From NCBI RefSeq assembly GCF_023015905.1, contig NZ_JALKBD010000013.1:62001-126000 (forward strand): DNA of 64,000 nt, in the 5' to 3' direction. The DNA comes from Arenibacter sp. F20364. Its GTDB lineage: Bacteria > Bacteroidota > Bacteroidia > Flavobacteriales > Flavobacteriaceae. A program made the translations under genes and the position numbers. Of the stretch, positions 1 through 64,000 are shown in pieces; position 1 is the first letter of the stretch, and every line of letters begins with the position of its first letter. Under the pieces are notes generated by a model that was given only the letters and a program-made list of their open reading frames with translations, ran no database searches and was not told where the DNA came from.

Positions 1-518
1 TGCTCCAAAGAAGTTCCTTCGGCTACAGTAACTAGATTTTTGGAGGTCATTACCTCGGAAATTGGCCGGTCATTATTTTTTTCGAACCGTAAATCCCTAT
101 TGGTTACGATACCTATAAGTTTCCCCTTATCATCTACAATGGGTATCCCGCCAATGCTGAATTCTTTCATATTTGCTTTGGCATCCCTCACCTTGGAATT
201 TAAAGGCAAGGTAACGGGATCTATGATCATACCACTTTCGGCGCGTTTTACCTTGCGTACCTTCAGCGCCTGTTGTTCTATGGTCATGTTCTTGTGCAAT
301 ACCCCAATACCACCTTCCTGGGCAATGGCAATGGCCATACGGGATTCCGTCACTGTATCCATAGCAGCAGAAACGATGGGAACGTTGATCGTAATGTTTC
401 TAGTAAATTTTGTTTGAATATTGACTTCCCTAGGAAGTACTTCTGAAAAAGCTGGAACTAAAAGTACGTCGTCGTACGTAAGACCTTCTCCAACAATTTT
501 GTTTAGGTGAGCTTGCAT
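1..518 (-). CDS. guaB: Inosine-5'-monophosphate dehydrogenase, N-terminal part (3' end outside window)
   Basis: Oxidizes IMP to XMP with NAD+, the first committed step of GMP synthesis, in the cytosol. The minus strand reads without a stop from an ATG at 518 to the window edge (172 codons). It starts [20 protein letters not shown] and continues with the family's [12 protein letters not shown] and [14 protein letters not shown] segments, then enters the first CBS domain ([20 protein letters not shown]). The catalytic Cys loop lies beyond the window. A TATATTTG box 24 bases upstream of the ATG fits a Bacteroidota -7 element. The product is certain from the conserved N-terminus; only about a third of the gene is visible. 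Confidence 0.97.
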
Positions 519-541
519 AGCAATTAAAGATTAATTGCGTG

Positions 542-577
542 CAAATATACTACATTTAAAGGAACTGTAATACAGTT
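542..577 (-). promoter_or_regulatory. guaB promoter -7 box and adjacent inverted repeat
   Basis: On the minus strand 549-542 reads TATATTTG, an exact TAnnTTTG box, 24 bases before the guaB ATG. Just upstream, 563-577 is a perfect 7-1-7 inverted repeat (AACTGTA-A-TACAGTT) lying where the -33 element should be. No TTTG -33 element is visible, so the repeat may be a regulator site; its regulator is unknown. Confidence 0.4.
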
Positions 578-583
578 ATCGTG

Positions 584-1084
584 TTAATTGACTGTTACCG
601 ATTTTTTACACAATTGATAAATCACCAACAGTGCGGCTAAACTGTAGGTCAAGGTCATTAAAAACCCAGAAAAAATGACCACATATTTCATCCATAGCAG
701 CCCTGTCCACATGAAATATATGCCCCCAAAAGTTAAAACCACCGAGAAGAAAGGTTCAATGGTAAGGAACATTTTTAGCTTTTGTGGTATTTTGGAAAGC
801 CAAACCAACCCACCAAGCAGAAAAAAAATAAGTGACATGGATAGGATATGGGTATGGATTATGGTAAGCATTTCGCGCTCTCCCTTTTTAAACTTCATAA
901 CCTCCGCCTCTTCATCCTCCTCATTTCCCAAATAATTTTCCACAATACCATTGGGGGATGCTGTACTGGTTTCAGAAACAAATAGAAGGCCCGTATAAAA
1001 ACCTATGCTCAATACGAGGACAAAGCTTGCAACAAACCATTTTATTCCCTTGGGCAATGTCAGCAATAGACCGTCATAATCCAT
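584..1084 (-). CDS. Four-helix integral membrane protein, unknown function
   Basis: A 166-residue membrane protein that I do not recognise as a named family. It has about four hydrophobic segments: residues 12-35, 75-95, 106-126 and 130-158. An acidic stretch (NEEDEEAEVMKFKKGE) sits between the first two, followed by His-containing THILSMS at the start of helix two; the His residues could bind heme or metal, but this is speculation. Its ATG shares a base with the stop of the upstream FMN-binding gene (TAATG), so the two are translationally coupled and probably act together in an envelope redox process. A similar order of porin, FMN protein and membrane protein suggests metal-linked redox work; I have no direct evidence. 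Confidence 0.75.
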   Translation of the reverse strand: MDYDGLLLTLPKGIKWFVASFVLVLSIGFYTGLLFVSETSTASPNGIVENYLGNEEDEEAEVMKFKKGEREMLTIIHTHILSMSLIFFLLGGLVWLSKIPQKLKMFLTIEPFFSVVLTFGGIYFMWTGLLWMKYVVIFSGFLMTLTYSLAALLVIYQLCKKSVTVN

Positions 1085-1620
1085 TAAAGTACCTTTTTTT
1101 CTTGAAGAATTCCAATGGTCTGCAACAAACTATCCATTGAGTTGGTCATGGAACGTACCGAAATTGTAGCACCAGAAATACCGTCTATATTGGATTCATG
1201 GCTTACCCTATCCTTTCCTGATTTCCCTGTAAACTGCTCCAACCATCTTTTACTCCCAATTTCACCGCCATACTCCTCACGATATATCAATACTTTTGAA
1301 TGGATGATTTCCAATTTGGGATTAAAGATGACCAGATAATCGAATTTGGCCGTTTTACTTGGCGCCTGATCTACAAAAGCATAACCTAGCAAGGTACTTC
1401 CCTGCATTATTTTGAAGAAATTATCAGCAGTAATTTTGGTTGGAAGTAGTTCGTTGACTGTTTTGGAAACAGAAAAGGACTGCAAGGAATGATTTTCGGT
1501 TTCAAATACCTTTTCCAATTCCTTATCCATTTTCTTTTGAACATTTTTCGGGATTCCAAATCCCAAAATCACCAAAGAAAATACCATAATTAGAACTGTT
1601 TTTCGCTTTCTATAGTTCAT
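1084..1620 (-). CDS. FMN-binding domain protein, membrane anchored
   Basis: A 178-residue protein with an N-terminal membrane/signal segment (about residues 8-24) and a C-terminal FMN_bind domain. The sequence DGISGATISV near residues 147-156 is the S/T-G-A-T flavinylation motif, in which the last Thr receives FMN by a phosphoester bond, catalysed by ApbE-type flavin transferases in NqrC/RnfG-like proteins. The domain should lie outside the cytoplasmic membrane and carry electrons. The gene is coupled to the downstream membrane protein and follows a porin gene 83 bp upstream. No ApbE gene is visible here. Fold and motif are clear; the electron donor and acceptor are not known. Confidence 0.85.
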   Translation of the reverse strand: MNYRKRKTVLIMVFSLVILGFGIPKNVQKKMDKELEKVFETENHSLQSFSVSKTVNELLPTKITADNFFKIMQGSTLLGYAFVDQAPSKTAKFDYLVIFNPKLEIIHSKVLIYREEYGGEIGSKRWLEQFTGKSGKDRVSHESNIDGISGATISVRSMTNSMDSLLQTIGILQEKKVL

Positions 1621-1703
1621 GCCCCAAATATACTAATTTAGAATCATTTTTAATAATAATCGTCATATTTAGGAGTTGAATTATAAACCTCATTAATTCT
1701 GGA

Positions 1704-2882
1704 TTAAAACCACACCCCTATTCCAAAATTCAGTACATTCTGAAGATCACTACCATCCAATTTATTGGATTTAAACTGATAATCCCCTTTCAATACCACT
1801 CCAGGAGCTAAATGATAGGTAAGGCCTGTAGTTACATCAGTTTTATTATAGGCATCGTTCCTTATCAATGCACCCGCTGTATCGGAATGGGTATCATATT
1901 TTTCGTATCTGGCAAAAGCGAACAGTTTTTGCTCATTACCAGCTGGCAAAAGATTGTAGGCCCCTTCTACGTACCAACCTTGCAAAGCACTACCCAAGTT
2001 TCCACCTGTCAAGGCGTTGTAATCTTCGGTATCGGAAAGGGAAGCATATATAAATTGCCCCCTAGCGGTAAAATTACCTAAGGCGTATCTTGCATCCAAG
2101 CCAACCATTGATATTCCAATGTTTGACCCTGTAAGTTCCTCTACATCATCGGCAGCCTGAGTTTTTCCAAAATATCCAGAAAGTCCCAAACGCAGGCCGG
2201 GGACCCCATAATAATCCAATTTGGTAGAGAGGGTTGGAGTATCGATGGTAGATTTGATTCCTTTTTGTCTTCCTCCCCTTAATCCACTGGAACCTTGCAA
2301 AAATCCATTGATTCCGCCTTCGCCGTCAGCTTCGGTAGATTTAAATCCGTTGAATATATACGCTTGGTAACCCAAGGATAGGTCGTTCACCCTCCCGAAA
2401 ACACCAACTCCCAATTCCCTCCAAGTGGTAGGAACTATAACATTGTCCATAGCCGGACGCTCGGTACCATTAAAAGTTGTGGGTTCGTGGTATTCGTTGA
2501 CTATGCCCATGGGCACCAACATTAAACCACCCCTAAGATTAACGCTATTTCCAAGGTTATAGTTAACAAAAGCCTGTTCAACATATACTTCCTCAACATG
2601 TTCAAATTCTATTTCCGTAACAAATTGGGCCCTATCATTAAATCTATATCCCAAAAGCAGCACCAACCTTTGTACATCTATCTCTCCATTATCACCTTCA
2701 GGTTGATTGTAAAGCATTTCACCATAAGCACCAACAGTAACGGCCGAAGCATAATTACCGGAAAGCAAACGTTGGGCAGCATTTAATTGTTTTTGAGGAT
2801 CCAAGGTAATGGAGTCGTTCGCGGTCTGTGCAAATACTCCAGTTGCCAAGAGTAAACCACCTAGTAGTGCAATTCTTTTCAT
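1704..2882 (-). CDS. Phosphate-selective porin O/P-like outer-membrane protein
   Basis: A 392-residue outer-membrane beta-barrel with a clean signal peptide (MKRIALLGGLLLATGVFAQ). The mature part has alternating beta-strand patterning and ends in Phe (NFGIGVWF), the usual outer-membrane insertion signal. Segments such as GGLMLVPMGIVNEYHEPTTF and VPTTWRELGVGVFG are typical of the OprO/OprP-like porins found in Bacteroidota. Substrate cannot be read from sequence; in this clade such porins often accompany ion uptake or respiration genes. A canonical promoter lies at 2929-2960. The FMN-binding and membrane-protein genes follow on the same strand and may be co-transcribed. Confidence 0.88.
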   Translation of the reverse strand: MKRIALLGGLLLATGVFAQTANDSITLDPQKQLNAAQRLLSGNYASAVTVGAYGEMLYNQPEGDNGEIDVQRLVLLLGYRFNDRAQFVTEIEFEHVEEVYVEQAFVNYNLGNSVNLRGGLMLVPMGIVNEYHEPTTFNGTERPAMDNVIVPTTWRELGVGVFGRVNDLSLGYQAYIFNGFKSTEADGEGGINGFLQGSSGLRGGRQKGIKSTIDTPTLSTKLDYYGVPGLRLGLSGYFGKTQAADDVEELTGSNIGISMVGLDARYALGNFTARGQFIYASLSDTEDYNALTGGNLGSALQGWYVEGAYNLLPAGNEQKLFAFARYEKYDTHSDTAGALIRNDAYNKTDVTTGLTYHLAPGVVLKGDYQFKSNKLDGSDLQNVLNFGIGVWF

Positions 2883-2928
2883 TATAAAATTGTTCTTATT
2901 TAGATTGGATAAATATAAATTTCGGGTA

Positions 2929-2960
2929 CAAATATAATGGCAAGAACCAAACTGACAAAC
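2929..2960 (-). promoter_or_regulatory. Bacteroidota-type promoter of the porin gene
   Basis: On the minus strand TTTG (2960-2957) is followed after 20 bases by TATATTTG (2936-2929), matching the primary sigma consensus TTTG-N19-21-TAnnTTTG. It lies about 50 bases upstream of the porin ATG at 2882. Confidence 0.6.
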
Positions 2961-3051
2961 TTAATTTAAACTAAATCTAAATAAATATTGAATTTTAACA
3001 CATTTCAGAAACTAGTGTTAGGAGCATTGTTATGAGCAGAAAAAAGAGCTC

Positions 3052-4632
3052 CTAATTCCATTGGAATGCAAAGTATTCACAAGGTCCGGAACCTATATTC
3101 TTAATGGCATGGGGAACATTGGAGGGAAGAAAGTATAAATCCCCTTCCTGGGCCCTAAAAACGCCATTACCAATTTCCATCTCGGTTTGTCCACTGATTA
3201 CCAGAACTACCTCCGTAGCATAGTGGGTATGGGGCTCATGACTTTTAATACCCGACTTCAAGGTAGTTACGTGCATCTCATAATAAGGACACATGGCCGT
3301 TGAACGATGGAAGAAATTCCGAATACCACCCTTATCGTGTTCTTTAAATTTCAACTCCTCAAAATTAATTAGGGTAGACCCACCGCTCTTCCTAGCTCTC
3401 CTTACATCCATGTTACCTTTGGACTTATAGATCATCGTGTAATAAGTACTGCTCGGTGACAAACTTTTTACAAAAGCATTGTCCCCCGGCATGATCACAA
3501 TTACACTGTTTTTTCCTAGGGCTTCTGTTCTACTATTGACTTTCACCTGAACGTCGCCTTCCTTTATGATCAAGATCTGTTCCTGATTGGAATTAAAAAG
3601 ATTTCGACCATCCGATGAATTTGAAAGCTGCACCGTCTTTAATTCCATTTTATCAAAATGCATGGTTTCACCTTGGATCATAACCGAATCGGCAAGTGTT
3701 CCTGGAAAGCGATATACATTGGATTCAATTCTTTTGGGAACAACATCACTCCATAACCAAGACAATGATTCAGGCAAAATAGCACCTCCATGGAGTCCGT
3801 TATGGCCACCCGAACCTTTTTCCAACTTAAAGTCGTACCCTTTATATTTCAATGCCGATTCCATCTGTAAATTCGCCAACCACCAATCCCCATATTGATT
3901 ATTGAGATCATTGCTACCATCCTGCAAAAAAACCTTAATATCCTTGTGGTCTTGCTTTCTTATCATAGAAGGATAATTGTGTCCGCCCCTAATGTCCGTG
4001 AAACTTCCTATGTGGCTCAATACTTTATGAAACGCCTCAGGGTAGAACCATGCAGCTGAAAACGCACATATTCCTCCAGAGGACATTCCCGCAATTGCCC
4101 TAAGTTTTGGATCTTCGGAAATGTTAAAACTTTTTTTAATTTCAGGTATCATCTCCTCCAGAAGAAATTTCCCATAGGTATCCGAGACGGTGTCATACTC
4201 CAGACTTCTATTTGATGATTTCCAAGGATTATCTACTTTGCCAGCATCCAAGTCATGGCCAGGATTTATAAACAGGCCAATAGTTACGGGCATTTCTCCT
4301 TGTGCTATAAGATTATCAAAAACGATGGGCACCTTAAATTGACCCTGAACGTCAACATAGGCATGCCCATCCTGAAATACCATTAAAGCGCTAGCATCGG
4401 CAGGGTTGTATTGACTTGGAACATACAGGTAGTAATCCCTTATGGTATTAGGGTAAATTTTGCTTTTCCATTGATGCTTGCTCACCTTCCCTTGAGGTAT
4501 CCCCTCATAGCTGTCTGAATTAGGCCCTGTCATATACGACTCTTGAGAAGAACCTCTGGACGGACATGCCACTATTAAAACAAATAGCACATATAAACTA
4601 CTGCAGGTAATTAGCCTCTGAAAAATTTTCAT
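3052..4632 (-). CDS. Esterase D/enterochelin-esterase-like hydrolase fused to two cupin domains, lipoprotein
   Basis: The ATG at 4632 gives 526 residues starting with a lipoprotein signal (lipobox IVAC, Cys23); a longer frame reaches 4701 but would bury the signal peptide. Residues 40-320 form an alpha/beta hydrolase of the putative-esterase family: GMSSGG holds the nucleophile (Ser184), and HNGLHGG near residue 280 supplies the likely His. Residues 330-526 hold two cupin-like units; the second is complete, with metal ligands in HEPHTHYATEVVLV and LPSNVPHAI. Esterase-cupin fusions are uncommon; the cupins may bind the product or a metal. Likely a periplasmic or surface ester hydrolase acting on a plant or algal ester, but the substrate is unknown. 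The gene stands alone between a repeat-bearing spacer and the porin group. Confidence 0.8.
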   Translation of the reverse strand: MKIFQRLITCSSLYVLFVLIVACPSRGSSQESYMTGPNSDSYEGIPQGKVSKHQWKSKIYPNTIRDYYLYVPSQYNPADASALMVFQDGHAYVDVQGQFKVPIVFDNLIAQGEMPVTIGLFINPGHDLDAGKVDNPWKSSNRSLEYDTVSDTYGKFLLEEMIPEIKKSFNISEDPKLRAIAGMSSGGICAFSAAWFYPEAFHKVLSHIGSFTDIRGGHNYPSMIRKQDHKDIKVFLQDGSNDLNNQYGDWWLANLQMESALKYKGYDFKLEKGSGGHNGLHGGAILPESLSWLWSDVVPKRIESNVYRFPGTLADSVMIQGETMHFDKMELKTVQLSNSSDGRNLFNSNQEQILIIKEGDVQVKVNSRTEALGKNSVIVIMPGDNAFVKSLSPSSTYYTMIYKSKGNMDVRRARKSGGSTLINFEELKFKEHDKGGIRNFFHRSTAMCPYYEMHVTTLKSGIKSHEPHTHYATEVVLVISGQTEMEIGNGVFRAQEGDLYFLPSNVPHAIKNIGSGPCEYFAFQWN

Positions 4633-4692
4633 TTTTTGATATTTGGTTCTTATTAAATAACAATATAAGAATTTAAATATAGGTAAACTAAC

Positions 4693-4804
4693 TGGGGGCA
4701 AGCCTGAAAGGCATTGAAAGGAAACATATTTTAGATTTCGACGCCCGCCTGAACGGCATGGTCAGGAAACCGATGGAGCATTCAAATCTCGATTATCGAG
4801 TAAA
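4693..4804. repeat. Dispersed GC-rich intergenic repeat, copy 1
   Basis: The spacer contains GGGGCAAGCCTGAAAGGC, then TTCGACGCCCGCCTGAACGG (4737-4756), and ends in AAATCTCGATTATCGAGTAAA, in which CTCGATTATCGAG (4788-4800) is a small perfect hairpin. The same blocks in the same order occur at 41973-42154, in a longer copy. It behaves like a REP/MITE-type interspersed element. Confidence 0.7.
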
Positions 4805-4881
4805 TTGAGGTTTTCAGAACTTTAATCCACAAAAATTGTCATTAAAATTTCCTTGGGTGTTTCGCGTTTCAAGAGATTAAA

Positions 4882-5745
4882 TCAATACTTGGAAAACAGG
4901 TCGCTAGCCTTGTTGAAAGCCGCCTCAAAAGCCATCCAATTAACATGGGTGTCGGCCTTGACCGCCGTAAAATAGGAAAGCATTTTTTCTGTGGGCATAT
5001 TTCCAGTGAGCTCATCCTTTGCCATAGGACATCCACCAAAACCTTGCACCGCCCCATCAAATCTGCGACAGCCGGCATTATATGCAGCATCCACCTTTTC
5101 ATGCCATTTAGAGGGCGTAGTATGCAAATGGGCGCCGAATTCAATTTCAGGGAACTTTGGGATCAGGTTGGAAAATAGATAGCGGATCACCTCCGGGGTC
5201 GAAGAACCCACCGTATCGGATAGTGATAATATTTTGACTCCCATTCCGGCCAGCTTTTCGGTCCATTCACCCACTACCTCAACACTCCAGGGATCCCCAT
5301 ATGGATTACCGAACCCCATGGAGATATAAGTGACCACTTCCTTCCCAGAATCTCCTGCAATTCTCAGAATCTCTTCCAAAGTATCTACGGATTGAGCAAT
5401 TGTCTTGTGGGTATTCCGCATTTGAAAGTTTTCGGATATTGAAAAGGGATAGCCTAAATAATCGATAGATTGGTGTTCGGAGGCATCCGTTGCCCCCCTC
5501 ACATTAGCTACAATGGCCAATAACTTACTTGTAGTCTTGGTCAGATCCAATTGGGAAAGAACCTCTGCCGTATCCACCATTTGCGGAATTGCCCTAGGCG
5601 AAACAAAGCTCCCAAAATCTATAGTATCAAAACCACAATTCAATAGGGATTGAATGTACTTTACCTTTTTTTCAGTGGGAATAAACGTCTTGATACCTTG
5701 CATGGCATCTCTTGGACATTCTATTATTTTAACGGTATTGGACAT
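4882..5745 (-). CDS. Hydroxymethylglutaryl-CoA lyase-like enzyme (HMGL family)
   Basis: A 287-residue TIM-barrel enzyme of the HMGL/DRE-TIM family, expected to cleave 3-hydroxy-3-methylglutaryl-CoA (or a close analogue) to acetoacetate and acetyl-CoA in leucine degradation. Visible marks: ECPRDAMQG near the N-terminus (catalytic Arg of the (P)RDGLQ site, with substitution of GL by AM), GAHLHTTP with the metal-binding His pair, and FGGCPMAKDELTGNMPTE with the active-site Cys loop. Full length for the family. It is 30 bp downstream of the LysE-type exporter gene, same strand. The changed RD-AM-Q segment leaves room for a different acyl-CoA or 2-keto-acid substrate. Confidence 0.85.
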   Translation of the reverse strand: MSNTVKIIECPRDAMQGIKTFIPTEKKVKYIQSLLNCGFDTIDFGSFVSPRAIPQMVDTAEVLSQLDLTKTTSKLLAIVANVRGATDASEHQSIDYLGYPFSISENFQMRNTHKTIAQSVDTLEEILRIAGDSGKEVVTYISMGFGNPYGDPWSVEVVGEWTEKLAGMGVKILSLSDTVGSSTPEVIRYLFSNLIPKFPEIEFGAHLHTTPSKWHEKVDAAYNAGCRRFDGAVQGFGGCPMAKDELTGNMPTEKMLSYFTAVKADTHVNWMAFEAAFNKASDLFSKY

Positions 5746-5775
5746 TCCCCTGCTTAAGCTTTTCCAAAATTAATA

Positions 5776-6402
5776 TTATTTATCAGATAACAACAGATAA
5801 ACAGCAATACCCACAAAAACTATAATCTGAAGCCATTTTAAAATTTTCCCTAACTGTCCATGCTCCCTTATATATTTTGAAATGGTTCCCGAAAGGATGG
5901 CTATTGCACTAAAAATAATAAAGGAGACCAATATAAATATACCCGCAAGCACATAGAACTGAACAACAATGTTAATAGAATTGCTAAACAAAAACCCAGG
6001 AAAGAAAGCCAAGAAGAAAATGGTCACCTTTGGGTTAAGTACATTCATTATAAATCCTTGCTTATACAAGGCACCCAAGGATTTCTTACTCACACCGCTA
6101 TTGGATATTTCAAGATGATCATTACTTCTAAAAACTTTGTAGGCCAAATAAAAGAGATAAACCGCGCCAAATAATTTTATAACAAAGAACAGGTTGGGGT
6201 TTTGTTTAATCAAGGCGGAAACGCCAAAAGCCAGCAAGGTTGCGTGCACCAAACAGCCTGTCATTAGGCCGGCAACAGTAGCTATTCCAAACTTCTTACC
6301 ATTCGTAATACTTTGGATCAGCACAAAAATATTGTCTGGCCCAGGAGAAATGGCCAAAGCAGCTGTTGCCAATATGAATGTCAATAATATATCGTAATTC
6401 AA
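5776..6402 (-). CDS. LysE/RhtB family amino-acid exporter
   Basis: A 208-residue inner-membrane protein with six hydrophobic helices and the family signature near the start (AISPGPDNIFVL) and VLNPKVTIFFLAFFPGF in the middle. Members export amino acids such as lysine, threonine, homoserine or leucine; the substrate cannot be told from sequence. It is placed immediately before the HMG-CoA-lyase-like gene on the minus strand, which hints at a link to branched-chain amino-acid metabolism, but this is only context. Confidence 0.9.
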   Translation of the reverse strand: MNYDILLTFILATAALAISPGPDNIFVLIQSITNGKKFGIATVAGLMTGCLVHATLLAFGVSALIKQNPNLFFVIKLFGAVYLFYLAYKVFRSNDHLEISNSGVSKKSLGALYKQGFIMNVLNPKVTIFFLAFFPGFLFSNSINIVVQFYVLAGIFILVSFIIFSAIAILSGTISKYIREHGQLGKILKWLQIIVFVGIAVYLLLSDK

Positions 6403-6540
6403 GTCTTGTTATTTGAATAATGTACAAAGGTCTGAATTTACCGATTAATTGTCATCTTTTCCATAAATAAGTCTTAAGAAATATGTTCCCAACAAACTGC
6501 CTATATTCAACTTTTTTATATCTTCAACAAAAATTAAATT

Positions 6541-6963
6541 ATGAAACCAGTTTTTTACACCCTTAGCCTATTGGCAGCAATATTATTGATGAGTTTTAAC
6601 ATCCCGAACACGACTAATTTGAAAGAGGATATAAGTATGGAAAATTCCAAAAAGCAGGACAGTGTATTGCGTCATGTAGTACTTTTTAAATTTAAGGCCA
6701 ATACCTCCAAAGAGGACATTGCAAAAGTAGAGGCCGCCTTTACCGCCCTACCTTCTAAAATACCTCAGATAGTAGGTTATGAATGGGGCCTAAACAATAG
6801 CCCGGAGGGCTTAGATAAAGGGTTTACACATTGTTTTTTCCTGACCTTCCACAGTGAGGCAGATAGGGCCATTTATCTACCACATCCAGACCATAAGGCT
6901 TTTGGAGCAGTTTTGACCCCGCATTTGGAAGACGTCACCGTGGTGGATTATTGGACCAAATAA
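6541..6963 (+). CDS. Dabb (stress-responsive A/B barrel) domain protein with signal peptide
   Basis: A 140-residue protein: signal peptide (about 20 residues, LLAAILLMSFN) followed by a Dabb domain, starting LRHVVLFKFKANTSKEDI and ending HLEDVTVVDYW. Dabb domains form small dimeric ferredoxin-like barrels; some are cyclases or stress proteins, most are uncharacterised. The exported location is usual in marine Bacteroidota, where such genes often accompany sugar catabolism. Ends 40 bp before a strong shared terminator. Confidence 0.88.
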   Translation: MKPVFYTLSLLAAILLMSFNIPNTTNLKEDISMENSKKQDSVLRHVVLFKFKANTSKEDIAKVEAAFTALPSKIPQIVGYEWGLNNSPEGLDKGFTHCFFLTFHSEADRAIYLPHPDHKAFGAVLTPHLEDVTVVDYWTK

Positions 6964-7002
6964 TTAAAGACTTTTAAGGATAAAAATTAGCGTCCTACCA
7001 AA

Positions 7003-7035
7003 AAAAGGGTTGACCCAATGATGGTCAACCCTTTT
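7003..7035. terminator. Bidirectional terminator between the Dabb gene and pyrD
   Basis: A perfect 13-bp stem (AAAAGGGTTGACC at 7003-7015, complement at 7023-7035) with a 7-base loop, and A/T tracts built into the stem ends, so it works for both converging genes. Confidence 0.85.
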
Positions 7036-7073
7036 CTTATTCCGTGAAGTATAAGCGATACAGTCTACCCCTC

Positions 7074-8117
7074 TCAGCCGTTAGTCTTATTAATAATGGC
7101 CTTATTGATTCTCTTTATAAGTGCAGGGCCTTCATAAATAAACCCAGTGTATAATTGGACCAGATCCGCTCCAGCCTCCAACTTTTCAAGTGCATCTTCT
7201 GCCGAATGAATTCCACCCACACCGATAATGGGAAATGCCTTATTGCTTTTTTGGGACAAAAACCGGATTACTTCGGTACTTCTTTTGGTAAGAGGCCTGC
7301 CACTTAAACCACCCGTTTCTTCTTGTAAAAGCACATCGGATTTTAAATTATCGCGAGCAATAGTCGTATTAGTGGCAATGACCCCATCAATGTCAGTATC
7401 TTTTACAATACCTATTATATCCAATAACTGCTCATTCGTTAAATCCGGAGCAATTTTCAAGAGAACAGGCTTTTCCTTCTTATTCTTAGCTTTGGCCAAT
7501 TTGGTATTTTCCTTTTTTAACTCCACTAATAAAGCGGTCAAAGGTTTTCTATCCTGAAGTTCCCTCAGGCCAGGTGTATTTGGTGAGCTTACATTTACTA
7601 CAAAATAATCTACATGGTCGAACAGGGCATCAAAACAGATTAAATAATCCTTTGCCGCCAGTTCGTTGGGCGTCACCTTGTTCTTACCAATGTTGCCACC
7701 GATAAGCACCCTATGCTGTTTCTTCAGATTTTCAACGGCATCGAACACCCCCTTATTGTTAAACCCCATTCTATTGACGATGGCCTGATCTTTCCTTAGA
7801 CGAAATAAGCGTTTTTTGGGATTTCCGTCTTGAGGTTTGGGAGTTAAAGTACCTATTTCAATAAATCCAAATCCAAAATCGGATAGTTCATTATACAACT
7901 TGGCATCCTTGTCAAACCCTGCTGCCAATCCCACTGGGTTTTTAAATTTCAATCCAAATAATTCACGCTCCAATCGAGGGTCGTTTACCGAATATATGGT
8001 CCTGAAAATCCCAGCAAATCCTATACCGGACAATAAACGAATAGCTCTAAAAGTAAAATGGTGAACTTTTTCTGGATCGAATTGAAAAAAGATCGGGCGG
8101 ATAAGCTGTTTGTACAT
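7074..8117 (-). CDS. pyrD: Dihydroorotate dehydrogenase (quinone), class 2
   Basis: Oxidizes dihydroorotate to orotate with FMN and membrane quinone, the fourth step of pyrimidine synthesis. The ATG at 8117 ([20 protein letters not shown]) is preferred because it gives the usual short amphipathic N-terminal extension of class 2 enzymes; an ATG at 8135 adds six residues. Signatures: [32 protein letters not shown] with the catalytic Ser typical of class 2, and the FMN phosphate loop GVGGI. Length 347 residues, normal. Converges on the terminator at 7003-7035. Confidence 0.97.
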
Positions 8118-8199
8118 GAAAATTATTTTCCGCAAAAATACAAACTAGCCGAGGTAAACTGTCCTAAACCCCCGCTTTTTATTAACATTTGCCAAGAAC

Positions 8200-8616
8200 T
8201 TATTCCGGTACAACCACTAAAGGTCGCCGCTCTACTTCCTGACAAAGTGTAACATACCTTTGATATTGCTTTTCATTAAAAAGCGCCAAAAGTTTAAGGT
8301 CGTATTTCTTAAAGACCTGCTTCATCCTTTCCTCCAGAACCTTATACTTCCCCCCCAGTGCCGCTAAATCCTCAGGAGTACTTTGAGGGTGATTTTCAAA
8401 AAGATTTTTCCGTTCTTCATCCAATAGCCGGGTTTCAATTTCCAGAGCTGCCTTAAACTCCTCCAGATTGGTTATCTGCGCTTCTTTCAATTGAAATATT
8501 TGTATAATGGTATCCGATTCCGTGGCGCCAATGCCCAAACTACATTCTTGCTGAGCTTCTGCGGATATCCAAAATCCGACAACGAAAATCAAGGAGAAAA
8601 AAACTTTTTTACACAT
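8200..8616 (-). CDS. Small secreted helical protein, unknown
   Basis: A 138-residue protein with a signal peptide (MCKKVFFSLIFVVGFWISAEAQ) and a mostly alpha-helical mature part rich in Glu/Lys/Leu (KVLEERMKQVFKKYDLKLLALFNEKQYQRYVTL). It resembles in style the small periplasmic helical proteins related to Spy/CpxP, but I see no defining motif. A TATATTTG box (8647-8640) lies 24 bases upstream of the ATG, so it has its own promoter. Two Cys residues remain in the mature form. Confidence 0.7.
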   Translation of the reverse strand: MCKKVFFSLIFVVGFWISAEAQQECSLGIGATESDTIIQIFQLKEAQITNLEEFKAALEIETRLLDEERKNLFENHPQSTPEDLAALGGKYKVLEERMKQVFKKYDLKLLALFNEKQYQRYVTLCQEVERRPLVVVPE

Positions 8617-8856
8617 AGGTTTTTGTGCTGTTTAAAGTACAAATATAAAGGAATAATACAACCACTTACGCTTCACCGAAAGTTATCTTTCCAAATTAAT
8701 CCATTAATAGTACTATAAAATTTATGCTGAACCTCAGGTTCACGGGCTACTCCACATTACTCCCCAAGACAAGGCTGACAAGCCTAGGCATTACAGTTGC
8801 CACAACAGGCCCAAATAAAAAATAATAAACTGTATTTTTGATTAAAATTTAGTTTT

Positions 8857-10080
8857 ATGCAACACATTATAGACCGGTTTATAAGTTACATTACCATAGA
8901 TACTCAAAGCGACCCCAATTCCACAAGCACGCCAAGTACTGAAAAGCAATGGACACTTGCCCATAAATTGGTGGAGGAACTTAATCAAATTGGAATGCAA
9001 GATGTCACTATCGATGACAAAGCGTACATTATGGCGACTTTACCCAGCAATATGGAGAAGCAAGTGCCAACAATTGGATTTATTTCACATTTTGATACTT
9101 CCCCTGATTTCACCGCTACCAATGTGAAGCCCCAAATAATCAAAAATTATGATGGCGGCGATATTGTCCTGAACAAAGCGGAAAATATAATACTATCTCC
9201 CAGTTATTTTGATGACCTATTGCAGTACAAGGGCAATACCCTTATCACTACAGATGGTACCACTTTATTGGGTGCCGATGATAAAGCCGGAATCGCCGAG
9301 ATTGTAACCGCCATGGAATATTTAATTAAAAACCCTGCAATTAAACACGGTAAAATTAGGGTAGGCTTTACACCAGATGAAGAGATTGGCCGTGGCGCAC
9401 ACCATTTTGATGTGGCCACTTTTGGGGCCGATTGGGCCTATACCATGGATGGCAGCCAAATTGGGGAGTTGGAATATGAAAACTTCAATGCTGCCGGGGC
9501 AAAAATTACCATTAAAGGAAAAAGTGTTCATCCTGGCTATGCCAAAGGAAAAATGGTAAATGCCATTTTGATCGCAAACAGTTTTATTTCCCAATTACCA
9601 GGTCATGAAGTGCCTCAAAAAACTACTAGACGGGAAGGTTTCTTTCACGTCCACCATATTAAAGGAGAAATCGAGCTTGCCGAAATTGAACTGATCATAC
9701 GGGACCACGACCTGAAAAAATTTGAACAGCGGAAGGAACTTTTACAATATATCACGGAAAATTTGAATGCCGAATACGGGGATTATGTCCATCTCGATAT
9801 CAAAGACCAATATTTTAATATGCGCGAAAAAATTGAACCCGTAATGCATATTGTTGAAATTGCCAAAGAGGCTATGGAGAGCTTGGACATTACCCCAGTC
9901 ATTAAACCAATAAGAGGTGGTACCGATGGTTCACAATTGAGTTATATGGGATTGCCATGCCCAAATATTTTTGCGGGCGGACACAATTTTCATGGAAAAT
10001 ATGAGTATGTCCCTGTTGAAAGTATGCAGAAAGCCGTTGATGTTATCGTGAAAATTTGCGAACTTACCGCTAAAAGATAG
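8857..10080 (+). CDS. pepT: Peptidase T (tripeptide aminopeptidase), M20 family
   Basis: Removes N-terminal residues from tripeptides in the cytosol. At 407 residues it is the family's usual size and starts MQHIIDRFISYITIDTQSD. The dinuclear zinc site is complete: GFISHFDTSPD (His and Asp), TLLGADDKAGIAEI (bridging Asp), TPDEEIGRGA (catalytic Glu pair), YTMDGS, and C-terminal FAGGHNFHGKYE (His). A dimerization (lid) domain sits between. The next gene starts 58 bp downstream and may be co-transcribed. Confidence 0.97.
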   Translation: MQHIIDRFISYITIDTQSDPNSTSTPSTEKQWTLAHKLVEELNQIGMQDVTIDDKAYIMATLPSNMEKQVPTIGFISHFDTSPDFTATNVKPQIIKNYDGGDIVLNKAENIILSPSYFDDLLQYKGNTLITTDGTTLLGADDKAGIAEIVTAMEYLIKNPAIKHGKIRVGFTPDEEIGRGAHHFDVATFGADWAYTMDGSQIGELEYENFNAAGAKITIKGKSVHPGYAKGKMVNAILIANSFISQLPGHEVPQKTTRREGFFHVHHIKGEIELAEIELIIRDHDLKKFEQRKELLQYITENLNAEYGDYVHLDIKDQYFNMREKIEPVMHIVEIAKEAMESLDITPVIKPIRGGTDGSQLSYMGLPCPNIFAGGHNFHGKYEYVPVESMQKAVDVIVKICELTAKR

Positions 10081-10138
10081 ATCAAGAAATTGTATGTCCA
10101 TTTAATGGTAATAATTTTCATTTCATTTGTAAAGTAAA

Positions 10139-10735
10139 ATGAATACTCAAGAAAAAATAGAAGCCTATTTCGCAAAAGAACAGCCCTTTAAGGAAGGGAT
10201 TGGACGCTTACGGGAATTGGCCCGTAAAACCCAATTTGTTGAAACTTATAAATGGGGTATCCCTGTCTATACCATAGACAATAAGAACGTGCTGGGCATT
10301 TTGGCCTTTAAACATCATTTTGGTATTTGGTTCTATAATGGCGTCTTTTTAAAAGACCCGAAAAAAGTACTGGAAAATGCCCAGGAAGGTAAAACAAAGG
10401 CTATGAGACATTGGAAATTCAATACTAATGAAGGTATTGATGAAGCCGCAGTTCTGTCCTATTTCCAAGAAGCCATTAGTAACCAAAAGAAGGGTCTTAC
10501 TCTTGTCCCTGAAAAAAACAAGCCCATCTTAATGCCTCCCTTGTTAAAAAAAGCACTTGGCGAAAATCCTGCCATTAAACGGAAATATGAAAGTTTAACC
10601 CCCTATAAGCAAAGGGAATATTGTGAATATATTTCTCAGGCCAAACAGGAAAAGACTAAACTATCTAGACTGGAGAAATGTACATCCTTGTTGGAAAAAG
10701 GTTTGGGGTTGCACGATAAATATAGGAAAGGGTAG
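10139..10735 (+). CDS. DUF1801/YdeI-family protein
   Basis: A 198-residue cytosolic protein. Residues 15-110 match the DUF1801 (YdhG-like) fold: VETYKWGIPVYTID, GILAFKHHFGIWFYNG and MRHWKFN. The C-terminal part, with LKKALGENPAIKRKYESLTPYKQREYCEYI, matches the helical bacteriocin-resistance (YdeI/OmpD-associated) domain: the 'SLTPYKQREYCEYI' helix. Function is unknown; related proteins are linked loosely to stress or antimicrobial-peptide tolerance. Confidence 0.85.
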   Translation: MNTQEKIEAYFAKEQPFKEGIGRLRELARKTQFVETYKWGIPVYTIDNKNVLGILAFKHHFGIWFYNGVFLKDPKKVLENAQEGKTKAMRHWKFNTNEGIDEAAVLSYFQEAISNQKKGLTLVPEKNKPILMPPLLKKALGENPAIKRKYESLTPYKQREYCEYISQAKQEKTKLSRLEKCTSLLEKGLGLHDKYRKG

Positions 10736-10738
10736 GTC

Positions 10739-10759
10739 GTAGTCAGTAGTCAGTAGTCA
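10739..10759. repeat. Three tandem copies of GTAGTCA
   Basis: A 7-base unit repeated exactly three times directly after the DUF1801 stop codon. No function evident; a possible slippage site. Confidence 0.7.
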
Positions 10760-10809
10760 GAAAATTAATTAGAATTGAATATTCCAACTATACCCTAATG
10801 AATAACGAT

Positions 10810-12417
10810 TTATTTAGTGGTATTTTCCAATACGATAATGGATGGTCCTTCTGATAGCCATTTTTGGCCCAGACCAGTGGTATCCCCTAACGGCAGAAAG
10901 TAGACAAAAGACCCCAAGGCCAGATCAATATCGCCATCGGCATCCATGTCCTCTGCATCCATCACTATCCATCGACCGTTGATCGACTCAGGAAAGGAAT
11001 AATCTTCAAATTTCATATTGCCCTTATTTTCCAGATACACAAAACTTTCTTCAGGAGAGCTCATGTAATCAGGAAAAAATGAAATTGCCGCAATATCTAG
11101 ATCTCCGTCCAAGTCATAATCTCTTGGCATTGCTTTATAAGCCCCGTTCAATTGGTAAAAAAAAGATTGCTCAAAGTTTAACTCCCCGTCATTCAGAAAT
11201 ACATAAATGCCGTGGTAGTCCTTTAGTATTGGTGTCTTGTCCGCATTATCCCCACATACATATAGGATATCATCAAACCCGTCATTGTTAAAATCTACCA
11301 ACTCCATATACTGGGAACCATTAAGTGGCAAAAAAGAAAGCAATCTTCTAATCGAAAAAGTACCATCACCCTTATTTTGATAGTAGAAAACACCTTCATC
11401 CCCTTGAGCCATAAGTACAAAAATATCTTGAAGGCCATCCCCATTGACATCCTTTATAACTGCAGTAATGGCGCCTGATCGATTATCCAATGTCCTCAAG
11501 GTGTATTTATCCCCCCCTCTATTCTCGTACCAAACCAATTTACCGGTTTCATTACCGTATTCACAGGCAACTACGTCCTCCAATCCGTCATTATTTAAAT
11601 CCCCATAAGCCATGTTTACCGGTCTTTGTAAATTGGGAATTACCTCCTTGGAAGTGTATGATCCCGTAGTACCCTTGGCAAATAATTTTTGTATGGCTCC
11701 ATCAGATACATCATTGGGAAAAATATTTTTACCTGTGGTTGTCAAATAGATGGTATCGTAGTTTTCGTAATAGTGGATGGGTGCTGTCCTAAGCCCTAGA
11801 ACAAAATCCTTTTCAAGGTCCTTGGTAAGGAAAGTCAGGCTATTTATATTTCGTTTACTATCCGCATATATCACTCCCCTATTGTTTGGAAGTATTTTAA
11901 CCATAGTGGTTAGGGACGGAGTGTGGGAAAAGACAGATTCTCTATATTTAAAATGCTTGAGGCCCATTCTAATTTTGTTGGCTCGTTTAGGAGGTAAAAT
12001 GGTATCCGGGGAGTTGCTTACATAGTAATCCACTATTCTATCCCAATCTTCTTTGGCCAAAAGAGGACTCTCAGGAAAGATATTGGCTTTTTTAACCACT
12101 TCCCCACTCCTACCCGCATCAAACAAGCTATCCGGCCTTATATTTCCTTTATAGATTCCCAAGCGATGTCCCATTGCTGGCAGTACATCGTTTTTCCAAC
12201 TGGACTTTGGCAACAATTCCGGTTTAACAAATAAATGACAACTGGAACAATGAATTTGAGCCAATTGGTTACCTGGTAGTTTAGTGGCCGGTATTTCCTT
12301 GTATTCCATTTCTTTTAATTCCTTTTTTTTTCCGGAGCAGGAGTTTAGCACTAGAATAAGCCCACATAATGGAAGTAAAGGTTTCAAAAAATATCTGATA
12401 TTGATAGTCAACTCCAT
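10810..12417 (-). CDS. Lipoprotein with cytochrome c-type heme site and FG-GAP/VCBS repeats
   Basis: A 535-residue lipoprotein (lipobox LNSC). Residues 50-85 hold CSSCH followed by a downstream LPAMGHRLG, which fits a single c-type heme with a Met ligand. The rest (about residues 150-530) is a beta-propeller of FG-GAP/VCBS repeats with Asp-rich calcium loops such as DLNNDGLEDV, DVNGDGLQDI, DFNNDGFDDI and DYDLDGDLDI. Likely a surface or periplasmic protein linking electron transfer with an extracellular binding platform; the partner is unknown. It stands alone, divergent from the cNMP/CBS gene. Confidence 0.85.
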   Translation of the reverse strand: MELTINIRYFLKPLLPLCGLILVLNSCSGKKKELKEMEYKEIPATKLPGNQLAQIHCSSCHLFVKPELLPKSSWKNDVLPAMGHRLGIYKGNIRPDSLFDAGRSGEVVKKANIFPESPLLAKEDWDRIVDYYVSNSPDTILPPKRANKIRMGLKHFKYRESVFSHTPSLTTMVKILPNNRGVIYADSKRNINSLTFLTKDLEKDFVLGLRTAPIHYYENYDTIYLTTTGKNIFPNDVSDGAIQKLFAKGTTGSYTSKEVIPNLQRPVNMAYGDLNNDGLEDVVACEYGNETGKLVWYENRGGDKYTLRTLDNRSGAITAVIKDVNGDGLQDIFVLMAQGDEGVFYYQNKGDGTFSIRRLLSFLPLNGSQYMELVDFNNDGFDDILYVCGDNADKTPILKDYHGIYVFLNDGELNFEQSFFYQLNGAYKAMPRDYDLDGDLDIAAISFFPDYMSSPEESFVYLENKGNMKFEDYSFPESINGRWIVMDAEDMDADGDIDLALGSFVYFLPLGDTTGLGQKWLSEGPSIIVLENTTK

Positions 12418-12738
12418 TTACAAAATTTAAGGGAAAAGTCCGCTTGTCGAACTGGTCCAGCCCACAATAATTCAATCCAATGCCAAAACTATAGCGATAA
12501 ATATTTAATCAAATATAATTTTATTCTTTGTTTAAAATCGATTGAAGAAGATATTAGCAGTTTTTTCAGTTGTTGGAGGCTTCCAAAACAAGTAACTTTA
12601 ACCATTATTTTTCTTTAGGAAATTAGCTCTTAGAATATATTATATCAAAACCGCTGGGACAACAATTGATAAATGACAAAAGGATTTAGCGTTGATAGAG
12701 TTTGATAAAATAATTAAAAGAATAAGAAATAACAGCAG
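12418..12738. other. Divergent intergenic region, 320 bp
   Basis: Contains the promoters of two divergent genes and no open frame of note. I see no clear TAnnTTTG box or inverted repeat in it. Confidence 0.5.
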
Positions 12739-14661
12739 ATGAAAAATACCATTTCACATAGAGTAGCCGATTTTTTGAAAAACTTTCCGCCCTTTAATGT
12801 CTTGGCCCAAAAAGACCTTGAAACCCTTTCAGAAGAAATTACCATTGTCTATAAGGAAAGGGATAGTATCGTATTTGCCGAAAATGATGCACCCCATCCA
12901 TATTTCTACGTTGTCAACAAGGGTGCTGTTGCCCTTAAAAGAGGATCGGATAAGGGTATTATGGACATGTGTGACGAGGGGGATATTTTCGGGCTTAGAC
13001 CTTTAATGGCACAAGAAAATTATAAAATGAGTGCAAAGGCACATGAAGAAAGTATCCTATATGCCATTCCTATCGACATTTTTAAACCCTATGCCCGAAA
13101 AAATATAGCCGTTGGCAATTTCTTGATCGAAAGTTTCGCCTCTAATACAAGAAATCCTTATTCGAAAAGTCATCGGGGCAAATTATATGACGAGGTACCG
13201 GAAATAAATCCTGTTGCACCCGATGCGCAAGTACTGGATTTACAATCGGTACAGTACTCCAAACAACTAGTGACCTGTTCCCCATCCAGTTCGGCCAAAA
13301 CAATCGCCACAAAAATGACCGAAAAAAATGTTGGTGCCATGCTGGTAGTCAAGGATAAGATGCCTATCGGTATCATCACGGACAAAGACCTCCGGAACAA
13401 TATTGTTACCGGAAAATATCCCATAACTACCAAAGCCAAGGAAATTATGGTTTCCCCAGTTATAACCTATAGCAAAAATCTGACTATAACGCAGGCACAG
13501 ATGGCTATGATGAAAAGTAACATCAGCCATTTATGCATCACTAAGGACGGTACGCCCAACTCCAAGGCTATAGGAATACTTTCCAAACATGATGTTATGG
13601 TAGCTTTGGGAAATAACCCGGCAGTATTGATCAAGGCCATAAATAGGGCCAAGAAAATAAAATCGATAAAACAAATTAGAAAAAGTATAACGCATCTCCT
13701 ACAGGACTATTTGGATCAAAATATCCCCATTAAATTGACTACCAAAATAATATCCGAACTTAACGATGCCTGTGTTAAACAGATTATTAAACTATCCTTG
13801 GAGGAAATGCCAACAAAGCCTCCAGTAAGATTTGCATGGCTGGCTCTTGGTAGCCAAGGACGGAGCGAACAACTCCTTCAGACCGATCAGGACAATGCCA
13901 TGATCTTTGAAAATGTTCCTGAGGAAAAGCTTGTAGAAACAACCTCCTATTTTTTGGAGTTGTCCAAACTTATAAACAAAGGCTTGTTTGATATTGGATA
14001 TGAATATTGCCCTGCGGAAATGATGGCTTCCAACCCCAATTGGTGCTTAAGCCTGGATGAATGGAAAAAAACCATATCCCACTGGATAATAAATCCCGGG
14101 ACAGATGAAGTTTTGCTATCCTCTATATTTTTTGATTATAACATTACCTATGGTGATGTAAATTTGGTGAACGAATTGTCCGAACACATTTTTGAAACCA
14201 TTAAAAAATATCCCATCTTCTATTTACACTTGGCGAGTGGGGCCCTTCAAAACCCATCCCCAACTGGCTTTTTTAGGCAACTGTTGGTTGAGGAAGACGG
14301 GGAACATAAAGATTCCTTCGATCTAAAAAGGCGGGCATTAATGCCCTTGACCGATGCGGCAAGAGTACTGATTTTATCACATTCGGTTAAGTCTATCAAT
14401 AGTACAGCAGAGCGATTTGAAAAACTGGCAGAGTTGGAACCCAATAACGAGGAAATCTTTATGGCCTGCTCCTATGCCACCAGGGCCCTTTTAAAGTTCA
14501 GGACAAAACAAGGTCTGCTCCACAATGATTCTGGGCGGTACATTGCCATAGACAAATTGACCAAGGAAGAAAGAATTAAACTGAAAAGAACTTTTAAGAC
14601 CATAAAGGAAATTCAGGAATTGGTAAGTGTTAGATTCAAAGTTTCAAATTTGTTACGATGA
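12739..14661 (+). CDS. cNMP-binding / CBS pair / DUF294 nucleotidyltransferase-like signalling protein
   Basis: A 640-residue cytosolic regulator. Order: cyclic-nucleotide-binding-like domain (about residues 15-120), two CBS domains (about 170-285; VKDKMPIGIITDKDLRN), DUF294 nucleotidyltransferase-like domain (GSQGRSEQ...TDQDN near residue 371, keeping the G-S and D-x-D positions) and a C-terminal helical DUF294 substrate-binding region. The family resembles GlnD uridylyltransferases and is thought to sense nucleotides; the target is unknown. It is coupled by an ATGA overlap to a DEDDh exonuclease gene, a pairing common in Bacteroidota, often beside acetate or solute transport genes, which are absent here. 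Confidence 0.9.
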   Translation: MKNTISHRVADFLKNFPPFNVLAQKDLETLSEEITIVYKERDSIVFAENDAPHPYFYVVNKGAVALKRGSDKGIMDMCDEGDIFGLRPLMAQENYKMSAKAHEESILYAIPIDIFKPYARKNIAVGNFLIESFASNTRNPYSKSHRGKLYDEVPEINPVAPDAQVLDLQSVQYSKQLVTCSPSSSAKTIATKMTEKNVGAMLVVKDKMPIGIITDKDLRNNIVTGKYPITTKAKEIMVSPVITYSKNLTITQAQMAMMKSNISHLCITKDGTPNSKAIGILSKHDVMVALGNNPAVLIKAINRAKKIKSIKQIRKSITHLLQDYLDQNIPIKLTTKIISELNDACVKQIIKLSLEEMPTKPPVRFAWLALGSQGRSEQLLQTDQDNAMIFENVPEEKLVETTSYFLELSKLINKGLFDIGYEYCPAEMMASNPNWCLSLDEWKKTISHWIINPGTDEVLLSSIFFDYNITYGDVNLVNELSEHIFETIKKYPIFYLHLASGALQNPSPTGFFRQLLVEEDGEHKDSFDLKRRALMPLTDAARVLILSHSVKSINSTAERFEKLAELEPNNEEIFMACSYATRALLKFRTKQGLLHNDSGRYIAIDKLTKEERIKLKRTFKTIKEIQELVSVRFKVSNLLR

Positions 14662-15323
14662 TAGATTTCTTTAAAAAAAAAGTACCCGACTATCCCGATT
14701 ATTGGTTGGAATATGAGAATAGCTTTAAGAAAAAACCGATTGAGGACCTCAGCTTGGTAAGATTCGTGGTCTTAGATACGGAAACTACAGGTTTCGACTA
14801 TTTAAACGACAGGATACTCTGTATTGGGGCACTAAGTTTGGTCGACAAAAATATTGCACTCAACCAAAGCCTGGAACTTTTTTTGAAACAGGAGCATTAC
14901 AATGCGGAAACCGCAAAAATTCATGGTATCCTAAAAAATGGTGGGGCCTCCTGTATAAGTGAAAGTGCTGCCATGGAAGAATTATTGGGATTCTTAAATA
15001 ATGCCATAATTGTAGCTCACCATGCCATTTTTGACATTACAATGATCAACAGGGCGTTGGAAAGGAACGGCCTTCCAAGGTTAAAGAATAAAGTATTGGA
15101 CACTTCACATCTTTACAAAAAAACGCTATTGACTTCCAATGTGTTCAAAAAGAAAGAGCATTATTCCTTGGACGAATTGGCCGAGAAGTATGATATCTCC
15201 AAAAAGGATAGGCACACCGCCTTAGGAGATGCCTACATTACTGCCATTGCATTCCTAAAAATCAGGAATCGATTGAAGGGCAAGGGACAACTACGATTAA
15301 AAGACCTTTTAAAAATGGGGTAA
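14658..15323 (+). CDS. DEDDh 3'-5' exonuclease (DNA polymerase III epsilon-like)
   Basis: A 221-residue nuclease with all catalytic motifs: ExoI VLDTETTGF (Asp, Glu), ExoII HHAIFDITMI (Asp) and ExoIII HTALGDAYITA (His, Asp). Shares an ATGA overlap with the upstream DUF294 gene, so the two are made together. It lacks a polymerase-clamp segment and is not the replicative proofreader by itself. Its stop codon directly abuts the stop of convergent purC with no spacer. Confidence 0.92.
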   Translation: MIDFFKKKVPDYPDYWLEYENSFKKKPIEDLSLVRFVVLDTETTGFDYLNDRILCIGALSLVDKNIALNQSLELFLKQEHYNAETAKIHGILKNGGASCISESAAMEELLGFLNNAIIVAHHAIFDITMINRALERNGLPRLKNKVLDTSHLYKKTLLTSNVFKKKEHYSLDELAEKYDISKKDRHTALGDAYITAIAFLKIRNRLKGKGQLRLKDLLKMG

Positions 15324-16280
15324 CTATTTTAAGGACGACAGGTAGCCCAAAACATTTTTCTCAATTCTGGACTGTATATCCGAAATGTCGCCCTTAATAA
15401 ATTTTTCTCCGGTAATATTTTCGTATAGTTCAATATACCTTTCAGAGACGGTCTGGATATAATCATCGGTCATTTCAGGTACAACCTGCCCTTTTAAACC
15501 TTGGAAGTTATTGCTTATCAACCATTGGCGAACGAATTCCTTGGACAATTGCTTCTGGGCCTCTCCCCTATTTTGTCGTTCCCCATAGCCTTCGGCATAA
15601 AAATAACGGGAAGAATCAGGGGTATGGATTTCATCTATAAGTACAATTTTTCCATCCTTGGTTTTCCCAAATTCGTATTTGGTGTCCACTAAGATCAATC
15701 CTCTCTTGGCGGCAATTTCCGTTCCTCTTTGAAAGAGTGCCTTGGTGTACTTTTCAAGAACCAGATAATCTTCCCCGCTAACTATTCCCCTTTCCAAAAT
15801 GGCTTCCCTGGATATATCCTCATCATGGTCTCCCATTTCGGCCTTGGTAGCAGGGGTAATTATAGGAGTGGGAAACTTGTCGTTTTCTGACATCCCGTGG
15901 GGCATGGGAACACCACATAACATTCTTTTACCTGCCTTGTATTCCCGTGCGGCGTGCCCAGATAAATAACCTCTGATCACCATTTCCACTTTAAACGGCT
16001 CACAGGCAAACCCGACGGCAACATTGGGATCTGGGGTAGCCATTAACCAATTGGGGACTATATCGGCCGTATCGGCCATCATCTTGGTAGCGATCTGATT
16101 AAGTATTTGACCTTTATAGGGAATTCCCTTGGGCATAACCACGTCAAAAGCCGAAAGCCTATCCGTAGCCACCATCACCAAAATATTATTTTCAAGATGA
16201 TATACTTCCCTAACCTTTCCTTTATACAAACTTTGTTGTCCCGGAAAGTTAAAATTTGTATCAATTATTGTATTACCCAT
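15324..16280 (-). CDS. purC: Phosphoribosylaminoimidazole-succinocarboxamide synthase
   Basis: Joins CAIR and aspartate using ATP to form SAICAR in purine synthesis. It has 318 residues, the longer form seen in Bacteroidota and eukaryotes. Visible motifs: [47 protein letters not shown](A)[15 protein letters not shown] and [15 protein letters not shown]. Located 10 bp after phoH on the same strand, so likely co-transcribed. Confidence 0.97.
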
Positions 16281-16290
16281 GCTCCTACTA

Positions 16291-17244
16291 TCAATTGTTA
16301 TGCTCTATTCCCTTATAAGCCTCTATAACCTTTTTAACCAATTTGTGCCTAATCACATCCTTATCGTCCAAATAAATAACCTCTATCCCTTCAACATTCT
16401 GAAGCACCAATAAGGCCTCTTTTAATCCTGAAATCAAACGTCTTGGCAAATCAATTTGCCCCGGATCGCCATTAATTAAAAATTTGGCATTTTTCCCCAT
16501 CCTTGTCAGGAACATTTTCATCTGGGCATGGGTGGTATTTTGGGCCTCATCCAAAATTACAAAGGCATTATCCAAAGTCCTACCGCGCATAAAGGCCATA
16601 GGAGCAATCTGTATAGTGCCATTTTCTATATAATGGGCCAATTTTTCCGGCGCTATCATGTCACGCAATGCGTCGTACAAAGGCTGCATATACGGATCCA
16701 ACTTTTCCTTAAGATCTCCTGGCAAAAATCCCAAATTTTCACCGGCCTCTACAGCTGGTCTGGTCAATATAATTCGTTTAACCTGTTTTTCCTTTAAAGC
16801 CTTTACGGCCAATGCCACCCCTGTATATGTTTTTCCGGTTCCAGCCGGACCAACGGCAAATACCATGTCATTGTTCCTAGCGGCATCTACCAGTCTTCGC
16901 TGATTAACGGTCTGAGCCTTTATAAGCCTACCGCTGACGCCATGGACCAAAACTTCACCACTTATCTCCGAAGACTCTAACACTTCCTGTCCATTGCTTG
17001 CCAAGAGGCGCTCAATGCTGTTTTCATCCAACTTATTATACTTGGCGTAATGGGCGGTAAGCAGATCGAACCTTCTGTCAAATTCGTCCAATAAGTCTTC
17101 GTCGCCGTAGACCTTAATTTTGTTGCCCCTAGCAACAATTTTTAGCTTGGGAAAGTGTTTTTTCAGTAAATCTATGTTCTCATTGTTCTGTCCAAAAAAT
17201 TCCCTTGGGCTGATGTCTGTAAGTTCTATTATAAGTTCGTTCAA
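16291..17244 (-). CDS. PhoH-family ATPase
   Basis: A 317-residue cytosolic P-loop protein of the PhoH/YbeZ type. It has an N-terminal KH-like region (residues 1-105) and an ATPase core with Walker [11 protein letters not shown] (about 132-141), Walker [11 protein letters not shown] and sensor [13 protein letters not shown]. Relatives act with the endoribonuclease YbeY in 16S rRNA maturation; the YbeY gene is not visible here. The first gene of a two-gene unit with purC. Confidence 0.93.
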
Positions 17245-17284
17245 AGAAGAGAGGTGTTATTAGGATTAGATATGAAATATATAT

Positions 17285-17314
17285 TTTGGTTCGCTAATTT
17301 TTTGTGTAATTTTG
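17285..17314 (+). promoter_or_regulatory. Bacteroidota-type promoter of the SAM hydrolase operon
   Basis: TTTG (17285-17288), 18 bases, then TAATTTTG (17307-17314), an exact TAnnTTTG box, 60 bases upstream of the ATG at 17374. Confidence 0.65.
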
Positions 17315-17373
17315 TTTAACAAACTTAAGTAAAAAAACAACTTACCGAACCAAAAACATATCAACAGTCCTAT

Positions 17374-18204
17374 ATGGCTATAATTACTTTAACTACTGAT
17401 TTTGGACATAAAGACCATTTTGTAGGCGCCATAAAAGGGACAATTTACAAGGAATTGTCAGATGCGAAAATTGTTGATATTTCACATTCCATTGCGCCTT
17501 TCAATATTCAGGAATGCGCCTACATCCTCAAAAATTCATATAAAAATTTTCCTGATGGCAGTATCCATATCGTAGGTGTGGACTCTGAATTAACACCAGA
17601 AAACCAACATATTGCCGTATTGGTGGACAACCACTATTTTATAATGGCCAACAATGGGGTCATAGGGCTTATAATTTCTGAAATAGTGCCGGAAAAAGTG
17701 GTAGAAATTCAATTGCCAAATAGCATTGACAGTTCGTTTCCGGAAATGGATGTTTTCGTGAAGGCCGCAAGCCATATTGCCCGTGGAGGAAAATTGGAAG
17801 TTATAGGAAGACCGTTTAAAGACCTGAAAGACCTAAGGGAATTCAACCCAAGAATTTCAGAGGACCAGAAGACCATATCAGGAAGTGTCATTTATATAGA
17901 TAACTACGGTAATGTGGTGACGAACATTCAACAAAACACCTTTAAATCTATTGGTAAAGGCAGACCTTTTGAACTGCATGCCCGAAATAAAAAAATACGG
18001 GAAATCCATAAAAAATATAGCGACATTATTAACTACAGCCTAGACAAAAGTCAACGTAAATCCCCTGGTGAATTGCTTGCGCTCTTTAATTCTTCAGGCT
18101 ATATAGAAATCGCTATTTATAAGAGCGACCTAAATACTGTTGGTGGCGCCTCTACCCTGTTGGGACTCGACTATAGGGATACCGTAATTATTAATTTTAC
18201 TTAA
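17374..18204 (+). CDS. SAM hydroxide adenosyltransferase (DUF62 family)
   Basis: A 276-residue enzyme of the chlorinase/fluorinase superfamily. The non-halogenating members split S-adenosylmethionine with water to adenosine and methionine. Starts ITLTTDFGHKDHFVGAIKG, the family's N-terminal signature with the substrate Asp; IDNYGNVVTNI marks the C-terminal domain. The 20-residue loop specific to fluorinases is not evident, so halogenation is unlikely. Heads a run of small-spaced genes with the ABM protein, gldF and gldG. Confidence 0.92.
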   Translation: MAIITLTTDFGHKDHFVGAIKGTIYKELSDAKIVDISHSIAPFNIQECAYILKNSYKNFPDGSIHIVGVDSELTPENQHIAVLVDNHYFIMANNGVIGLIISEIVPEKVVEIQLPNSIDSSFPEMDVFVKAASHIARGGKLEVIGRPFKDLKDLREFNPRISEDQKTISGSVIYIDNYGNVVTNIQQNTFKSIGKGRPFELHARNKKIREIHKKYSDIINYSLDKSQRKSPGELLALFNSSGYIEIAIYKSDLNTVGGASTLLGLDYRDTVIINFT

Positions 18205-18217
18205 AGGCAATGAACAA

Positions 18218-18514
18218 ATGTTGGTAAGAATTGTAAAATTAACCTTTAAAAAGGAAAATATTGCTAGTTTTGAAGCCATCTTTGAAAACAATAAAAAGAA
18301 AATCCGACAGGTAGAAGGCTGCACCTTTTTAGAACTGTTACAGAGCAAGGAAGATAAGAATGTATTTTTTACTTACAGCTACTGGAATAGCGCCTCTGAT
18401 CTGGAAAACTATAGAAATTCGGAATTTTTCAAGAAGGTTTGGGGGAAGACCAAACTATTATTCGAAGAAAAACCAGAAGCTTGGAGCTTGGTAAAGAAGG
18501 AAACGATTAACTAA
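18218..18514 (+). CDS. Antibiotic biosynthesis monooxygenase (ABM) domain protein
   Basis: A 98-residue ferredoxin-like barrel protein of the ABM/YgiN type: LVRIVKLTFKKENIASFEAIFE, GCTFLELLQSKEDKNVFFTYSYWNS, and a closing FFKKVWGKTKLLFEEKPEAWSL. Members bind quinones or heme or act as small monooxygenases; the substrate is unknown. It lies 13 bp after the SAM hydrolase and 5 bp before gldF. Confidence 0.88.
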   Translation: MLVRIVKLTFKKENIASFEAIFENNKKKIRQVEGCTFLELLQSKEDKNVFFTYSYWNSASDLENYRNSEFFKKVWGKTKLLFEEKPEAWSLVKKETIN

Positions 18515-18519
18515 AATAC

Positions 18520-19251
18520 ATGATTGCCATATTTAAAAGAGAAATACAATCATTTTTCACCTCTCCTATAGGATATCTCGTTATAGGATTATTTTTGGTA
18601 CTCAACGGACTGTTTCTTTGGGTATTTAAAGGGCCATTTAATATATTTGAATACGGTTTTGCCGATCTAGGCAATTTCTTTCTTCTTGCCCCTTGGGTAT
18701 TTCTTTTTTTGATTCCCGCCATTACTATGAAAAGTTTTTCGGAGGAAAAAAAATTAGGCACTCTAGAGCTTCTATTTATTAAACCCATTTCACTTTGGAA
18801 AACGGTTTTAGGAAAATTTCTTGGAACCTTCTGTCTGGCCTTGATAGCCATATTGCCTACTCTTCTTTATGTGTATACCATTTCCCACCTGGGTGTCACC
18901 ATTGGAAATTTGGATATGGGTATGGTAGTGGGCTCATATTTTGGGCTCCTTTTTTTAATTGCCACTTATACCGCCATTGGATTATACGCCTCTACCCTAT
19001 CAGAAAACCAAATAGTGGCCTTTATAATTGGTATGTTGCTCTGTTTTATTATGTTGTTCGGATTTGAAAGTCTGGCCACGATATTGCCCACGGGCCCTAT
19101 GATACTTTTTGTGGAACAAATAGGAATGAAGGCCCATTTTGAAAGTATAGCCAGAGGTGTCTTGGATACCAGGGACATTATATATTTCACAAGTCTCACC
19201 ATATTTTTTCTCTACCTGACCATTGATCAACTAAAAAATCAAAATAGATAA
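18520..19251 (+). CDS. gldF: Gliding motility ABC transporter permease GldF
   Basis: A 243-residue, six-helix membrane permease of the ABC-2 type. The start MIAIFKREIQSFFTSPIGYLV is characteristic. It works with GldG and the ATPase GldA (not in this window) and is required for gliding in Flavobacterium johnsoniae, though not in all gliders. Its stop shares a base with the gldG ATG (TAATG), so the two are translationally coupled. Confidence 0.95.
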   Translation: MIAIFKREIQSFFTSPIGYLVIGLFLVLNGLFLWVFKGPFNIFEYGFADLGNFFLLAPWVFLFLIPAITMKSFSEEKKLGTLELLFIKPISLWKTVLGKFLGTFCLALIAILPTLLYVYTISHLGVTIGNLDMGMVVGSYFGLLFLIATYTAIGLYASTLSENQIVAFIIGMLLCFIMLFGFESLATILPTGPMILFVEQIGMKAHFESIARGVLDTRDIIYFTSLTIFFLYLTIDQLKNQNR

Positions 19252-20915
19252 TGAAGAAAAGTTTGTTGTCTATTATTAAGGCTGTTGTACTATTGCTGAT
19301 CGTAAATATTTTGGCCAGTTATTTCTATGCAAGAATAGATTTGACCGAAGACAATAGGTATACCCTTTCCAATGCTGCATTAAATTCTGTTGGGGAGTTT
19401 AGCGCCCCGGTAATAATCGATATACTGCTGGATGGAAATCTTCCTCCCGAATTCATAAAACTGAAAGTGGAAACCCGGCAGTTATTGGAGGAATTTGCCG
19501 CGGAAAACAAGAGTATAAAGTTCAACTTTGTAAACCCACTTGAAGGAGCTTCACAAATTGATGGCGTTATCACAGATTTACAGGCCCTGGGCCTTACACC
19601 CACCAATGTTACCGTTGAACAGAATGGAAAAGTTTCCCAAGAGATTATTTTTCCATGGGCCATGGTCAATTACAACAACAGTACCGTTAAGGTACCCCTG
19701 TTAAAAAATAAACTTGGAGCCACTACGGAAGAGCGAGTAAACAATTCCGTTCAACATTTGGAATATGCCTTTGCAGATGCTTTTACCAAATTGAACATTA
19801 AGGAAAAGAAGAAAATAGCCATTATTAAAGGTAATGGAGAGTTGGGAGATATTTTCATGGCAGATTATCTGACCACCATAAAGGATTATTACAACATTGG
19901 TGCCATTACCTTGGACTCGGTATCAACCAATCCAGAAAAGGTCCTGGAACAACTGAAAGACTTTGATCTTGCCCTCATTGCAAAGCCTACAGAAGCCTTT
20001 ACCGACGAGGAGAAATTTATCTTGGATCAATATATTACGGGGGGAGGCAAATCACTTTGGCTAATAGATCAGGTGGCGATGGAATTGGACAGCCTTTTCA
20101 ACGAAGATGGTACCGCTATGGCATTGCCACGCAATCTTAACCTGAACGATTTTTTCTTTAAATATGGAGTTAGGCTAAATGCAGATCTGGTAAACGACCT
20201 TTATTTCACTCAAATAGTTTTGGCGACCGGAGAGGGTAACAGTTCTCAGTACAACCCTGTTCCTTGGTACTACAACCCTATGGTATTTTCCAAAAACGAC
20301 CATCCCATCAACAACAATTTGGAAGCGGTCAGGTTCCAGTTCACAGGTAGTATGGATACCCTGGCCAGTGATTATGGAAAACATGTTCTACTTAGTAGCT
20401 CGCCCTTATCCAAAACCGAAGGAGTGCCCAAACCAATACAGTTGGACATCATAAATGCCCCACCGGACAAAGACATATATAATGATGGGAATAAGATATT
20501 GGGGGTATTGATCGAAGGTGACTTTAAATCTACCTTCTTGAACCGGGTAAAACCAATTAAGCTCAATAACATAGTGGATCAAGGCCCCGAGAACAAAATG
20601 ATAGTGCTCTCTGATGGCGATCTAATAAGAAACCAGATCCGAAATGGCAGACCCTTGGAATTGGGTTATGATAAATGGACAAACAACTTTTTTGGCAACA
20701 AAGAATTTCTCATAAATTGCCTTAATTACCTATTGGACGATACTGGACTTATAAACATTCGGAACAAGAAAGTAACCATCCCTTTCTTGGATGAGGAAAA
20801 AATTAATGACCAAAAATCCAAATGGCAGTTGATTAATATTGGCCTACCCCTATGTTTGACCTTTATTTTTGGATTCCTAATTCACGCTGTTAGAAAGAAA
20901 AAATATGGGGTATAA
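19251..20915 (+). CDS. gldG: Gliding motility-associated ABC transporter substrate-binding protein GldG
   Basis: A 554-residue protein with an N-terminal membrane helix (about 9-28), a large periplasmic region (TEDNRYTLSNAALN through the GldG/ABC_transp_aux domain) and a C-terminal membrane helix (about 525-545). Partner of GldF. Length and order match characterised GldG proteins. Confidence 0.95.
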   Translation: MKKSLLSIIKAVVLLLIVNILASYFYARIDLTEDNRYTLSNAALNSVGEFSAPVIIDILLDGNLPPEFIKLKVETRQLLEEFAAENKSIKFNFVNPLEGASQIDGVITDLQALGLTPTNVTVEQNGKVSQEIIFPWAMVNYNNSTVKVPLLKNKLGATTEERVNNSVQHLEYAFADAFTKLNIKEKKKIAIIKGNGELGDIFMADYLTTIKDYYNIGAITLDSVSTNPEKVLEQLKDFDLALIAKPTEAFTDEEKFILDQYITGGGKSLWLIDQVAMELDSLFNEDGTAMALPRNLNLNDFFFKYGVRLNADLVNDLYFTQIVLATGEGNSSQYNPVPWYYNPMVFSKNDHPINNNLEAVRFQFTGSMDTLASDYGKHVLLSSSPLSKTEGVPKPIQLDIINAPPDKDIYNDGNKILGVLIEGDFKSTFLNRVKPIKLNNIVDQGPENKMIVLSDGDLIRNQIRNGRPLELGYDKWTNNFFGNKEFLINCLNYLLDDTGLINIRNKKVTIPFLDEEKINDQKSKWQLINIGLPLCLTFIFGFLIHAVRKKKYGV

Positions 20916-20926
20916 GTGTTGATAAG

Positions 20927-20962
20927 TTTGTTTCCTTAAAAAGGACATTTAAAATATCTTTG
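20927..20962 (+). promoter_or_regulatory. Candidate dnaN promoter
   Basis: TATCTTTG (20955-20962) is an exact TAnnTTTG box, 100 bases before the dnaN ATG. TTTG at 20927-20930 is 24 bases upstream, slightly longer than the usual spacing. Confidence 0.4.
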
Positions 20963-21061
20963 TTTTGACTGTGATTCAAGGAATATTGCGGATTCAAACA
21001 GATATTCAAACACTGTTTTAGGTTGTACAATAATGTAGATTCCTTAAAAAAAAATAAACCA

Positions 21062-22180
21062 ATGAAATTTATAGTATCTAGCACTTATTTACTAAAACAA
21101 CTCCAAGTTTTAGGTGGGGTTATCAATAACAGCAACACCTTACCAATTCTTGACAATTTTCTCTTCGATTTAAATCAAAAAGAACTTACTGTTTCGGCAT
21201 CCGATTTGGAAACCACAATGAGTTCCGTCTTAGAGGTAGATTCGGACAACGAGGGAACTATAGCCGTTCCTGCAAAACTGTTATTGGATATCTTAAAAAC
21301 CTTTCCAGAGCAGCCTCTAACTTTTGTTGTTGAGGATAACAATACTGTAGAGATCAGTTCCAACCACGGTAAGTATGCGTTGGCTTACGCTGACGGTGCG
21401 GAATTTCCAAAATCGGTTGAATTGTCAAACCCATCCTCTACCACAATACTTGGCGACATTTTGGCCACGGCCATCAACAAAACCATATTTGCTGCCGGAA
21501 ACGACGATCTAAGACCCGTAATGAGCGGTGTCTTTTTTCAATTTTCCCCAGAAAGTTTAACATTCGTAGCTACCGATGCCCATAAATTGGTGAAATATCA
21601 ACGTACGGATGTTACTGCTTCCAAAGTGGCCGAATTTATAATGCCCAAAAAACCTTTGAATTTATTAAAGGGAATTTTATCGGGCAGCGAAACGGAAGTA
21701 CTGATCGAATACAATGAAAGCAACGCCAAATTCAGTTTTGAAAACACCATCCTGATATGTAGATTGATCGATGGAAAATATCCTAATTACGAAGCGGTAA
21801 TTCCAAAGGAAAATCCAAATAAACTATCCATAGCCAGAAACCAAATTTTAAGTTCGGTGAGAAGGGTATCGATATTCTCCAATAAGACTACCCACCAAAT
21901 AAGATTAAAAATTGCAGGTGCAGAACTTAATATTTCTGCAGAGGACATAGATTACAGCAATAAGGCAGAGGAAAGGTTGACCTGTTCTTACCAAGGTGAT
22001 GATATGCAGATAGGCTTTAACTCAAGGTTCTTGGTGGAAATGTTGAACAACCTTACTTCGGATGACGTTCAATTGGAAATGAGCCTACCCAACAGGGCCG
22101 GTATCCTAACTCCGATTGATGGATTGGACGAAGGCGAAAATGTGACCATGTTGGTTATGCCCGTAATGTTGAACAGTTAG
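21062..22180 (+). CDS. dnaN: DNA polymerase III beta sliding clamp
   Basis: Forms the dimeric ring that tethers the replicative polymerase to DNA. The ATG at 21062 (MKFIVSSTYLLKQLQVLGGVI) fits the family start; an ATG at 21023 would add 13 non-conserved residues. 372 residues, three beta-clamp domains, ending with the conserved MLVMPVML. A strong terminator follows. Confidence 0.97.
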   Translation: MKFIVSSTYLLKQLQVLGGVINNSNTLPILDNFLFDLNQKELTVSASDLETTMSSVLEVDSDNEGTIAVPAKLLLDILKTFPEQPLTFVVEDNNTVEISSNHGKYALAYADGAEFPKSVELSNPSSTTILGDILATAINKTIFAAGNDDLRPVMSGVFFQFSPESLTFVATDAHKLVKYQRTDVTASKVAEFIMPKKPLNLLKGILSGSETEVLIEYNESNAKFSFENTILICRLIDGKYPNYEAVIPKENPNKLSIARNQILSSVRRVSIFSNKTTHQIRLKIAGAELNISAEDIDYSNKAEERLTCSYQGDDMQIGFNSRFLVEMLNNLTSDDVQLEMSLPNRAGILTPIDGLDEGENVTMLVMPVMLNS

Positions 22181-22236
22181 AAATACAGATTCAACACAAT
22201 TGTTGAATTTAAAATACACCCCACTCTTTCACTATA

Positions 22237-22272
22237 AAAAAAGCCGTATCTCATTTGAAATACGGCTTTTTT
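22237..22272. terminator. Bidirectional terminator after dnaN
   Basis: A 13-bp perfect stem (left arm 22237-22249, right arm 22260-22272, core GCCGTAT/ATACGGC) flanked by A and T tracts; serves dnaN and the convergent DUF4870 gene. Confidence 0.9.
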
Positions 22273-22292
22273 GTCCTAAACATGTTTACTAA

Positions 22293-22631
22293 CTACACAA
22301 ACTTTATGCTCAGTGGATAATGAGGTTTTTCACCGTTGGACACCTTAATGGCATTGATAATAGGAAAAACAAAACAGAGCACTGCTATGGCAATAATCCC
22401 TAATATTCCAATACCAAGAAGTAAGATCAACGGGATGCAAATTAGTATGTATAAGAACATGCTGATCTGGAAGTTAATGATCGACTTTCCATTTTCATCC
22501 ATGTTCATAATGGTATCCCTTTGTGTTAACCATAGGACCAAAGGAACTATAAATCCTCCAAATCCGGTTACTACATCCAATAATTGACTTAAATGGGTCC
22601 ACACCAATAATTGTCTGTTTTCTGCCTTCAT
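22293..22631 (-). CDS. DUF4870 membrane protein
   Basis: A 112-residue membrane protein with about three helices and the DUF4870 marks WTHLSQLLDVVTGFGGFIVPLVLWL, IINFQISMFLYILI and PIINAIKVSNGE. Function is not known. Monocistronic, convergent with dnaN. Confidence 0.9.
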   Translation of the reverse strand: MKAENRQLLVWTHLSQLLDVVTGFGGFIVPLVLWLTQRDTIMNMDENGKSIINFQISMFLYILICIPLILLLGIGILGIIAIAVLCFVFPIINAIKVSNGEKPHYPLSIKFV

Positions 22632-22761
22632 AATTTATATTTCTTAGTTCTCATATAGAGAAACCCCTAAGCGAAATTTCTACCATTACCAAGTTGTTCT
22701 ATGAATATGACGTGTAAATCATGAATTTGTTACACAGACAGCTCAGAATAACTGTCAGGGC

Positions 22762-23214
22762 TTATTGTTTGCTTTCCAGCTTTGTCAATTTTTCCCTATC
22801 CTTTTCTATGCCCTTTTTCAGTTTATCGACTTTCTTATTTATCTTCTCTATTGCCAAAGGAGATAATTTTCCCTTATTCTCATCCTTGATCATTTTCTTC
22901 TGAAGCCTATCAATTTTCTTTTCATCCTTGGCTATAGACCTTTTCTTGGAATCTATATCGGAGGAAAGTTTCTCCCGATTTTTAAGTTCCTTTTCAGCCT
23001 TCTTCTGTGCTTTTTCAGCCTTCTTGGCCTCCCTTTCCGCCTTTTCTATCCTTTTCATGGCCTCTTTGGCTTCTTTCGCTTCCTGCCGAATTTTTTCCTC
23101 CATCATTTGTTCCGTATTTTCCAAGGGCGTAACAGGATCCGGAGTTTCTTGTGCCAAACTTATATGGCAGAATAAACCCACTGCCAATAATGTAATAATT
23201 CTAATCATTTTCAT
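22762..23214 (-). CDS. Secreted Lys/Glu-rich coiled-coil protein
   Basis: A 150-residue protein: signal peptide (IITLLAVGLFCHISLAQ) then an almost continuous charged coiled coil (residues 35-150, repeated EAKEAMKRIEKAEREAKKAE-type heptads). Low complexity prevents family assignment. It may be a periplasmic spacer or envelope structural protein. The spacer to mnmE (23215-23531) holds no further gene. Confidence 0.75.
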   Translation of the reverse strand: MKMIRIITLLAVGLFCHISLAQETPDPVTPLENTEQMMEEKIRQEAKEAKEAMKRIEKAEREAKKAEKAQKKAEKELKNREKLSSDIDSKKRSIAKDEKKIDRLQKKMIKDENKGKLSPLAIEKINKKVDKLKKGIEKDREKLTKLESKQ

Positions 23215-23531
23215 ATAGTAATTTTAAATTGAATGTCCTCATACTAATGCCTTAAAAGGTAAATTTCGGCCCATTGCGATTGTATTTAGGACATTACTAA
23301 ATTTAAATAATTTATAAGGGAATAATTATGACCAAAATCATTGTGTTCAAATTTCCTATTCCCAAAAATAAAGGCTCTAATCAACTATTGAATAAGCCCT
23401 ATCAGAGAATTCTACAATTTGCACAAGGTCACCTTTTCTGTTTCAAATAATTAGACCTTAGTATTTGTCCATTGATTAGTGGAACAAGATTGAAAATTAT
23501 ATATTGTATTTTTACAATCTATAAAAACTAT
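23215..23531. other. Divergent intergenic region before mnmE, 317 bp
   Basis: AT-rich spacer between the coiled-coil gene and mnmE. I see no open frame, strong repeat or clear promoter box. Confidence 0.4.
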
Positions 23532-24929
23532 ATGATTACCAACGACAACATCATTGCTTTGGCCACTCCCTCAGGTGCCGGTGCCATAGCTGTAATCCGT
23601 ATTTCCGGTAAGGATGCCATAGCCTTGGCCAACCCCTTCTTTGCATCGATCCGAGGCAAAGATCTAAGAAAGCAAAAAAGCCATACTATTCACTTGGGGC
23701 ATATTACAGAAAACGATAAGGTATTGGATGAAGTTTTGGTATCCTTATTTAAAGGTCCCCACTCCTACACAGGTGAAGATGTTGTTGAGATATCCTGTCA
23801 CGGTTCCCCCTATATTCAACAACAGATAATTCAGTTGTTTTTGCGAAATGGTTGCCGAATGGCCAATGCTGGCGAGTTTACACTGCGTGCCTTTTTAAAC
23901 GGCAAGATGGACTTGAGTCAGGCAGAGGCCGTAGCGGACCTTATTGCCTCGGATAACGAGGCCAGCCACCAAATAGCCATACAGCAAATGCGTGGCGGGT
24001 TTAGCAACGAGATCAAAAAGTTAAGGGACCAATTGCTGAACTTTGCCTCCCTTATGGAATTGGAGCTGGACTTCGCAGAGGAGGATGTGGAATTTGCGGA
24101 CCGTACACAGTTTAAAAAACTTTTGACCAAGATACAGCGCATTCTTAAACGCCTTATAGATTCATTTGCTGTTGGCAATGTGATCAAGAACGGAATTCCC
24201 ATAGCTATTGTTGGAGAACCTAATGTAGGCAAATCGACTCTGCTCAATGCCCTTTTAAATGAGGAGCGGGCCATTGTGAGCGATATAGCAGGAACCACTA
24301 GGGATACCATTGAGGATGAAATTGTAATTGAAGGCATAGGATTTCGGTTTATAGACACCGCCGGAATAAGGGATACCAAGGATGTAGTAGAAAGCATAGG
24401 TATTAAAAAGACCTTTGAAAAAATAGAACAGGCCCAGGTGGTGGTGCTATTGGTTGATGCCTGGGAAATGGCAACCCATGCTGATAAGTTGCAGACAAGC
24501 ATCAAAGAACTTGAAAAAATAAAAAATAAATACCCCCAAAAACCCTTGTTGGTGATTGCCAATAAGGTAGATAGGTTGGATAAGGAACAAATCAAGGATC
24601 TAAAATCAAAAATTTCGGGACTGCACTTGCTGTCTGCCAAAACTGGAAAAGGGGTGGAAACCCTAAAATCGCGCCTGTTGGATTTTGTAAATACGGGAGC
24701 CCTGCGCAATAGCGAAACCATTGTAACCAATACCAGACATTACAGTTCCCTTCTAAAGGCCTTGGAAGAAATAGAAAAGGTACAATTTGGTATGGAGGAG
24801 GATACCCCCAGCGACCTTTTGGCCATAGATGTCAGGGAAGCCCTTTACCATTTAGGGGAAATCACGGGGCAAGTGACCAATGATGAGCTTTTGGGAAATA
24901 TTTTTGCTAATTTCTGTATCGGCAAATAG
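23532..24929 (+). CDS. mnmE: tRNA uridine-5-carboxymethylaminomethyl GTPase MnmE
   Basis: With MnmG it modifies the wobble uridine of certain tRNAs. The ATG at 23532 (MITNDNIIALATPSGAGAIAVIRISG) is the family start; an upstream ATG at 23472 is less likely. 465 residues: N-terminal tetrahydrofolate-binding domain, helical domain, inserted G domain (G1 GEPNVGKST, G2 GTTRDT, G3 DTAG, G4 NKVD) and the invariant C-terminal FCIGK. Those last codons (24912-24929) are the attachment site of the island that follows; SGI1-type islands use the same trmE site in enterobacteria. Confidence 0.98.
   Translation: MITNDNIIALATPSGAGAIAVIRISGKDAIALANPFFASIRGKDLRKQKSHTIHLGHITENDKVLDEVLVSLFKGPHSYTGEDVVEISCHGSPYIQQQIIQLFLRNGCRMANAGEFTLRAFLNGKMDLSQAEAVADLIASDNEASHQIAIQQMRGGFSNEIKKLRDQLLNFASLMELELDFAEEDVEFADRTQFKKLLTKIQRILKRLIDSFAVGNVIKNGIPIAIVGEPNVGKSTLLNALLNEERAIVSDIAGTTRDTIEDEIVIEGIGFRFIDTAGIRDTKDVVESIGIKKTFEKIEQAQVVVLLVDAWEMATHADKLQTSIKELEKIKNKYPQKPLLVIANKVDRLDKEQIKDLKSKISGLHLLSAKTGKGVETLKSRLLDFVNTGALRNSETIVTNTRHYSSLLKALEEIEKVQFGMEEDTPSDLLAIDVREALYHLGEITGQVTNDELLGNIFANFCIGK
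24911..24929 (+). other. Attachment site copy at mnmE (att left)
   Basis: TTTCTGTATCGGCAAATAG, the end of mnmE. Differs from the right copy only at third codon positions and the stop. A perfect 16-bp palindrome CATATGATATCATATG follows at 24940-24955. Confidence 0.8.
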
Positions 24930-25040
24930 ACAGTGGATTCATATGATATCATATGGTTGCAAATGACTGTAAATCAAATGATTGTTGATAACTCTATAGA
25001 TTTTCTTTTCCTTTGATAAGGTGATATTCGTACTTTTATT

Positions 25041-25098
25041 GTGTCTCATGTGTGTCGCATTCTCCTTTGTATTAGACGAGACACAAAAAATGTGTCGC
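25041..25098. repeat. Candidate integrase arm-type sites near att left
   Basis: GTGTCTC at 25041-25047, GTGTCGC at 25052-25058, the reverse form GAGACAC at 25078-25084 and GTGTCGC at 25092-25098 cluster between mnmE and the integrase ATG. A related pair (GTACCTCATGTGTACCTCG) lies at 41480-41498 just inside the other att copy. The placement on both inner sides of the att cores fits arm-binding sites of a tyrosine integrase. Confidence 0.45.
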
Positions 25099-25099
25099 T

Positions 25100-26257
25100 A
25101 TGATGAAAGTTCACTTAAGGAAGAAGAAATTAAAAACTGGGAAACAGAGCCTTTATTTAGAGTTCTATAAAGGAATTAAAACTCTTAGTAATGGAAATGT
25201 TAAACACCTTAGAAATTACGAATACCTACAACTCTATTTAATAGAAGATCCCAAAACGACGGATGAAAAGAAAAAGAATCAAGAACATCTTGAATTGGCC
25301 GAACAAATACTGGCCATTAGAAAGGCTGAAGTCTATCAGGGGAAGTATAACCTTAAAAACGACACAAAAGGAAAAGTTAGTTTATTAGACTTTTACGTCC
25401 AGAAGAAAGAGGAACGCTACCAGACCAAAGGCAATTATGACAACTGGGATGCCGCACAAAAGCACATAGAAGCCTATTGTCCTGCCCACATCACTCTAAA
25501 CGATTTAGATGTTGATTTCATTAAAGGGTTTAAAAAATACCTGGATACTGTAGCCGTAACAAAAAGTAGTAAGAACCTTTCCCAAAACACGAAACATACC
25601 TATTTTAACAAATTTAAGGCTTGCCTTAATGCAGCTTTCGATGAAGGCTACCTAAAAGAAAACCTCATTAAAAAAGTCAAAGGTTTTACAATGGGGGAAT
25701 CTACTCGAGAATACCTCACATCTGATGAACTTCAAAAATTGTCACAGACCCCCTGCCCTATCCCACTTCTTAAACGAGCCTTTTTATTTTCATCCCTAAC
25801 TGGCATAAGATGGTCGGATGTCAATAAATTAAAATGGTCGGAGGTCCGCGAAGAAGGCATTGACAATATGGGAATTCCTATTTTCCGAATTGTGTTTCAG
25901 CAAAAGAAAACGGAGGGTGTAGAATATTTGTATATATCACAACAGGCCAGGGTGCTTTTAGGTGAACGTAAGGATTCTGAGGAACGTGTTTTCAAAGGGT
26001 TGCGCTATAGTGCCCACATGAACCTACAATTGCTCCGCTGGTGTATGTTTGCTGGAATAAAAAAACATATAACCTTCCATTCCGCAAGGCACACTAACGC
26101 AGTATTACTTTTAGAAAATGGCGCCGATATTTATACCGTTTCAAAACGTCTCGGACATCGTGAAATCAGAACTACAGAAATATATGCCAAAATCATAGAT
26201 CAAAAAATGAAGGAAGCTGCGAACCTACTTCCTAAGTTGAATTGGGATTTGTTGTAA
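25100..26257 (+). CDS. Tyrosine-type site-specific integrase
   Basis: A 385-residue recombinase expected to insert and excise the island at mnmE. N-terminal arm-binding (1-100) and SAM-like core-binding (about 95-195) domains precede the catalytic domain with Arg237 (LTGIRWSDV), His327/Arg330 (HSARH), His353 (LGHRE) and the nucleophile Tyr362 (TTEIYAKI). All catalytic residues are present, so it may be active. First gene of the island, 170 bp after mnmE. Typical of the Bacteroidota mobile-element integrase family. Confidence 0.95.
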   Translation: MMKVHLRKKKLKTGKQSLYLEFYKGIKTLSNGNVKHLRNYEYLQLYLIEDPKTTDEKKKNQEHLELAEQILAIRKAEVYQGKYNLKNDTKGKVSLLDFYVQKKEERYQTKGNYDNWDAAQKHIEAYCPAHITLNDLDVDFIKGFKKYLDTVAVTKSSKNLSQNTKHTYFNKFKACLNAAFDEGYLKENLIKKVKGFTMGESTREYLTSDELQKLSQTPCPIPLLKRAFLFSSLTGIRWSDVNKLKWSEVREEGIDNMGIPIFRIVFQQKKTEGVEYLYISQQARVLLGERKDSEERVFKGLRYSAHMNLQLLRWCMFAGIKKHITFHSARHTNAVLLLENGADIYTVSKRLGHREIRTTEIYAKIIDQKMKEAANLLPKLNWDLL

Positions 26258-26409
26258 TACTCTTTCAAGGTTCCAATATCACTTGGTTGATAGAATAGGG
26301 TTCTAACTCCAATGCAATTTCGTACTCTGCTGTTCCAAATTTTTCGCAATACTGTTTATTTATAAACATCTGATTGTTAACTACTTTTTAATAATCAACA
26401 TGATGTTCT

Positions 26410-26435
26410 GGTAATTAACGTCTATGTTAATTACC
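26410..26435. promoter_or_regulatory. Inverted repeat spanning the RES gene start
   Basis: A perfect 10-6-10 repeat: GGTAATTAAC (26410-26419) and GTTAATTACC (26426-26435). The predicted ATG (26424-26426) lies at the edge of the right arm, so it could be an operator or an mRNA hairpin hiding the start; alternatively translation starts later (next in-frame ATG 26493). Confidence 0.55.
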
Positions 26436-27338
26436 GATAAAATTGGGTATAGCAATTTAAACCCATATCCATCCGTAACAAACAATAATTTGATGACCCG
26501 CAAATTAAAGGATAAATTGGCAAATTTGGATTTTCGACACAGTTCTGTAGAAGAAATCGAGAAAATATTCTCTAATGAAATACTAGGTCATACTCGACCA
26601 ACTATTAATATTTCACCTGACGGACTTTTTAGAGCTCGAATAATAACCAATACAAAAGAGGACGATTTACAGACAACAAAATCAATATGGTATCCAAATT
26701 TTAGGGAAATTGACCAAAAATATCATCAGTTAAATAGATGTAGTGATATCGGACAGAATTTCTTCTACTCTTCTAATTATTTAGAAGCTGTTATAAAAGA
26801 ATTAAATCCTAAAAATGGGGATTTAATAATTATTGGAATATTCCACAAAAAATTTCCTGAGACTAAAATACGTTCTCAATATGCAGGTATTGAAGCACTA
26901 AAAACAAACCCTAAAGAAAATTCGGAATTAAAAGGCTACAAGTATATAAGCGAAAGCGACAAAATAATTGAGGAATATGTCTCATCAAAATTTCAAGATA
27001 AAGTTGCTGAAGGCGAAGAATATAAATACAAACCGAGTATCGCTTTTAGTAATATTCTCTTGAAAAATGAATGTATTGACTGTTTAATATATCCAAGTGT
27101 AGCTTCCGATTTAAAATCTGTGAATTATGGAATTAAAGCGAATTTCGTGGACAAGTTTCTTTATTGCCAAAGCACATACATTTACACCATAAAAAAGAGT
27201 GGAAACGAATTTGAACTTATCCCAAATAAATACGGAAAAAGAATAGTATTCGACAAAAAAGATGCAAAAAATTCAATAATTGAATGGAAGGAAAATAAAG
27301 CAAGTGAAAAGCAACAGACGATAAAATACTGTTTGTAA
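26424..27338 (+). CDS. RES-domain protein (possible NAD-degrading toxin)
   Basis: A 304-residue protein with a RES-like core from about residue 66 to 280. The three name-giving positions can be placed: Arg70/Arg72 in GLFRARI, Glu121 in FFYSSNYLEAVIKEL and Ser225 in LIYPSVAS, followed by the usual NYGIKANFVD. RES toxins of the RES-Xre type degrade NAD+; they usually follow an Xre/MbcA-type antitoxin gene, which is absent here. This longer stand-alone form may be regulated differently. Base composition is AT-rich compared with the next gene. Cargo of the island, directly after the integrase. Assignment rests on motif spacing, so moderate. Confidence 0.6.
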   Translation: MLITDKIGYSNLNPYPSVTNNNLMTRKLKDKLANLDFRHSSVEEIEKIFSNEILGHTRPTINISPDGLFRARIITNTKEDDLQTTKSIWYPNFREIDQKYHQLNRCSDIGQNFFYSSNYLEAVIKELNPKNGDLIIIGIFHKKFPETKIRSQYAGIEALKTNPKENSELKGYKYISESDKIIEEYVSSKFQDKVAEGEEYKYKPSIAFSNILLKNECIDCLIYPSVASDLKSVNYGIKANFVDKFLYCQSTYIYTIKKSGNEFELIPNKYGKRIVFDKKDAKNSIIEWKENKASEKQQTIKYCL

Positions 27339-27704
27339 TCGAGTGGATGGCTCCGCCATTAAATGATGGAGTGTACCCCTCCCACCAAGGTACGTGCGGG
27401 TCTCGCCCTCCCGAATGGTACGGGAAGGCCCACCTATCTAATTCGGGTAAATATACGGCGTTTCGCAAAAAGATGGGTTGAGTTCTAAGTAAACATCGGT
27501 TAATGATTGATAGCCTCGCGTTTTTAAGCGTTTTAAAGTAATGGTCGTGCCTAAAATAAGCTTCTGTGCTGTTGCCCAACCACATTTACGAGTTCTGCTC
27601 CATGCATAGGCATGGTCTTGGTTCTTGGTTCCATAAGCGTAGCGGTCTAGTTTATGTGCAACGCGATACAATCGCGCGGGAACGAGGGTTTTACACCCGG
27701 ATTT
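27339..27704 (-). mobile_element. Relic of a group II intron, 3' end
   Basis: On the minus strand a coding remnant resembling the C-terminal tail of a group II intron reverse transcriptase (27704-27438) is followed by a GC-rich structured stretch (CGCCGTATAT, CCCGCACGTACC, GGTGGGAGGGG) and ends CCACTCGATT at 27347-27338, the pattern of intron domains V-VI and the 3' boundary. It ends exactly at the stop codon of the RES gene. No intact reverse transcriptase domain remains. Confidence 0.5.
27438..27704 (-). pseudogene. C-terminal fragment of a group II intron reverse transcriptase/maturase
   Basis: An open stretch of 88 codons without a proper start: LYRVAHKLDRYAYG, then AWSRTRKCGWATAQKLIL and TTITLKRLKTRGYQSL. 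The pattern S-R-x-x-x-G-W near the end followed by T-T-x-T-x-x-R-L-x-x-R-G-Y-x-S-L resembles the end of bacterial intron-encoded proteins. The catalytic domain is missing. Assignment from memory of the family's tail, so moderate to low. Confidence 0.45.
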
Positions 27705-27794
27705 CTAGTTTAATCCTTCCCCAATGCGTTAAACAACAAACATCTTCGTTTTCAAAATAAATCCTTACCTTGAATTTCAAATTAAAAACTTAGC

Positions 27795-29222
27795 ATGATG
27801 AAGAATCCAAATACCCCTTCTGCCGGCCGACGACAATTTATCCGAAACACAACAGCCGCAGTAGGGGGTTTTGTGATACTTCCCAGGTATGTTCTTGGAG
27901 GCAAAGGATATACCGCACCCAGTGACAAAGTAAATATCGGCATTGTCGGAGCGGGGGGTCAGGGACAGAGTAATGTTCGTAATTTACTTCAACTGGACGA
28001 CGTACAGATTACCTCGGTCACAGATCCGGGTCGTTATTGGGATTTGAATCGATTCTATTACAAGTCCATTGCCGGACGGGAACCGGTCAGTGAAATGATT
28101 GAGGATCATTATCAGAAAAAAGGAGAGAACAAAGTGGTTCGTCAATATAAACGATTTAGTGAAATGATGGATAAGAAAAAAGATATCGATGCCATTCTTT
28201 GCGCTACCCCTGACCATACCCACGCCTTTATCACCATCGCTGCCCTTAAGGCAGGACTGCATGTTTTTTGCGAGAAACCCATGGCTCACAATATATGGGA
28301 AACCAGGATGGTACGTAAAGTAGTACAAGAAACGGGACTCGCCACTCAGATGGGTAACGTGGGACATAGTCGGGACGGCATGCGTTCATTGGTCGAATAT
28401 CTGCAGGATGGTGCTATCGGAACTGTACGCGAAATCCATGCGTGGGTTCCTGCAGGTCGCTGGACCCCGGGTATTACAGGTCTTCCTCAAAATACCAATC
28501 CACTTCCTTATGATTTTGATTGGGAGGAATGGTTGGGACCGTCACCATTTCGGCCCTATAACAATCTTTTTTCGCCAGTCACTTGGCGGGATTTTTGGAT
28601 ATATGGTTGCGGTGCATTGGGAGACTTTGGATGTCATGATATGGATGCACCTTTTTGGGCCTTCGATCTATCAAGCCCGTCCGAGGTTCAGATTTACCCT
28701 GCCGGACAAAGTAATAGTGAAATTGCTCCTTATGGAGAGGCCGGCACTTATCATTTTCCCGAAAGGAAGGGCCAGGCTGCACTCAAATTACACTGGTATT
28801 CCGGAGGCTTAAAACCGGATTGGAATCCCCATTTGCCACCAGATTACAAATTCGGAGGGAGGAGCGCCATGTACGTGGGCGATAAAGGGGTTATTATCAC
28901 CGATGGCGGTGATCGTTTTCCTCAGATATTCCCCGAATCCTTGAGACGATCTTATCAACCACCCGTGGAACGGATTCTGCGATCGAAAGGTCATCATCGC
29001 GACTGGGTAGATGCCATCAAAAACGGAGGGCAATCCAGTGCCAATCTTGATTATGGAAGTCGGCTTACCGAATTAACCCTGCTGGGGGTAATGTCTCTTC
29101 GCCTGAATGGTGCTCGGATACAGTGGGATGCCAAAAACATGAAAGTCAATGGACTACCGGAAACAGAATCAATCGTTAAGGAGCCATCCAATGAAGAATG
29201 GGATATTTCCAAGATTATGTAA
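27795..29222 (+). CDS. Gfo/Idh/MocA-family oxidoreductase with Tat signal
   Basis: A 475-residue NAD(P)-dependent oxidoreductase. The N-terminus GRRQFIRNTTAAVGGFVILP is a twin-arginine signal. The Rossmann motif is GIVGAGGQGQSN and the family's EKP triad is in HVFCEKPMAHN; the C-terminal sheet domain carries HDMDAPFWAF. Such exported members act on sugars or glycosides in marine Bacteroidota, some as glycoside hydrolases with bound NAD. It is richer in GC than its neighbours and sits alone between an intron relic and the mobilization module, so it is probably a late cargo acquisition. Confidence 0.92.
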   Translation: MMKNPNTPSAGRRQFIRNTTAAVGGFVILPRYVLGGKGYTAPSDKVNIGIVGAGGQGQSNVRNLLQLDDVQITSVTDPGRYWDLNRFYYKSIAGREPVSEMIEDHYQKKGENKVVRQYKRFSEMMDKKKDIDAILCATPDHTHAFITIAALKAGLHVFCEKPMAHNIWETRMVRKVVQETGLATQMGNVGHSRDGMRSLVEYLQDGAIGTVREIHAWVPAGRWTPGITGLPQNTNPLPYDFDWEEWLGPSPFRPYNNLFSPVTWRDFWIYGCGALGDFGCHDMDAPFWAFDLSSPSEVQIYPAGQSNSEIAPYGEAGTYHFPERKGQAALKLHWYSGGLKPDWNPHLPPDYKFGGRSAMYVGDKGVIITDGGDRFPQIFPESLRRSYQPPVERILRSKGHHRDWVDAIKNGGQSSANLDYGSRLTELTLLGVMSLRLNGARIQWDAKNMKVNGLPETESIVKEPSNEEWDISKIM

Positions 29223-29784
29223 ATAGGGACAGGTCACTATTATTAAATTTATAATTGCGGGAATGGAATAAAGCTATAGACAGCTTATATATTTCCAACA
29301 ACAAAAATGCTCCCCGCTAGTGCGAGCGTCACGCTCGTACTAAATCAATACACCCCAACCAGTTCTGTTTATTCTTAAGATGGGACAGCTTACCGAATAA
29401 AGAATATGGCTTTAAAATAATTTTTGGATAAGTACTTATTCAGACAAACCCAAACAAAGAAATCTGCCTTTTTTCAGTCCCAAATTCCCAACCTATTCAT
29501 TTTCAATTGTTAATAACTCTGTTTTTTACCTAAAAACATCAATTTGACCAATATAACATTTGGTCCCATTTGATGTTTTATGATATCAAATAAAATTTGA
29601 TGAAAATACCTTTACTATCAATTGGCATCATATAACACATCGCTCTATTATCCAGATAGTTGTGGATAACTATTTGTGTTTCTCATCACTTTCAGCCTAG
29701 CTATTTTCTACTTTTATTTTAACAAACCTATAGAAGGTAAACAAAAGCGCTTTTGTTCATTTCTTAATCTTAAAAGAGAAACAA
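29223..29784. other. Intergenic region upstream of the VirE operon, 560 bp
   Basis: No gene seen. It holds an imperfect hairpin AGTGCGAGCG/CGCTCGTACT at 29319-29341, probably the terminator or a REP-like site after the oxidoreductase, and the inverted-repeat cluster at 29569-29601. Confidence 0.5.
29569..29601. promoter_or_regulatory. ATTTGAT half-site cluster, candidate operator
   Basis: ATTTGAT occurs at 29569-29575 and 29595-29601, with its complement ATCAAAT at 29585-29591. The latter two form a perfect 7-3-7 inverted repeat. It lies about 185 bases before the HTH gene and may be its autoregulatory or excision-control site. Confidence 0.4.
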
Positions 29785-30072
29785 ATGGACACTATTTTAA
29801 TCTTTGATCGCTTAGATCGTTTGGAGAAACTGTTAACCGCCCATAAAGAGGTGTTGACTTTTGAGGAAACCTGTGACTACACCGGAATATCGAGAAGCTA
29901 TCTTTACAAATTGACTTCCTCCGGGACTATCCCCCACTCCAAGCCCAATGGGAAAATGATTTTCTTTGAAAAAAGAAAGCTGAACAATTGGCTCCTACAG
30001 AACAGTAGAAAATCCAAGGCCGATATCGAAAAAGAGGCCCTAAGACATACGCTCAAAAATAGACGGCCATGA
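29785..30072 (+). CDS. Excisionase-like helix-turn-helix protein
   Basis: A 95-residue DNA-binding protein with a MerR-like winged HTH of the HTH_17 type: LTFEETCDYTGISRSYLYKL followed by TIPHSKPNGKMIFFEKRKLNNWL. In Bacteroidota mobilizable elements such a gene commonly sits just before the VirE/primase genes and may act in excision or as regulator. It overlaps the VirE gene by ATGA. Confidence 0.85.
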   Translation: MDTILIFDRLDRLEKLLTAHKEVLTFEETCDYTGISRSYLYKLTSSGTIPHSKPNGKMIFFEKRKLNNWLLQNSRKSKADIEKEALRHTLKNRRP

Positions 30073-31262
30073 TAGTCGGTGACCACGGAGGTCAACTTTA
30101 CAAGGTAAAGGATGCCAAAAAAAAGACTATCTACGATTATACCATTGAATACTTGGAAGGGAAGTATGATATCATGTACAATGAGATATCCCATGATTTC
30201 CAGATATCGTTCAAACAAAGAGCTGAATGGTCCTATTTGAATCTCAATTCCCTGATCATTGAACTTGCTAAGGCAGGTATTGATATCAGTACAGGAAAAC
30301 TGGAAATCCTAATTCGGTCAGAACTCATTCCCAAATACAATCCAATAAAGGCATACTTCCAATCCCTCCCCAAATGGAACGGGGAAGACCATATCCAAAA
30401 ACTGACCTCCTACGTTCCCACCTATGATGATGAGGCTTTTCTTTACCATTTTAAAAAATGGTTGGTACGTGCCATAAAATGTGCACTGGAACCCGGCTAC
30501 TTCAACAAACAAGCCTTGATTATCAGCCATAAGGGACAAAGCTCGGGAAAATCTACCTGGTGTCGGTTTATCTGTCCTCCAGAACTTGCCGAATATATGG
30601 CAGAGGACATTAGCAATGATAAGGATGCCAGGATCCAATTATGCCGGAACTTCCTATACAACCTGGACGAATTGGCCGTGCTTACCAAAAAGGACGTGAA
30701 TGCACTAAAAGCTTTTTTTTCCAAGACCTTCATCAACGAACGTCTGCCGTATGACCGAAAGAACACTACACTACCCAGAATCTGTTCGTTTTTGGGATCC
30801 ACCAATATGTCGTCATTTCTAAACGATGAGACTGGGTCCGTACGCTGGTTGTGCTTTGAGCTAAAGGATAAAATAGATTTCTCCTACTCCAAGGAAATGG
30901 AAATCAAGCACGTCTGGATCCAAGCTTATCACCTCGCCTATCATGACCCTAACTTCAATCCAGAACTTACGCTGACGGATATTATGGAGAACGAGGTGCG
31001 CAATAAAAAATATACCAAATTGACTACCGAGGAAGAGTTGATTTCCAAATATTATGAAAAATCGAATGATATCAATGATTTTGTCACCGCCTCGGATGTA
31101 TTGGTGAAGCTGAGTAGCTTGAAGGTAAGACTGAGTCAGGTTAACCTGGGGCGTGCCCTTTCCGGGTTCAACTTCCAACGGGTGAAACATCCCAAGCGTC
31201 AAGTTTATGGATATCTGGCCAAATCGGTTTTTTCCAAGGGCCCTTGGGAAATGGAACTGTAG
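30069..31262 (+). CDS. VirE/VapE-family P-loop ATPase
   Basis: A 397-residue protein of the virulence-associated E family. Walker A is GQSSGKST near residues 153-160, followed by AEYMAEDISNDKDARIQLCRNFLYNLDELAVL (Walker B and sensor region) and the family's YDRKNTTLPRICSFLGSTN. Members are superfamily 3-like helicases or primase-helicase partners and here probably replicate the excised island with the downstream primase. Coupled to the HTH gene. Confidence 0.9.
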   Translation: MIVGDHGGQLYKVKDAKKKTIYDYTIEYLEGKYDIMYNEISHDFQISFKQRAEWSYLNLNSLIIELAKAGIDISTGKLEILIRSELIPKYNPIKAYFQSLPKWNGEDHIQKLTSYVPTYDDEAFLYHFKKWLVRAIKCALEPGYFNKQALIISHKGQSSGKSTWCRFICPPELAEYMAEDISNDKDARIQLCRNFLYNLDELAVLTKKDVNALKAFFSKTFINERLPYDRKNTTLPRICSFLGSTNMSSFLNDETGSVRWLCFELKDKIDFSYSKEMEIKHVWIQAYHLAYHDPNFNPELTLTDIMENEVRNKKYTKLTTEEELISKYYEKSNDINDFVTASDVLVKLSSLKVRLSQVNLGRALSGFNFQRVKHPKRQVYGYLAKSVFSKGPWEMEL

Positions 31263-31488
31263 AAAAAGTGCAATTGCACCTACCTACTTACCTAACGAAC
31301 CAGAACCGCTCTAACTGCGGGAGCTACCATAGGTAAGATACATTAACCACTAGTTACCTAGGTATTACCTATCCTACCTATTAGGATTAGATAGGTAAGA
31401 TCAAAAAACAACCCACCTAAGTGATCAACCCTTATAAACAGGGACTTAGGTAAGAAGGTAAGAGAAAATGCCAAAAAAGAATTAACTG
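31263..31488. repeat. Cluster of ACCTA/TAGGT iteron-like repeats, candidate replication origin
   Basis: About a dozen copies of TTACCTA or TAGGTAA variants occur in both orientations between 31277 and 31461, including the exact 11-mer ATAGGTAAGAT at 31329-31339 and 31391-31401, and the dense block around 31354-31380. A perfect palindrome GTGCAATTGCAC opens the region at 31268-31279. Lies between the helicase-like and primase genes, where an origin would fit. Confidence 0.55.
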
Positions 31489-32352
31489 ATGAAAAAAGAA
31501 AGAACTATTAAGCTGACGTGCGAAAGAGCCCGAGCTTTTCCCATCGAAAAAGCGTTGGCAAAACTCGGGCACTTTCCAACAAAAGAATCTAATAAAGAAG
31601 CTTGGTTCCTGAGTCCGTTCCGCTCAGAAACGCAAGCCTCTTTCAAGGTGTCCAAGAAACTGAACCGATGGTACGACCACGGTATTGGGAAAGGGGGAAA
31701 TGTAATCGATCTGATTTGTCTAATCAACAAAACATCGGTAAAGGAAACATTGGATTGGCTACAAAACGGTAAGATTTCTTTTTCTTTTCAGCCGCCACTT
31801 TTTAAAGAGGACAATCAAGATAAGATCGAGATAAAGTATTTCAAGGAACTGGCCCATTTTGCTCTAGAGGAATATGTAATGAAAAGAGGGATTTCAATAT
31901 TGACTGCCAGAAAACTGTGCAAGGAAGTCCACTATAGGTTTAAGGACAAGATGTATTTCGCCCTAGGATTAGCGAACAATTCCGGAGGTTGGGAACTGCG
32001 CAACAAATACTATAAGAATTCCAGCTCCCCAAAAGATGTCACTCAACTCCAGAACGCAAACAGTAGGCTGATAGTTACCGAAGGAATGTTCGATATGTTG
32101 AGCCTAATGGAACGGGACAATGAACTAAGGGAGAGGAACGATCTTCTGATATTGAACTCCCTGGGTTTTATAGAAAAAACGCTTGAAATGTTTGACCCCT
32201 ATGAATCAATTGCGCTTTATCTAGACAATGACCGTGCAGGAAGAAATGCCGTTAAAATAATGATGCAACAACAGTCAAAATGTACAGACAGATCAACATT
32301 ATATGAGAATTTTAAAGACGTAAATGGATGGTGGACCGCTCAAAAGAAATGA
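31489..32352 (+). CDS. Toprim primase-like protein (DnaG-type, degenerate zinc finger)
   Basis: A 287-residue protein. The N-terminus (WFLSPFRSETQASFKVSKKLNRWYDHGIGKGGNVIDL) matches the CHC2 zinc-finger domain of DnaG but lacks its metal-binding Cys/His set. A Toprim domain follows with LIVTEGMFDMLSL (Glu) and IALYLDNDRAGRNAV (DxD). It likely primes replication of the excised or transferred element. The usual gene between VirE and Mob genes in Bacteroidota mobilizable elements. Confidence 0.9.
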   Translation: MKKERTIKLTCERARAFPIEKALAKLGHFPTKESNKEAWFLSPFRSETQASFKVSKKLNRWYDHGIGKGGNVIDLICLINKTSVKETLDWLQNGKISFSFQPPLFKEDNQDKIEIKYFKELAHFALEEYVMKRGISILTARKLCKEVHYRFKDKMYFALGLANNSGGWELRNKYYKNSSSPKDVTQLQNANSRLIVTEGMFDMLSLMERDNELRERNDLLILNSLGFIEKTLEMFDPYESIALYLDNDRAGRNAVKIMMQQQSKCTDRSTLYENFKDVNGWWTAQKK

Positions 32353-32455
32353 TCTGATGATAATGATATTTTATACCGAAAAATAAATAACCTATTAATA
32401 AATACAATTTTAACACATAAAAGAAATAATCTGATAGTGATGTAATTCAAGATGT

Positions 32456-32505
32456 GTCTTTGTTGCCACAAAGACGATCTTGCTTTGCTCCCGAAGGTCG
32501 CAAAG
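32456..32505. other. Candidate origin of transfer (oriT)
   Basis: A perfect 8-4-8 inverted repeat, GTCTTTGT-TGCC-ACAAAGAC (32456-32475), is followed by CTTTGC (32483-32488) and its complement GCAAAG (32500-32505). It lies directly upstream of the mobC-like and relaxase genes, where MOBP-type elements keep oriT. The nick position is not determined. Confidence 0.5.
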
Positions 32506-32514
32506 ACGTAAAAA

Positions 32515-32811
32515 ATGAAACGTACCTATGTTAAATTTCGATGTTCCCTCTTCGAGAAGAAGTTGCTCCGGATCAAGGCCAAAAAGAGCGGTCTGAGCGT
32601 GAGCGAATATTGCCGGCGTGCAGCTTTTGGAGATAAAATTATTGAACGGTTGACCGAGGAACAAATTGAACTCTATAAGATGTTGGCAAGGTACGGGACC
32701 AACTTTAAACTCATCGGGAACATGTACCGAAAACGGGATCCCAAACTGACGGCCGAGGTGACAAAGCTAGCAGAAGAAATACGGAACCACCTTTATAATT
32801 TCAAAAAATGA
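32515..32811 (+). CDS. mobC: MobC-like relaxosome accessory protein
   Basis: A 98-residue basic protein with a ribbon-helix-helix style N-terminus (YVKFRCSLFEKKLLRIKAKKSGLSVSEYCRRAAFG) and a helical tail ending in the MobC-like NFKLIGNMYRKRDP...VTKLAEEIRNHL. Expected to bind oriT and assist the relaxase. The ATG of the relaxase overlaps its stop (ATGA). Confidence 0.85.
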   Translation: MKRTYVKFRCSLFEKKLLRIKAKKSGLSVSEYCRRAAFGDKIIERLTEEQIELYKMLARYGTNFKLIGNMYRKRDPKLTAEVTKLAEEIRNHLYNFKK

Positions 32812-33677
32812 TAGGCATAGGAAAATCAATATCGCATACCGGAAATTCCATGAGTTATGGCTGGAACAAGGAGAAACAAGCAGAGGTCGTATACTCCAAT
32901 CACGTGGCTGGGCAAACCCCAAACCAGATTACCAAAGAGTTCAACATCATCCAATCCCAGAACTATCAATGCAAAAAGAATACGTTGAGTTTTGTCATCA
33001 GCCCTACGATTGAAGATGGAAAACAGCTAAAAGCCAAAGAGCTCAACGAGATGACTGCAAAGTTTCTCAAGGAAATGAAATTACAGGAACATCAGGCCAT
33101 CGCCTTTGTACATAGGAACCAACCGCATACCCATGTTCATGTGTACGTAAACCGGATCGATTTTAACGGCACTGCCTATAACGACAGTTTTATCGGGAAG
33201 AGAAGTCAGCTAGCCGCGGAACGGGTAGCAGAGAAAATGGGGCTAACCACGGTACGGGAAGTTCAACTGGAAAGATTGGAACAGTTACTGAATATAAGAC
33301 AGGAGATTAAAAATGTTCATGAAAAAGTGATGAACGAACAACGCCCCAAAGACCTGGATAACTATATCAAGCTTATGAAGGAAAAAAACGTAGTAGTCAT
33401 CCCCAGCATCAATAAGTCCAATCAGCTGCAAGGATTTCGGTTCCAATACAAAGGCCACAACCTAAAAGGAAGTGAGGTACACCGTTCCATGTCCGGCAGC
33501 AGATTGGTGATGGGAATAGAAAAACATGTGGCGAGGAGCTTCCAGCAAGGCCAAAGCAATACTGTAAACCTCATGGGAAAGGCCACTCAGCTCAGTGGGA
33601 ATATCGCTATAAAACTGGCTAAATCAGTCATCAAACAAGCGATTCAAAAAGGTGCAGGAATGGAAATAGGATATTAA
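32808..33677 (+). CDS. Relaxase/mobilization nuclease (MOBP-like)
   Basis: A 289-residue nuclease that would nick oriT and lead the strand during conjugative transfer. The metal site is HRNQPHTHVHVYVNRID (His102, His107, His109, His111 region). The catalytic Tyr is likely the one in GNSMSYGW near residue 18. The short length, without a helicase domain, is normal for Bacteroidota mobilizable elements. Needs a helper conjugation system, as none is encoded here. Confidence 0.92.
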   Translation: MIGIGKSISHTGNSMSYGWNKEKQAEVVYSNHVAGQTPNQITKEFNIIQSQNYQCKKNTLSFVISPTIEDGKQLKAKELNEMTAKFLKEMKLQEHQAIAFVHRNQPHTHVHVYVNRIDFNGTAYNDSFIGKRSQLAAERVAEKMGLTTVREVQLERLEQLLNIRQEIKNVHEKVMNEQRPKDLDNYIKLMKEKNVVVIPSINKSNQLQGFRFQYKGHNLKGSEVHRSMSGSRLVMGIEKHVARSFQQGQSNTVNLMGKATQLSGNIAIKLAKSVIKQAIQKGAGMEIGY

Positions 33678-33695
33678 AATTTAAACCAAAATACT

Positions 33696-34160
33696 ATGGC
33701 AAAGCTAGATGAGATTACGGAACTGTTGACCGACGAATTGGAAGGACTAAAACAGATGTTGGTACAATTAAAAACACTAACTAAAGAACTGACCAGTTCG
33801 GAAACGGTAAAGGATATTTCCTCGACAAGGTACGAACTGAAGGAACTAAATAAAACACAGGAGGATCATTTTAAAAGGCAGGATACAAGAACCATCCAAA
33901 TAGAGGAACAATTGAAGAAGTCACAAATAATCCCTGAATGGTTATTGTTCCTGGTCTGTATGGTACTTATCCTGTCCCTATCCATTTCTGGCTATTTGGG
34001 CTATCAGGTGGCACAGTTCGGGGAAGAAAAAGAGAAGGCTTTTGAAGAGGGAAGTGCATATATTTCAACCGAATTGAAGGGGTACTTTATAGAACATCCA
34101 GAGGCCTATAAAACATTCTTGGATTGGTCCAAAAAAGAAGTAAATTCAGATCTAAAGTAG
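33696..34160 (+). CDS. Coiled-coil membrane protein of the mobilization module
   Basis: A 154-residue protein: coiled coil (residues 1-85), one membrane helix (about 88-112, WLLFLVCMVLILSLSISGYLGY) and a C-terminal acidic tail (YFIEHPEAYKTFLDWSKKE). It follows the relaxase by 18 bp and is conserved in this position in related elements, but its role is unknown; membrane contact with the helper transfer apparatus is a guess. A frameshifted copy of its C-terminal half is at 40293-40459. Confidence 0.8.
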   Translation: MAKLDEITELLTDELEGLKQMLVQLKTLTKELTSSETVKDISSTRYELKELNKTQEDHFKRQDTRTIQIEEQLKKSQIIPEWLLFLVCMVLILSLSISGYLGYQVAQFGEEKEKAFEEGSAYISTELKGYFIEHPEAYKTFLDWSKKEVNSDLK

Positions 34161-34167
34161 GTTGCGC

Positions 34168-34262
34168 CCTATGCTGTTTTTGCTTCACGCTTATCTGCCG
34201 GAACACTACAAAAACGGCACAGGAACCAAGCGCAAAGTTTTTGGGTAAGGATTTGGGACGTA
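34168..34262 (+). ncRNA. Conserved long hairpin after the mobilization module, copy A
   Basis: Left arm 34168-34182 and right arm 34209-34223 form a 15-position stem (CCTATGCTGTTTTTG with CAAAAACGGCACAGG), 26-base loop. Copy B at 40467-40543 has different arms (CCTATCCGATTTTTG with CAAAAATCGGACAGG) that still pair: stem positions 6, 8 and 9 changed on both sides. The tail AGGAACCAAGCGCAAAG through GGGTAAGGATTTGGG (to 34257) is also shared. Whether it works as RNA, as a folded single DNA strand or as a terminator is not decided. Confidence 0.55.
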
Positions 34263-34267
34263 CATAT

Positions 34268-35245
34268 CTAAAATACGATTTCCCATTTTACCTGGGCCAA
34301 TCGCCTTGACACTTCAATAATCGTCGCTAATACATCCTCTTCCTTGGGCAACTCCCCATACACCAAAAATTTAAAGTCATTCTGATAGGTGTCTTTAAGT
34401 TGTTTCCAAGTTTCTTCAGGTTCATTGTAAATCAATGCTACTTTCGGGTGGTACTTTAACCAGTCGTTGTTATTCTTAAAACTTTGTACATCATCATGGG
34501 CTACTTTTAGGAGCATCGTATCAAAGGCATCTGAAGTAAAAAACTCTTGAACCGTTTCGTCTTTCAGTAGCTGATGAATATCATATACATGCCTGATTTT
34601 AGCATTCAGGTCGATAATTGGTTTTTCCGTATGTGAGAACCGAACCAAACTCATTATCTTTTCACAAAACGTTCTTCGAGAATCCAATACAAGTGCTTCA
34701 AAAGGCAATAGATCATATTCTTCCGCCAATGTCGTTTGGTTGGTGGCATTCATCATATCATAGATATAGGTATTCAGGACTCTCTTAGTGTGAGGTTCAA
34801 AATAGCCCAGCCAAGTTGCTTCTATGATAATGGCATCTCTTACCTGTCCATAATTTCCTTTAAAAATTTTGGGATAGTTATAGGCTATCTTTCGAATCAT
34901 TCCCATTTTATTGGTAATCCCTTCCATTTCTATTTCTACGAATGGTGTAGTTATTTCCTTAGTTATTTTTTTGAGCTTAGCCTTTAATTGGTTCCCTGTC
35001 TCTTCTTCTCTTCGTATTACAACTAAATCAATATCCTCAGAAAAACGTTCGATGAATTTATAACACTTTGACAAAGCCGTGCCTCCCTTAAATATGACTT
35101 CATCTTTAATAGTGCTATCAAAGATCAGTTTTAGGGCATGGCATACCCAATAATCCTTCTCGATATAGATATCTAAAATACCCATCCGTTCTGCTGTTAC
35201 TTGCACAGCTTGTCTGAAAAGTTGTTCGTTCTCGTGCAGCTTCAT
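34268..35245 (-). CDS. AbiEii/AbiGii-type nucleotidyltransferase toxin
   Basis: A 325-residue toxin from the ATG at 35245, which overlaps the antitoxin stop (ATGA); a TTG at 35257 is in frame but less likely. The nucleotidyltransferase site is clear: FKGGTALSKCY (about residues 53-61) and RFSEDIDLVV (Asp71, Asp73). AbiEii toxins transfer nucleotides, in known cases to tRNA or by GTP binding, stopping growth and aborting phage infection. Encoded after its antitoxin, on the strand opposite to the rest of the island. Confidence 0.9.
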   Translation of the reverse strand: MKLHENEQLFRQAVQVTAERMGILDIYIEKDYWVCHALKLIFDSTIKDEVIFKGGTALSKCYKFIERFSEDIDLVVIRREEETGNQLKAKLKKITKEITTPFVEIEMEGITNKMGMIRKIAYNYPKIFKGNYGQVRDAIIIEATWLGYFEPHTKRVLNTYIYDMMNATNQTTLAEEYDLLPFEALVLDSRRTFCEKIMSLVRFSHTEKPIIDLNAKIRHVYDIHQLLKDETVQEFFTSDAFDTMLLKVAHDDVQSFKNNNDWLKYHPKVALIYNEPEETWKQLKDTYQNDFKFLVYGELPKEEDVLATIIEVSRRLAQVKWEIVF

Positions 35246-35973
35246 TTTATATTCCAATATTTAGCATTTGACAACACTTTTTTAGAAATATCAAAATCAT
35301 AAACCGTTATTGGGTTTAAACTATCTTGAAGTTCTCTTATTTCAGTCTCTGCCTTGCAATTAATCCCTCTTAGCAATGCACCCAATAAAGCTCTGGTTGC
35401 GGGGGAATATTTAAAGGCCAATTTTATAAGTTTTATATGTTCGCTAGTTTTCAATTCGCGCAATAATGCCATAAATCGAATACAACTTTTTTCAACGGTG
35501 GTATCAGGTATTTTCTTAATATAACGTATGGCATCCAACAATCGTAATAGTGGAATATTTTCCTTATTGATAGTATTCTTTTGTTTGATGAACGAAATTC
35601 TAAAACGTCCTCTTTTAAAAGAAGGTCGTATCTCACGTTTGCCTATCTGTATCGTGCTGCTTACTTGTGTGGTAAGTCCTAGGGAATTATAAACGCTATA
35701 CCCTGTAATATACCCTACTAGTTTGCCGTCTTCCTCCAACAAATCTTTTACAATTTGGTGTTGATCTGGCAACAAAGTACCGAATACAGTTTCTTGCGGC
35801 TTGAAGTATTTACCTTTAGATAGTTTATTAATCTTACCGGAAGTAGCCATTCTATTCAGATGTTTAATGATGGCTTCTCTCCTATCCACCTCGTTCATAA
35901 AATCCATATAGGTGAATACATAACCTTTGGGCAACTTATTAATCTTATCTTCTATGTATTCAGAGGTTTTCAT
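35242..35973 (-). CDS. AbiEi-type antitoxin (DUF6088)
   Basis: A 243-residue antitoxin from the ATG at 35973 (MKTSEYIEDKINKLPKGYVFTYMDF); an in-frame start at 35991 is possible. The N-terminal winged HTH (residues 1-70) is followed by a C-terminal helical antitoxin domain; GYITGYSVYNSLGLTTQ and KRGRFRISFIKQ are typical of the DUF6088/AbiEi family. AbiEi proteins repress their own operon by binding inverted repeats; two strong palindromes are present upstream (36001-36036 and 36136-36163). Confidence 0.88.
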   Translation of the reverse strand: MKTSEYIEDKINKLPKGYVFTYMDFMNEVDRREAIIKHLNRMATSGKINKLSKGKYFKPQETVFGTLLPDQHQIVKDLLEEDGKLVGYITGYSVYNSLGLTTQVSSTIQIGKREIRPSFKRGRFRISFIKQKNTINKENIPLLRLLDAIRYIKKIPDTTVEKSCIRFMALLRELKTSEHIKLIKLAFKYSPATRALLGALLRGINCKAETEIRELQDSLNPITVYDFDISKKVLSNAKYWNIK

Positions 35974-36000
35974 TGGAAACTGTTTATACAAAGATATTCA

Positions 36001-36036
36001 ATATGTCCAGTTTATTAGTTAAAAAACTGGACATAT
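36001..36036. promoter_or_regulatory. 13-bp inverted repeat, candidate AbiEi operator 1
   Basis: ATATGTCCAGTTT (36001-36013) and its exact complement (36024-36036), 10-base spacer, 28 bases upstream of the antitoxin ATG. Confidence 0.65.
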
Positions 36037-36135
36037 TTCAATAAGTCTTGATAACTTTAGTTGCAGTATTGCTTAGTGCATTCGTAACCTAGCTGTTCCA
36101 TTCTTTCTTCCGAAACATTACTAAACGGTCAACAG

Positions 36136-36163
36136 GTCAAGTTTTTTGCGCAAAAAACTTGAC
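36136..36163. promoter_or_regulatory. 28-bp perfect palindrome, candidate operator 2
   Basis: Left half GTCAAGTTTTTTGC and its exact complement without spacer. Its half-site GTCAAGTTT resembles GTCCAGTTT of the repeat at 36001-36036, so both may bind the same protein, probably the AbiEi antitoxin. Confidence 0.55.
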
Positions 36164-36299
36164 ATTTAAAGTAAAGATATTTCCCAATCTTATTTGATGG
36201 CTGTCCCGTTAAAGTCAACATATATTGACAATAGCTTATTTGACGCTTGTTTGATACGAATAGTATAAGAACTTTCGCATTACAATTCCATGTTCCTAT

Positions 36300-36332
36300 G
36301 GAAGTTGAAAAACCTACGGTTTTCCAACTTCC
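36300..36332. repeat. Hairpin upstream of the primase-helicase gene
   Basis: GGAAGTTGAAAAACC (36300-36314) pairs with GGTTTTCCAACTTCC (36318-36332): 15 positions with one mismatch and a 3-base loop. Role unknown. Confidence 0.5.
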
Positions 36333-36477
36333 TAAGCACCGCGCATAAACGAATGGAGTGCAAAAAAACGCTCCAAGCAGTTATCTTGCCTATGCACAGT
36401 TAGCTCTACAACGACCCAAATTATAATCACTAATTTATTGCTATTTTTACTCCAATTGCGAAGTAACAATAATAGCC

Positions 36478-39453
36478 TTGGAATCGGAAAATAAAGAACA
36501 TATTCAATTGTTTAAGTCCCTATTCAGAGGAAGGGATGATGTTTTTGCCATTCGATGGGAGAAAGGAAACAAAAGTGGCTATATGCCCGCCTACTTTTAC
36601 GACCCCTACCGATATAGGCTACATAAAACCAATGGGGGAACATTTAAGGATTTTACCGAAAAATCTTTTTTGCCTTTAAACTACAATCAAGTTTTTAAAC
36701 ATTTAGAAGGCGAACATTTGATTGGAGTTTACCCTTTGCTAAAAGACAATACCTCCTGGTTTATAGCCGCGGATTTTGATAAGGAAAACTGGCAACAGGA
36801 ATGCAAAAATTTTATCTCAGTTTGTGAGTCCAACAATATACAGGCATATTTAGAGCGTTCCCGTTCTGGAAACGGCGGACATGTTTGGATATTTTTTGAA
36901 ACACCCTATCCCGCTAAAAAAAGTAGATTAGTTTTTAAACAGTTGCTCGAAGAAAGTGGAACCTTTTCCATATTCGATAAGACTTCAAGTTTTGATAGGT
37001 TGTTCCCCAATCAGGATTTTCTTACGGGAAAGGGTTTGGGCAACCTTATAGCCCTGCCATTGTATAAACCGAACGTAGAGGAAGGCAATAGTTGTTTTAT
37101 CGACCCCAACACGCTTGTTCCTTATGAGAATCAATGGAGTTTATTAAAGAAAATCAAAAAGATAAAAACCGCCGAACTTGATGAATTGTATCGTTCAATC
37201 GTTAAAAACGATGCGGACGAATTGGAAAACTCTTTTTCCGGCGATACACTTGTCATCCGTTTGGATAACGAAATCCGAATCAATAAGACCGGGTTGACCA
37301 CGCCATTGGTTAATTTTATAAAGGATACATTCAACGTGGCCAATCCCGACTATTTCATAAAGAAAAAGATAGGAAGAACAACGTGGAGTACCGATAGATA
37401 TTTCAATCTTGTTTCCGAATCGAAAAATGAAGTTCTTCTTCCGAGAGGGGCTGTTGGACAATTACTGCGATTTTGTAACAAACAAAAAATTGATTTCGAA
37501 TTTGAGGATAAAAGAAAAAAATCCAATGACACACATTTTACTTTCGGCACAGAACTGCTGGAGCATCAGAAAACCGTTCTTTCTGCTGTTTCCAAAAAAG
37601 ATTTTGGCGTAATTACCGCACCTCCCGGATCTGGAAAAACAATAATTGGACTAAAAATAATTGCTAATAAATGCCAACCAGCATTAATAGTCGTACACAG
37701 AAAGCAGCTTTTGGACCAATGGATAGAACGTATAGAAGCTTTCTTGAAAATACCCAAAAGTGCAATTGGGAAAATAGGACAGGGAAAAGCAAAAATAGGA
37801 AAGCAAATTACAATAGCAATGATCCAAAGTTTGTCCAAAAAAATAGACACTCCTGAAATACTCGAGAAATTTAAAACCATAATCATCGATGAATGTCATC
37901 ACATTCCCGCCCAATCCTATGCTTCCACTATTTCCAAACTTCGCCCCTATTTCCAGTATGGTCTAACTGCCACCCCTTTCAGAAAAAATAGCGACGGTAA
38001 ACTGATTTTCGCCTATTTGGGCGAACTTATAACAGACATCAAGCCGCAGGACATAGAAACCTATAAGAAGGCACGGATTATCGTAAGGAATACAAACTTG
38101 GAAGTTCCCTATAATTCAAAAACGGATACGTTCGAAACCTTGTCAAAAGTTCTGGTACATGATTCCGATCGAAACAAAAGAATAGTTGACGATATTACTT
38201 CAGAAGTGAATACAGGCAAACATGTGGTCGTAATCACAGAACGAAAAGAACATATTACCACACTATATCAGTTTTTAAAACAAAAATTCGAGGTTATTGC
38301 ATTAAGCGGAGAAGATTCCGAAAGTGAAAGAAATTTAAAATGGAAAATCCTTAACAAAGGAAATTATCAAATTTTAATTACCACAGGACAGTACTTTGGA
38401 GAAGGCACCGATCTGCAAAATGCGAGCTGTCTTTTTTTGGTATATCCCTTTTCTTTTAAAGGAAAACTGATCCAATATATTGGAAGGGTACAACGTTCCG
38501 AAATCGCCCCATTGATTTATGATTACAGGGATCATAAGATTGAATATCTTAATCGCCTTTTTCTCAAAAGAAACACCTATTACCGAAATCTGGACAGACA
38601 GGCTACCTTATTTGACGATACCCCCGACGCCATTCCCAAGACACAAGCAAGTAGTTCAATGGCGGCAACTATAAAAGTACCTATCGAGCAGCTCTATTTC
38701 CGTTTCGGTACAATTGCATTTACCCACAAAAGTTCCAAGCTACAAAAAGAATTAGAATTCGAGATTGAGAATGATTATATACGTCCAGAGTTTGAGGTGC
38801 TTAAGCCGTATTTTGTTAAAGTAATGGATTCCAAAACCGTAGAAATAACAGTTTCCGCTGAATTTGAAAACAATGTTTTAGTTGCACAATTGGCAACTTC
38901 CAGAGACTTGGAAAGGATAAACCGTGAAGTCTTGGAAAGTGTAAGATTCAGGCTCTTAGAGAAAAGTTTTTTTAGTAAAAAATCAAACTCTGAGGATGAA
39001 TCCGATATTGTAAAGGATAAAGAAAGACTACAAGCACTTTATCCATCGGAAAAAGAATTGTTGGAGGAAGTCCTTTCAAAGAGAAGTGTAAAACATTTTC
39101 GCCAGCTTCGCTTTCTGGCCGACAATCATGCACACGCGATTTTAAAGCTTCGATTTGTGCTTCAACCATTTTCCTTTGTTTTCTTGTTGTTGGGCAATCA
39201 CCAATTCCATGTGATTTTGGAAACTTTGGATACTGAAGAAGCGACTTACATTTGGCATTTCAACAAAAATAACCCATCCTTTAAGGAACATCTAGCTTCT
39301 GTCGATTCGGCTTTGAATACAATTAAAAATCAGGGCAGGCAGTTTTATTTGGAATCTCAACCCGTAAACTTTAGCCGAATTATCCACGATTATTCTAATG
39401 ATAGTAAGGGTTTTATTCAATGGAGGGATGCGTTAGAAGAAAAACTTTACTAA
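36478..39453 (+). CDS. Archaeo-eukaryotic primase fused to SF2 helicase (TOTE conflict-system type)
   Basis: A 991-residue protein. Residues 1-330 hold an archaeo-eukaryotic primase core: catalytic FIAADFD (Asp99, Asp101) and SGNGGHVWIFFE (His135). Residues 355-710 are a DEAD/DEAH-type helicase: Walker A APPGSGKT (about 381), IIDECHH (about 469), GLTATPFR, and motif VI QYIGRVQRS (about 666). The C-terminal 280 residues are unassigned. Family databases use the name TOTE conflict system for this primase-helicase, thought to act in genome conflict with mobile elements. The start is TTG at 36478; no ATG in frame fits better before the conserved region. It lies among AbiE, ParDE and HigBA genes. 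Confidence 0.85.
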   Translation: MESENKEHIQLFKSLFRGRDDVFAIRWEKGNKSGYMPAYFYDPYRYRLHKTNGGTFKDFTEKSFLPLNYNQVFKHLEGEHLIGVYPLLKDNTSWFIAADFDKENWQQECKNFISVCESNNIQAYLERSRSGNGGHVWIFFETPYPAKKSRLVFKQLLEESGTFSIFDKTSSFDRLFPNQDFLTGKGLGNLIALPLYKPNVEEGNSCFIDPNTLVPYENQWSLLKKIKKIKTAELDELYRSIVKNDADELENSFSGDTLVIRLDNEIRINKTGLTTPLVNFIKDTFNVANPDYFIKKKIGRTTWSTDRYFNLVSESKNEVLLPRGAVGQLLRFCNKQKIDFEFEDKRKKSNDTHFTFGTELLEHQKTVLSAVSKKDFGVITAPPGSGKTIIGLKIIANKCQPALIVVHRKQLLDQWIERIEAFLKIPKSAIGKIGQGKAKIGKQITIAMIQSLSKKIDTPEILEKFKTIIIDECHHIPAQSYASTISKLRPYFQYGLTATPFRKNSDGKLIFAYLGELITDIKPQDIETYKKARIIVRNTNLEVPYNSKTDTFETLSKVLVHDSDRNKRIVDDITSEVNTGKHVVVITERKEHITTLYQFLKQKFEVIALSGEDSESERNLKWKILNKGNYQILITTGQYFGEGTDLQNASCLFLVYPFSFKGKLIQYIGRVQRSEIAPLIYDYRDHKIEYLNRLFLKRNTYYRNLDRQATLFDDTPDAIPKTQASSSMAATIKVPIEQLYFRFGTIAFTHKSSKLQKELEFEIENDYIRPEFEVLKPYFVKVMDSKTVEITVSAEFENNVLVAQLATSRDLERINREVLESVRFRLLEKSFFSKKSNSEDESDIVKDKERLQALYPSEKELLEEVLSKRSVKHFRQLRFLADNHAHAILKLRFVLQPFSFVFLLLGNHQFHVILETLDTEEATYIWHFNKNNPSFKEHLASVDSALNTIKNQGRQFYLESQPVNFSRIIHDYSNDSKGFIQWRDALEEKLY

Positions 39454-39629
39454 AGCCTATTTGGACAAATTGTATATTTTGAGATGGATTATAAATCTAA
39501 CCTTTTACCTTAGGAAGAACCGACAGGGCATTTCCAACAGTAAAAATCCAAATAAAAATATAAATAAAATAATTGCAAAATGTCCAAATAATTATTAATT
39601 TGCATCAATTATAATAATATTGGTGCGAT

Positions 39630-39884
39630 ATGGGGGTAATTAGAAAATCAATAACTTTTACAGAGCAACAGGATGAATGGATTAAGAAGCAGATTGAAAA
39701 AGGCGACTTCACCAACGATAGTGAATATATAAGACATTTGGTCAGAACCCATCAGTCCACTCAACAAGACCTAATAGCACTTGAAATGGCGCTTGATGAG
39801 GGCTTAGCAAGTGGTGTAAGCGATAAAAGTGTCGATGATATCTGGAAGGATGCCGAATTGAAATATGCCAAAAAGAATGGCTAA
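39630..39884 (+). CDS. parD: ParD-like ribbon-helix-helix antitoxin
   Basis: An 84-residue antitoxin: RHH fold (KSITFTEQQDEWIKKQIEKG, TNDSEYIRHLVR) and acidic C-terminal tail that should wrap the toxin. Overlaps parE by 8 bases. The 75 bases upstream are very AT-rich and contain AATAATTATT palindromic sequence, possibly its operator. Confidence 0.9.
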   Translation: MGVIRKSITFTEQQDEWIKKQIEKGDFTNDSEYIRHLVRTHQSTQQDLIALEMALDEGLASGVSDKSVDDIWKDAELKYAKKNG

Positions 39885-40170
39885 ATACCTTCTTAGTAAA
39901 AGTGCAGAATCTGACCTTGAAAAAATTGCGGAATATACCATTGAAAATTTTGGAGTTAACCAAGCTCGTGTTTATAAGAATGGTCTTATTACCTGTTTTC
40001 AAGAATTGACCGACAGGCCAGAAATGGGAAGGTTCTACCTGCATGGGAATGAAACCTTGCTACTTCGATACCGGTATAAATCGCATGTAATCTTTTATAA
40101 CAGGATTAATAATGGAATTTTCATAATCCGCGTTTTAGGCGAAAGAATGGATTTTATCAGACATTTATAA
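39877..40170 (+). CDS. parE: ParE/RelE-superfamily toxin
   Basis: A 97-residue toxin from the ATG at 39877 (MAKYLLSKSAESDLEKIAEYTIENFG); an ATG at 39865 adds four residues. Ends with LLLRYRYKSHVIFYNRINNGIFIIRVLGERMDF, typical of ParE, which targets DNA gyrase in known cases. The complete toxin and the preceding ParD make a normal type II pair. Confidence 0.92.
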   Translation: MAKYLLSKSAESDLEKIAEYTIENFGVNQARVYKNGLITCFQELTDRPEMGRFYLHGNETLLLRYRYKSHVIFYNRINNGIFIIRVLGERMDFIRHL

Positions 40171-40292
40171 AATTCAATCAAACGTTAGAACTCTATATCT
40201 CTCCCCCTACCCTAAACTATCAACTATAGAGGTCTCTTAAAGAAGTTTAATATATTATTAAACCTTAACGTTACAAGTTATCAACTTTAGTT

Positions 40293-40459
40293 TGTATACG
40301 CTATCAAGTGCGACAATTCGAGGAAGAAAAAGAAGTAGCCTTCCAGGAGGGAAAAGCAGCTGTTTCAACGGAGTTGAATGATTTTTCAAGGAACACCCAG
40401 AAGTTTACAAGGGATTTCTTATATGGATGGAAAAAGAGAAAGAGCCAAATCCAAAGTAA
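40293..40459 (+). pseudogene. Frameshifted C-terminal copy of the 33696-34160 membrane protein
   Basis: The segment aligns with 33993-34160: CTATCAAGTGCGACAATTCG versus CTATCAGGTGGCACAGTTCG, the tail now reading ...EHPEVYKGFLIWMEKEKEPNPK after a 1-base deletion near 40381. The coiled coil and most of the membrane helix are missing. Confidence 0.75.
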
Positions 40460-40466
40460 GTAAGGC

Positions 40467-40577
40467 CCTATCCGATTTTTGCTATACGCCTGCCTGACGG
40501 CAAGGCAGGCTTATCTGCCCGAATACAACAAAAATCGGACAGGATCCAAGCACAAAGTTCTTGGGTAAGATTTGGGG
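40467..40577 (+). ncRNA. Conserved long hairpin, copy B
   Basis: Left arm 40467-40481, right arm 40529-40543; see copy A. The loop carries an extra 21-base GC-rich palindromic piece (40488-40508). The tail AGGATCCAAGCACAAAG through GGGTAAGATTTGGGG matches copy A with few changes. Confidence 0.55.
40488..40510. repeat. REP-like palindrome in the hairpin loop
   Basis: GCCTGCCT and AGGCAGGC around GACGGCA, an 8-7-8 palindrome. Copy A lacks it, so it marks an insertion event. Similar GCCTG/CAGGC units occur in the dispersed repeat at 41973-42154. Confidence 0.65.
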
Positions 40578-40595
40578 GGTTAAGATAGGTAATAA

Positions 40596-40624
40596 CATTT
40601 ATTGGAAATAAATATCCATAAATG
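40596..40624. promoter_or_regulatory. Nested inverted repeats, candidate HigBA operator
   Basis: ATTTATT (40597-40603) with AATAAAT (40607-40613), and an outer pair CATTTAT (40596-40602) with ATAAATG (40618-40624), 45 bases before higB. HTH antitoxins of the HigA type bind such sites. Confidence 0.5.
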
Positions 40625-40668
40625 TAATTTATATAGTATCTTTACGTTTAAATTGAAAATTATATCAA

Positions 40669-40965
40669 GTGCATGTTATTTCATTTAAAAAACTAAGAGA
40701 GTATTTTTCGAAAGAAACTAATGCTAAAGTAGCACTGCAAGATTGGTATAAAAAGACAAACAAGGCTGAATGGGATAGTTTTGCCGATTTAAAGAACACT
40801 TTCAATTCAGCTGATAGCGTGGGAAACGGGAGGTTCGTTTTTAACGTCAAGGGAAACCATTACCGAGTTGTTGCCATCGTACGATTTAAGTTCAAGATGG
40901 TATTAATCCGGTGGGTTGGCAATCACCGGGATTACGACAAAATAAAGAATATAGATAAGCTATAA
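40669..40965 (+). CDS. higB: HigB-family mRNA interferase toxin
   Basis: A 98-residue RelE-superfamily toxin from a GTG start. It has the HigB marks REYFSKETNAKVALQDWYKKTNKAEW, FVFNVKGNHYRVVAIVRFKFKMVLIRWVGNHRDYDKI. Known HigB proteins cut mRNA on the ribosome. Toxin-first order with the HTH antitoxin 5 bp downstream is the usual higBA layout. Confidence 0.93.
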   Translation: MHVISFKKLREYFSKETNAKVALQDWYKKTNKAEWDSFADLKNTFNSADSVGNGRFVFNVKGNHYRVVAIVRFKFKMVLIRWVGNHRDYDKIKNIDKL

Positions 40966-40969
40966 AGAA

Positions 40970-41332
40970 ATGGGAAAATTAATTGCACACGAAGCATATG
41001 TAAAAGCAAATCTTCGCTTAGAAGAGTTGATAGACGTTGTGGATGATACTATGTCAGCTGATAACCCTTTAGCAAAAGAGTTTTTGGAGATTACTGATAT
41101 TATCGAACAATACGAAGAAATCCATTTCCCCATCGGCTTGCCTACCTTACAGGAAATGATTGAACTACGTATGTTTGAAATGGGACTTAAAAGAAAGGAT
41201 TTAGCAACTCTCTTAGATACAAGCGCCTCCAGAATAAGTGACTACTTAAACGGGAAAAGAGAGATTACTTTGAACGTTGCAAAAGCCTTACATCAAAAAT
41301 TAAATATTGATAGTGATATAATACTTCAATAG
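40970..41332 (+). CDS. higA: HigA-family HTH antitoxin
   Basis: A 120-residue antitoxin: N-terminal toxin-binding helical part (residues 1-60) and an Xre-type HTH (MIELRMFEMGLKRKDLATLLDTSASRISDYLNGKREITLNVAKAL). Partners HigB and should repress the operon. Followed by a hairpin terminator at 41349-41379. Confidence 0.92.
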   Translation: MGKLIAHEAYVKANLRLEELIDVVDDTMSADNPLAKEFLEITDIIEQYEEIHFPIGLPTLQEMIELRMFEMGLKRKDLATLLDTSASRISDYLNGKREITLNVAKALHQKLNIDSDIILQ

Positions 41333-41348
41333 TTGCCAATTGTATTGC

Positions 41349-41379
41349 ATGAGCCGATTACGACATTTAATCGGCTCAT
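41349..41379 (+). terminator. Hairpin after higA
   Basis: A perfect 12-bp stem (ATGAGCCGATTA and complement) with a 7-base loop and only a weak T-rich tail. Confidence 0.6.
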
Positions 41380-41479
41380 ATGGCATTATTCTATATTTAT
41401 TACTTAATCTTCTGATTTCCATAAGACCTTAAAAATAAGGCGAGTATGACTTTTAGTTGATATCAAAAAATGTAGTTTT

Positions 41480-41498
41480 GTACCTCATGTGTACCTCG
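41480..41498. repeat. Candidate integrase arm-type sites near att right
   Basis: GTACCTCATGTGTACCTCG, two GTACCTC units, 37 bases before the att core. Resembles GTGTCTCATGTGTGTCGC at 25041-25058. Confidence 0.45.
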
Positions 41499-41534
41499 AA
41501 GCTTGGGAACCCCTGTAAAATATGGGTTCGTTAC

Positions 41535-41553
41535 TTTCTGTATCGGGAAGTAA
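41535..41553 (+). other. Attachment site copy (att right)
   Basis: TTTCTGTATCGGGAAGTAA: codes the same terminal Phe-Cys-Ile-Gly-Lys-stop as mnmE although no mnmE gene precedes it. Marks the outer end of the island. Confidence 0.8.
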
Positions 41554-41630
41554 AGCCCAAATACCGATCGTCTGCCAAGGTTGACCCTCAACTGTAGGCA
41601 AAACGCTGTGAAGTTATATACTTTACAGCA

Positions 41631-41925
41631 TTACCTAGTTTTATCCGTGTATCCTTTCCTCTTTTTCGTAATTTTTATTACTTCAACTTCATTTTTGCCA
41701 AGCTCCTGTAAGCGTTTGTCCAAATCTATATTTTGACGTATTTGTGGGCAAAGCCAATAAAAGGGGTGTAATAACCTACTTCGATAAGCATTAAATCATG
41801 GTGTTCAGAATTAAGTGCAATATAATGGCCGCCTTAGTCGCGGCCTCTTGTTTATACAATACATGATCTGTTAGAATTTCTATTATTTTTTTCAACAATA
41901 TTAAAGCAACGCGGGGCTATTACCA
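41631..41925 (-). pseudogene. Decayed small gene of unknown family
   Basis: Three coding-like pieces occur in successive frames on the minus strand: EILTDHVLYKQEAATKA, then GGHYIALNSEHHDLMLIEVG followed by YYTPFIGFAHKYVK (41833-41726), then DLDKRLQELGKNEVEVIKIT to a stop at 41631. Joined, they would make about 90 residues. At least two frameshifts are needed, so it is probably dead. Not recognised. Confidence 0.4.
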
Positions 41926-41972
41926 ATGTTAAATGGACCGTGGGCCAATGTTTTGGTAAAAATAGTAAACAA

Positions 41973-42154
41973 CCTCGGGGCAAGCCCGCCTGAACGGGTA
42001 CGAGCAGGCCAGTCTGCCGACAAAGGCAGGCCCACGAGGCTTTGAAAGGTCATTCAGGTTTGCTTTCGACGCCCGCTTGAATGGATACGGGCAGGCCCGC
42101 CTCAACGCAACGGGCAGGCAGGCAGGCAGGTTTAAATCTCGATTATCGAGTAAA
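41973..42154. repeat. Dispersed GC-rich intergenic repeat, copy 2
   Basis: Begins CCTCGGGGCAAGCCCGCCTG, includes several CGGGCAGGC/GCCCGCCT units and a GGCA-rich run of four at 42113-42129, TTCGACGCCCGCTTGAATGG (42065-42084), and closes with the hairpin CTCGATTATCGAG (42138-42150). Same order as copy 1 at 4693-4804. Confidence 0.7.
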
Positions 42155-42273
42155 AGAATTCAATAAATCCGAACTCTCTACAAATTGTACTTATTGTGAA
42201 GGTTTATTTGTGATACGCAATTTTTACTACCTACCTTGAAAGTTTAAATAGTTGAGAAAAAGCGTAATTACAT

Positions 42274-42651
42274 ATGGGTCTATTAAATAAAATTTTAGGT
42301 AACGCCAGTGAGGTCTCATCCGAAAAACTCAACCAAAAATACGCTAGGTTACTTATCAACGATGAGCAGATAGAACTCGGATTTACCTTGTTCAGGAATG
42401 TATTTATGTCCACCAATAAAAGGTTGATTTTAGTGAATATTCAGGGTCTTAAGAGAAGTAAAATAGAATATAAATCTCTGCCCTATAAAAACATCTCGCG
42501 CTGTTCCTTGGAAATATCTGGCACATTCGATTTGGACGCAGAGCTAAAGATTTGGATCTCCAGTGAGGATACACCTAGTGTAAGTAAGAAATTCAATAAA
42601 AGCATAGATGTGTACGAAGTACAAAAATATTTAGCCAGTAAAGTAATGTAA
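42274..42651 (+). CDS. PH-domain (bacterial pleckstrin-like) protein
   Basis: A 125-residue cytosolic protein: MGLLNKILGNASEVSSEKL then a PH-like beta barrel (LINDEQIELGFTLFRNVFMSTNKRLILVNIQGL, KIEYKSLPYKNISRCSLEISG, and closing helix DVYEVQKYLASK). The family (bPH_1) is widespread, with unknown ligand. Confidence 0.88.
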   Translation: MGLLNKILGNASEVSSEKLNQKYARLLINDEQIELGFTLFRNVFMSTNKRLILVNIQGLKRSKIEYKSLPYKNISRCSLEISGTFDLDAELKIWISSEDTPSVSKKFNKSIDVYEVQKYLASKVM

Positions 42652-43080
42652 ACTATTGCTATTAAAGCCTTAATAAAGTAACACTGTCTTTACCATATAA
42701 GTGGTTTATCATCAATGATTTAAGGCTTTCCTGATTAGAACGGTTTTTGTTTTTCAATACTTCATTAAGGTGACCTCATCCCTTTGATAATGGCCGTGAT
42801 GGATTTTTTTACTAACTTATGCAATAGTCACCCAAGTTGGGAATAATCAATCCAAGACGCTATATATTTTTAGGAGGTATTCCCACAAAGGCACAACCCT
42901 TATGATTCCTGTGGACATAAATGGAAAATGGATTAATAACTAAAATTAAGAGGAACATTATTGATAAAATAAATGTGATACAAAACACATGAATTTCCAG
43001 AATCACTTTAAGAAAATTCTGATATATGCCATTTATCAGATACCTATGTACCTTATACCTGTTCTAGGGTTTGTCAGAAC
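42652..43080. other. Intergenic region holding the detached 5' end of the next gene
   Basis: Mostly without features. The last part, from an ATG at 42989, encodes a signal-peptide-like segment (see the next gene). No strong terminator seen after the PH gene. Confidence 0.5.
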
Positions 43081-45243
43081 ATGGATAATGAAAATGATTT
43101 AAAGCAAATAATTGGGTATCCACTTAATGGTATTGAGCTTCGTCTGGACGGGATTGTGGATGAAGAATTTTGGACTACTATTCCGGCTAATGGCAATTTC
43201 TTAATGCAAGAACCCAAAGAAGGGGCTAAACCAACAGAGCAAACGGAAATACGAATTGCCTTTGATAGCCAAAATATTTATATCGCAGTGGTTTGTTATG
43301 ATAGTAGTCCGTCCGATATAAAGACTTTTCAAAAGAAAAGGGACGCATCCCTAGAGACAGATGATCGTTTCAGATGGATTTTTGATACATTTATGGACAA
43401 GCGAAGTGCCTATTTTTTCGAAATAAATCCCTTGGGATTACGCGGAGATGGTCTCATTTCTTCTGGCCAGGGTCAAACCTTGAACAAAGACTGGGATGGT
43501 ATATGGAATGCATGGACTTATATAGGCGATTTCGGTTGGTCTGCAGAAATCAAAATCCCTTTTCGCAGCATAAACTTTGATCCGAAAAGCGATGTTTGGG
43601 GAATTAATTTTCAAAGAACCATACGTCGTAAAAACGAAGAACAATTATGGACAGGTCATCGCCGTAATCAGGGATTGTTACGACCGCAGAATGCCGGTAT
43701 TATTACAGGGCTTGTTGGTCATTCGCAGGGATTGGGTTTGGAATTTATCCCTTATGGCATTACCCAGTCCAGCAAAGTATATGATGAGGAGAAGGCTGAG
43801 TACAGCAGTACTTCTTCTGCCGACCTGGGGTTTGATATTAACTACAATATTACATCCCAATTGAAAGCATCTATAACCTACAATACCGATTTTGCACAGA
43901 CCGAGGTAGACAATCGACAAATAAATCTTACTCGTTTTCCTTTGCGATTCCCAGAGAAAAGAGATTTTTTTCTTGAGGGATCCTCAATTTTGGAATTTGC
44001 GCCATCAAGTAATGTAGACCCTTATTTTAGTCGCAGAATCGGACTGGTGAACGGGATACCTATTCCTATTAAGTATGGAGGTCGTCTTATAGGAAATATA
44101 GGCAAGAGCAACATTGCACTATTGCATGTACGTACAGGAAGGGAAGGAGAACTGAATCCAGAAAATTTTTCAGTGGCCAGATATAGAAGAAATTTTTGGA
44201 AGGAGAGTTCTATCGGCCTAATATATACCCATAGAAGCACCGAAGACGATATATTATTTGGTAACCCAATTCAAGATAGAAAAACATGGGGTACCGATCT
44301 AAACTTAAGTACTTCAGAATTTCTAGGAGATAACACACTACAGTTCTCAGCCTTTTTTATTGCGCACAACCCCGCTTTACCCTCTGATGATTCCACCTCA
44401 ATATCTGATAGAGCAGTCCGGGGCTTTCGTTTTAATTTTCCCAACCAACCCTGGTCTGCTTGGGTTTCATATAGGGAATTTGGAGATGAGTATGATCCAG
44501 CAATCGGGTTTAACCAACGTAACGGTTTTAAAAGGTTGCAACCGGCAATTAACTATGCTCCCCTATTTGAAAAGAGTCTGTTTATAAGAGAAATAGAATG
44601 GGGCGTTTACTATGAGTATCTCACTTCATTGGAAAATAAACTTCTTACCGAAAATCTTCGGTTTAACTTGGGAACGATCAGATTTGAATCTGGTGATAAT
44701 TTAGGTGTTGAAGTCTCTAGGGGCTTTGAATTTCTTAGTGAAGACTTTGATATTCTTGGTGACAGTACAGTTATTGTAGCTCCAGGGAAATACGTTAATT
44801 GGGGTTACGAATTGCAGGCATCTTCTGCATCCTTTCGCAAGGTATCCGGATCAATTGGTTATGAAGCCGGAGGATTTTGGACCGGAAATATTAGAAGGCT
44901 GGTTATGGGCCTAACCATTCGTCCGGCACTTGGCATTAATCTAAGCGGTGGGTACACGCATGCCCAAGTAATTGCCGAAAACAGTGGATTTAGCACTAAT
45001 TTATTCCAGATAGATCTTGGCCTTGATTTTACACCCGATATTTCACTTTCGTCTAACATTCAATTTGATGATATAAGCGATATTCTGGGGACCAACACCC
45101 GTTTTAGATGGATAATTACCCCTGGTACCGACATTTTTTTTGTGTATAACCACAATTGGCTAAACGACCCAACAATGCATAGAAGTCTTTTTACAACACA
45201 ACAGGGAGCGGCGATGAAGGCGGTTTACACCTATCGTTTTTAG
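43081..45243 (+). CDS. DUF5916 outer-membrane protein with N-terminal CBM9-like domain (5' frameshift likely)
   Basis: A 720-residue protein: residues 15-190 are a carbohydrate-binding family 9-like domain (GIELRLDGIVDEEFWTTIP, YIAVVCYDSSP, DDRFRWIFDTFMDKRSAYFFEINPLG), then a DUF5916 beta-barrel region ending in a C-terminal Phe (KAVYTYRF). Relatives have an N-terminal signal peptide. Here it is missing from this frame, but an ATG at 42989 in the next frame reads MNFQNHFKKILIYAIYQIPM plus YLIPVLGFV; one added base near 43073 would join it to QNMDNEND. Either the gene is damaged or the sequence has an error there. Confidence 0.85.
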   Translation: MDNENDLKQIIGYPLNGIELRLDGIVDEEFWTTIPANGNFLMQEPKEGAKPTEQTEIRIAFDSQNIYIAVVCYDSSPSDIKTFQKKRDASLETDDRFRWIFDTFMDKRSAYFFEINPLGLRGDGLISSGQGQTLNKDWDGIWNAWTYIGDFGWSAEIKIPFRSINFDPKSDVWGINFQRTIRRKNEEQLWTGHRRNQGLLRPQNAGIITGLVGHSQGLGLEFIPYGITQSSKVYDEEKAEYSSTSSADLGFDINYNITSQLKASITYNTDFAQTEVDNRQINLTRFPLRFPEKRDFFLEGSSILEFAPSSNVDPYFSRRIGLVNGIPIPIKYGGRLIGNIGKSNIALLHVRTGREGELNPENFSVARYRRNFWKESSIGLIYTHRSTEDDILFGNPIQDRKTWGTDLNLSTSEFLGDNTLQFSAFFIAHNPALPSDDSTSISDRAVRGFRFNFPNQPWSAWVSYREFGDEYDPAIGFNQRNGFKRLQPAINYAPLFEKSLFIREIEWGVYYEYLTSLENKLLTENLRFNLGTIRFESGDNLGVEVSRGFEFLSEDFDILGDSTVIVAPGKYVNWGYELQASSASFRKVSGSIGYEAGGFWTGNIRRLVMGLTIRPALGINLSGGYTHAQVIAENSGFSTNLFQIDLGLDFTPDISLSSNIQFDDISDILGTNTRFRWIITPGTDIFFVYNHNWLNDPTMHRSLFTTQQGAAMKAVYTYRF

Positions 45244-45574
45244 GTAGGTAATAGTTATAAAGACCGTTGAGAATCAAATAACCAAGACTTTTATATTCTT
45301 AGGGAAAAACTTGGATGAAAGTACAAAATGCTATTGTATATATTTTTTGATCGGAAAACGAAAGGAGGGGTATAAGGACCGTCTGTCGTAATTGTATTTC
45401 ATTAAATATTGCTAATTTTCCATTACTATCGCCCCGTTTTGCATTTCATTTTAAGTCTAAACTCCTAATCATGGATACAAAATTTTGTCTTCAACAAACA
45501 AAAAAAAGGAACAATAGTTTCCCATTGTTCCTTTTGCAACTAAACTAACTCAACTCAAACTTTTAGGTATATAG
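45244..45574. other. Convergent intergenic region, 330 bp
   Basis: No gene seen. It holds the terminator at 45504-45535 and AT-rich sequence. Confidence 0.5.
45504..45535 (-). terminator. Terminator after the sulfatase genes
   Basis: A 12-bp perfect stem (AAAAGGAACAAT and complement, 8-base loop) followed on the minus strand by a run of seven T. It may also serve the convergent DUF5916 gene. Confidence 0.8.
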
Positions 45575-47035
45575 CTATTTTATATTCCCGTATTCTGGAT
45601 TTTCTATTGGTTTTTTGGTTTTTAAATCTTTATTTATAATACTAAGTTCTGCCTTCAACTCCGCCAACTTTTCCTTATTGCTTTGAGCCAAATCATTTCT
45701 TTCAGAAATATCAGATTCTAGGTTATATAATTCATATACATCTTTCTCAAAAAAATAGACCAGTTTCCAGTTCCCTTTCCTTAAGGCCTGTCCGGGTGTC
45801 CAGCCACTGCCGTGGTAATGGGGATAATCCCATAACAAAACATCATGAAGTTCTTCCTGCTGGCCTTCCATTAATCCGGTTAGACTTAATCCATCCTTAT
45901 GTAGTTCTGGTTTCAACGATATACCTAAAACATCCAAAATAGTTGGAAACAGATCCATACTAATTACTGGATTATTAATTGTTGAGTGTTTATTCACGCC
46001 TGGTTCTCTAATAATCAAAGGCACCCGTATGCCTCCTTCATAGGCCCAGCCTTTTCCGGCTCTTAATGGCCTAACACTCGTTGGAGCTATTCTATTGTTC
46101 ATTAGTGTAGATAGTCCCCCATTATCTGAAGTAAAAATGACCAAAGTATCATCCATTAAGTTTAGATTTTCCAATCTATCCAAAAGCCTACCGACATTAT
46201 GATCCAAGGCATAAACCATTGAAGCATACTCAGGATTATACTGATTTAATAAAGTCTGACCAGAACCCTCAGCTTCCAATATAGCAATACTGTCATGCAG
46301 CATTTTTTGCTTTACCTGAAATTTCCCCAAATATCTCTTGCAGGCCTGTATAGGTGTATGAACGGTATAATAGGATAAATACAGTAAAAAAGGATTATCC
46401 TCATTGCTTTCAAGAAAACGAATGGACTCATCGGTAAGTCTATCAGTAAGATATTCACCCTCTTCCCCATCAGTCAATTTCGGATTATTATATGGGGAAT
46501 AATAGCCTCGTGGAGGACTTCCTTTATGATGGCCCCCTTTGTTAATATCAAACCCTTGATCTTCTGGCAAAGAATTAGTATCTCCAAGATGCCACTTTCC
46601 TGCAAAAAATGTTTTGTACCCTTCTTCCTTAAGAGTTTCAGCAAAAGTGACTTCTTCTAATGGCAGTTCATGTAAGTCTTCAGGGCCTGTAAGCGGCATG
46701 GTTTTGGGATCATTACCTGGTATCCAATCTGTAATTCCGATCCTAGATGGGTATCTGCCGGTCAATATTGCCGCCCTAGTTGGAGAACATACAGGATTTG
46801 GAGTGTAAGCGCTAGTAAAAACATGTCCCTGGGCAGCAAGACGATCTATATTTGGTGTCTCATAAAAAGTGCTGCCGTAACAAGCCAAATCTTTCCAGCC
46901 TAAATCATCAACCAGAATAAAAACCACGTTTTTTTTATTTTTAAAATCTTGATTTTCATTAGGAGGATTTTCCTTCGCTCTTTTACAACTAACAATTGCA
47001 CTTATAAACAACAAAAAAAAGGTTAAAATCTTCAT
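45575..47035 (-). CDS. S1-family sulfatase, lipoprotein
   Basis: A 486-residue sulfatase anchored as a lipoprotein (lipobox IVSC, Cys17). Metal ligands start at Asp43-Asp44 (FILVDDLGW), the formylglycine precursor is Cys83 in CSPTR, and GKWHLGD plus FTSDNGG complete the active site. The Cys must be converted by a formylglycine-generating enzyme not encoded here. Removes sulfate esters from a polysaccharide. Second gene after a related sulfatase, 41 bp apart. Confidence 0.95.
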   Translation of the reverse strand: MKILTFFLLFISAIVSCKRAKENPPNENQDFKNKKNVVFILVDDLGWKDLACYGSTFYETPNIDRLAAQGHVFTSAYTPNPVCSPTRAAILTGRYPSRIGITDWIPGNDPKTMPLTGPEDLHELPLEEVTFAETLKEEGYKTFFAGKWHLGDTNSLPEDQGFDINKGGHHKGSPPRGYYSPYNNPKLTDGEEGEYLTDRLTDESIRFLESNEDNPFLLYLSYYTVHTPIQACKRYLGKFQVKQKMLHDSIAILEAEGSGQTLLNQYNPEYASMVYALDHNVGRLLDRLENLNLMDDTLVIFTSDNGGLSTLMNNRIAPTSVRPLRAGKGWAYEGGIRVPLIIREPGVNKHSTINNPVISMDLFPTILDVLGISLKPELHKDGLSLTGLMEGQQEELHDVLLWDYPHYHGSGWTPGQALRKGNWKLVYFFEKDVYELYNLESDISERNDLAQSNKEKLAELKAELSIINKDLKTKKPIENPEYGNIK

Positions 47036-47076
47036 TTAATGTCTAATTTAGATGGTTAGGGAAATTTTAGTAGACT

Positions 47077-48672
47077 TTAATCTTGGGTTATTTTGCTTCC
47101 CCACCAGTCATTATTAGGTTCAAAATCCTTTGATAAAAAATTCATTCGCTCAGCTTCTAAAGCAGGTAACTTCTCTTTAACAATGTTCTGATGCCTTTTT
47201 GCGGCAAGTTTCATATCAAATTCAGGATCTTTTGTTGGCATATTGGCTCCAACGTTCTCAAGCCAATCAACAAGTTTTTTGCTAAGTTTTTCTGCTATTT
47301 CAGGGTTTTCAGTAATGACATTGGATTGCTCGCCAGCATCTGAAGCTAGGTTGTACAACTCCTCTCTTCCATCTTCCCAATAATGGATTAGCTTCCAATC
47401 ATTCTCCCTAATAATCGATGAAGGATTGCCTCCTTGATTACCATAATGTGGGTAGTGCCAGAACAGAGGTCTTTGAATATCCATTTTTTCACCTTCTAAA
47501 ATAGGCTTAAGGCTAATACCGTCTATATGTTGCTCTGGCAGCAAATTTACATTCGCCAAATCTAAAAGTGTTGGGTAGAAATCAGTTCCTGTTACTGGAA
47601 AACTACTCTGTGACCCGCCATTCTTCAACCATGGTACCTTTATAAAATAAGGTTCACGAATACCTCCCTCCCATTGATATCCTTTCCCTCCTCGTAATGG
47701 AAGGTTCGAAGTAGAGAAGGCATCACCAGATGCAACACCACCGTTGTCCGAAGTAAAGACTACTATAGTATTTTCTTCAAGTCCAGCTTCCTTTAACGCC
47801 TGAAGCACAACTCCAACTGCGTCGTCCATACTTTCAACTAGTCCGGCATATATAGGGTTATCCTGGACTTGTCTGACAGGTAAAACACGTTCCATTTTAT
47901 ATCCATCCTTCGCTATACCTTTATCCTCGGCTTTATCTCTATATTTCTGCCATTTTTCACTTGTTGTTTGTATAGGACCATGCACAGCATAAAACGATAG
48001 AAAAGCAAAAAAGGCAGAATCCTTGTGTTGTTTAATAAAATTCGCTGTTTCCTTGCCCAAACGCATAGTCAAGTTTTCACCTTTAACTATGTTGGGTAAT
48101 TTGGGGTTGTCCCAAGGCGAAAAATAACCGCCCATTGGACTGCCTTTATCCCAACCCCCCTTATTGATTTCAAATCCATGATCCTCTGGATATGATCCTT
48201 CCCCACCTAAATGCCATTTTCCTGCAAAAAAAGTTTTGTAACCAGCTGCCTTCATTGCTTCAGCTATGGTAACGTCATTTTCCGGAAGGTTATGTACATA
48301 TTCTGCTGGAAGTAATTTATCATGCCTATTATGTTTGCGCCAGGCAGTACCCGAAGCCGCGCCAATCCAATCTGTAATACCATGACGAGCTGTAAATTTA
48401 CCGGTCATGATGCTGGCCCTGGAAGGACTACAGACCCTACTGGCAGCATAACCCTGTTCGAAAACCATGCCTTCTTCTGCTATACGATCCACATTAGGAG
48501 TCTCATAAAATTTACTTCCAGTAATGCTCAAATCGTGTAGCCCTAGGTCATCGACAAGAATAAATACAATATTTGGTTTTTTCTCGACCTCTTCGACTCT
48601 CTTATTGTTCTCCCTACAAGACAATAATACAAGTGTAAAAATTACCAAGCCAATTAATTTAGAATGTTTCAT
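47077..48672 (-). CDS. S1-family sulfatase, lipoprotein
   Basis: A 531-residue sulfatase with lipobox LLSC (Cys19), metal ligands Asp41-Asp42, formylglycine Cys81 in CSPSR, GKWHLGG and FTSDNGG. Related to its downstream neighbour but not a recent duplicate. Lies after the susD gene, separated by a hairpin at 48738-48769 that may lower sulfatase expression relative to the SusCD pair. Confidence 0.95.
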   Translation of the reverse strand: MKHSKLIGLVIFTLVLLSCRENNKRVEEVEKKPNIVFILVDDLGLHDLSITGSKFYETPNVDRIAEEGMVFEQGYAASRVCSPSRASIMTGKFTARHGITDWIGAASGTAWRKHNRHDKLLPAEYVHNLPENDVTIAEAMKAAGYKTFFAGKWHLGGEGSYPEDHGFEINKGGWDKGSPMGGYFSPWDNPKLPNIVKGENLTMRLGKETANFIKQHKDSAFFAFLSFYAVHGPIQTTSEKWQKYRDKAEDKGIAKDGYKMERVLPVRQVQDNPIYAGLVESMDDAVGVVLQALKEAGLEENTIVVFTSDNGGVASGDAFSTSNLPLRGGKGYQWEGGIREPYFIKVPWLKNGGSQSSFPVTGTDFYPTLLDLANVNLLPEQHIDGISLKPILEGEKMDIQRPLFWHYPHYGNQGGNPSSIIRENDWKLIHYWEDGREELYNLASDAGEQSNVITENPEIAEKLSKKLVDWLENVGANMPTKDPEFDMKLAAKRHQNIVKEKLPALEAERMNFLSKDFEPNNDWWGSKITQD

Positions 48673-48737
48673 TTTGAAGTGATGTTTTGTTTAATACAAA
48701 TTCATTTTGGTGCACTTACCCCCTACCTACTTTAAGA

Positions 48738-48769
48738 TGAAAAACCATGGAGCCAACCATGGTTTTTCA
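48738..48769 (-). terminator. Hairpin between susD and the sulfatase genes
   Basis: A perfect 13-bp stem (TGAAAAACCATGG and complement, 6-base loop); on the minus strand the TTTTTCA arm gives a short U tract, so a leaky terminator or mRNA-end stabilizer. Confidence 0.6.
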
Positions 48770-48796
48770 AATCTTTGCATAGTTATAAATTAGAAA

Positions 48797-50272
48797 TCAA
48801 TATCCAGGATTCTGGGTAATACTACCCTCTGAAATTTCCCGTTCCCTAGCAGGAACAGGCAACAACACATGATGATCTTGAATGTTTGCCGCTGGCGTTC
48901 CTAGATGAGGGTCTGAAGCATTTCTTATGGTCTCAACAAAAATCCCCCATCTCAGCAAATCATACTTACGATGGCCTTCAAACCCAAGTTCCGTGGCACG
49001 TTCCTTTCGCAAAGCTTCTCGGAACGAAGTTTGATCTAAACCGCTTAAAGGCGGTAGGCCTGCTCTTTCCCTTACTTGGTTTATAAAAGGGTACGCATTT
49101 GTAGGTCCATTTAACTCGTTTTCCGCCTCGGCACGCATTAAAAGCACATCTGAATATCTGATCAGGTAGGTGTTTTGACTACCATTGTTACTTTTTGGAG
49201 CATCTCCGTCCGCATTAAGATATTTACCCGTGACCGGGCCCGCACCTGGCGTTCTTGGCGACTCAAGCACGTTACCATTTAATTCTGTAACGTAACTTAT
49301 TTCTTTTCTTACATCTCCATCTTCAAACATGTTCAGGTAGTCAGTGGTAGGCAACATGTTTTCCCAGCCACCGCCTACAGCATTGGTAGCACCAACTATT
49401 TCCGTATCTCTAGAGCCTACCCAGCTTTGCTTAAAATCGTTACGTTCATCCTGTTGAAATTGTATATCAAAAACATTTTCGTTCACCAAAACTCCGTTTT
49501 TATCTGGCATAAGAACATACTCCGCGTTTTGTCCCCAAAGGCTATTATAGTCCGCCACTAATCCAAACATACCAGAAGCAATTACTTGCTGTGCTCTGGT
49601 ATTAGCTTCCAACCATTCATTCTGAGTAAGATGTACTTTGGCCAGTAGTGCGGTAGCTGACCACTTAGTTGCTCTTCCCATTTCTGCACCTACATACTCG
49701 TTGGGCAAGACAGATTGCGCCTCACTAAGATCTTGTTCTATTAAATCATAAACTTCCTCCACTGTATTTCTGGTTATACCTACCAACTCATCTGTATTGG
49801 TTATTACTTCCTTTAGTAAAGGAACATCCCCATAAACCCTTACTAGCTCAAAATAATAAAACGCTCTTAAAAATTTAGCTTCAGCAATTAAGCGCTCTTT
49901 TAAATAGTCATCATTCATTGCTACATCCGGTACGAACTGTATTACTGTATTTGCAAGAGCAATACCTTGATAATTTGATTGCCACATAGCTGTGGCATCG
50001 CCATTATTATCATTTAGGTCCAAAAACCAAGAAACAGGTCGCATATTGTGTTGGCCTTGAAAGGCGATGTCACTTGGAGTAAAGGCATAATAAAAGGAAA
50101 TAATATTACTATGCAACGCCGTGTAAGCTGCTGTAGTTGCTGCTAGAGCATCTTGTTCAGTAGCCGGAAAGCTTCCCGGAACCAAAAAATCTATGGGCTT
50201 TTCAGTGATGATATCCTCACAAGATTGCAACGCTGCCCCCAATATTAGTGTAAATAGAATTATTTTTTTCAT
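48797..50272 (-). CDS. SusD/RagB family surface glycan-binding lipoprotein
   Basis: A 491-residue lipoprotein (MKKIILFTLILGAALQSCED, Cys18) with the TPR-rich SusD fold: RLIAEAKFLRAFYYFELVRVYGDVPLL is the family signature, and YLIRYSDVLLMRAEAENEL plus RKYDLLRWG mark the C-terminal part. Binds the glycan and forms a lid on the SusC partner. Directly follows susC (14 bp). Confidence 0.96.
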   Translation of the reverse strand: MKKIILFTLILGAALQSCEDIITEKPIDFLVPGSFPATEQDALAATTAAYTALHSNIISFYYAFTPSDIAFQGQHNMRPVSWFLDLNDNNGDATAMWQSNYQGIALANTVIQFVPDVAMNDDYLKERLIAEAKFLRAFYYFELVRVYGDVPLLKEVITNTDELVGITRNTVEEVYDLIEQDLSEAQSVLPNEYVGAEMGRATKWSATALLAKVHLTQNEWLEANTRAQQVIASGMFGLVADYNSLWGQNAEYVLMPDKNGVLVNENVFDIQFQQDERNDFKQSWVGSRDTEIVGATNAVGGGWENMLPTTDYLNMFEDGDVRKEISYVTELNGNVLESPRTPGAGPVTGKYLNADGDAPKSNNGSQNTYLIRYSDVLLMRAEAENELNGPTNAYPFINQVRERAGLPPLSGLDQTSFREALRKERATELGFEGHRKYDLLRWGIFVETIRNASDPHLGTPAANIQDHHVLLPVPAREREISEGSITQNPGY

Positions 50273-50286
50273 ATCTCTAATTTTTT

Positions 50287-53200
50287 TTAAAATGTCAAAC
50301 TTAAACCTAGTGTAACGGACCTCACAGACGGGTCTTGCGCCTGATCGTATCCTCTTCGCGCGTTTTCGTTTCCTCTGTTAATTTCTGGATCATATCCACT
50401 ATAATTGTCGAACAACAATAAATTGGTTCCACTAACATAAACTTTAGCATTTTGAAAAATGGGCATCAAACTTGTTGGAATATTATACCCTAAACTTATG
50501 TTGCGCAATCGGAGAAAAGAACCATCCTCTATTATTCCCGTCTCAGGAACAACCTCCGTCCTAAAAACACCTCTTACTGATGGAATATTACTCTCGGTAT
50601 TGTCAGGTGTCCAACGATTGGCAAACATGCCACTTACGTTGTTATCGAAAGCGGTATTTATTCGGGAATCGGTTTCATTAAAAATATCATTCCCCAATAC
50701 AAATGACCAATACATTGAAAACTCCAATCCTTTATAAGTGAAAGTATTATTCATACCTCCAAAAATCTCTGGATGTGGATTACCAATAATTGTCTGATCA
50801 AAAGCATCTATTACCCCATCCGGTGTACCGTCCGGGCCACTGATATCTTCAAATCGTTTTCCACCAGGAAAAACTCCTCTACCAGAAACACCTGCGTCAT
50901 CAATTTCCGCCTGTGAATTCCAAATACCATTACGAATATACCCGTAGAAGGAACCTATAGGCTCTCCTTCTTTTATAACTGCAGATGGCTGATTTAAAAC
51001 CCCTCCAAATCTATTTATCAATAACTCACCATCTTCATCAGGGATGGATATAACCTCATTCTTGTTGGTAGATATATTAAAACTCGTATCCCATCTAAAA
51101 TCATTCTTATCAATATTAATTGAATTCACAAATAGTTCGAATCCTTGATTTTCTATAGACCCAAAATTGGTCGGAATTACAGCGTTGGGCACTCCTGCCA
51201 GCCATAAAATTTCTTCGTCGGTAAACAAATCATTGGTTTCCTTATGGTAATAGTCCAATGTAACTTGTAATCGATCATTAAAAAAAGAAGTATCGATACC
51301 CAAATCCAATTGATCGGTAGTCTCAAATTTTAATTGATCATTACCCAATCGATTTAATCCAATTCCGTTAGTAATATCACCACTATTACCAAAAAGATAA
51401 GTAAAACCTGCTCCTAATCTTGCTAAGGAAGTACCTCCAGAAGCTGGATTACCCAATCGGCCATAACTAGCTCTGAATTTAAGATCATCAAACAAACCTA
51501 AGCTTTCTATAAATTCCTCACGACCAGCGTTCCACGCAACTGCGACTGATGGAAAAGTACCCCATTTACTGTCTTTTGCAAAATTGGAAGATCCATCAAC
51601 CCTTCCATTCAAGGTAACTCTATACTTACCTTTATAGCCATAATTTAATCTAAACAAATAGGATTCTACCCCAAACTCATTGGAGTAGGAACCCGCTCCC
51701 GTTCTATCCGACCCAGATCCCAAATTATTATATGCAAAATAATCTGTAGTAAAACCCCTAACTTGCACCGAGTTTCCTGAATTGAATATCCGCTGCCTTG
51801 TATAGCCAAAAAGCCCATCCAGATCGTGATCGCCAAAGGATGTGTTATATGATAATGTTTGCTCTACCAGAACACTTAAATACTCTGAATTGGAAATGTT
51901 TGCGGTACCCCTGTCATTAATTTGCCCAAACAATGTTGAAGGAGCATAATTCTCGCTTTTGTCGAGAGACAAATCCGTACCAAAATTAAACTTATATTTT
52001 AAATTCTTTATTGGCTCAAGTTCGGCATAAACAGTACCTAATATCCTAGACCTAGTATTTAAATTGATATTTTTGGCAGAGTCACCCACAGGGTTTTCCG
52101 CATTTAATTCGGCACTCGCTGTTTGGATGGTGTATTCTCCATTTTCATCAAATACTGGCAGTGTAGGAAACCAACCAGCAATATTAATAATATTACTGCT
52201 TCTTGGTACGCTAGTACTTCGTGAAAGGGTAACCGAATTCCCAATTTTAAGCACGTCATTAATTTGATAATCCCCATTTAAACGAAGTTGGTATCTTTTT
52301 AGATTACTATCCCTAAAGATTCCATCTTGATCGAAATAATTCCCAGAAACAAAATATTGTGCTTTTTCATTGCCACCAGAAGCGGACAAGGTATGACTAG
52401 TCATTGGCGCTCCATGGTTATATACCTCTTCTTGCCAGTTAGTTCCCTCTCCTAAAGAAGCAGGATCCGGATAGGCCACAATACCTTGTACTTCGTTTTG
52501 CCAAGCTGCAAATTCAGAGGCATTTAGTACATCGATAAAACGTGTTGGAGATTGAAAGGTGGTATAGGCATCATATGTAAACCTTGATTGCCCTGCCTTT
52601 CCCCTTTTGGTTGTAATCAATACAACACCAGCAGATCCTCTTGAACCATATAGTGCTGTAGCAGAAGCATCTTTTAATACTTCAACAGATTCAATGTCCA
52701 GCACATTAATATCTGACGAATTACCAGCTCCAATTAAACCATCAATTACAAATAAAGGCGAACTGTTTCCCGAAATGGAGTTGGTCCCCCGAATTCTAAT
52801 CGATGCGGCCGCTCCAGGCTGTGAAGAGGTTGGTGTAATCTGTACCCCAGAAACCTTTCCTCTCAAAGCATCATCCAAACGTACCGAAGGGGTCGCATTT
52901 ATTTCCGCAGTCTTTATTGAAGATACTGCGCCTGTCAAATCCGATTTCTTCACAGTTCCATATGCTACTACTACCACTTCATCTAATCCAGAAGCACTTT
53001 CCTCTAGTGTAATGTTAATATTATTTTGACCATTAACTAATACTTCCTTGGTTGAAAATCCGATATATGAAACTTCTAATATGACATTTCCATCATCAAC
53101 AGAAATTGAAAAGTTACCATCGAAATCTGTTTGAGTACCATTGGTAGTACCTTTTTCAACAATACTTGCCCCGGGCAGCGGAGTGCCATCTTGATCGGTA

Positions 53201-53640
53201 ACGACTCCGGCTACCTGAAATTGTTCGGCTTTTAAAAGTTTATCTGGTATAAGGGCCTGGATTGGGGAGGTTAAATTTAATTTCTTCCTACTCAAAATGA
53301 TTTGCTTGTTCAGTACCTCAAAAGTAACATCGGTATTTTCAAATAATTTTGATAGAATAACAGCAATCTTCTTATTCTCGACCTTTATGGTTATTTTCCT
53401 ATTAAGATCTACATCTTTCCTGTTCAGCAAAAATTTAAATTCCGACGCAGCTTCTATTTTATGGATAATTGTTTCCAAAGGAGCATTGGAAATATCCAAG
53501 GTGATTTTTTTGCTTTGTGAATAGGTATTTGCTTGAATTTGGAACAAGGAAACAATGGTTAACAGTACCGTGAGTTTCATTTTTAAGCTTAGTTTAAAAA
53601 GGCATAGCCCATATGCCTCTGAATTTAAGAGTTTTTTCAT
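50287..53640 (-). CDS. SusC/RagA TonB-dependent transporter with STN signalling domain
   Basis: An 1117-residue outer-membrane importer. After the signal peptide there is an STN (secretin/TonB N-terminal) domain (residues 48-115: LDISNAPLETIIHKIEAASEFKFLLN), a carboxypeptidase-regulatory-like domain (about 143-225), the plug (DDALRGKVSGVQI, SIRIRGTNSISGNSSPLFVIDG) and the barrel ending SVTLGLSLTF. The STN domain should contact the FecR anti-sigma factor encoded next to it, so ligand uptake signals through FecR to the ECF sigma factor. The substrate is probably an oligosaccharide from a sulfated polymer. Confidence 0.96.
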   Translation of the reverse strand: MKKLLNSEAYGLCLFKLSLKMKLTVLLTIVSLFQIQANTYSQSKKITLDISNAPLETIIHKIEAASEFKFLLNRKDVDLNRKITIKVENKKIAVILSKLFENTDVTFEVLNKQIILSRKKLNLTSPIQALIPDKLLKAEQFQVAGVVTDQDGTPLPGASIVEKGTTNGTQTDFDGNFSISVDDGNVILEVSYIGFSTKEVLVNGQNNINITLEESASGLDEVVVVAYGTVKKSDLTGAVSSIKTAEINATPSVRLDDALRGKVSGVQITPTSSQPGAAASIRIRGTNSISGNSSPLFVIDGLIGAGNSSDINVLDIESVEVLKDASATALYGSRGSAGVVLITTKRGKAGQSRFTYDAYTTFQSPTRFIDVLNASEFAAWQNEVQGIVAYPDPASLGEGTNWQEEVYNHGAPMTSHTLSASGGNEKAQYFVSGNYFDQDGIFRDSNLKRYQLRLNGDYQINDVLKIGNSVTLSRSTSVPRSSNIINIAGWFPTLPVFDENGEYTIQTASAELNAENPVGDSAKNINLNTRSRILGTVYAELEPIKNLKYKFNFGTDLSLDKSENYAPSTLFGQINDRGTANISNSEYLSVLVEQTLSYNTSFGDHDLDGLFGYTRQRIFNSGNSVQVRGFTTDYFAYNNLGSGSDRTGAGSYSNEFGVESYLFRLNYGYKGKYRVTLNGRVDGSSNFAKDSKWGTFPSVAVAWNAGREEFIESLGLFDDLKFRASYGRLGNPASGGTSLARLGAGFTYLFGNSGDITNGIGLNRLGNDQLKFETTDQLDLGIDTSFFNDRLQVTLDYYHKETNDLFTDEEILWLAGVPNAVIPTNFGSIENQGFELFVNSINIDKNDFRWDTSFNISTNKNEVISIPDEDGELLINRFGGVLNQPSAVIKEGEPIGSFYGYIRNGIWNSQAEIDDAGVSGRGVFPGGKRFEDISGPDGTPDGVIDAFDQTIIGNPHPEIFGGMNNTFTYKGLEFSMYWSFVLGNDIFNETDSRINTAFDNNVSGMFANRWTPDNTESNIPSVRGVFRTEVVPETGIIEDGSFLRLRNISLGYNIPTSLMPIFQNAKVYVSGTNLLLFDNYSGYDPEINRGNENARRGYDQAQDPSVRSVTLGLSLTF

Positions 53641-53796
53641 AATTTTGGTTTGTTAATTGATTTAAATTCGTTTAAATCATTTTGTACTAAATCGGGGAAT
53701 GTGTCCGCATTTTCCGATTTTTACGTTAAAATGATTCTGTGGTTGGTTTAATTAAGAGTGTCTATTCATATACTTCAGATTTAAAAGGTTTAAGTT

Positions 53797-54945
53797 TTAT
53801 TTAATGATTACTTCATTGTCCAAAATAGTATAGTCAATGGCCCAGCTTTTATTGAATGATTCTAAAACCTCGTCTATTGTTTCTATGTCAAAAGTGGCAT
53901 CGAATAATTGCTCCTCCAGATGGCTATTATTATTAATTATATTAACGTTATAATGGCGTTGTAAAGCTTCCCGAATTTGTTTGAAAGAGGTATTGCGGAA
54001 AACCAATTTCCCTTTCACCCATGCCGTGTAAAGACCTGTATCTACATTGCTCACGGATATTTCATTACTATTTTTATGCCATTCCGCTTTGTTACCAGGT
54101 TTTAACTTCACAGATTCCAAATCGGAAGTCCCTTCTTCCGTTCTCAGCAATTCAACAGCTCCTTCCACCAAGACAGTATTAATATTAGCATCTTCTGGAT
54201 AGTGAGAAACATTAAATTTTGTACCTAGGACTTGAATATCAATTTCATTGGCATTTACCACAAAAGGATGTTTTTTATCTTCCTTAACATCAAAATAAGC
54301 CTCTCCTGTTAAAAAAACTTTTCGGCTAACTCCTTTGACAAAGGCTACAGGAAAACGTAGGGTAGTACCCGAATTCAAGTAAACATGGGTGCCATCCGAC
54401 AAAACAACATCAAATTTTTTACCATATGGCACGTTGATAGTATTATAAATCAATTTTTGATCTTCGGCTTTGGCCGTATAGCTCAATTGAGTATTGTTCT
54501 GTGTACCAATTATATTACCTTCTTCATCCTTTACTTCCCTGTTACCAGCAGTCTTCAGGGTTTCCACCTTACCATTACCCAAAATGATCGTAATGGATTC
54601 TTCTTTAGGTATCAAAATATTGGTTTCATCAGTTAAGGATCTCTCATGTTGGAAGAATATGCCTAAAGAAAAAAGTAATAAACTGATAGCAGCATATTTC
54701 AAAAAACCCTTAAAATTACTTCGGATTTTATCCTTTTTTATTTTTTGCAATAGATTTTTCTTGAGCTTATCCGTGTTCGGTCCGTTCATAGTAGTGACTA
54801 TCTCTAAATGTAATTGAATGTATTCCTGAAAAATTTTTGCATTACCATCAATTAAAATCCAATCGGACAAAATATCAAGTTCCTTTGCCGTTGCGTTGTT
54901 CGACAAATATTTAAGAATAAGCTTTTCCTCCTCTGATCCGATCAT
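53797..54945 (-). CDS. FecR-family anti-sigma factor
   Basis: A 382-residue inner-membrane regulator from the ATG at 54945 (MIGSEEEKLILKYLSNNAT); a TTG at 54978 would add 11 residues. Cytosolic N-terminal domain (about 1-75), one membrane helix (about 81-97, FLKYAAISLLLFSLGIFF), then the periplasmic FecR domain (VPYGKKFDVVLSDGTHVYLNSGTTLRFPVAF, YFDVKEDKKHPFVV) and C-terminal DUF4974 (LVFRNTSFKQIREALQRHYNV). Holds the divergent ECF sigma factor until the SusC ligand signal arrives. Confidence 0.94.
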   Translation of the reverse strand: MIGSEEEKLILKYLSNNATAKELDILSDWILIDGNAKIFQEYIQLHLEIVTTMNGPNTDKLKKNLLQKIKKDKIRSNFKGFLKYAAISLLLFSLGIFFQHERSLTDETNILIPKEESITIILGNGKVETLKTAGNREVKDEEGNIIGTQNNTQLSYTAKAEDQKLIYNTINVPYGKKFDVVLSDGTHVYLNSGTTLRFPVAFVKGVSRKVFLTGEAYFDVKEDKKHPFVVNANEIDIQVLGTKFNVSHYPEDANINTVLVEGAVELLRTEEGTSDLESVKLKPGNKAEWHKNSNEISVSNVDTGLYTAWVKGKLVFRNTSFKQIREALQRHYNVNIINNNSHLEEQLFDATFDIETIDEVLESFNKSWAIDYTILDNEVIIK

Positions 54946-55071
54946 TAAGTCCAAATCTTTATAGTAATGACACAGCAAGTTTACAATACCCTAACTTTTA
55001 ATTGATTTTTTTTTCATATTTGCAATAACCATTGCATTATTTTACGACCAACCTAAATTTTTATTGATTTT

Positions 55072-55665
55072 ATGAATATGGATGATAATGCTTTACTTAT
55101 AAAGCGTTTACAAAAAGGAGATGAAAAAGCATATGTAAATCTAGTAGATTTGTATAACCGGCGATTGTTTGGTTATGCACTTTCATTGACCAATGACCAC
55201 GCCCTTGCCGAAGATATTCTTCAGAATGTTTTTCTAAAAACCTGGGAAAAAAGAAAGAAACTCAACGTACATACTTCTTTACAAAACTATTTATTCAAGT
55301 CCGTATACAATGAATTTATAAATGCCTACAAGAAAAATCGTTCAACAATGATTCTGGAACACAAATATTTTGAAGGGCTGGAAAAAGCTGTTTATATTCA
55401 TAATGAGCAGTCCTTTGAGGCAATTATTGCCCAAATAACCAAGGAGATACAAAATCTCCCCCCCAAATGCCAGAGAATATTTGTCTTAAGCAAAAAAGAA
55501 GGGCTCACCAACATTGAAATTTCGGAACACCTAAACGTCTCCATAAAAACTGTTGAAGCTCAAATTACCAAGGCCTTTGGAATCCTTAGGGAAAAATTAG
55601 GCAAAAAATATGAGATGATAATGTTCCTTATCTTTGGTAGCGAAATTAAAGGATTGGCTAAATGA
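55072..55665 (+). CDS. ECF RNA polymerase sigma factor (FecI/sigma-70 type)
   Basis: A 197-residue sigma factor. Region 2: AYVNLVDLYNRRLFGYALSL...ILQNVFLKTWEKRKKL; region 4: LPPKCQRIFVLSKKEGLTNIEISEHLNVSIKTVEAQI. Expected to activate the susCD-sulfatase operon when released by the divergently encoded FecR protein. The start at 55072 gives a full region 2. A short hydrophobic tail is typical of the Bacteroidota subgroup. Confidence 0.94.
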   Translation: MNMDDNALLIKRLQKGDEKAYVNLVDLYNRRLFGYALSLTNDHALAEDILQNVFLKTWEKRKKLNVHTSLQNYLFKSVYNEFINAYKKNRSTMILEHKYFEGLEKAVYIHNEQSFEAIIAQITKEIQNLPPKCQRIFVLSKKEGLTNIEISEHLNVSIKTVEAQITKAFGILREKLGKKYEMIMFLIFGSEIKGLAK

Positions 55666-55857
55666 TTTTCTACGCCAATTATCTTTTTAAGGACTAATGC
55701 CAATTTCCGTGTACTTTCCTCGACTGTTGGTACCTCAATTCACACCTAACCCAATAAATACGGGTATTTAATACTTCTGTATCCAAAAAAGCAACCTACC
55801 CAAACAGGTCTATTGACATAGAATGAACTCTACGCTGTACAAAGATGCCAGAATATT

Positions 55858-56493
55858 TTAAGCATCCTTACCAATCATCCTTATAAACGGTTTTTCCCCG
55901 TGAAAAATAATAAGTACCATCAGAAGACCTATGACAATTAAAAATGCAACTTGAAGTTTAGAAAGCAATAGGTTCATACTTAATGCCTTATTGGACAAAT
56001 AGGTCAATTGACGCCCTTCAGAAAGCTGCACTTTGGAAAGTTTATCAAGATTGTTGCTAATTTTTGTAAATAGTGCACTGAATTCTTTTGAAGGTCCCAT
56101 TTCTGCAGATGCTTGTGTCTTAGACCATCCATTTTCCAAGGATTGTAATTCATTATAGTTTTCCTTAAGCAGTTCAAAATGGACCGCTTCATTGGGCGTT
56201 AATTTAGTTTTAGAAAAATTCTCCAGAAGTTCCGTAATACTTTTACCATTAGCATCATGGGCTGCATTCCCTTCCGCTGAGGTCATCTCCAACTCTTTCT
56301 GGTGAAAAAGGTTGTTAAGTCTATAGATGTACTCAAGGGCGACCACCCTATCTTCAAAAACTGAATTCACGGTATGGTCCGCAGTAGAGAAGTTTCTACT
56401 GTTTAATACATTGGATGTAAGCACCAATAAAAATGCTATTGTCAAGATAAAACCAGTATTAAGACGCTGTTTTAAGGTCAGTTTTTTAGACAT
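55858..56493 (-). CDS. Membrane protein with four-helix-bundle MCP-like sensor domain, no output domain
   Basis: A 211-residue protein with two membrane helices (about 13-32 and 182-201) flanking a periplasmic helical bundle like the 4HB_MCP ligand domain of chemoreceptors (FEDRVVALEYIYRLNNLFHQKELEM). It ends in the cytosol after FHGEKPFIRMIGKDA without HAMP or signalling domain, so it cannot signal alone in the usual way. It may sense through a partner or be a truncated receptor. Monocistronic. Confidence 0.8.
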   Translation of the reverse strand: MSKKLTLKQRLNTGFILTIAFLLVLTSNVLNSRNFSTADHTVNSVFEDRVVALEYIYRLNNLFHQKELEMTSAEGNAAHDANGKSITELLENFSKTKLTPNEAVHFELLKENYNELQSLENGWSKTQASAEMGPSKEFSALFTKISNNLDKLSKVQLSEGRQLTYLSNKALSMNLLLSKLQVAFLIVIGLLMVLIIFHGEKPFIRMIGKDA

Positions 56494-56561
56494 TCTTTTG
56501 TTTTATTAGGGTTTACATCGAATTATCAAATGCATATTAAGTTGTACACTTAGAATTAAAA

Positions 56562-56619
56562 AATCCGTCCAGTCCTTAATTAACTTGAGCCACTAAAACA
56601 ACTCGGAACTGGACGGATT
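56562..56619 (-). terminator. Terminator of the 56638-57006 gene
   Basis: A perfect 12-bp stem, AATCCGTCCAGT (56562-56573) with its complement (56608-56619), 34-base loop, followed on the minus strand by a T run. Confidence 0.65.
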
Positions 56620-56637
56620 AAACCAACCATTTAAATA

Positions 56638-57006
56638 TTAAATTCCCCTAAGCTCTCCCGATTCAAGTGCATCCCTTAAATCTGCAGATACAACGGTATG
56701 GAGACCAAAAAATCGTCCACCATCAGTCCTTTTGATCTTAGCCTGTAAGGTACCGTCCTTTTTTTCCTTTATGGACGTAACTACCACTTTAATTCCTTCC
56801 ATTTTTTTATAGTTGGCTATACCCCCGTTTTTAATAATAGTGTTCGCTCTTGGAAAATCTATATGCTTAAAACTAGGAGCGTCCGGACGCCCAATCCTAA
56901 GTATATCTCCTTCCTTTACTTCTTTTAGAACTTCGGGACTGCCACTTTGCGCATTAATGCCTAAGGTTGCCACCATGAATAAGACTGCAAAAAATAATTT
57001 TTTCAT
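56638..57006 (-). CDS. Small secreted protein, unknown
   Basis: A 122-residue protein with a signal peptide (MKKLFFAVLFMVATLGINAQ) and a beta-rich mature part (GDILRIGRPDAPSFKHIDFPRANTIIKNGGIANYKKMEG, VVVTSIKEKKDGTLQAKIKR). It resembles small secreted proteins seen widely in Flavobacteriia, but I do not know a function. Good terminator downstream. Confidence 0.75.
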   Translation of the reverse strand: MKKLFFAVLFMVATLGINAQSGSPEVLKEVKEGDILRIGRPDAPSFKHIDFPRANTIIKNGGIANYKKMEGIKVVVTSIKEKKDGTLQAKIKRTDGGRFFGLHTVVSADLRDALESGELRGI

Positions 57007-57748
57007 AACTGTGTTTTTAAAGGTTTTTAATCAATTTTTTCGTTTTTTATAAAAGCTTCAGAATTTCATTAATATCCGTTTGTTTTATTAAAGAATATCA
57101 TGAAACGCTTATAGCATATTTATGGGTCTGGAGCAAAGGTTATGCCATGGGCAAGGCGCATTTTTAACCCATATGCTAAACACCTGAAATACAAGGAGTA
57201 ATAACATCCGTAAAGTGTAGAGTCCGAAAATTTAATTGGGGAATTTCTCCCCAAATGGGATATTTTTCCCCAGTTAGTATTTGAACCATTGGCAAGGATT
57301 CAATTGATCCAAGCCAAAAGTTTGGGCTACTTAGTATTTGATTTAGTAGTATAAAGATTATCTGACTTTATTTGCTTGGATTATTTACTTTCTTAAATGG
57401 TTTTGGGTTCTATAAATTTTTATTCATAATTAAGGATGTTGATTGAACTATCCTCTATTCCATGATAGCTCTACTTTTGTTACCATTTTTCTATTGCTTT
57501 TCTAATAATAAGACTCCCATTTGGCGGCCAAAAACCAAAACAGTGGAGTGAAAATCGATAAATCCCATGTCTTCTAGTATTAGACTAACAATCTTCAATG
57601 TCATTATGTAAAAATTGCTATAGTCATCAATTCCTAAAAAATTTAACAATATACTTAAACAAATTATTGATAATTAGTTCGATTTCTACCCTTTTAACAT
57701 CCAATTAATTTTGTAACTTATACCAGTTAATTCTCTTACACTAAAATC
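57007..57748. other. Divergent intergenic region, 740 bp
   Basis: Long, AT-rich, no convincing gene. It contains inverted repeats TTGGGGA-N5-TCCCCAA (57236-57254) and a related TGGGATATTTTTCCCCA (57256-57272), and an exact TAATTTTG box at 57706-57713 as a -7 element for the molybdenum hydroxylase genes. Confidence 0.5.
57236..57272. promoter_or_regulatory. Paired GGGGA/TCCCC inverted repeats
   Basis: A perfect 7-5-7 repeat next to a second imperfect GGGA/TCCCC repeat, about 230 bases from the small secreted protein gene and 480 from the hydroxylase genes. Candidate regulator site; which gene it serves is open. Confidence 0.35.
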
Positions 57749-58213
57749 ATGGCAAATTTCAATCTAAAAATCAACGGAAAAACCCAACAATTGGATGTGG
57801 ATCCCACTACACCCATGCTTTGGGTATTGAGAGACCATCTAAAATTGGTCGGCACAAAATACGGTTGCGGCATCTCACAATGCGGTGCATGTACTATACA
57901 CCTTGATGATAATGCCGTACGCTCCTGTCAATTGCCCATTTCGGCAGTAGGTGATCAAAATATTACTACCATCGAAGGCCTATCCGAAAACGGCGACCAT
58001 CCCGTGCAACTGGCATGGATGGAGGAAGATGTGTATCAATGTGGATATTGTCAAGCTGGACAGATCATGAACGCTAGTGCTTTCCTTAAAAAGAATCCGA
58101 ATCCCACCGATGAGGAAATCGAAGGAGCTATGAACGGAAATATTTGTCGTTGCGGCACGTATACCCGCATTAAGAAAGCTATCAAGACTGCTGCCGATTC
58201 AAAAATCGCTTAA
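57749..58213 (+). CDS. [2Fe-2S] subunit of a xanthine-dehydrogenase-family molybdenum hydroxylase (IorA/CoxS-like)
   Basis: A 154-residue small subunit with two iron-sulfur clusters: plant-ferredoxin type ([14 protein letters not shown]...SC, about 43-63) and the helical-domain cluster ([10 protein letters not shown] and [10 protein letters not shown]). Transfers electrons from the molybdopterin subunit encoded next. No FAD subunit is present, as in isoquinoline oxidoreductase-like two-subunit enzymes, which pass electrons to cytochromes or other acceptors. Confidence 0.95.
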
Positions 58214-58245
58214 AAATTGCTAGGTACATCAAAAAAAGAAAAATC

Positions 58246-60444
58246 ATGACACGGATAAAAACTCAATATAATCGTCGTTCCTTCATAAAGGTTTCAGCTG
58301 CCGCCGGTGGCGGTATGCTAATAGGTTTTAGCTGGCTTAACGGCTGCAATCCAAATACACCAGAACCGGAGCCCGGAGTGGCAATGCCCAAAGAATGGTT
58401 CGAAATCAACGGATATATCAAAATTGGGGATACGGGTTTAGTTACCATTTATTCGCCCAATCCGGAAATTGGACAAAATGTGCGGACGTCTATGCCGATG
58501 ATAGTGGCAGAAGAATTGGATGTACCATGGGAAAATGTTGTGGTGGAACAGGCACCCCTAAACACAGGTTGGTACCAGAATCAATTTGCAGGCGGAAGTT
58601 TGTCAATTCGTTTAAGCTGGAATGCACTGCGAATGGCTGGTGCAACGGGCCGAAGAATGTTAATGGAAGCTGCAGCAAAAGAATGGGGTGTTCAGGTGTC
58701 GGATTTGAACGCCAGCAACGGTGCAATCAAAGAAAAGAATGGAGAACGATCAGTCACTTATGGAGAGATAGCCTCCAAGGCTGTAGGAATTGAAGTACCT
58801 GAGGAAGTAGAACTTAAAGGAGTCAAAGACTTCAAATTAATCGGTACAAGTATCAAGAATGTAGATGGGAAGAAAATAGTTACCGGCCAACCCTTATTTG
58901 GACTTGATTTCCATAGGGATGGTATGCAACTGGCAATGATTCAGCACCCTCCTGCTTTTGGCATGACCGTCAAAGACTTTAACGAAGCGGAAATTAAAAG
59001 TATGCCAGGGATCAAGGATGCCTTTATTGTTGATACTACTGTTGAAGAACCTGGTGGATTCGACGAAAAAGGTTTCAAACAATTAATTGCTATAGTAGGC
59101 GATTCTACCTGGGAATTAATGCAGGCCAAAAAGGCCCTGAAAGCTAACTGGGAAACTACCGGAGAGTTGGAAAGTTCCGAAATACATGTAAAAAGATTGG
59201 AAAAAGCCTTGGTATCCGGGGAGATAATGGAAAGTAGAAAGGATGGAAATCCGGAAGCCACCTTTAAAAAAGCGGCCAAAATCATCGAAAGAACCTATAG
59301 TGCCCCTTTTATTGCACACAATACCTTGGAACCCATGAACTTTTTTGCCAATGTTACGGCAGATTCGGCAGAACTTATTGGTCCAACGCAAACTCCTGAA
59401 GCCTTGGAAGGTTCAGTTTCCAAATTATTGAACCTACCCCTGGAAAATGTTACCGTAAACATGACCCGCATAGGCGGGGGTTTTGGGAGAAGGCTTTATG
59501 TACATTTTGGTGTGGAAGCAGCTGCTATTTCCAAAAAAATAGGGGCTCCCGTTAAACTTATATATAGCAGGGAGGACGACATGACGCAGGGAACCTATCG
59601 CCCTACCTATCGTTCTGTCTATAAAGCAGGTCTCGATGAGAACAATAATCTTATCGCTTTCACTGTAAAGGGTGCCGGATTACCAGAAGGTCCTGTATTT
59701 CCAAACCGATTCCCTGCCGGGGCCGTTGAAAATTATTCGGCCGAAAAAATCAAGGCGCCAACCAATGTTACCACAGGAGCCTGGCGGGCACCAAGATCCA
59801 ATTTTACCGCAGGTGCCGAACAAGCATTTCTTGACGAAGTGGCGGAAGCAGCGGGCAAGGATCCTATAGATTTTCGTTTGGAATTGTTTGATCGTGCCAT
59901 AAATAACCCTGTAGGGGAAAAACATGAATACGAAGCAGAGCGGTATGCAGGAGTATTGAAACTGGTAAAGGAAAAAGCCAATTGGGGAGTAACAAAACCA
60001 GATGTTCATCGTGGGGTGGCTGCTTATTTTTGTCACTCGACCTATGTCGCGGAAGTATTTGACATGGTCCTCAACAATGGACAACCTGTTGTGGAAAAGG
60101 TATGGTGCGCCGTGGATTGTGGTATTGTGGTAAATAGAGATGCTGCTAAGAATATGATTCAAGGTGGTGTTATTGATGGTATTGGACATTCCATGTATAG
60201 CCAGCTGACCTTTGAAAATGGGGCACCCAACCAAATGAATTTTGACAAATATCAGTTGATCCGACACTCACAGGCACCAAAGGAAATTGAGGTCTTCTTT
60301 GTTGAAAATGAAATTGACCCAACCGGATTGGGTGAGCCAGGTCTTCCGCCTGCTATTGGAGCATTGGCCAATGCCCTGTACAAAGCCACTGGGCAGCGCC
60401 ATTATCATCAACCCTTTATGACCGAAAAACAAGTGGTGGGATAA
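58246..60444 (+). CDS. Molybdopterin-binding subunit, xanthine dehydrogenase family (IorB-like), Tat-exported
   Basis: A 732-residue catalytic subunit. N-terminal twin-arginine signal NRRSFIKVSAAAGGGMLIGF followed by a Cys, so it is exported and perhaps lipid-linked; the small subunit probably travels with it. Cofactor loops: GGGFGRR (about 406) and TGAWRAPR; the catalytic Glu is in GLGEPGLPPAIGA near the C-terminus. Oxidizes an aldehyde or N-heterocycle by adding water-derived oxygen; the substrate is unknown. In operon with the Fe-S subunit. Confidence 0.94.
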   Translation: MTRIKTQYNRRSFIKVSAAAGGGMLIGFSWLNGCNPNTPEPEPGVAMPKEWFEINGYIKIGDTGLVTIYSPNPEIGQNVRTSMPMIVAEELDVPWENVVVEQAPLNTGWYQNQFAGGSLSIRLSWNALRMAGATGRRMLMEAAAKEWGVQVSDLNASNGAIKEKNGERSVTYGEIASKAVGIEVPEEVELKGVKDFKLIGTSIKNVDGKKIVTGQPLFGLDFHRDGMQLAMIQHPPAFGMTVKDFNEAEIKSMPGIKDAFIVDTTVEEPGGFDEKGFKQLIAIVGDSTWELMQAKKALKANWETTGELESSEIHVKRLEKALVSGEIMESRKDGNPEATFKKAAKIIERTYSAPFIAHNTLEPMNFFANVTADSAELIGPTQTPEALEGSVSKLLNLPLENVTVNMTRIGGGFGRRLYVHFGVEAAAISKKIGAPVKLIYSREDDMTQGTYRPTYRSVYKAGLDENNNLIAFTVKGAGLPEGPVFPNRFPAGAVENYSAEKIKAPTNVTTGAWRAPRSNFTAGAEQAFLDEVAEAAGKDPIDFRLELFDRAINNPVGEKHEYEAERYAGVLKLVKEKANWGVTKPDVHRGVAAYFCHSTYVAEVFDMVLNNGQPVVEKVWCAVDCGIVVNRDAAKNMIQGGVIDGIGHSMYSQLTFENGAPNQMNFDKYQLIRHSQAPKEIEVFFVENEIDPTGLGEPGLPPAIGALANALYKATGQRHYHQPFMTEKQVVG

Positions 60445-60580
60445 GGCCGAATACACATTTCAATTACTTAGATCGATATTGTTCAAAACAATTTGGTTTT
60501 ACGAACTATTGCCTATTATGACATCCTTTTTTTACGGTATTTTGTATATTCCATTTACCTTGAAATCGAATTATCAATCG

Positions 60581-63500
60581 TTAAAACGAGTTGATGGTCA
60601 CCTGTATTTGATGCTTTCCCGGTGTTAACCGAAGTGATCCAAAAGCCATGTTTACCTTTTCCCCATTTACTATGATAACGTGATTATTGGAGGTCTGAAT
60701 TTTAAATTCGGCAACCATATTGGCAGGGATTTCTACGGTATATAACTGTGATCGCTGGTTTCGGTAAGTATACGTTGCCTTAATTGTCCCTTTTATAGTA
60801 GGAACTTCAATACTACTATTCTTTAAATCTCCCAACTGCGGTTTAATGGTGGCAATGCCAAAGCCGGGTGTTTTAGGTTGAATCCCCCAAAGTCCACGAG
60901 GAATGGCATTTGCAGGTACAGCACCCCATGCATGGTTCCAATCAAGATTGTTCTTATATTTTAAATCCCAAGCTTCCAGGGTAATGGTAGATCCAATACG
61001 GATCATATTGTACCAACTCCTGTCACTTGTATCCCTTAAAAGGTCCAAGGCGTAATCTGCCGCGCCCGCGTTGTATAGGCCATCCATCAAATATTGTGAG
61101 CCGTACACGCTGCAAGCCATTCCCCTAGACTTCACATGGTCGACTACCGACCTAATATGCTCATCAGGCACCATATTAAAGGCCAAAGGCAGCATATTGG
61201 CATGTAGGGCGGCATGGTCGGTTCCTATACCATCTACATAAACACCTCGTTTTGGGTCGAACATTTTTTCATTGACCGCTTTTTTAGCTTTGAGGGCGCG
61301 AAGTTCAAAATCTACCGCCTCTTGGGTTTTACCTAAAGCCTTGGCAAACTCGGCCATGATTATCATGTTCTGATAGTAAAATGCATTGACAACGGTATTA
61401 TAATCCCTAAAAACGTAGCCGTCGCGTTCTCCTTTATTTGATGGGTCTCCTCCCCAACCGGCAGAAGGCCAATCAACTATGTCCCTAAAGGTTTCCTTCA
61501 TGTTTTTTGGAAAACCCAGATTGGCCATAAGCTCAGGGGTCATTTTTTTGGAGGTAATCAATCCATCTTCGTTCGCAAGCTCATAAAGTGTTTTGTATTT
61601 TAATTGATCATAGTATTTTTCAATAAGCTCCGTATTGCCGGTGTACATATAATCAGCATAAAACATAAGTGCCACATGCTGTTGCCATTCCGTAGGCCAT
61701 GTGGGATGTTCCATAAAATACTCTATAGTCTGCCTGGCAATGGCATATTCACGGTCTGTTGTGTAATGGCTCAATTGATTCAAATAGGCGTCGGCCTCGT
61801 ACGGAATTCTTTCCCGATCACCATCTACGTAAAGTCCGTTAAAAGTAGTGGCCTTGATGGTGTACTTACAAAGGTCCCAAACCTGATTCAAAATATCATC
61901 GGAACTGCTAAAACTGCTGGAACCATCCTCCCAATAACTGTGATGGGCAAGTTGTGTAAAATTTTCAGCCGTAAAGGGTTCTTGGGCCCCTTCCACCTCG
62001 GCGTATCGGAAAGGCAATAGGACGGGGAAGCCTTCTGGCAAAGGAAGTGCTTTTCCGGGCAGGGTGTTTCTCTTGTCCGGTTTTATTTGAAGTTGATATT
62101 GGGTCTGTCTAGGGGTCACCGGTAATTTAATCTCTTGAAACCTAATATGGCTCTTTTCAAAGGGTTTCCTGTTGATATTTTCTCCCTCCAACTGTTCCCC
62201 AATTCGGAAAGTAAGGGTGTGGGCGGTTTTGGCCTTATAAGTGAAATCGATGGTAGCGAAGGCTGCCTTGCCAAAATCCACAAAATAGGTGTCACCTCTT
62301 TTTTCAAAGTGGACTGGTTTTATTTTATCAATCTGAAAACTATTTGGACTAGTGATCGTTGCTTTTGGACTGCCCATGGTAAAGGACTGACATTTCGAAT
62401 ATCGCGATAGCCTATTGTCCTGATCCCAAATACGCACTTTCCAAAAGTAGGTCTGGGCATTTACCAACGGCCCTCCCCCATGTTCTATTTCTGATGAGAC
62501 ATTATTTCTTATTTGCCCACTGTCCCAAACATCACCAATATTATTATTAATTTTTTCCAGGGATGAAGCTACCAATATTTGATAGGCCGATTGAGAAACT
62601 GCTCCATCTGGCACCACCCATCCGAATTCCGGTTTGGAATCGATTATGGTTACTCCGGCTGTATTTCTAATCCATTCAACAATTAAATTGGAGGGTCCTT
62701 TGGAATAATCGTCCGAAAGTTCAAGTAACAGGCTGTTGGTTTTTTTTCGAAAGGATTCAAGTTTATCGGCATATTTTGATTCTTTCGCAAGGTTGTTGAT
62801 TTCTTTTGGATCATCTTTTAAATTATAAAGTTCCTCAAAAGACTGGTCATTTACATAACGGAAGTATTTCCAATCTTGGGTACGTACCCCTTCACTAGGT
62901 GGTATATTCTCAAATTCCCAAAGATGTTCTATTAAAATGGTATCCCGTTCAAAATCGGTTTTGGGATTTTTAATGATGGGCATTAGGCTTTTGCCCTGCC
63001 ATCCGTTGGGTTGTTCTATTCCTGCCAAATCTAAAATGGTGGACGGAACATCAATGTTCAATGCCAAGGCATCGTTGTCCTTCTGTTTTTTTAAACGCGG
63101 GTCGAATACAATTAAAGGCACTCTTATTGAATTATCATATAGCAACCATTTTCCGGCAAGCTGGCGTTCCCCTAAGAAGTAGCCATTATCTCCCATCAAA
63201 ATGATTACGGTGTTCTTATCAAGTCCTTTTTTCTTTAGCTCCTCCCTTATCTTGGCAATTTCCCGATCTATGCCCGAAATCATCCTGTAATAACCCTTTA
63301 CGCTATGTTGGTATTTTTCAGGAGTGTCGTACCTCCAGGTCCAGCGCAAACGGTTAAAGCCATCCCGGACAAATTTTGGTTGTGCTTCAAAGTATTTGTC
63401 CTCCCCCAGTTCCGGTCCGGGCATATCGATGTTCTGAAGCAATCCATCGGATTCAGGTTGCCAAAAATATTGGTCTTCGGCATTGTCATGGGCATGGGGC

Positions 63501-64000
63501 GCACTAAAGCTCAACGAAAGGCAAAAAGGTTTATCAGATTTGGCGTCGGCAATATAATCTATAGCCTGTTGCCCCGTATATCGTGTAAGGTGCACCGTAT
63601 CTTTCCCCAAGGTCTTATAATAATATCCTCTTTTATCAGGATAGGCACCGTTACGGTCATAGGATTCATAAACATCGAACTGTTGGACCTGCTGATCATA
63701 TCTTACGCCATATTTTCCAAAAAAACCAGTGTGGTATCCATTGTTTTTTAATAAGGTCGGATAGGACTCGGCCATATAGCTATCCCTAATATTTCCAGTT
63801 TGAAAATTGTAACTGTGGGTGCGTTCGTAAAGCCCGGTTAGTATACTTGCCCTACTGGCCGCACAGATGGGAGTGGTTACAATGGCATTTTTAAAATAAG
63901 TGCCTTCTTGGGCCAATTTATCCATTTCCGGAGTGGAAATGAGTTTGTTGCCGGCATATCCCAGAGCATCAAAACGCTGGTCATCGGTCAAGATAAAGAT
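60581..64000 (-). CDS. Sulfatase fused to family 78-type alpha-L-rhamnosidase (5' end outside window)
   Basis: The frame continues past the window edge ([15 protein letters not shown] at 63992-64000 onward), so at least the signal peptide is missing; 1139 codons are visible. First 420 residues: S1 sulfatase with the metal Asp pair (TDDQR), formylglycine site CAASR (about residue 46 of the visible part), GKYGV, MGDNG and [14 protein letters not shown]. Then a fibronectin-like/beta-sandwich part and a six-hairpin alpha-L-rhamnosidase domain with the acid residues in [19 protein letters not shown] and C-terminal beta domain. Fusions of this kind are known from ulvan-degrading marine Flavobacteriia. 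It should desulfate and release rhamnose-type sugars at the cell surface or periplasm. Confidence 0.9.

Follow-up and report, generated by a model that had tools for sequence, protein, structure and literature searches.

A candidate iteron replication origin between the vapE and primase genes of a mobilizable element in Arenibacter

Short repeats crowd the spacer between a helicase gene and a primase gene in Arenibacter sp. F20364, within the 64,000-nucleotide stretch analysed here (the window). What are these repeats for, and which protein would read them? An earlier note on this DNA took them for iterons of a replication origin. We arrive at the same view: with a probability of roughly 0.8, the 226-bp spacer (31263–31488) is an iteron replication origin of a mobilizable element, recognised by the adjacent VapE helicase and similar to the origins of SaPI/PICI and SCCmec elements, except that it has no AT-rich block. 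This is the best supported of the readings considered, and it draws on repeats present in 71 of 74 related spacers, on their co-variation with a winged helix of VapE, and on the occurrence of VapE with iterons on autonomous plasmids.

The spacer lies, as the note had it, between genes for a helicase and a primase, inside what is likely an integrative mobilizable element of ∼16.6 kb bounded by candidate att sites. An integrase, a candidate att repeat and a relaxase are all encoded there, and an imperfect direct repeat of the trmE end (15 of 18 bases) at 41536 is the likely far end of the element. The main features are as follows.

24911–24929, no strand: candidate attL at the 3′ end of trmE/mnmE, core TTTCTGTATCGG
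25100–26257, plus strand: tyrosine integrase (domain match), adjoining the 3′ end of trmE
29785–30072, plus strand: HTH_17 protein upstream of vapE, Xis-like or a regulator (domain match; no co-variation with the motif)
30069–31262, plus strand: VapE-like helicase of 397 aa, the proposed initiator (PF05272; 7pds PriRep1 by sequence profile and fold)
31023–31238, plus strand: winged helix of VapE, residues 319–390, the proposed iteron-binding domain (predicted structure; co-variation with the motif)
31263–31488, no strand: proposed origin, the iteron spacer between vapE and the primase gene (repeat counts, alignment, shuffles)
31489–32352, plus strand: CHC2 zinc-finger/Toprim primase (domain match)
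32515–33677, plus strand: NikA-like accessory protein and MobA/VirD2-type relaxase, the mobilization module (domain match)
41535–41553, no strand: candidate attR, with 15 of 18 bases as in 24912–24929

No packaging gene was seen among the element proteins scanned; the relaxase and NikA are present instead. The island also carries a 991-aa protein (36478–39453) whose N-terminus matches PADLOC PrimPol (E 2e-67) and which includes a helicase part; its sequence indicates a PrimPol-helicase fusion. An AbiEi/AbiEii-like toxin-antitoxin pair lies at 34268–35991 on the minus strand. A second pair, at 40669–41332, matches PADLOC PD-Lambda-2_A and _B and is a HigBA-like candidate for a defence or toxin-antitoxin system. 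A 475-aa reading frame at 27795–29222, which we take to resemble a Gfo/Idh/MocA-type oxidoreductase, is probably cargo.

The heptamer TTACCTA/TAGGTAA occurs in six exact copies, on both strands, within 31288–31453, and the hexamer TACCTA/TAGGTA in nine across the spacer. Any 226-bp stretch in the rest of the window, scanned in steps of 10, holds at most one TTACCTA and two TACCTA, so the cluster is indeed unlike its flanks. The entire 64 kb contains 17 copies of the heptamer (mean of whole-window shuffles, 9.9), with lone copies scattered in some upstream regions. In 5,000 dinucleotide-preserving shuffles of the spacer region, TTACCTA reached three copies at most, and any heptamer reached six or more in only two. 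Nine non-overlapping heptamer sites are found at no more than one mismatch, and comparison with relatives points to ∼11 positions, of which the window has two in degenerate form; the “about twelve copies” counted earlier are reached only when degenerate copies are included. An exact 11-mer repeat is present as described (ATAGGTAAGAT, at 31329 and 31391). So is a 12-base palindrome, GTGCAATTGCAC, at 31268–31279, but its sequence is not kept in relatives, being GTGCCATTGCAC in L003 and GTGCAATTCTAC in L005. The spacer is 62% AT (window, 61%), its best 30-bp stretch reaches 77%, and an AT-rich unwinding block was sought in it and not found.

The paired-site pattern TTACCTAN{2,8}TACCTA occurs four times in the whole genome (5.7 Mb), compared with eight for a reversed control pattern, and is thus not a genome-wide host motif. 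Two of its copies are in the spacer, one is in a relic copy of the module, and one is elsewhere. The relic, L021 (C54:122861–123379), retains the C-terminal part of VapE, the repeat spacer and a primase fragment.

Searches for VapE relatives gave hits in 16 of 100 related genomes, in 28 of 397 genomes of the family, and at 62 loci among genome contigs; among viral contigs, the primase and VapE had one locus each. The closest relatives that carry a name are contigs of Arenibacter, with, for example, 97% VapE identity. Removal of duplicates left 80 distinct 3′ spacers, including that of the window, 74 of which follow a VapE at least 41% identical. Of these 74 (VapE identity 41–100%), 65 have a repeat score above that of every one of 100 shuffles, and in 71 no more than two shuffles attain it. 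The counter-case named in the earlier note, replication genes intact and repeats absent, has one real exception among the 74 to show for it, namely L037 (VapE 48% identical), where 68 of 100 shuffles reach the score and three copies of AGGCAAC form no dense cluster. The remaining two are weaker rather than empty: in L061, six shuffles reach the score and TTACCTA sites still occupy their usual places; in L033, eleven do, and VapE is shortened to 361 aa. Among the six VapE-like loci below 41% identity, none has a cluster in the adjoining 3′ spacer.

The word itself differs between lineages and changes jointly at the sites inside one element: TTACCTA in some, TCCTACC in Leeuwenhoekiella, CTTACCC in L030, ATTTACC in L013, ACCCTCC in L036 and L038, and CTTGCCC in L040. 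The site order (FF, R, FF(F), RR, weak F, RR) is retained, at distances that are nearly fixed across lineages with differing words. We aligned 48 spacers (VapE at least 70% identical, TACCT motif, primase-defined spacer of 195–260 bp), in which ten named sites match at 5 or more of 7 bases in 35 to 48 loci.

31280–31294, plus strand: iteron pair F1 (31280–31286, CTACCTA) and F2 (31288–31294, TTACCTA), at 5 or more of 7 bases in 46 and 48 of the 48 aligned spacers
31330–31336, minus strand: iteron R1, TAGGTAA, 48 of 48
31354–31380, plus strand: iterons F3 (31354–31360), F4 (31365–31371) and F5 (31374–31380), 48, 45 and 44 of 48
31383–31398, minus strand: iterons R2 (31383–31389, degenerate in the window) and R3 (31392–31398), 35 and 48 of 48
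31413–31419, plus strand: weak iteron F6 (CCACCTA), positioned visually on the consensus line; the counted register, 31409–31415, gives 10 of 48
31447–31461, minus strand: iteron pair R4 (31447–31453) and R5 (31455–31461), 47 and 47 of 48

In this alignment, conservation is higher in the iteron columns than in the rest of the spacer (0.88 vs 0.63, P 1.8e-19). The orientation of the sites is nearly the same read on either strand, while their spacing is not exactly mirrored. A further sequence shared among spacers, TATAAACA, occurred in 7 of 24 representatives, which equals the best of 200 shuffles, and hence is not claimed.

VapE matches PF05272 with 120.1 bits (cut-off 25, E 1.2e-34). Its sequence profile has a single match in the PDB, 7pds, “Similar to D. 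nodosus vapE” (E 2.4e-18); this is the SaPI initiator PriRep1, the only solved relative of VapE by sequence, and the fold comparison also returned it, in complex with double-stranded DNA (E 3.3e-05, TM 0.42 by query length). AlphaFold2 predicts a winged helix at the C-terminus of VapE (98-residue model, mean pLDDT 87.3); the full-length model is poorer (67.1). Searched alone with Foldseek, the winged helix gave no match at E≤0.001, and its resemblances to Fur/Zur, RFX and P4 proteins are middling (Z≤6.9) and concern the fold only.

Which protein changes when the word changes? We compared 24 representatives, less than 85% identical to one another, using partial Mantel tests. Rows with VapE below 330 residues (L014, L021, L040, L091) or below 41% identity were dropped, as were, by choice, L033 and L037, whose motifs are unclear. 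With helicase divergence removed, motif distance correlates with winged-helix divergence (partial r 0.65, 0/999 permutations, n=24), a significance that is overstated under shared descent. The N-terminus of VapE gives 0.37 (3/999), which falls to −0.15 given the winged helix, and the helicase part gives −0.33 given the winged helix (n=24 for both). Correlations with the HTH protein (−0.06) and the primase (−0.05), given the helicase, are about zero (20 representatives each), and both were set aside as binders of the repeats. At matched helicase divergence, winged helices diverge more between differing than between same motifs (0.70 vs 0.53, 0.71 vs 0.58, 0.72 vs 0.59). The partial r for the winged helix ranges from 0.56 to 0.77 in a jackknife; it is 0.37 (3/499) when L036 and L038 are left out and 0.50 (1/499) when five deep rows are. 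That the domains of a single protein contrast in this way is a stronger argument than the Mantel significance. One row runs counter to the trend: L034 keeps the TACCT core, yet its winged helix (residues 336–397) is 27% identical to that of the window. Across these sequences, the repeat word tracks VapE's C-terminal winged helix; it follows neither the primase nor the upstream HTH gene.

VapE genes were also surveyed more widely, at 10 named plasmid or phage loci and 20 phylum-wide PF05272 loci, each with 20 shuffles, and at eight further loci. Clusters at five of the ten named loci exceed all shuffles and are taken as iteron arrays (L111, L112, L113, L155 and L157, the last 1.3 kb 3′ of vapE). 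The simplest is the 3.1-kb Microcystis plasmid p2-NIES88 (L155), one of whose two annotated genes encodes a VapE (204 bits for PF05272); at 2495–2900, CCCTACC words 3′ of vapE flank an AT-rich stretch, and no annotated gene follows. In the Flavobacterium phage FPSV-S1, GTGTAAC words immediately follow the 3′ end of vapE, and the Cardinium plasmids pCher and pcBtQ1 have GTAGTAA clusters ∼1 kb 5′ of it. In L160 it is an AT-rich word, 1.8 kb distant, that exceeds the shuffles, and this locus is left out of the count. The cluster of L114 equals its shuffles, and no cluster was found at L156, L158 (a vapE fragment) or L159. Of the phages and plasmids cited by name, phage lotta8-2 does not rise above its shuffles (5 vs 5), and phage phi12:1 and E. 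coli plasmid pSCU-121-2 have no cluster near their VapE genes.

Among the phylum-wide loci, seven of 20 exceed all their shuffles (L137, L140, L143, L145, L152, L153, L154), and the other 13 have no nearby cluster above them. L140, L152 and L154 belong to the genome studied here; L154 is its second, DUF5906/VapE-like helicase (C22 near 19753), with an ACGATGA array of its own at the 3′ end. Three of the eight further loci exceed their shuffles (L001, L107, L110). The clusters sit at the 3′ end of the VapE/DUF5906-type gene in L137, L143, L153 and L154, and that of L001 is likewise 3′ of a DUF5906/VapE-like gene; the array precedes a Toprim/CHC2 primase in L143 and a primase relative in L001. 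Several VapE loci have no nearby cluster, and the pairing is therefore not universal at the distance and sensitivity used.

Could the cluster instead be an operator, through which VapE or some other protein of the element regulates transcription of the primase and mobilization genes, with the origin elsewhere? It lies just upstream of the primase gene, iteron binding and autoregulation are often coupled in iteron plasmids, and single TTACCTA copies occur upstream of other genes (e.g. at 29526, before the HTH gene). However, ∼11 near-palindromic sites over 180 bp exceed an ordinary operator, and the cluster is kept at loci where no primase relative was found beside vapE (L031, L035, L036, L038). 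The Flavobacteria-type promoter consensus has no match in the spacer, a second cluster near the start of the vapE operon was found in none of 55 loci scanned, and on the two-gene Microcystis plasmid the cluster is followed by no annotated gene at all. We regard an operator as unlikely.

A cis site for excision or conjugal transfer, such as an accessory recombination site or an oriT, would suit a mobilizable element whose NikA and relaxase genes lie 1 kb downstream, and the primase region of NBU1 of Bacteroides reportedly matters for excision. The candidate att sites are, however, ∼6 and 10 kb off (24911 and 41535), and no relaxase is annotated in the stretch or record examined of FPSV-S1 and the Microcystis plasmid, both of which have iterons linked to VapE. 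In addition, the motif follows VapE and not the Xis-like HTH protein, in a test that covered the HTH protein and the primase; such a site is decidedly improbable. Least probable, and already disfavoured, is a by-product, either a non-functional repeat family or a structured RNA in the intergenic transcript. The window does allow short GC-rich inverted repeats, and hairpins in two spacer gaps (e.g. CCGC..GCGG and CCCT..AGGG) seemed conserved in Arenibacter, but across 62 loci they are no better than shuffles (a median of 51 and 39 of 100 as good). Rfam has no match in 24900–42000, and the conserved heptamer keeps a fixed layout and is restricted to the spacer and a single relic.

An iteron origin read by VapE can be set beside several known systems. 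Bacteroides mobilizable transposons of the NBU1/Tn4555 type carry an integrase, a small HTH protein, a primase and a relaxase, as does the element here. The passages concerned in a listing of such transposons report no origin for them (PMC4755523). The relevant part of PMC6092414 places the PICI origin just past the 3′ end of the gene for the initiator helicase and describes an AT-rich region flanked by two iteron sets; the iterons here likewise lie immediately 3′ of the helicase gene, but the spacer has no AT-rich block between two sets. The helicase is related to PriRep1 and a primase gene lies alongside, as in SaPI/PICI elements; the primase is a separate CHC2/Toprim protein rather than a fused one, and the element is mobilizable by conjugation and, as far as seen, not phage-packaged. 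SaPI and SCCmec origins, directly downstream of the helicase gene, are described as recognised by the C-terminal domain of the helicase, and the isolated C-terminal domain of SCCmec Cch2 as binding the repeats in vitro (PMC7581432, passages concerned). The counterpart here would be the predicted winged helix that co-varies with the motif. As in Cch2, the repeats directly follow the gene of a self-loading helicase; unlike the three short iterons described there, they number ∼11 in a near-palindromic order, and the helicase is of a different subfamily. The origin-binding domain of phage P4 alpha (1ka8) is also a C-terminal winged helix on a replication helicase; at Z 4.9 and rank 43, tied with many unrelated winged helices, this match shows no specific kinship.

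We infer the initiator, its recognition domain and the layout from these comparisons, and the steps of replication as follows. The origin would be active when the element is excised (or induced), with the excised circle as template. The C-terminal winged helix of VapE, a SaPI-Rep-like AAA+ helicase, would be the part that binds the 7-bp iterons. The order FF-R-FFF | RR-F-RR, which changes little when read from the other strand, suggests two outward-facing VapE oligomers, loaded facing away from a centre near 31380; these would melt the DNA and unwind outward, and the adjacent CHC2/Toprim primase would make primers. An origin is favoured by the repeats themselves, by how they are conserved and laid out, by the parallel change of word and winged helix, and by the occurrence of iterons with VapE-type helicases on plasmids, phages and other islands. 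Against it are the missing AT-rich block, the L037 exception with the weak L033 and L061, the 0 of 6 below 41% identity, and the Cardinium iterons, which lie ∼1 kb off and 5′ of vapE, not 3′.

A broader conjecture, to which we give about even odds, is that winged helix and iteron word are a matched pair drifting together, an origin-recognition code common to mobilizable islands, phages and small plasmids. The islands would then be plasmids in integrated form, and the C-terminal ∼70 residues of VapE would predict into which of several readable compatibility groups an origin falls.

According to the passages concerned in a 2017 review (PMC5704250), the replication of excised mobilizable elements had gone unstudied. 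SGI1, also an integrative mobilizable element, has since been reported, in the parts concerned, to replicate like a plasmid (PMC7433901, PMC7826253), as is proposed here; its replication protein is of the Rep_3 type (PMC5704250), unlike the 10 element proteins scanned here, none of which matches Rep_3 at E 0.001. Among the matches listed in the literature searched (titles and starts of abstracts), no description of iterons beside VapE in Bacteroidota was found. VapE-type ATPases are called uncharacterised, merely predicted helicases in the relevant part of PMC5862659, and the present analysis gives them a proposed function. It defines a 226-bp candidate origin and names a putative initiator and recognition domain for a widespread group of Bacteroidota elements. 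The natural motif swaps among lineages make the VapE-iteron pairing directly testable, and such origins could yield replicons for marine flavobacteria.
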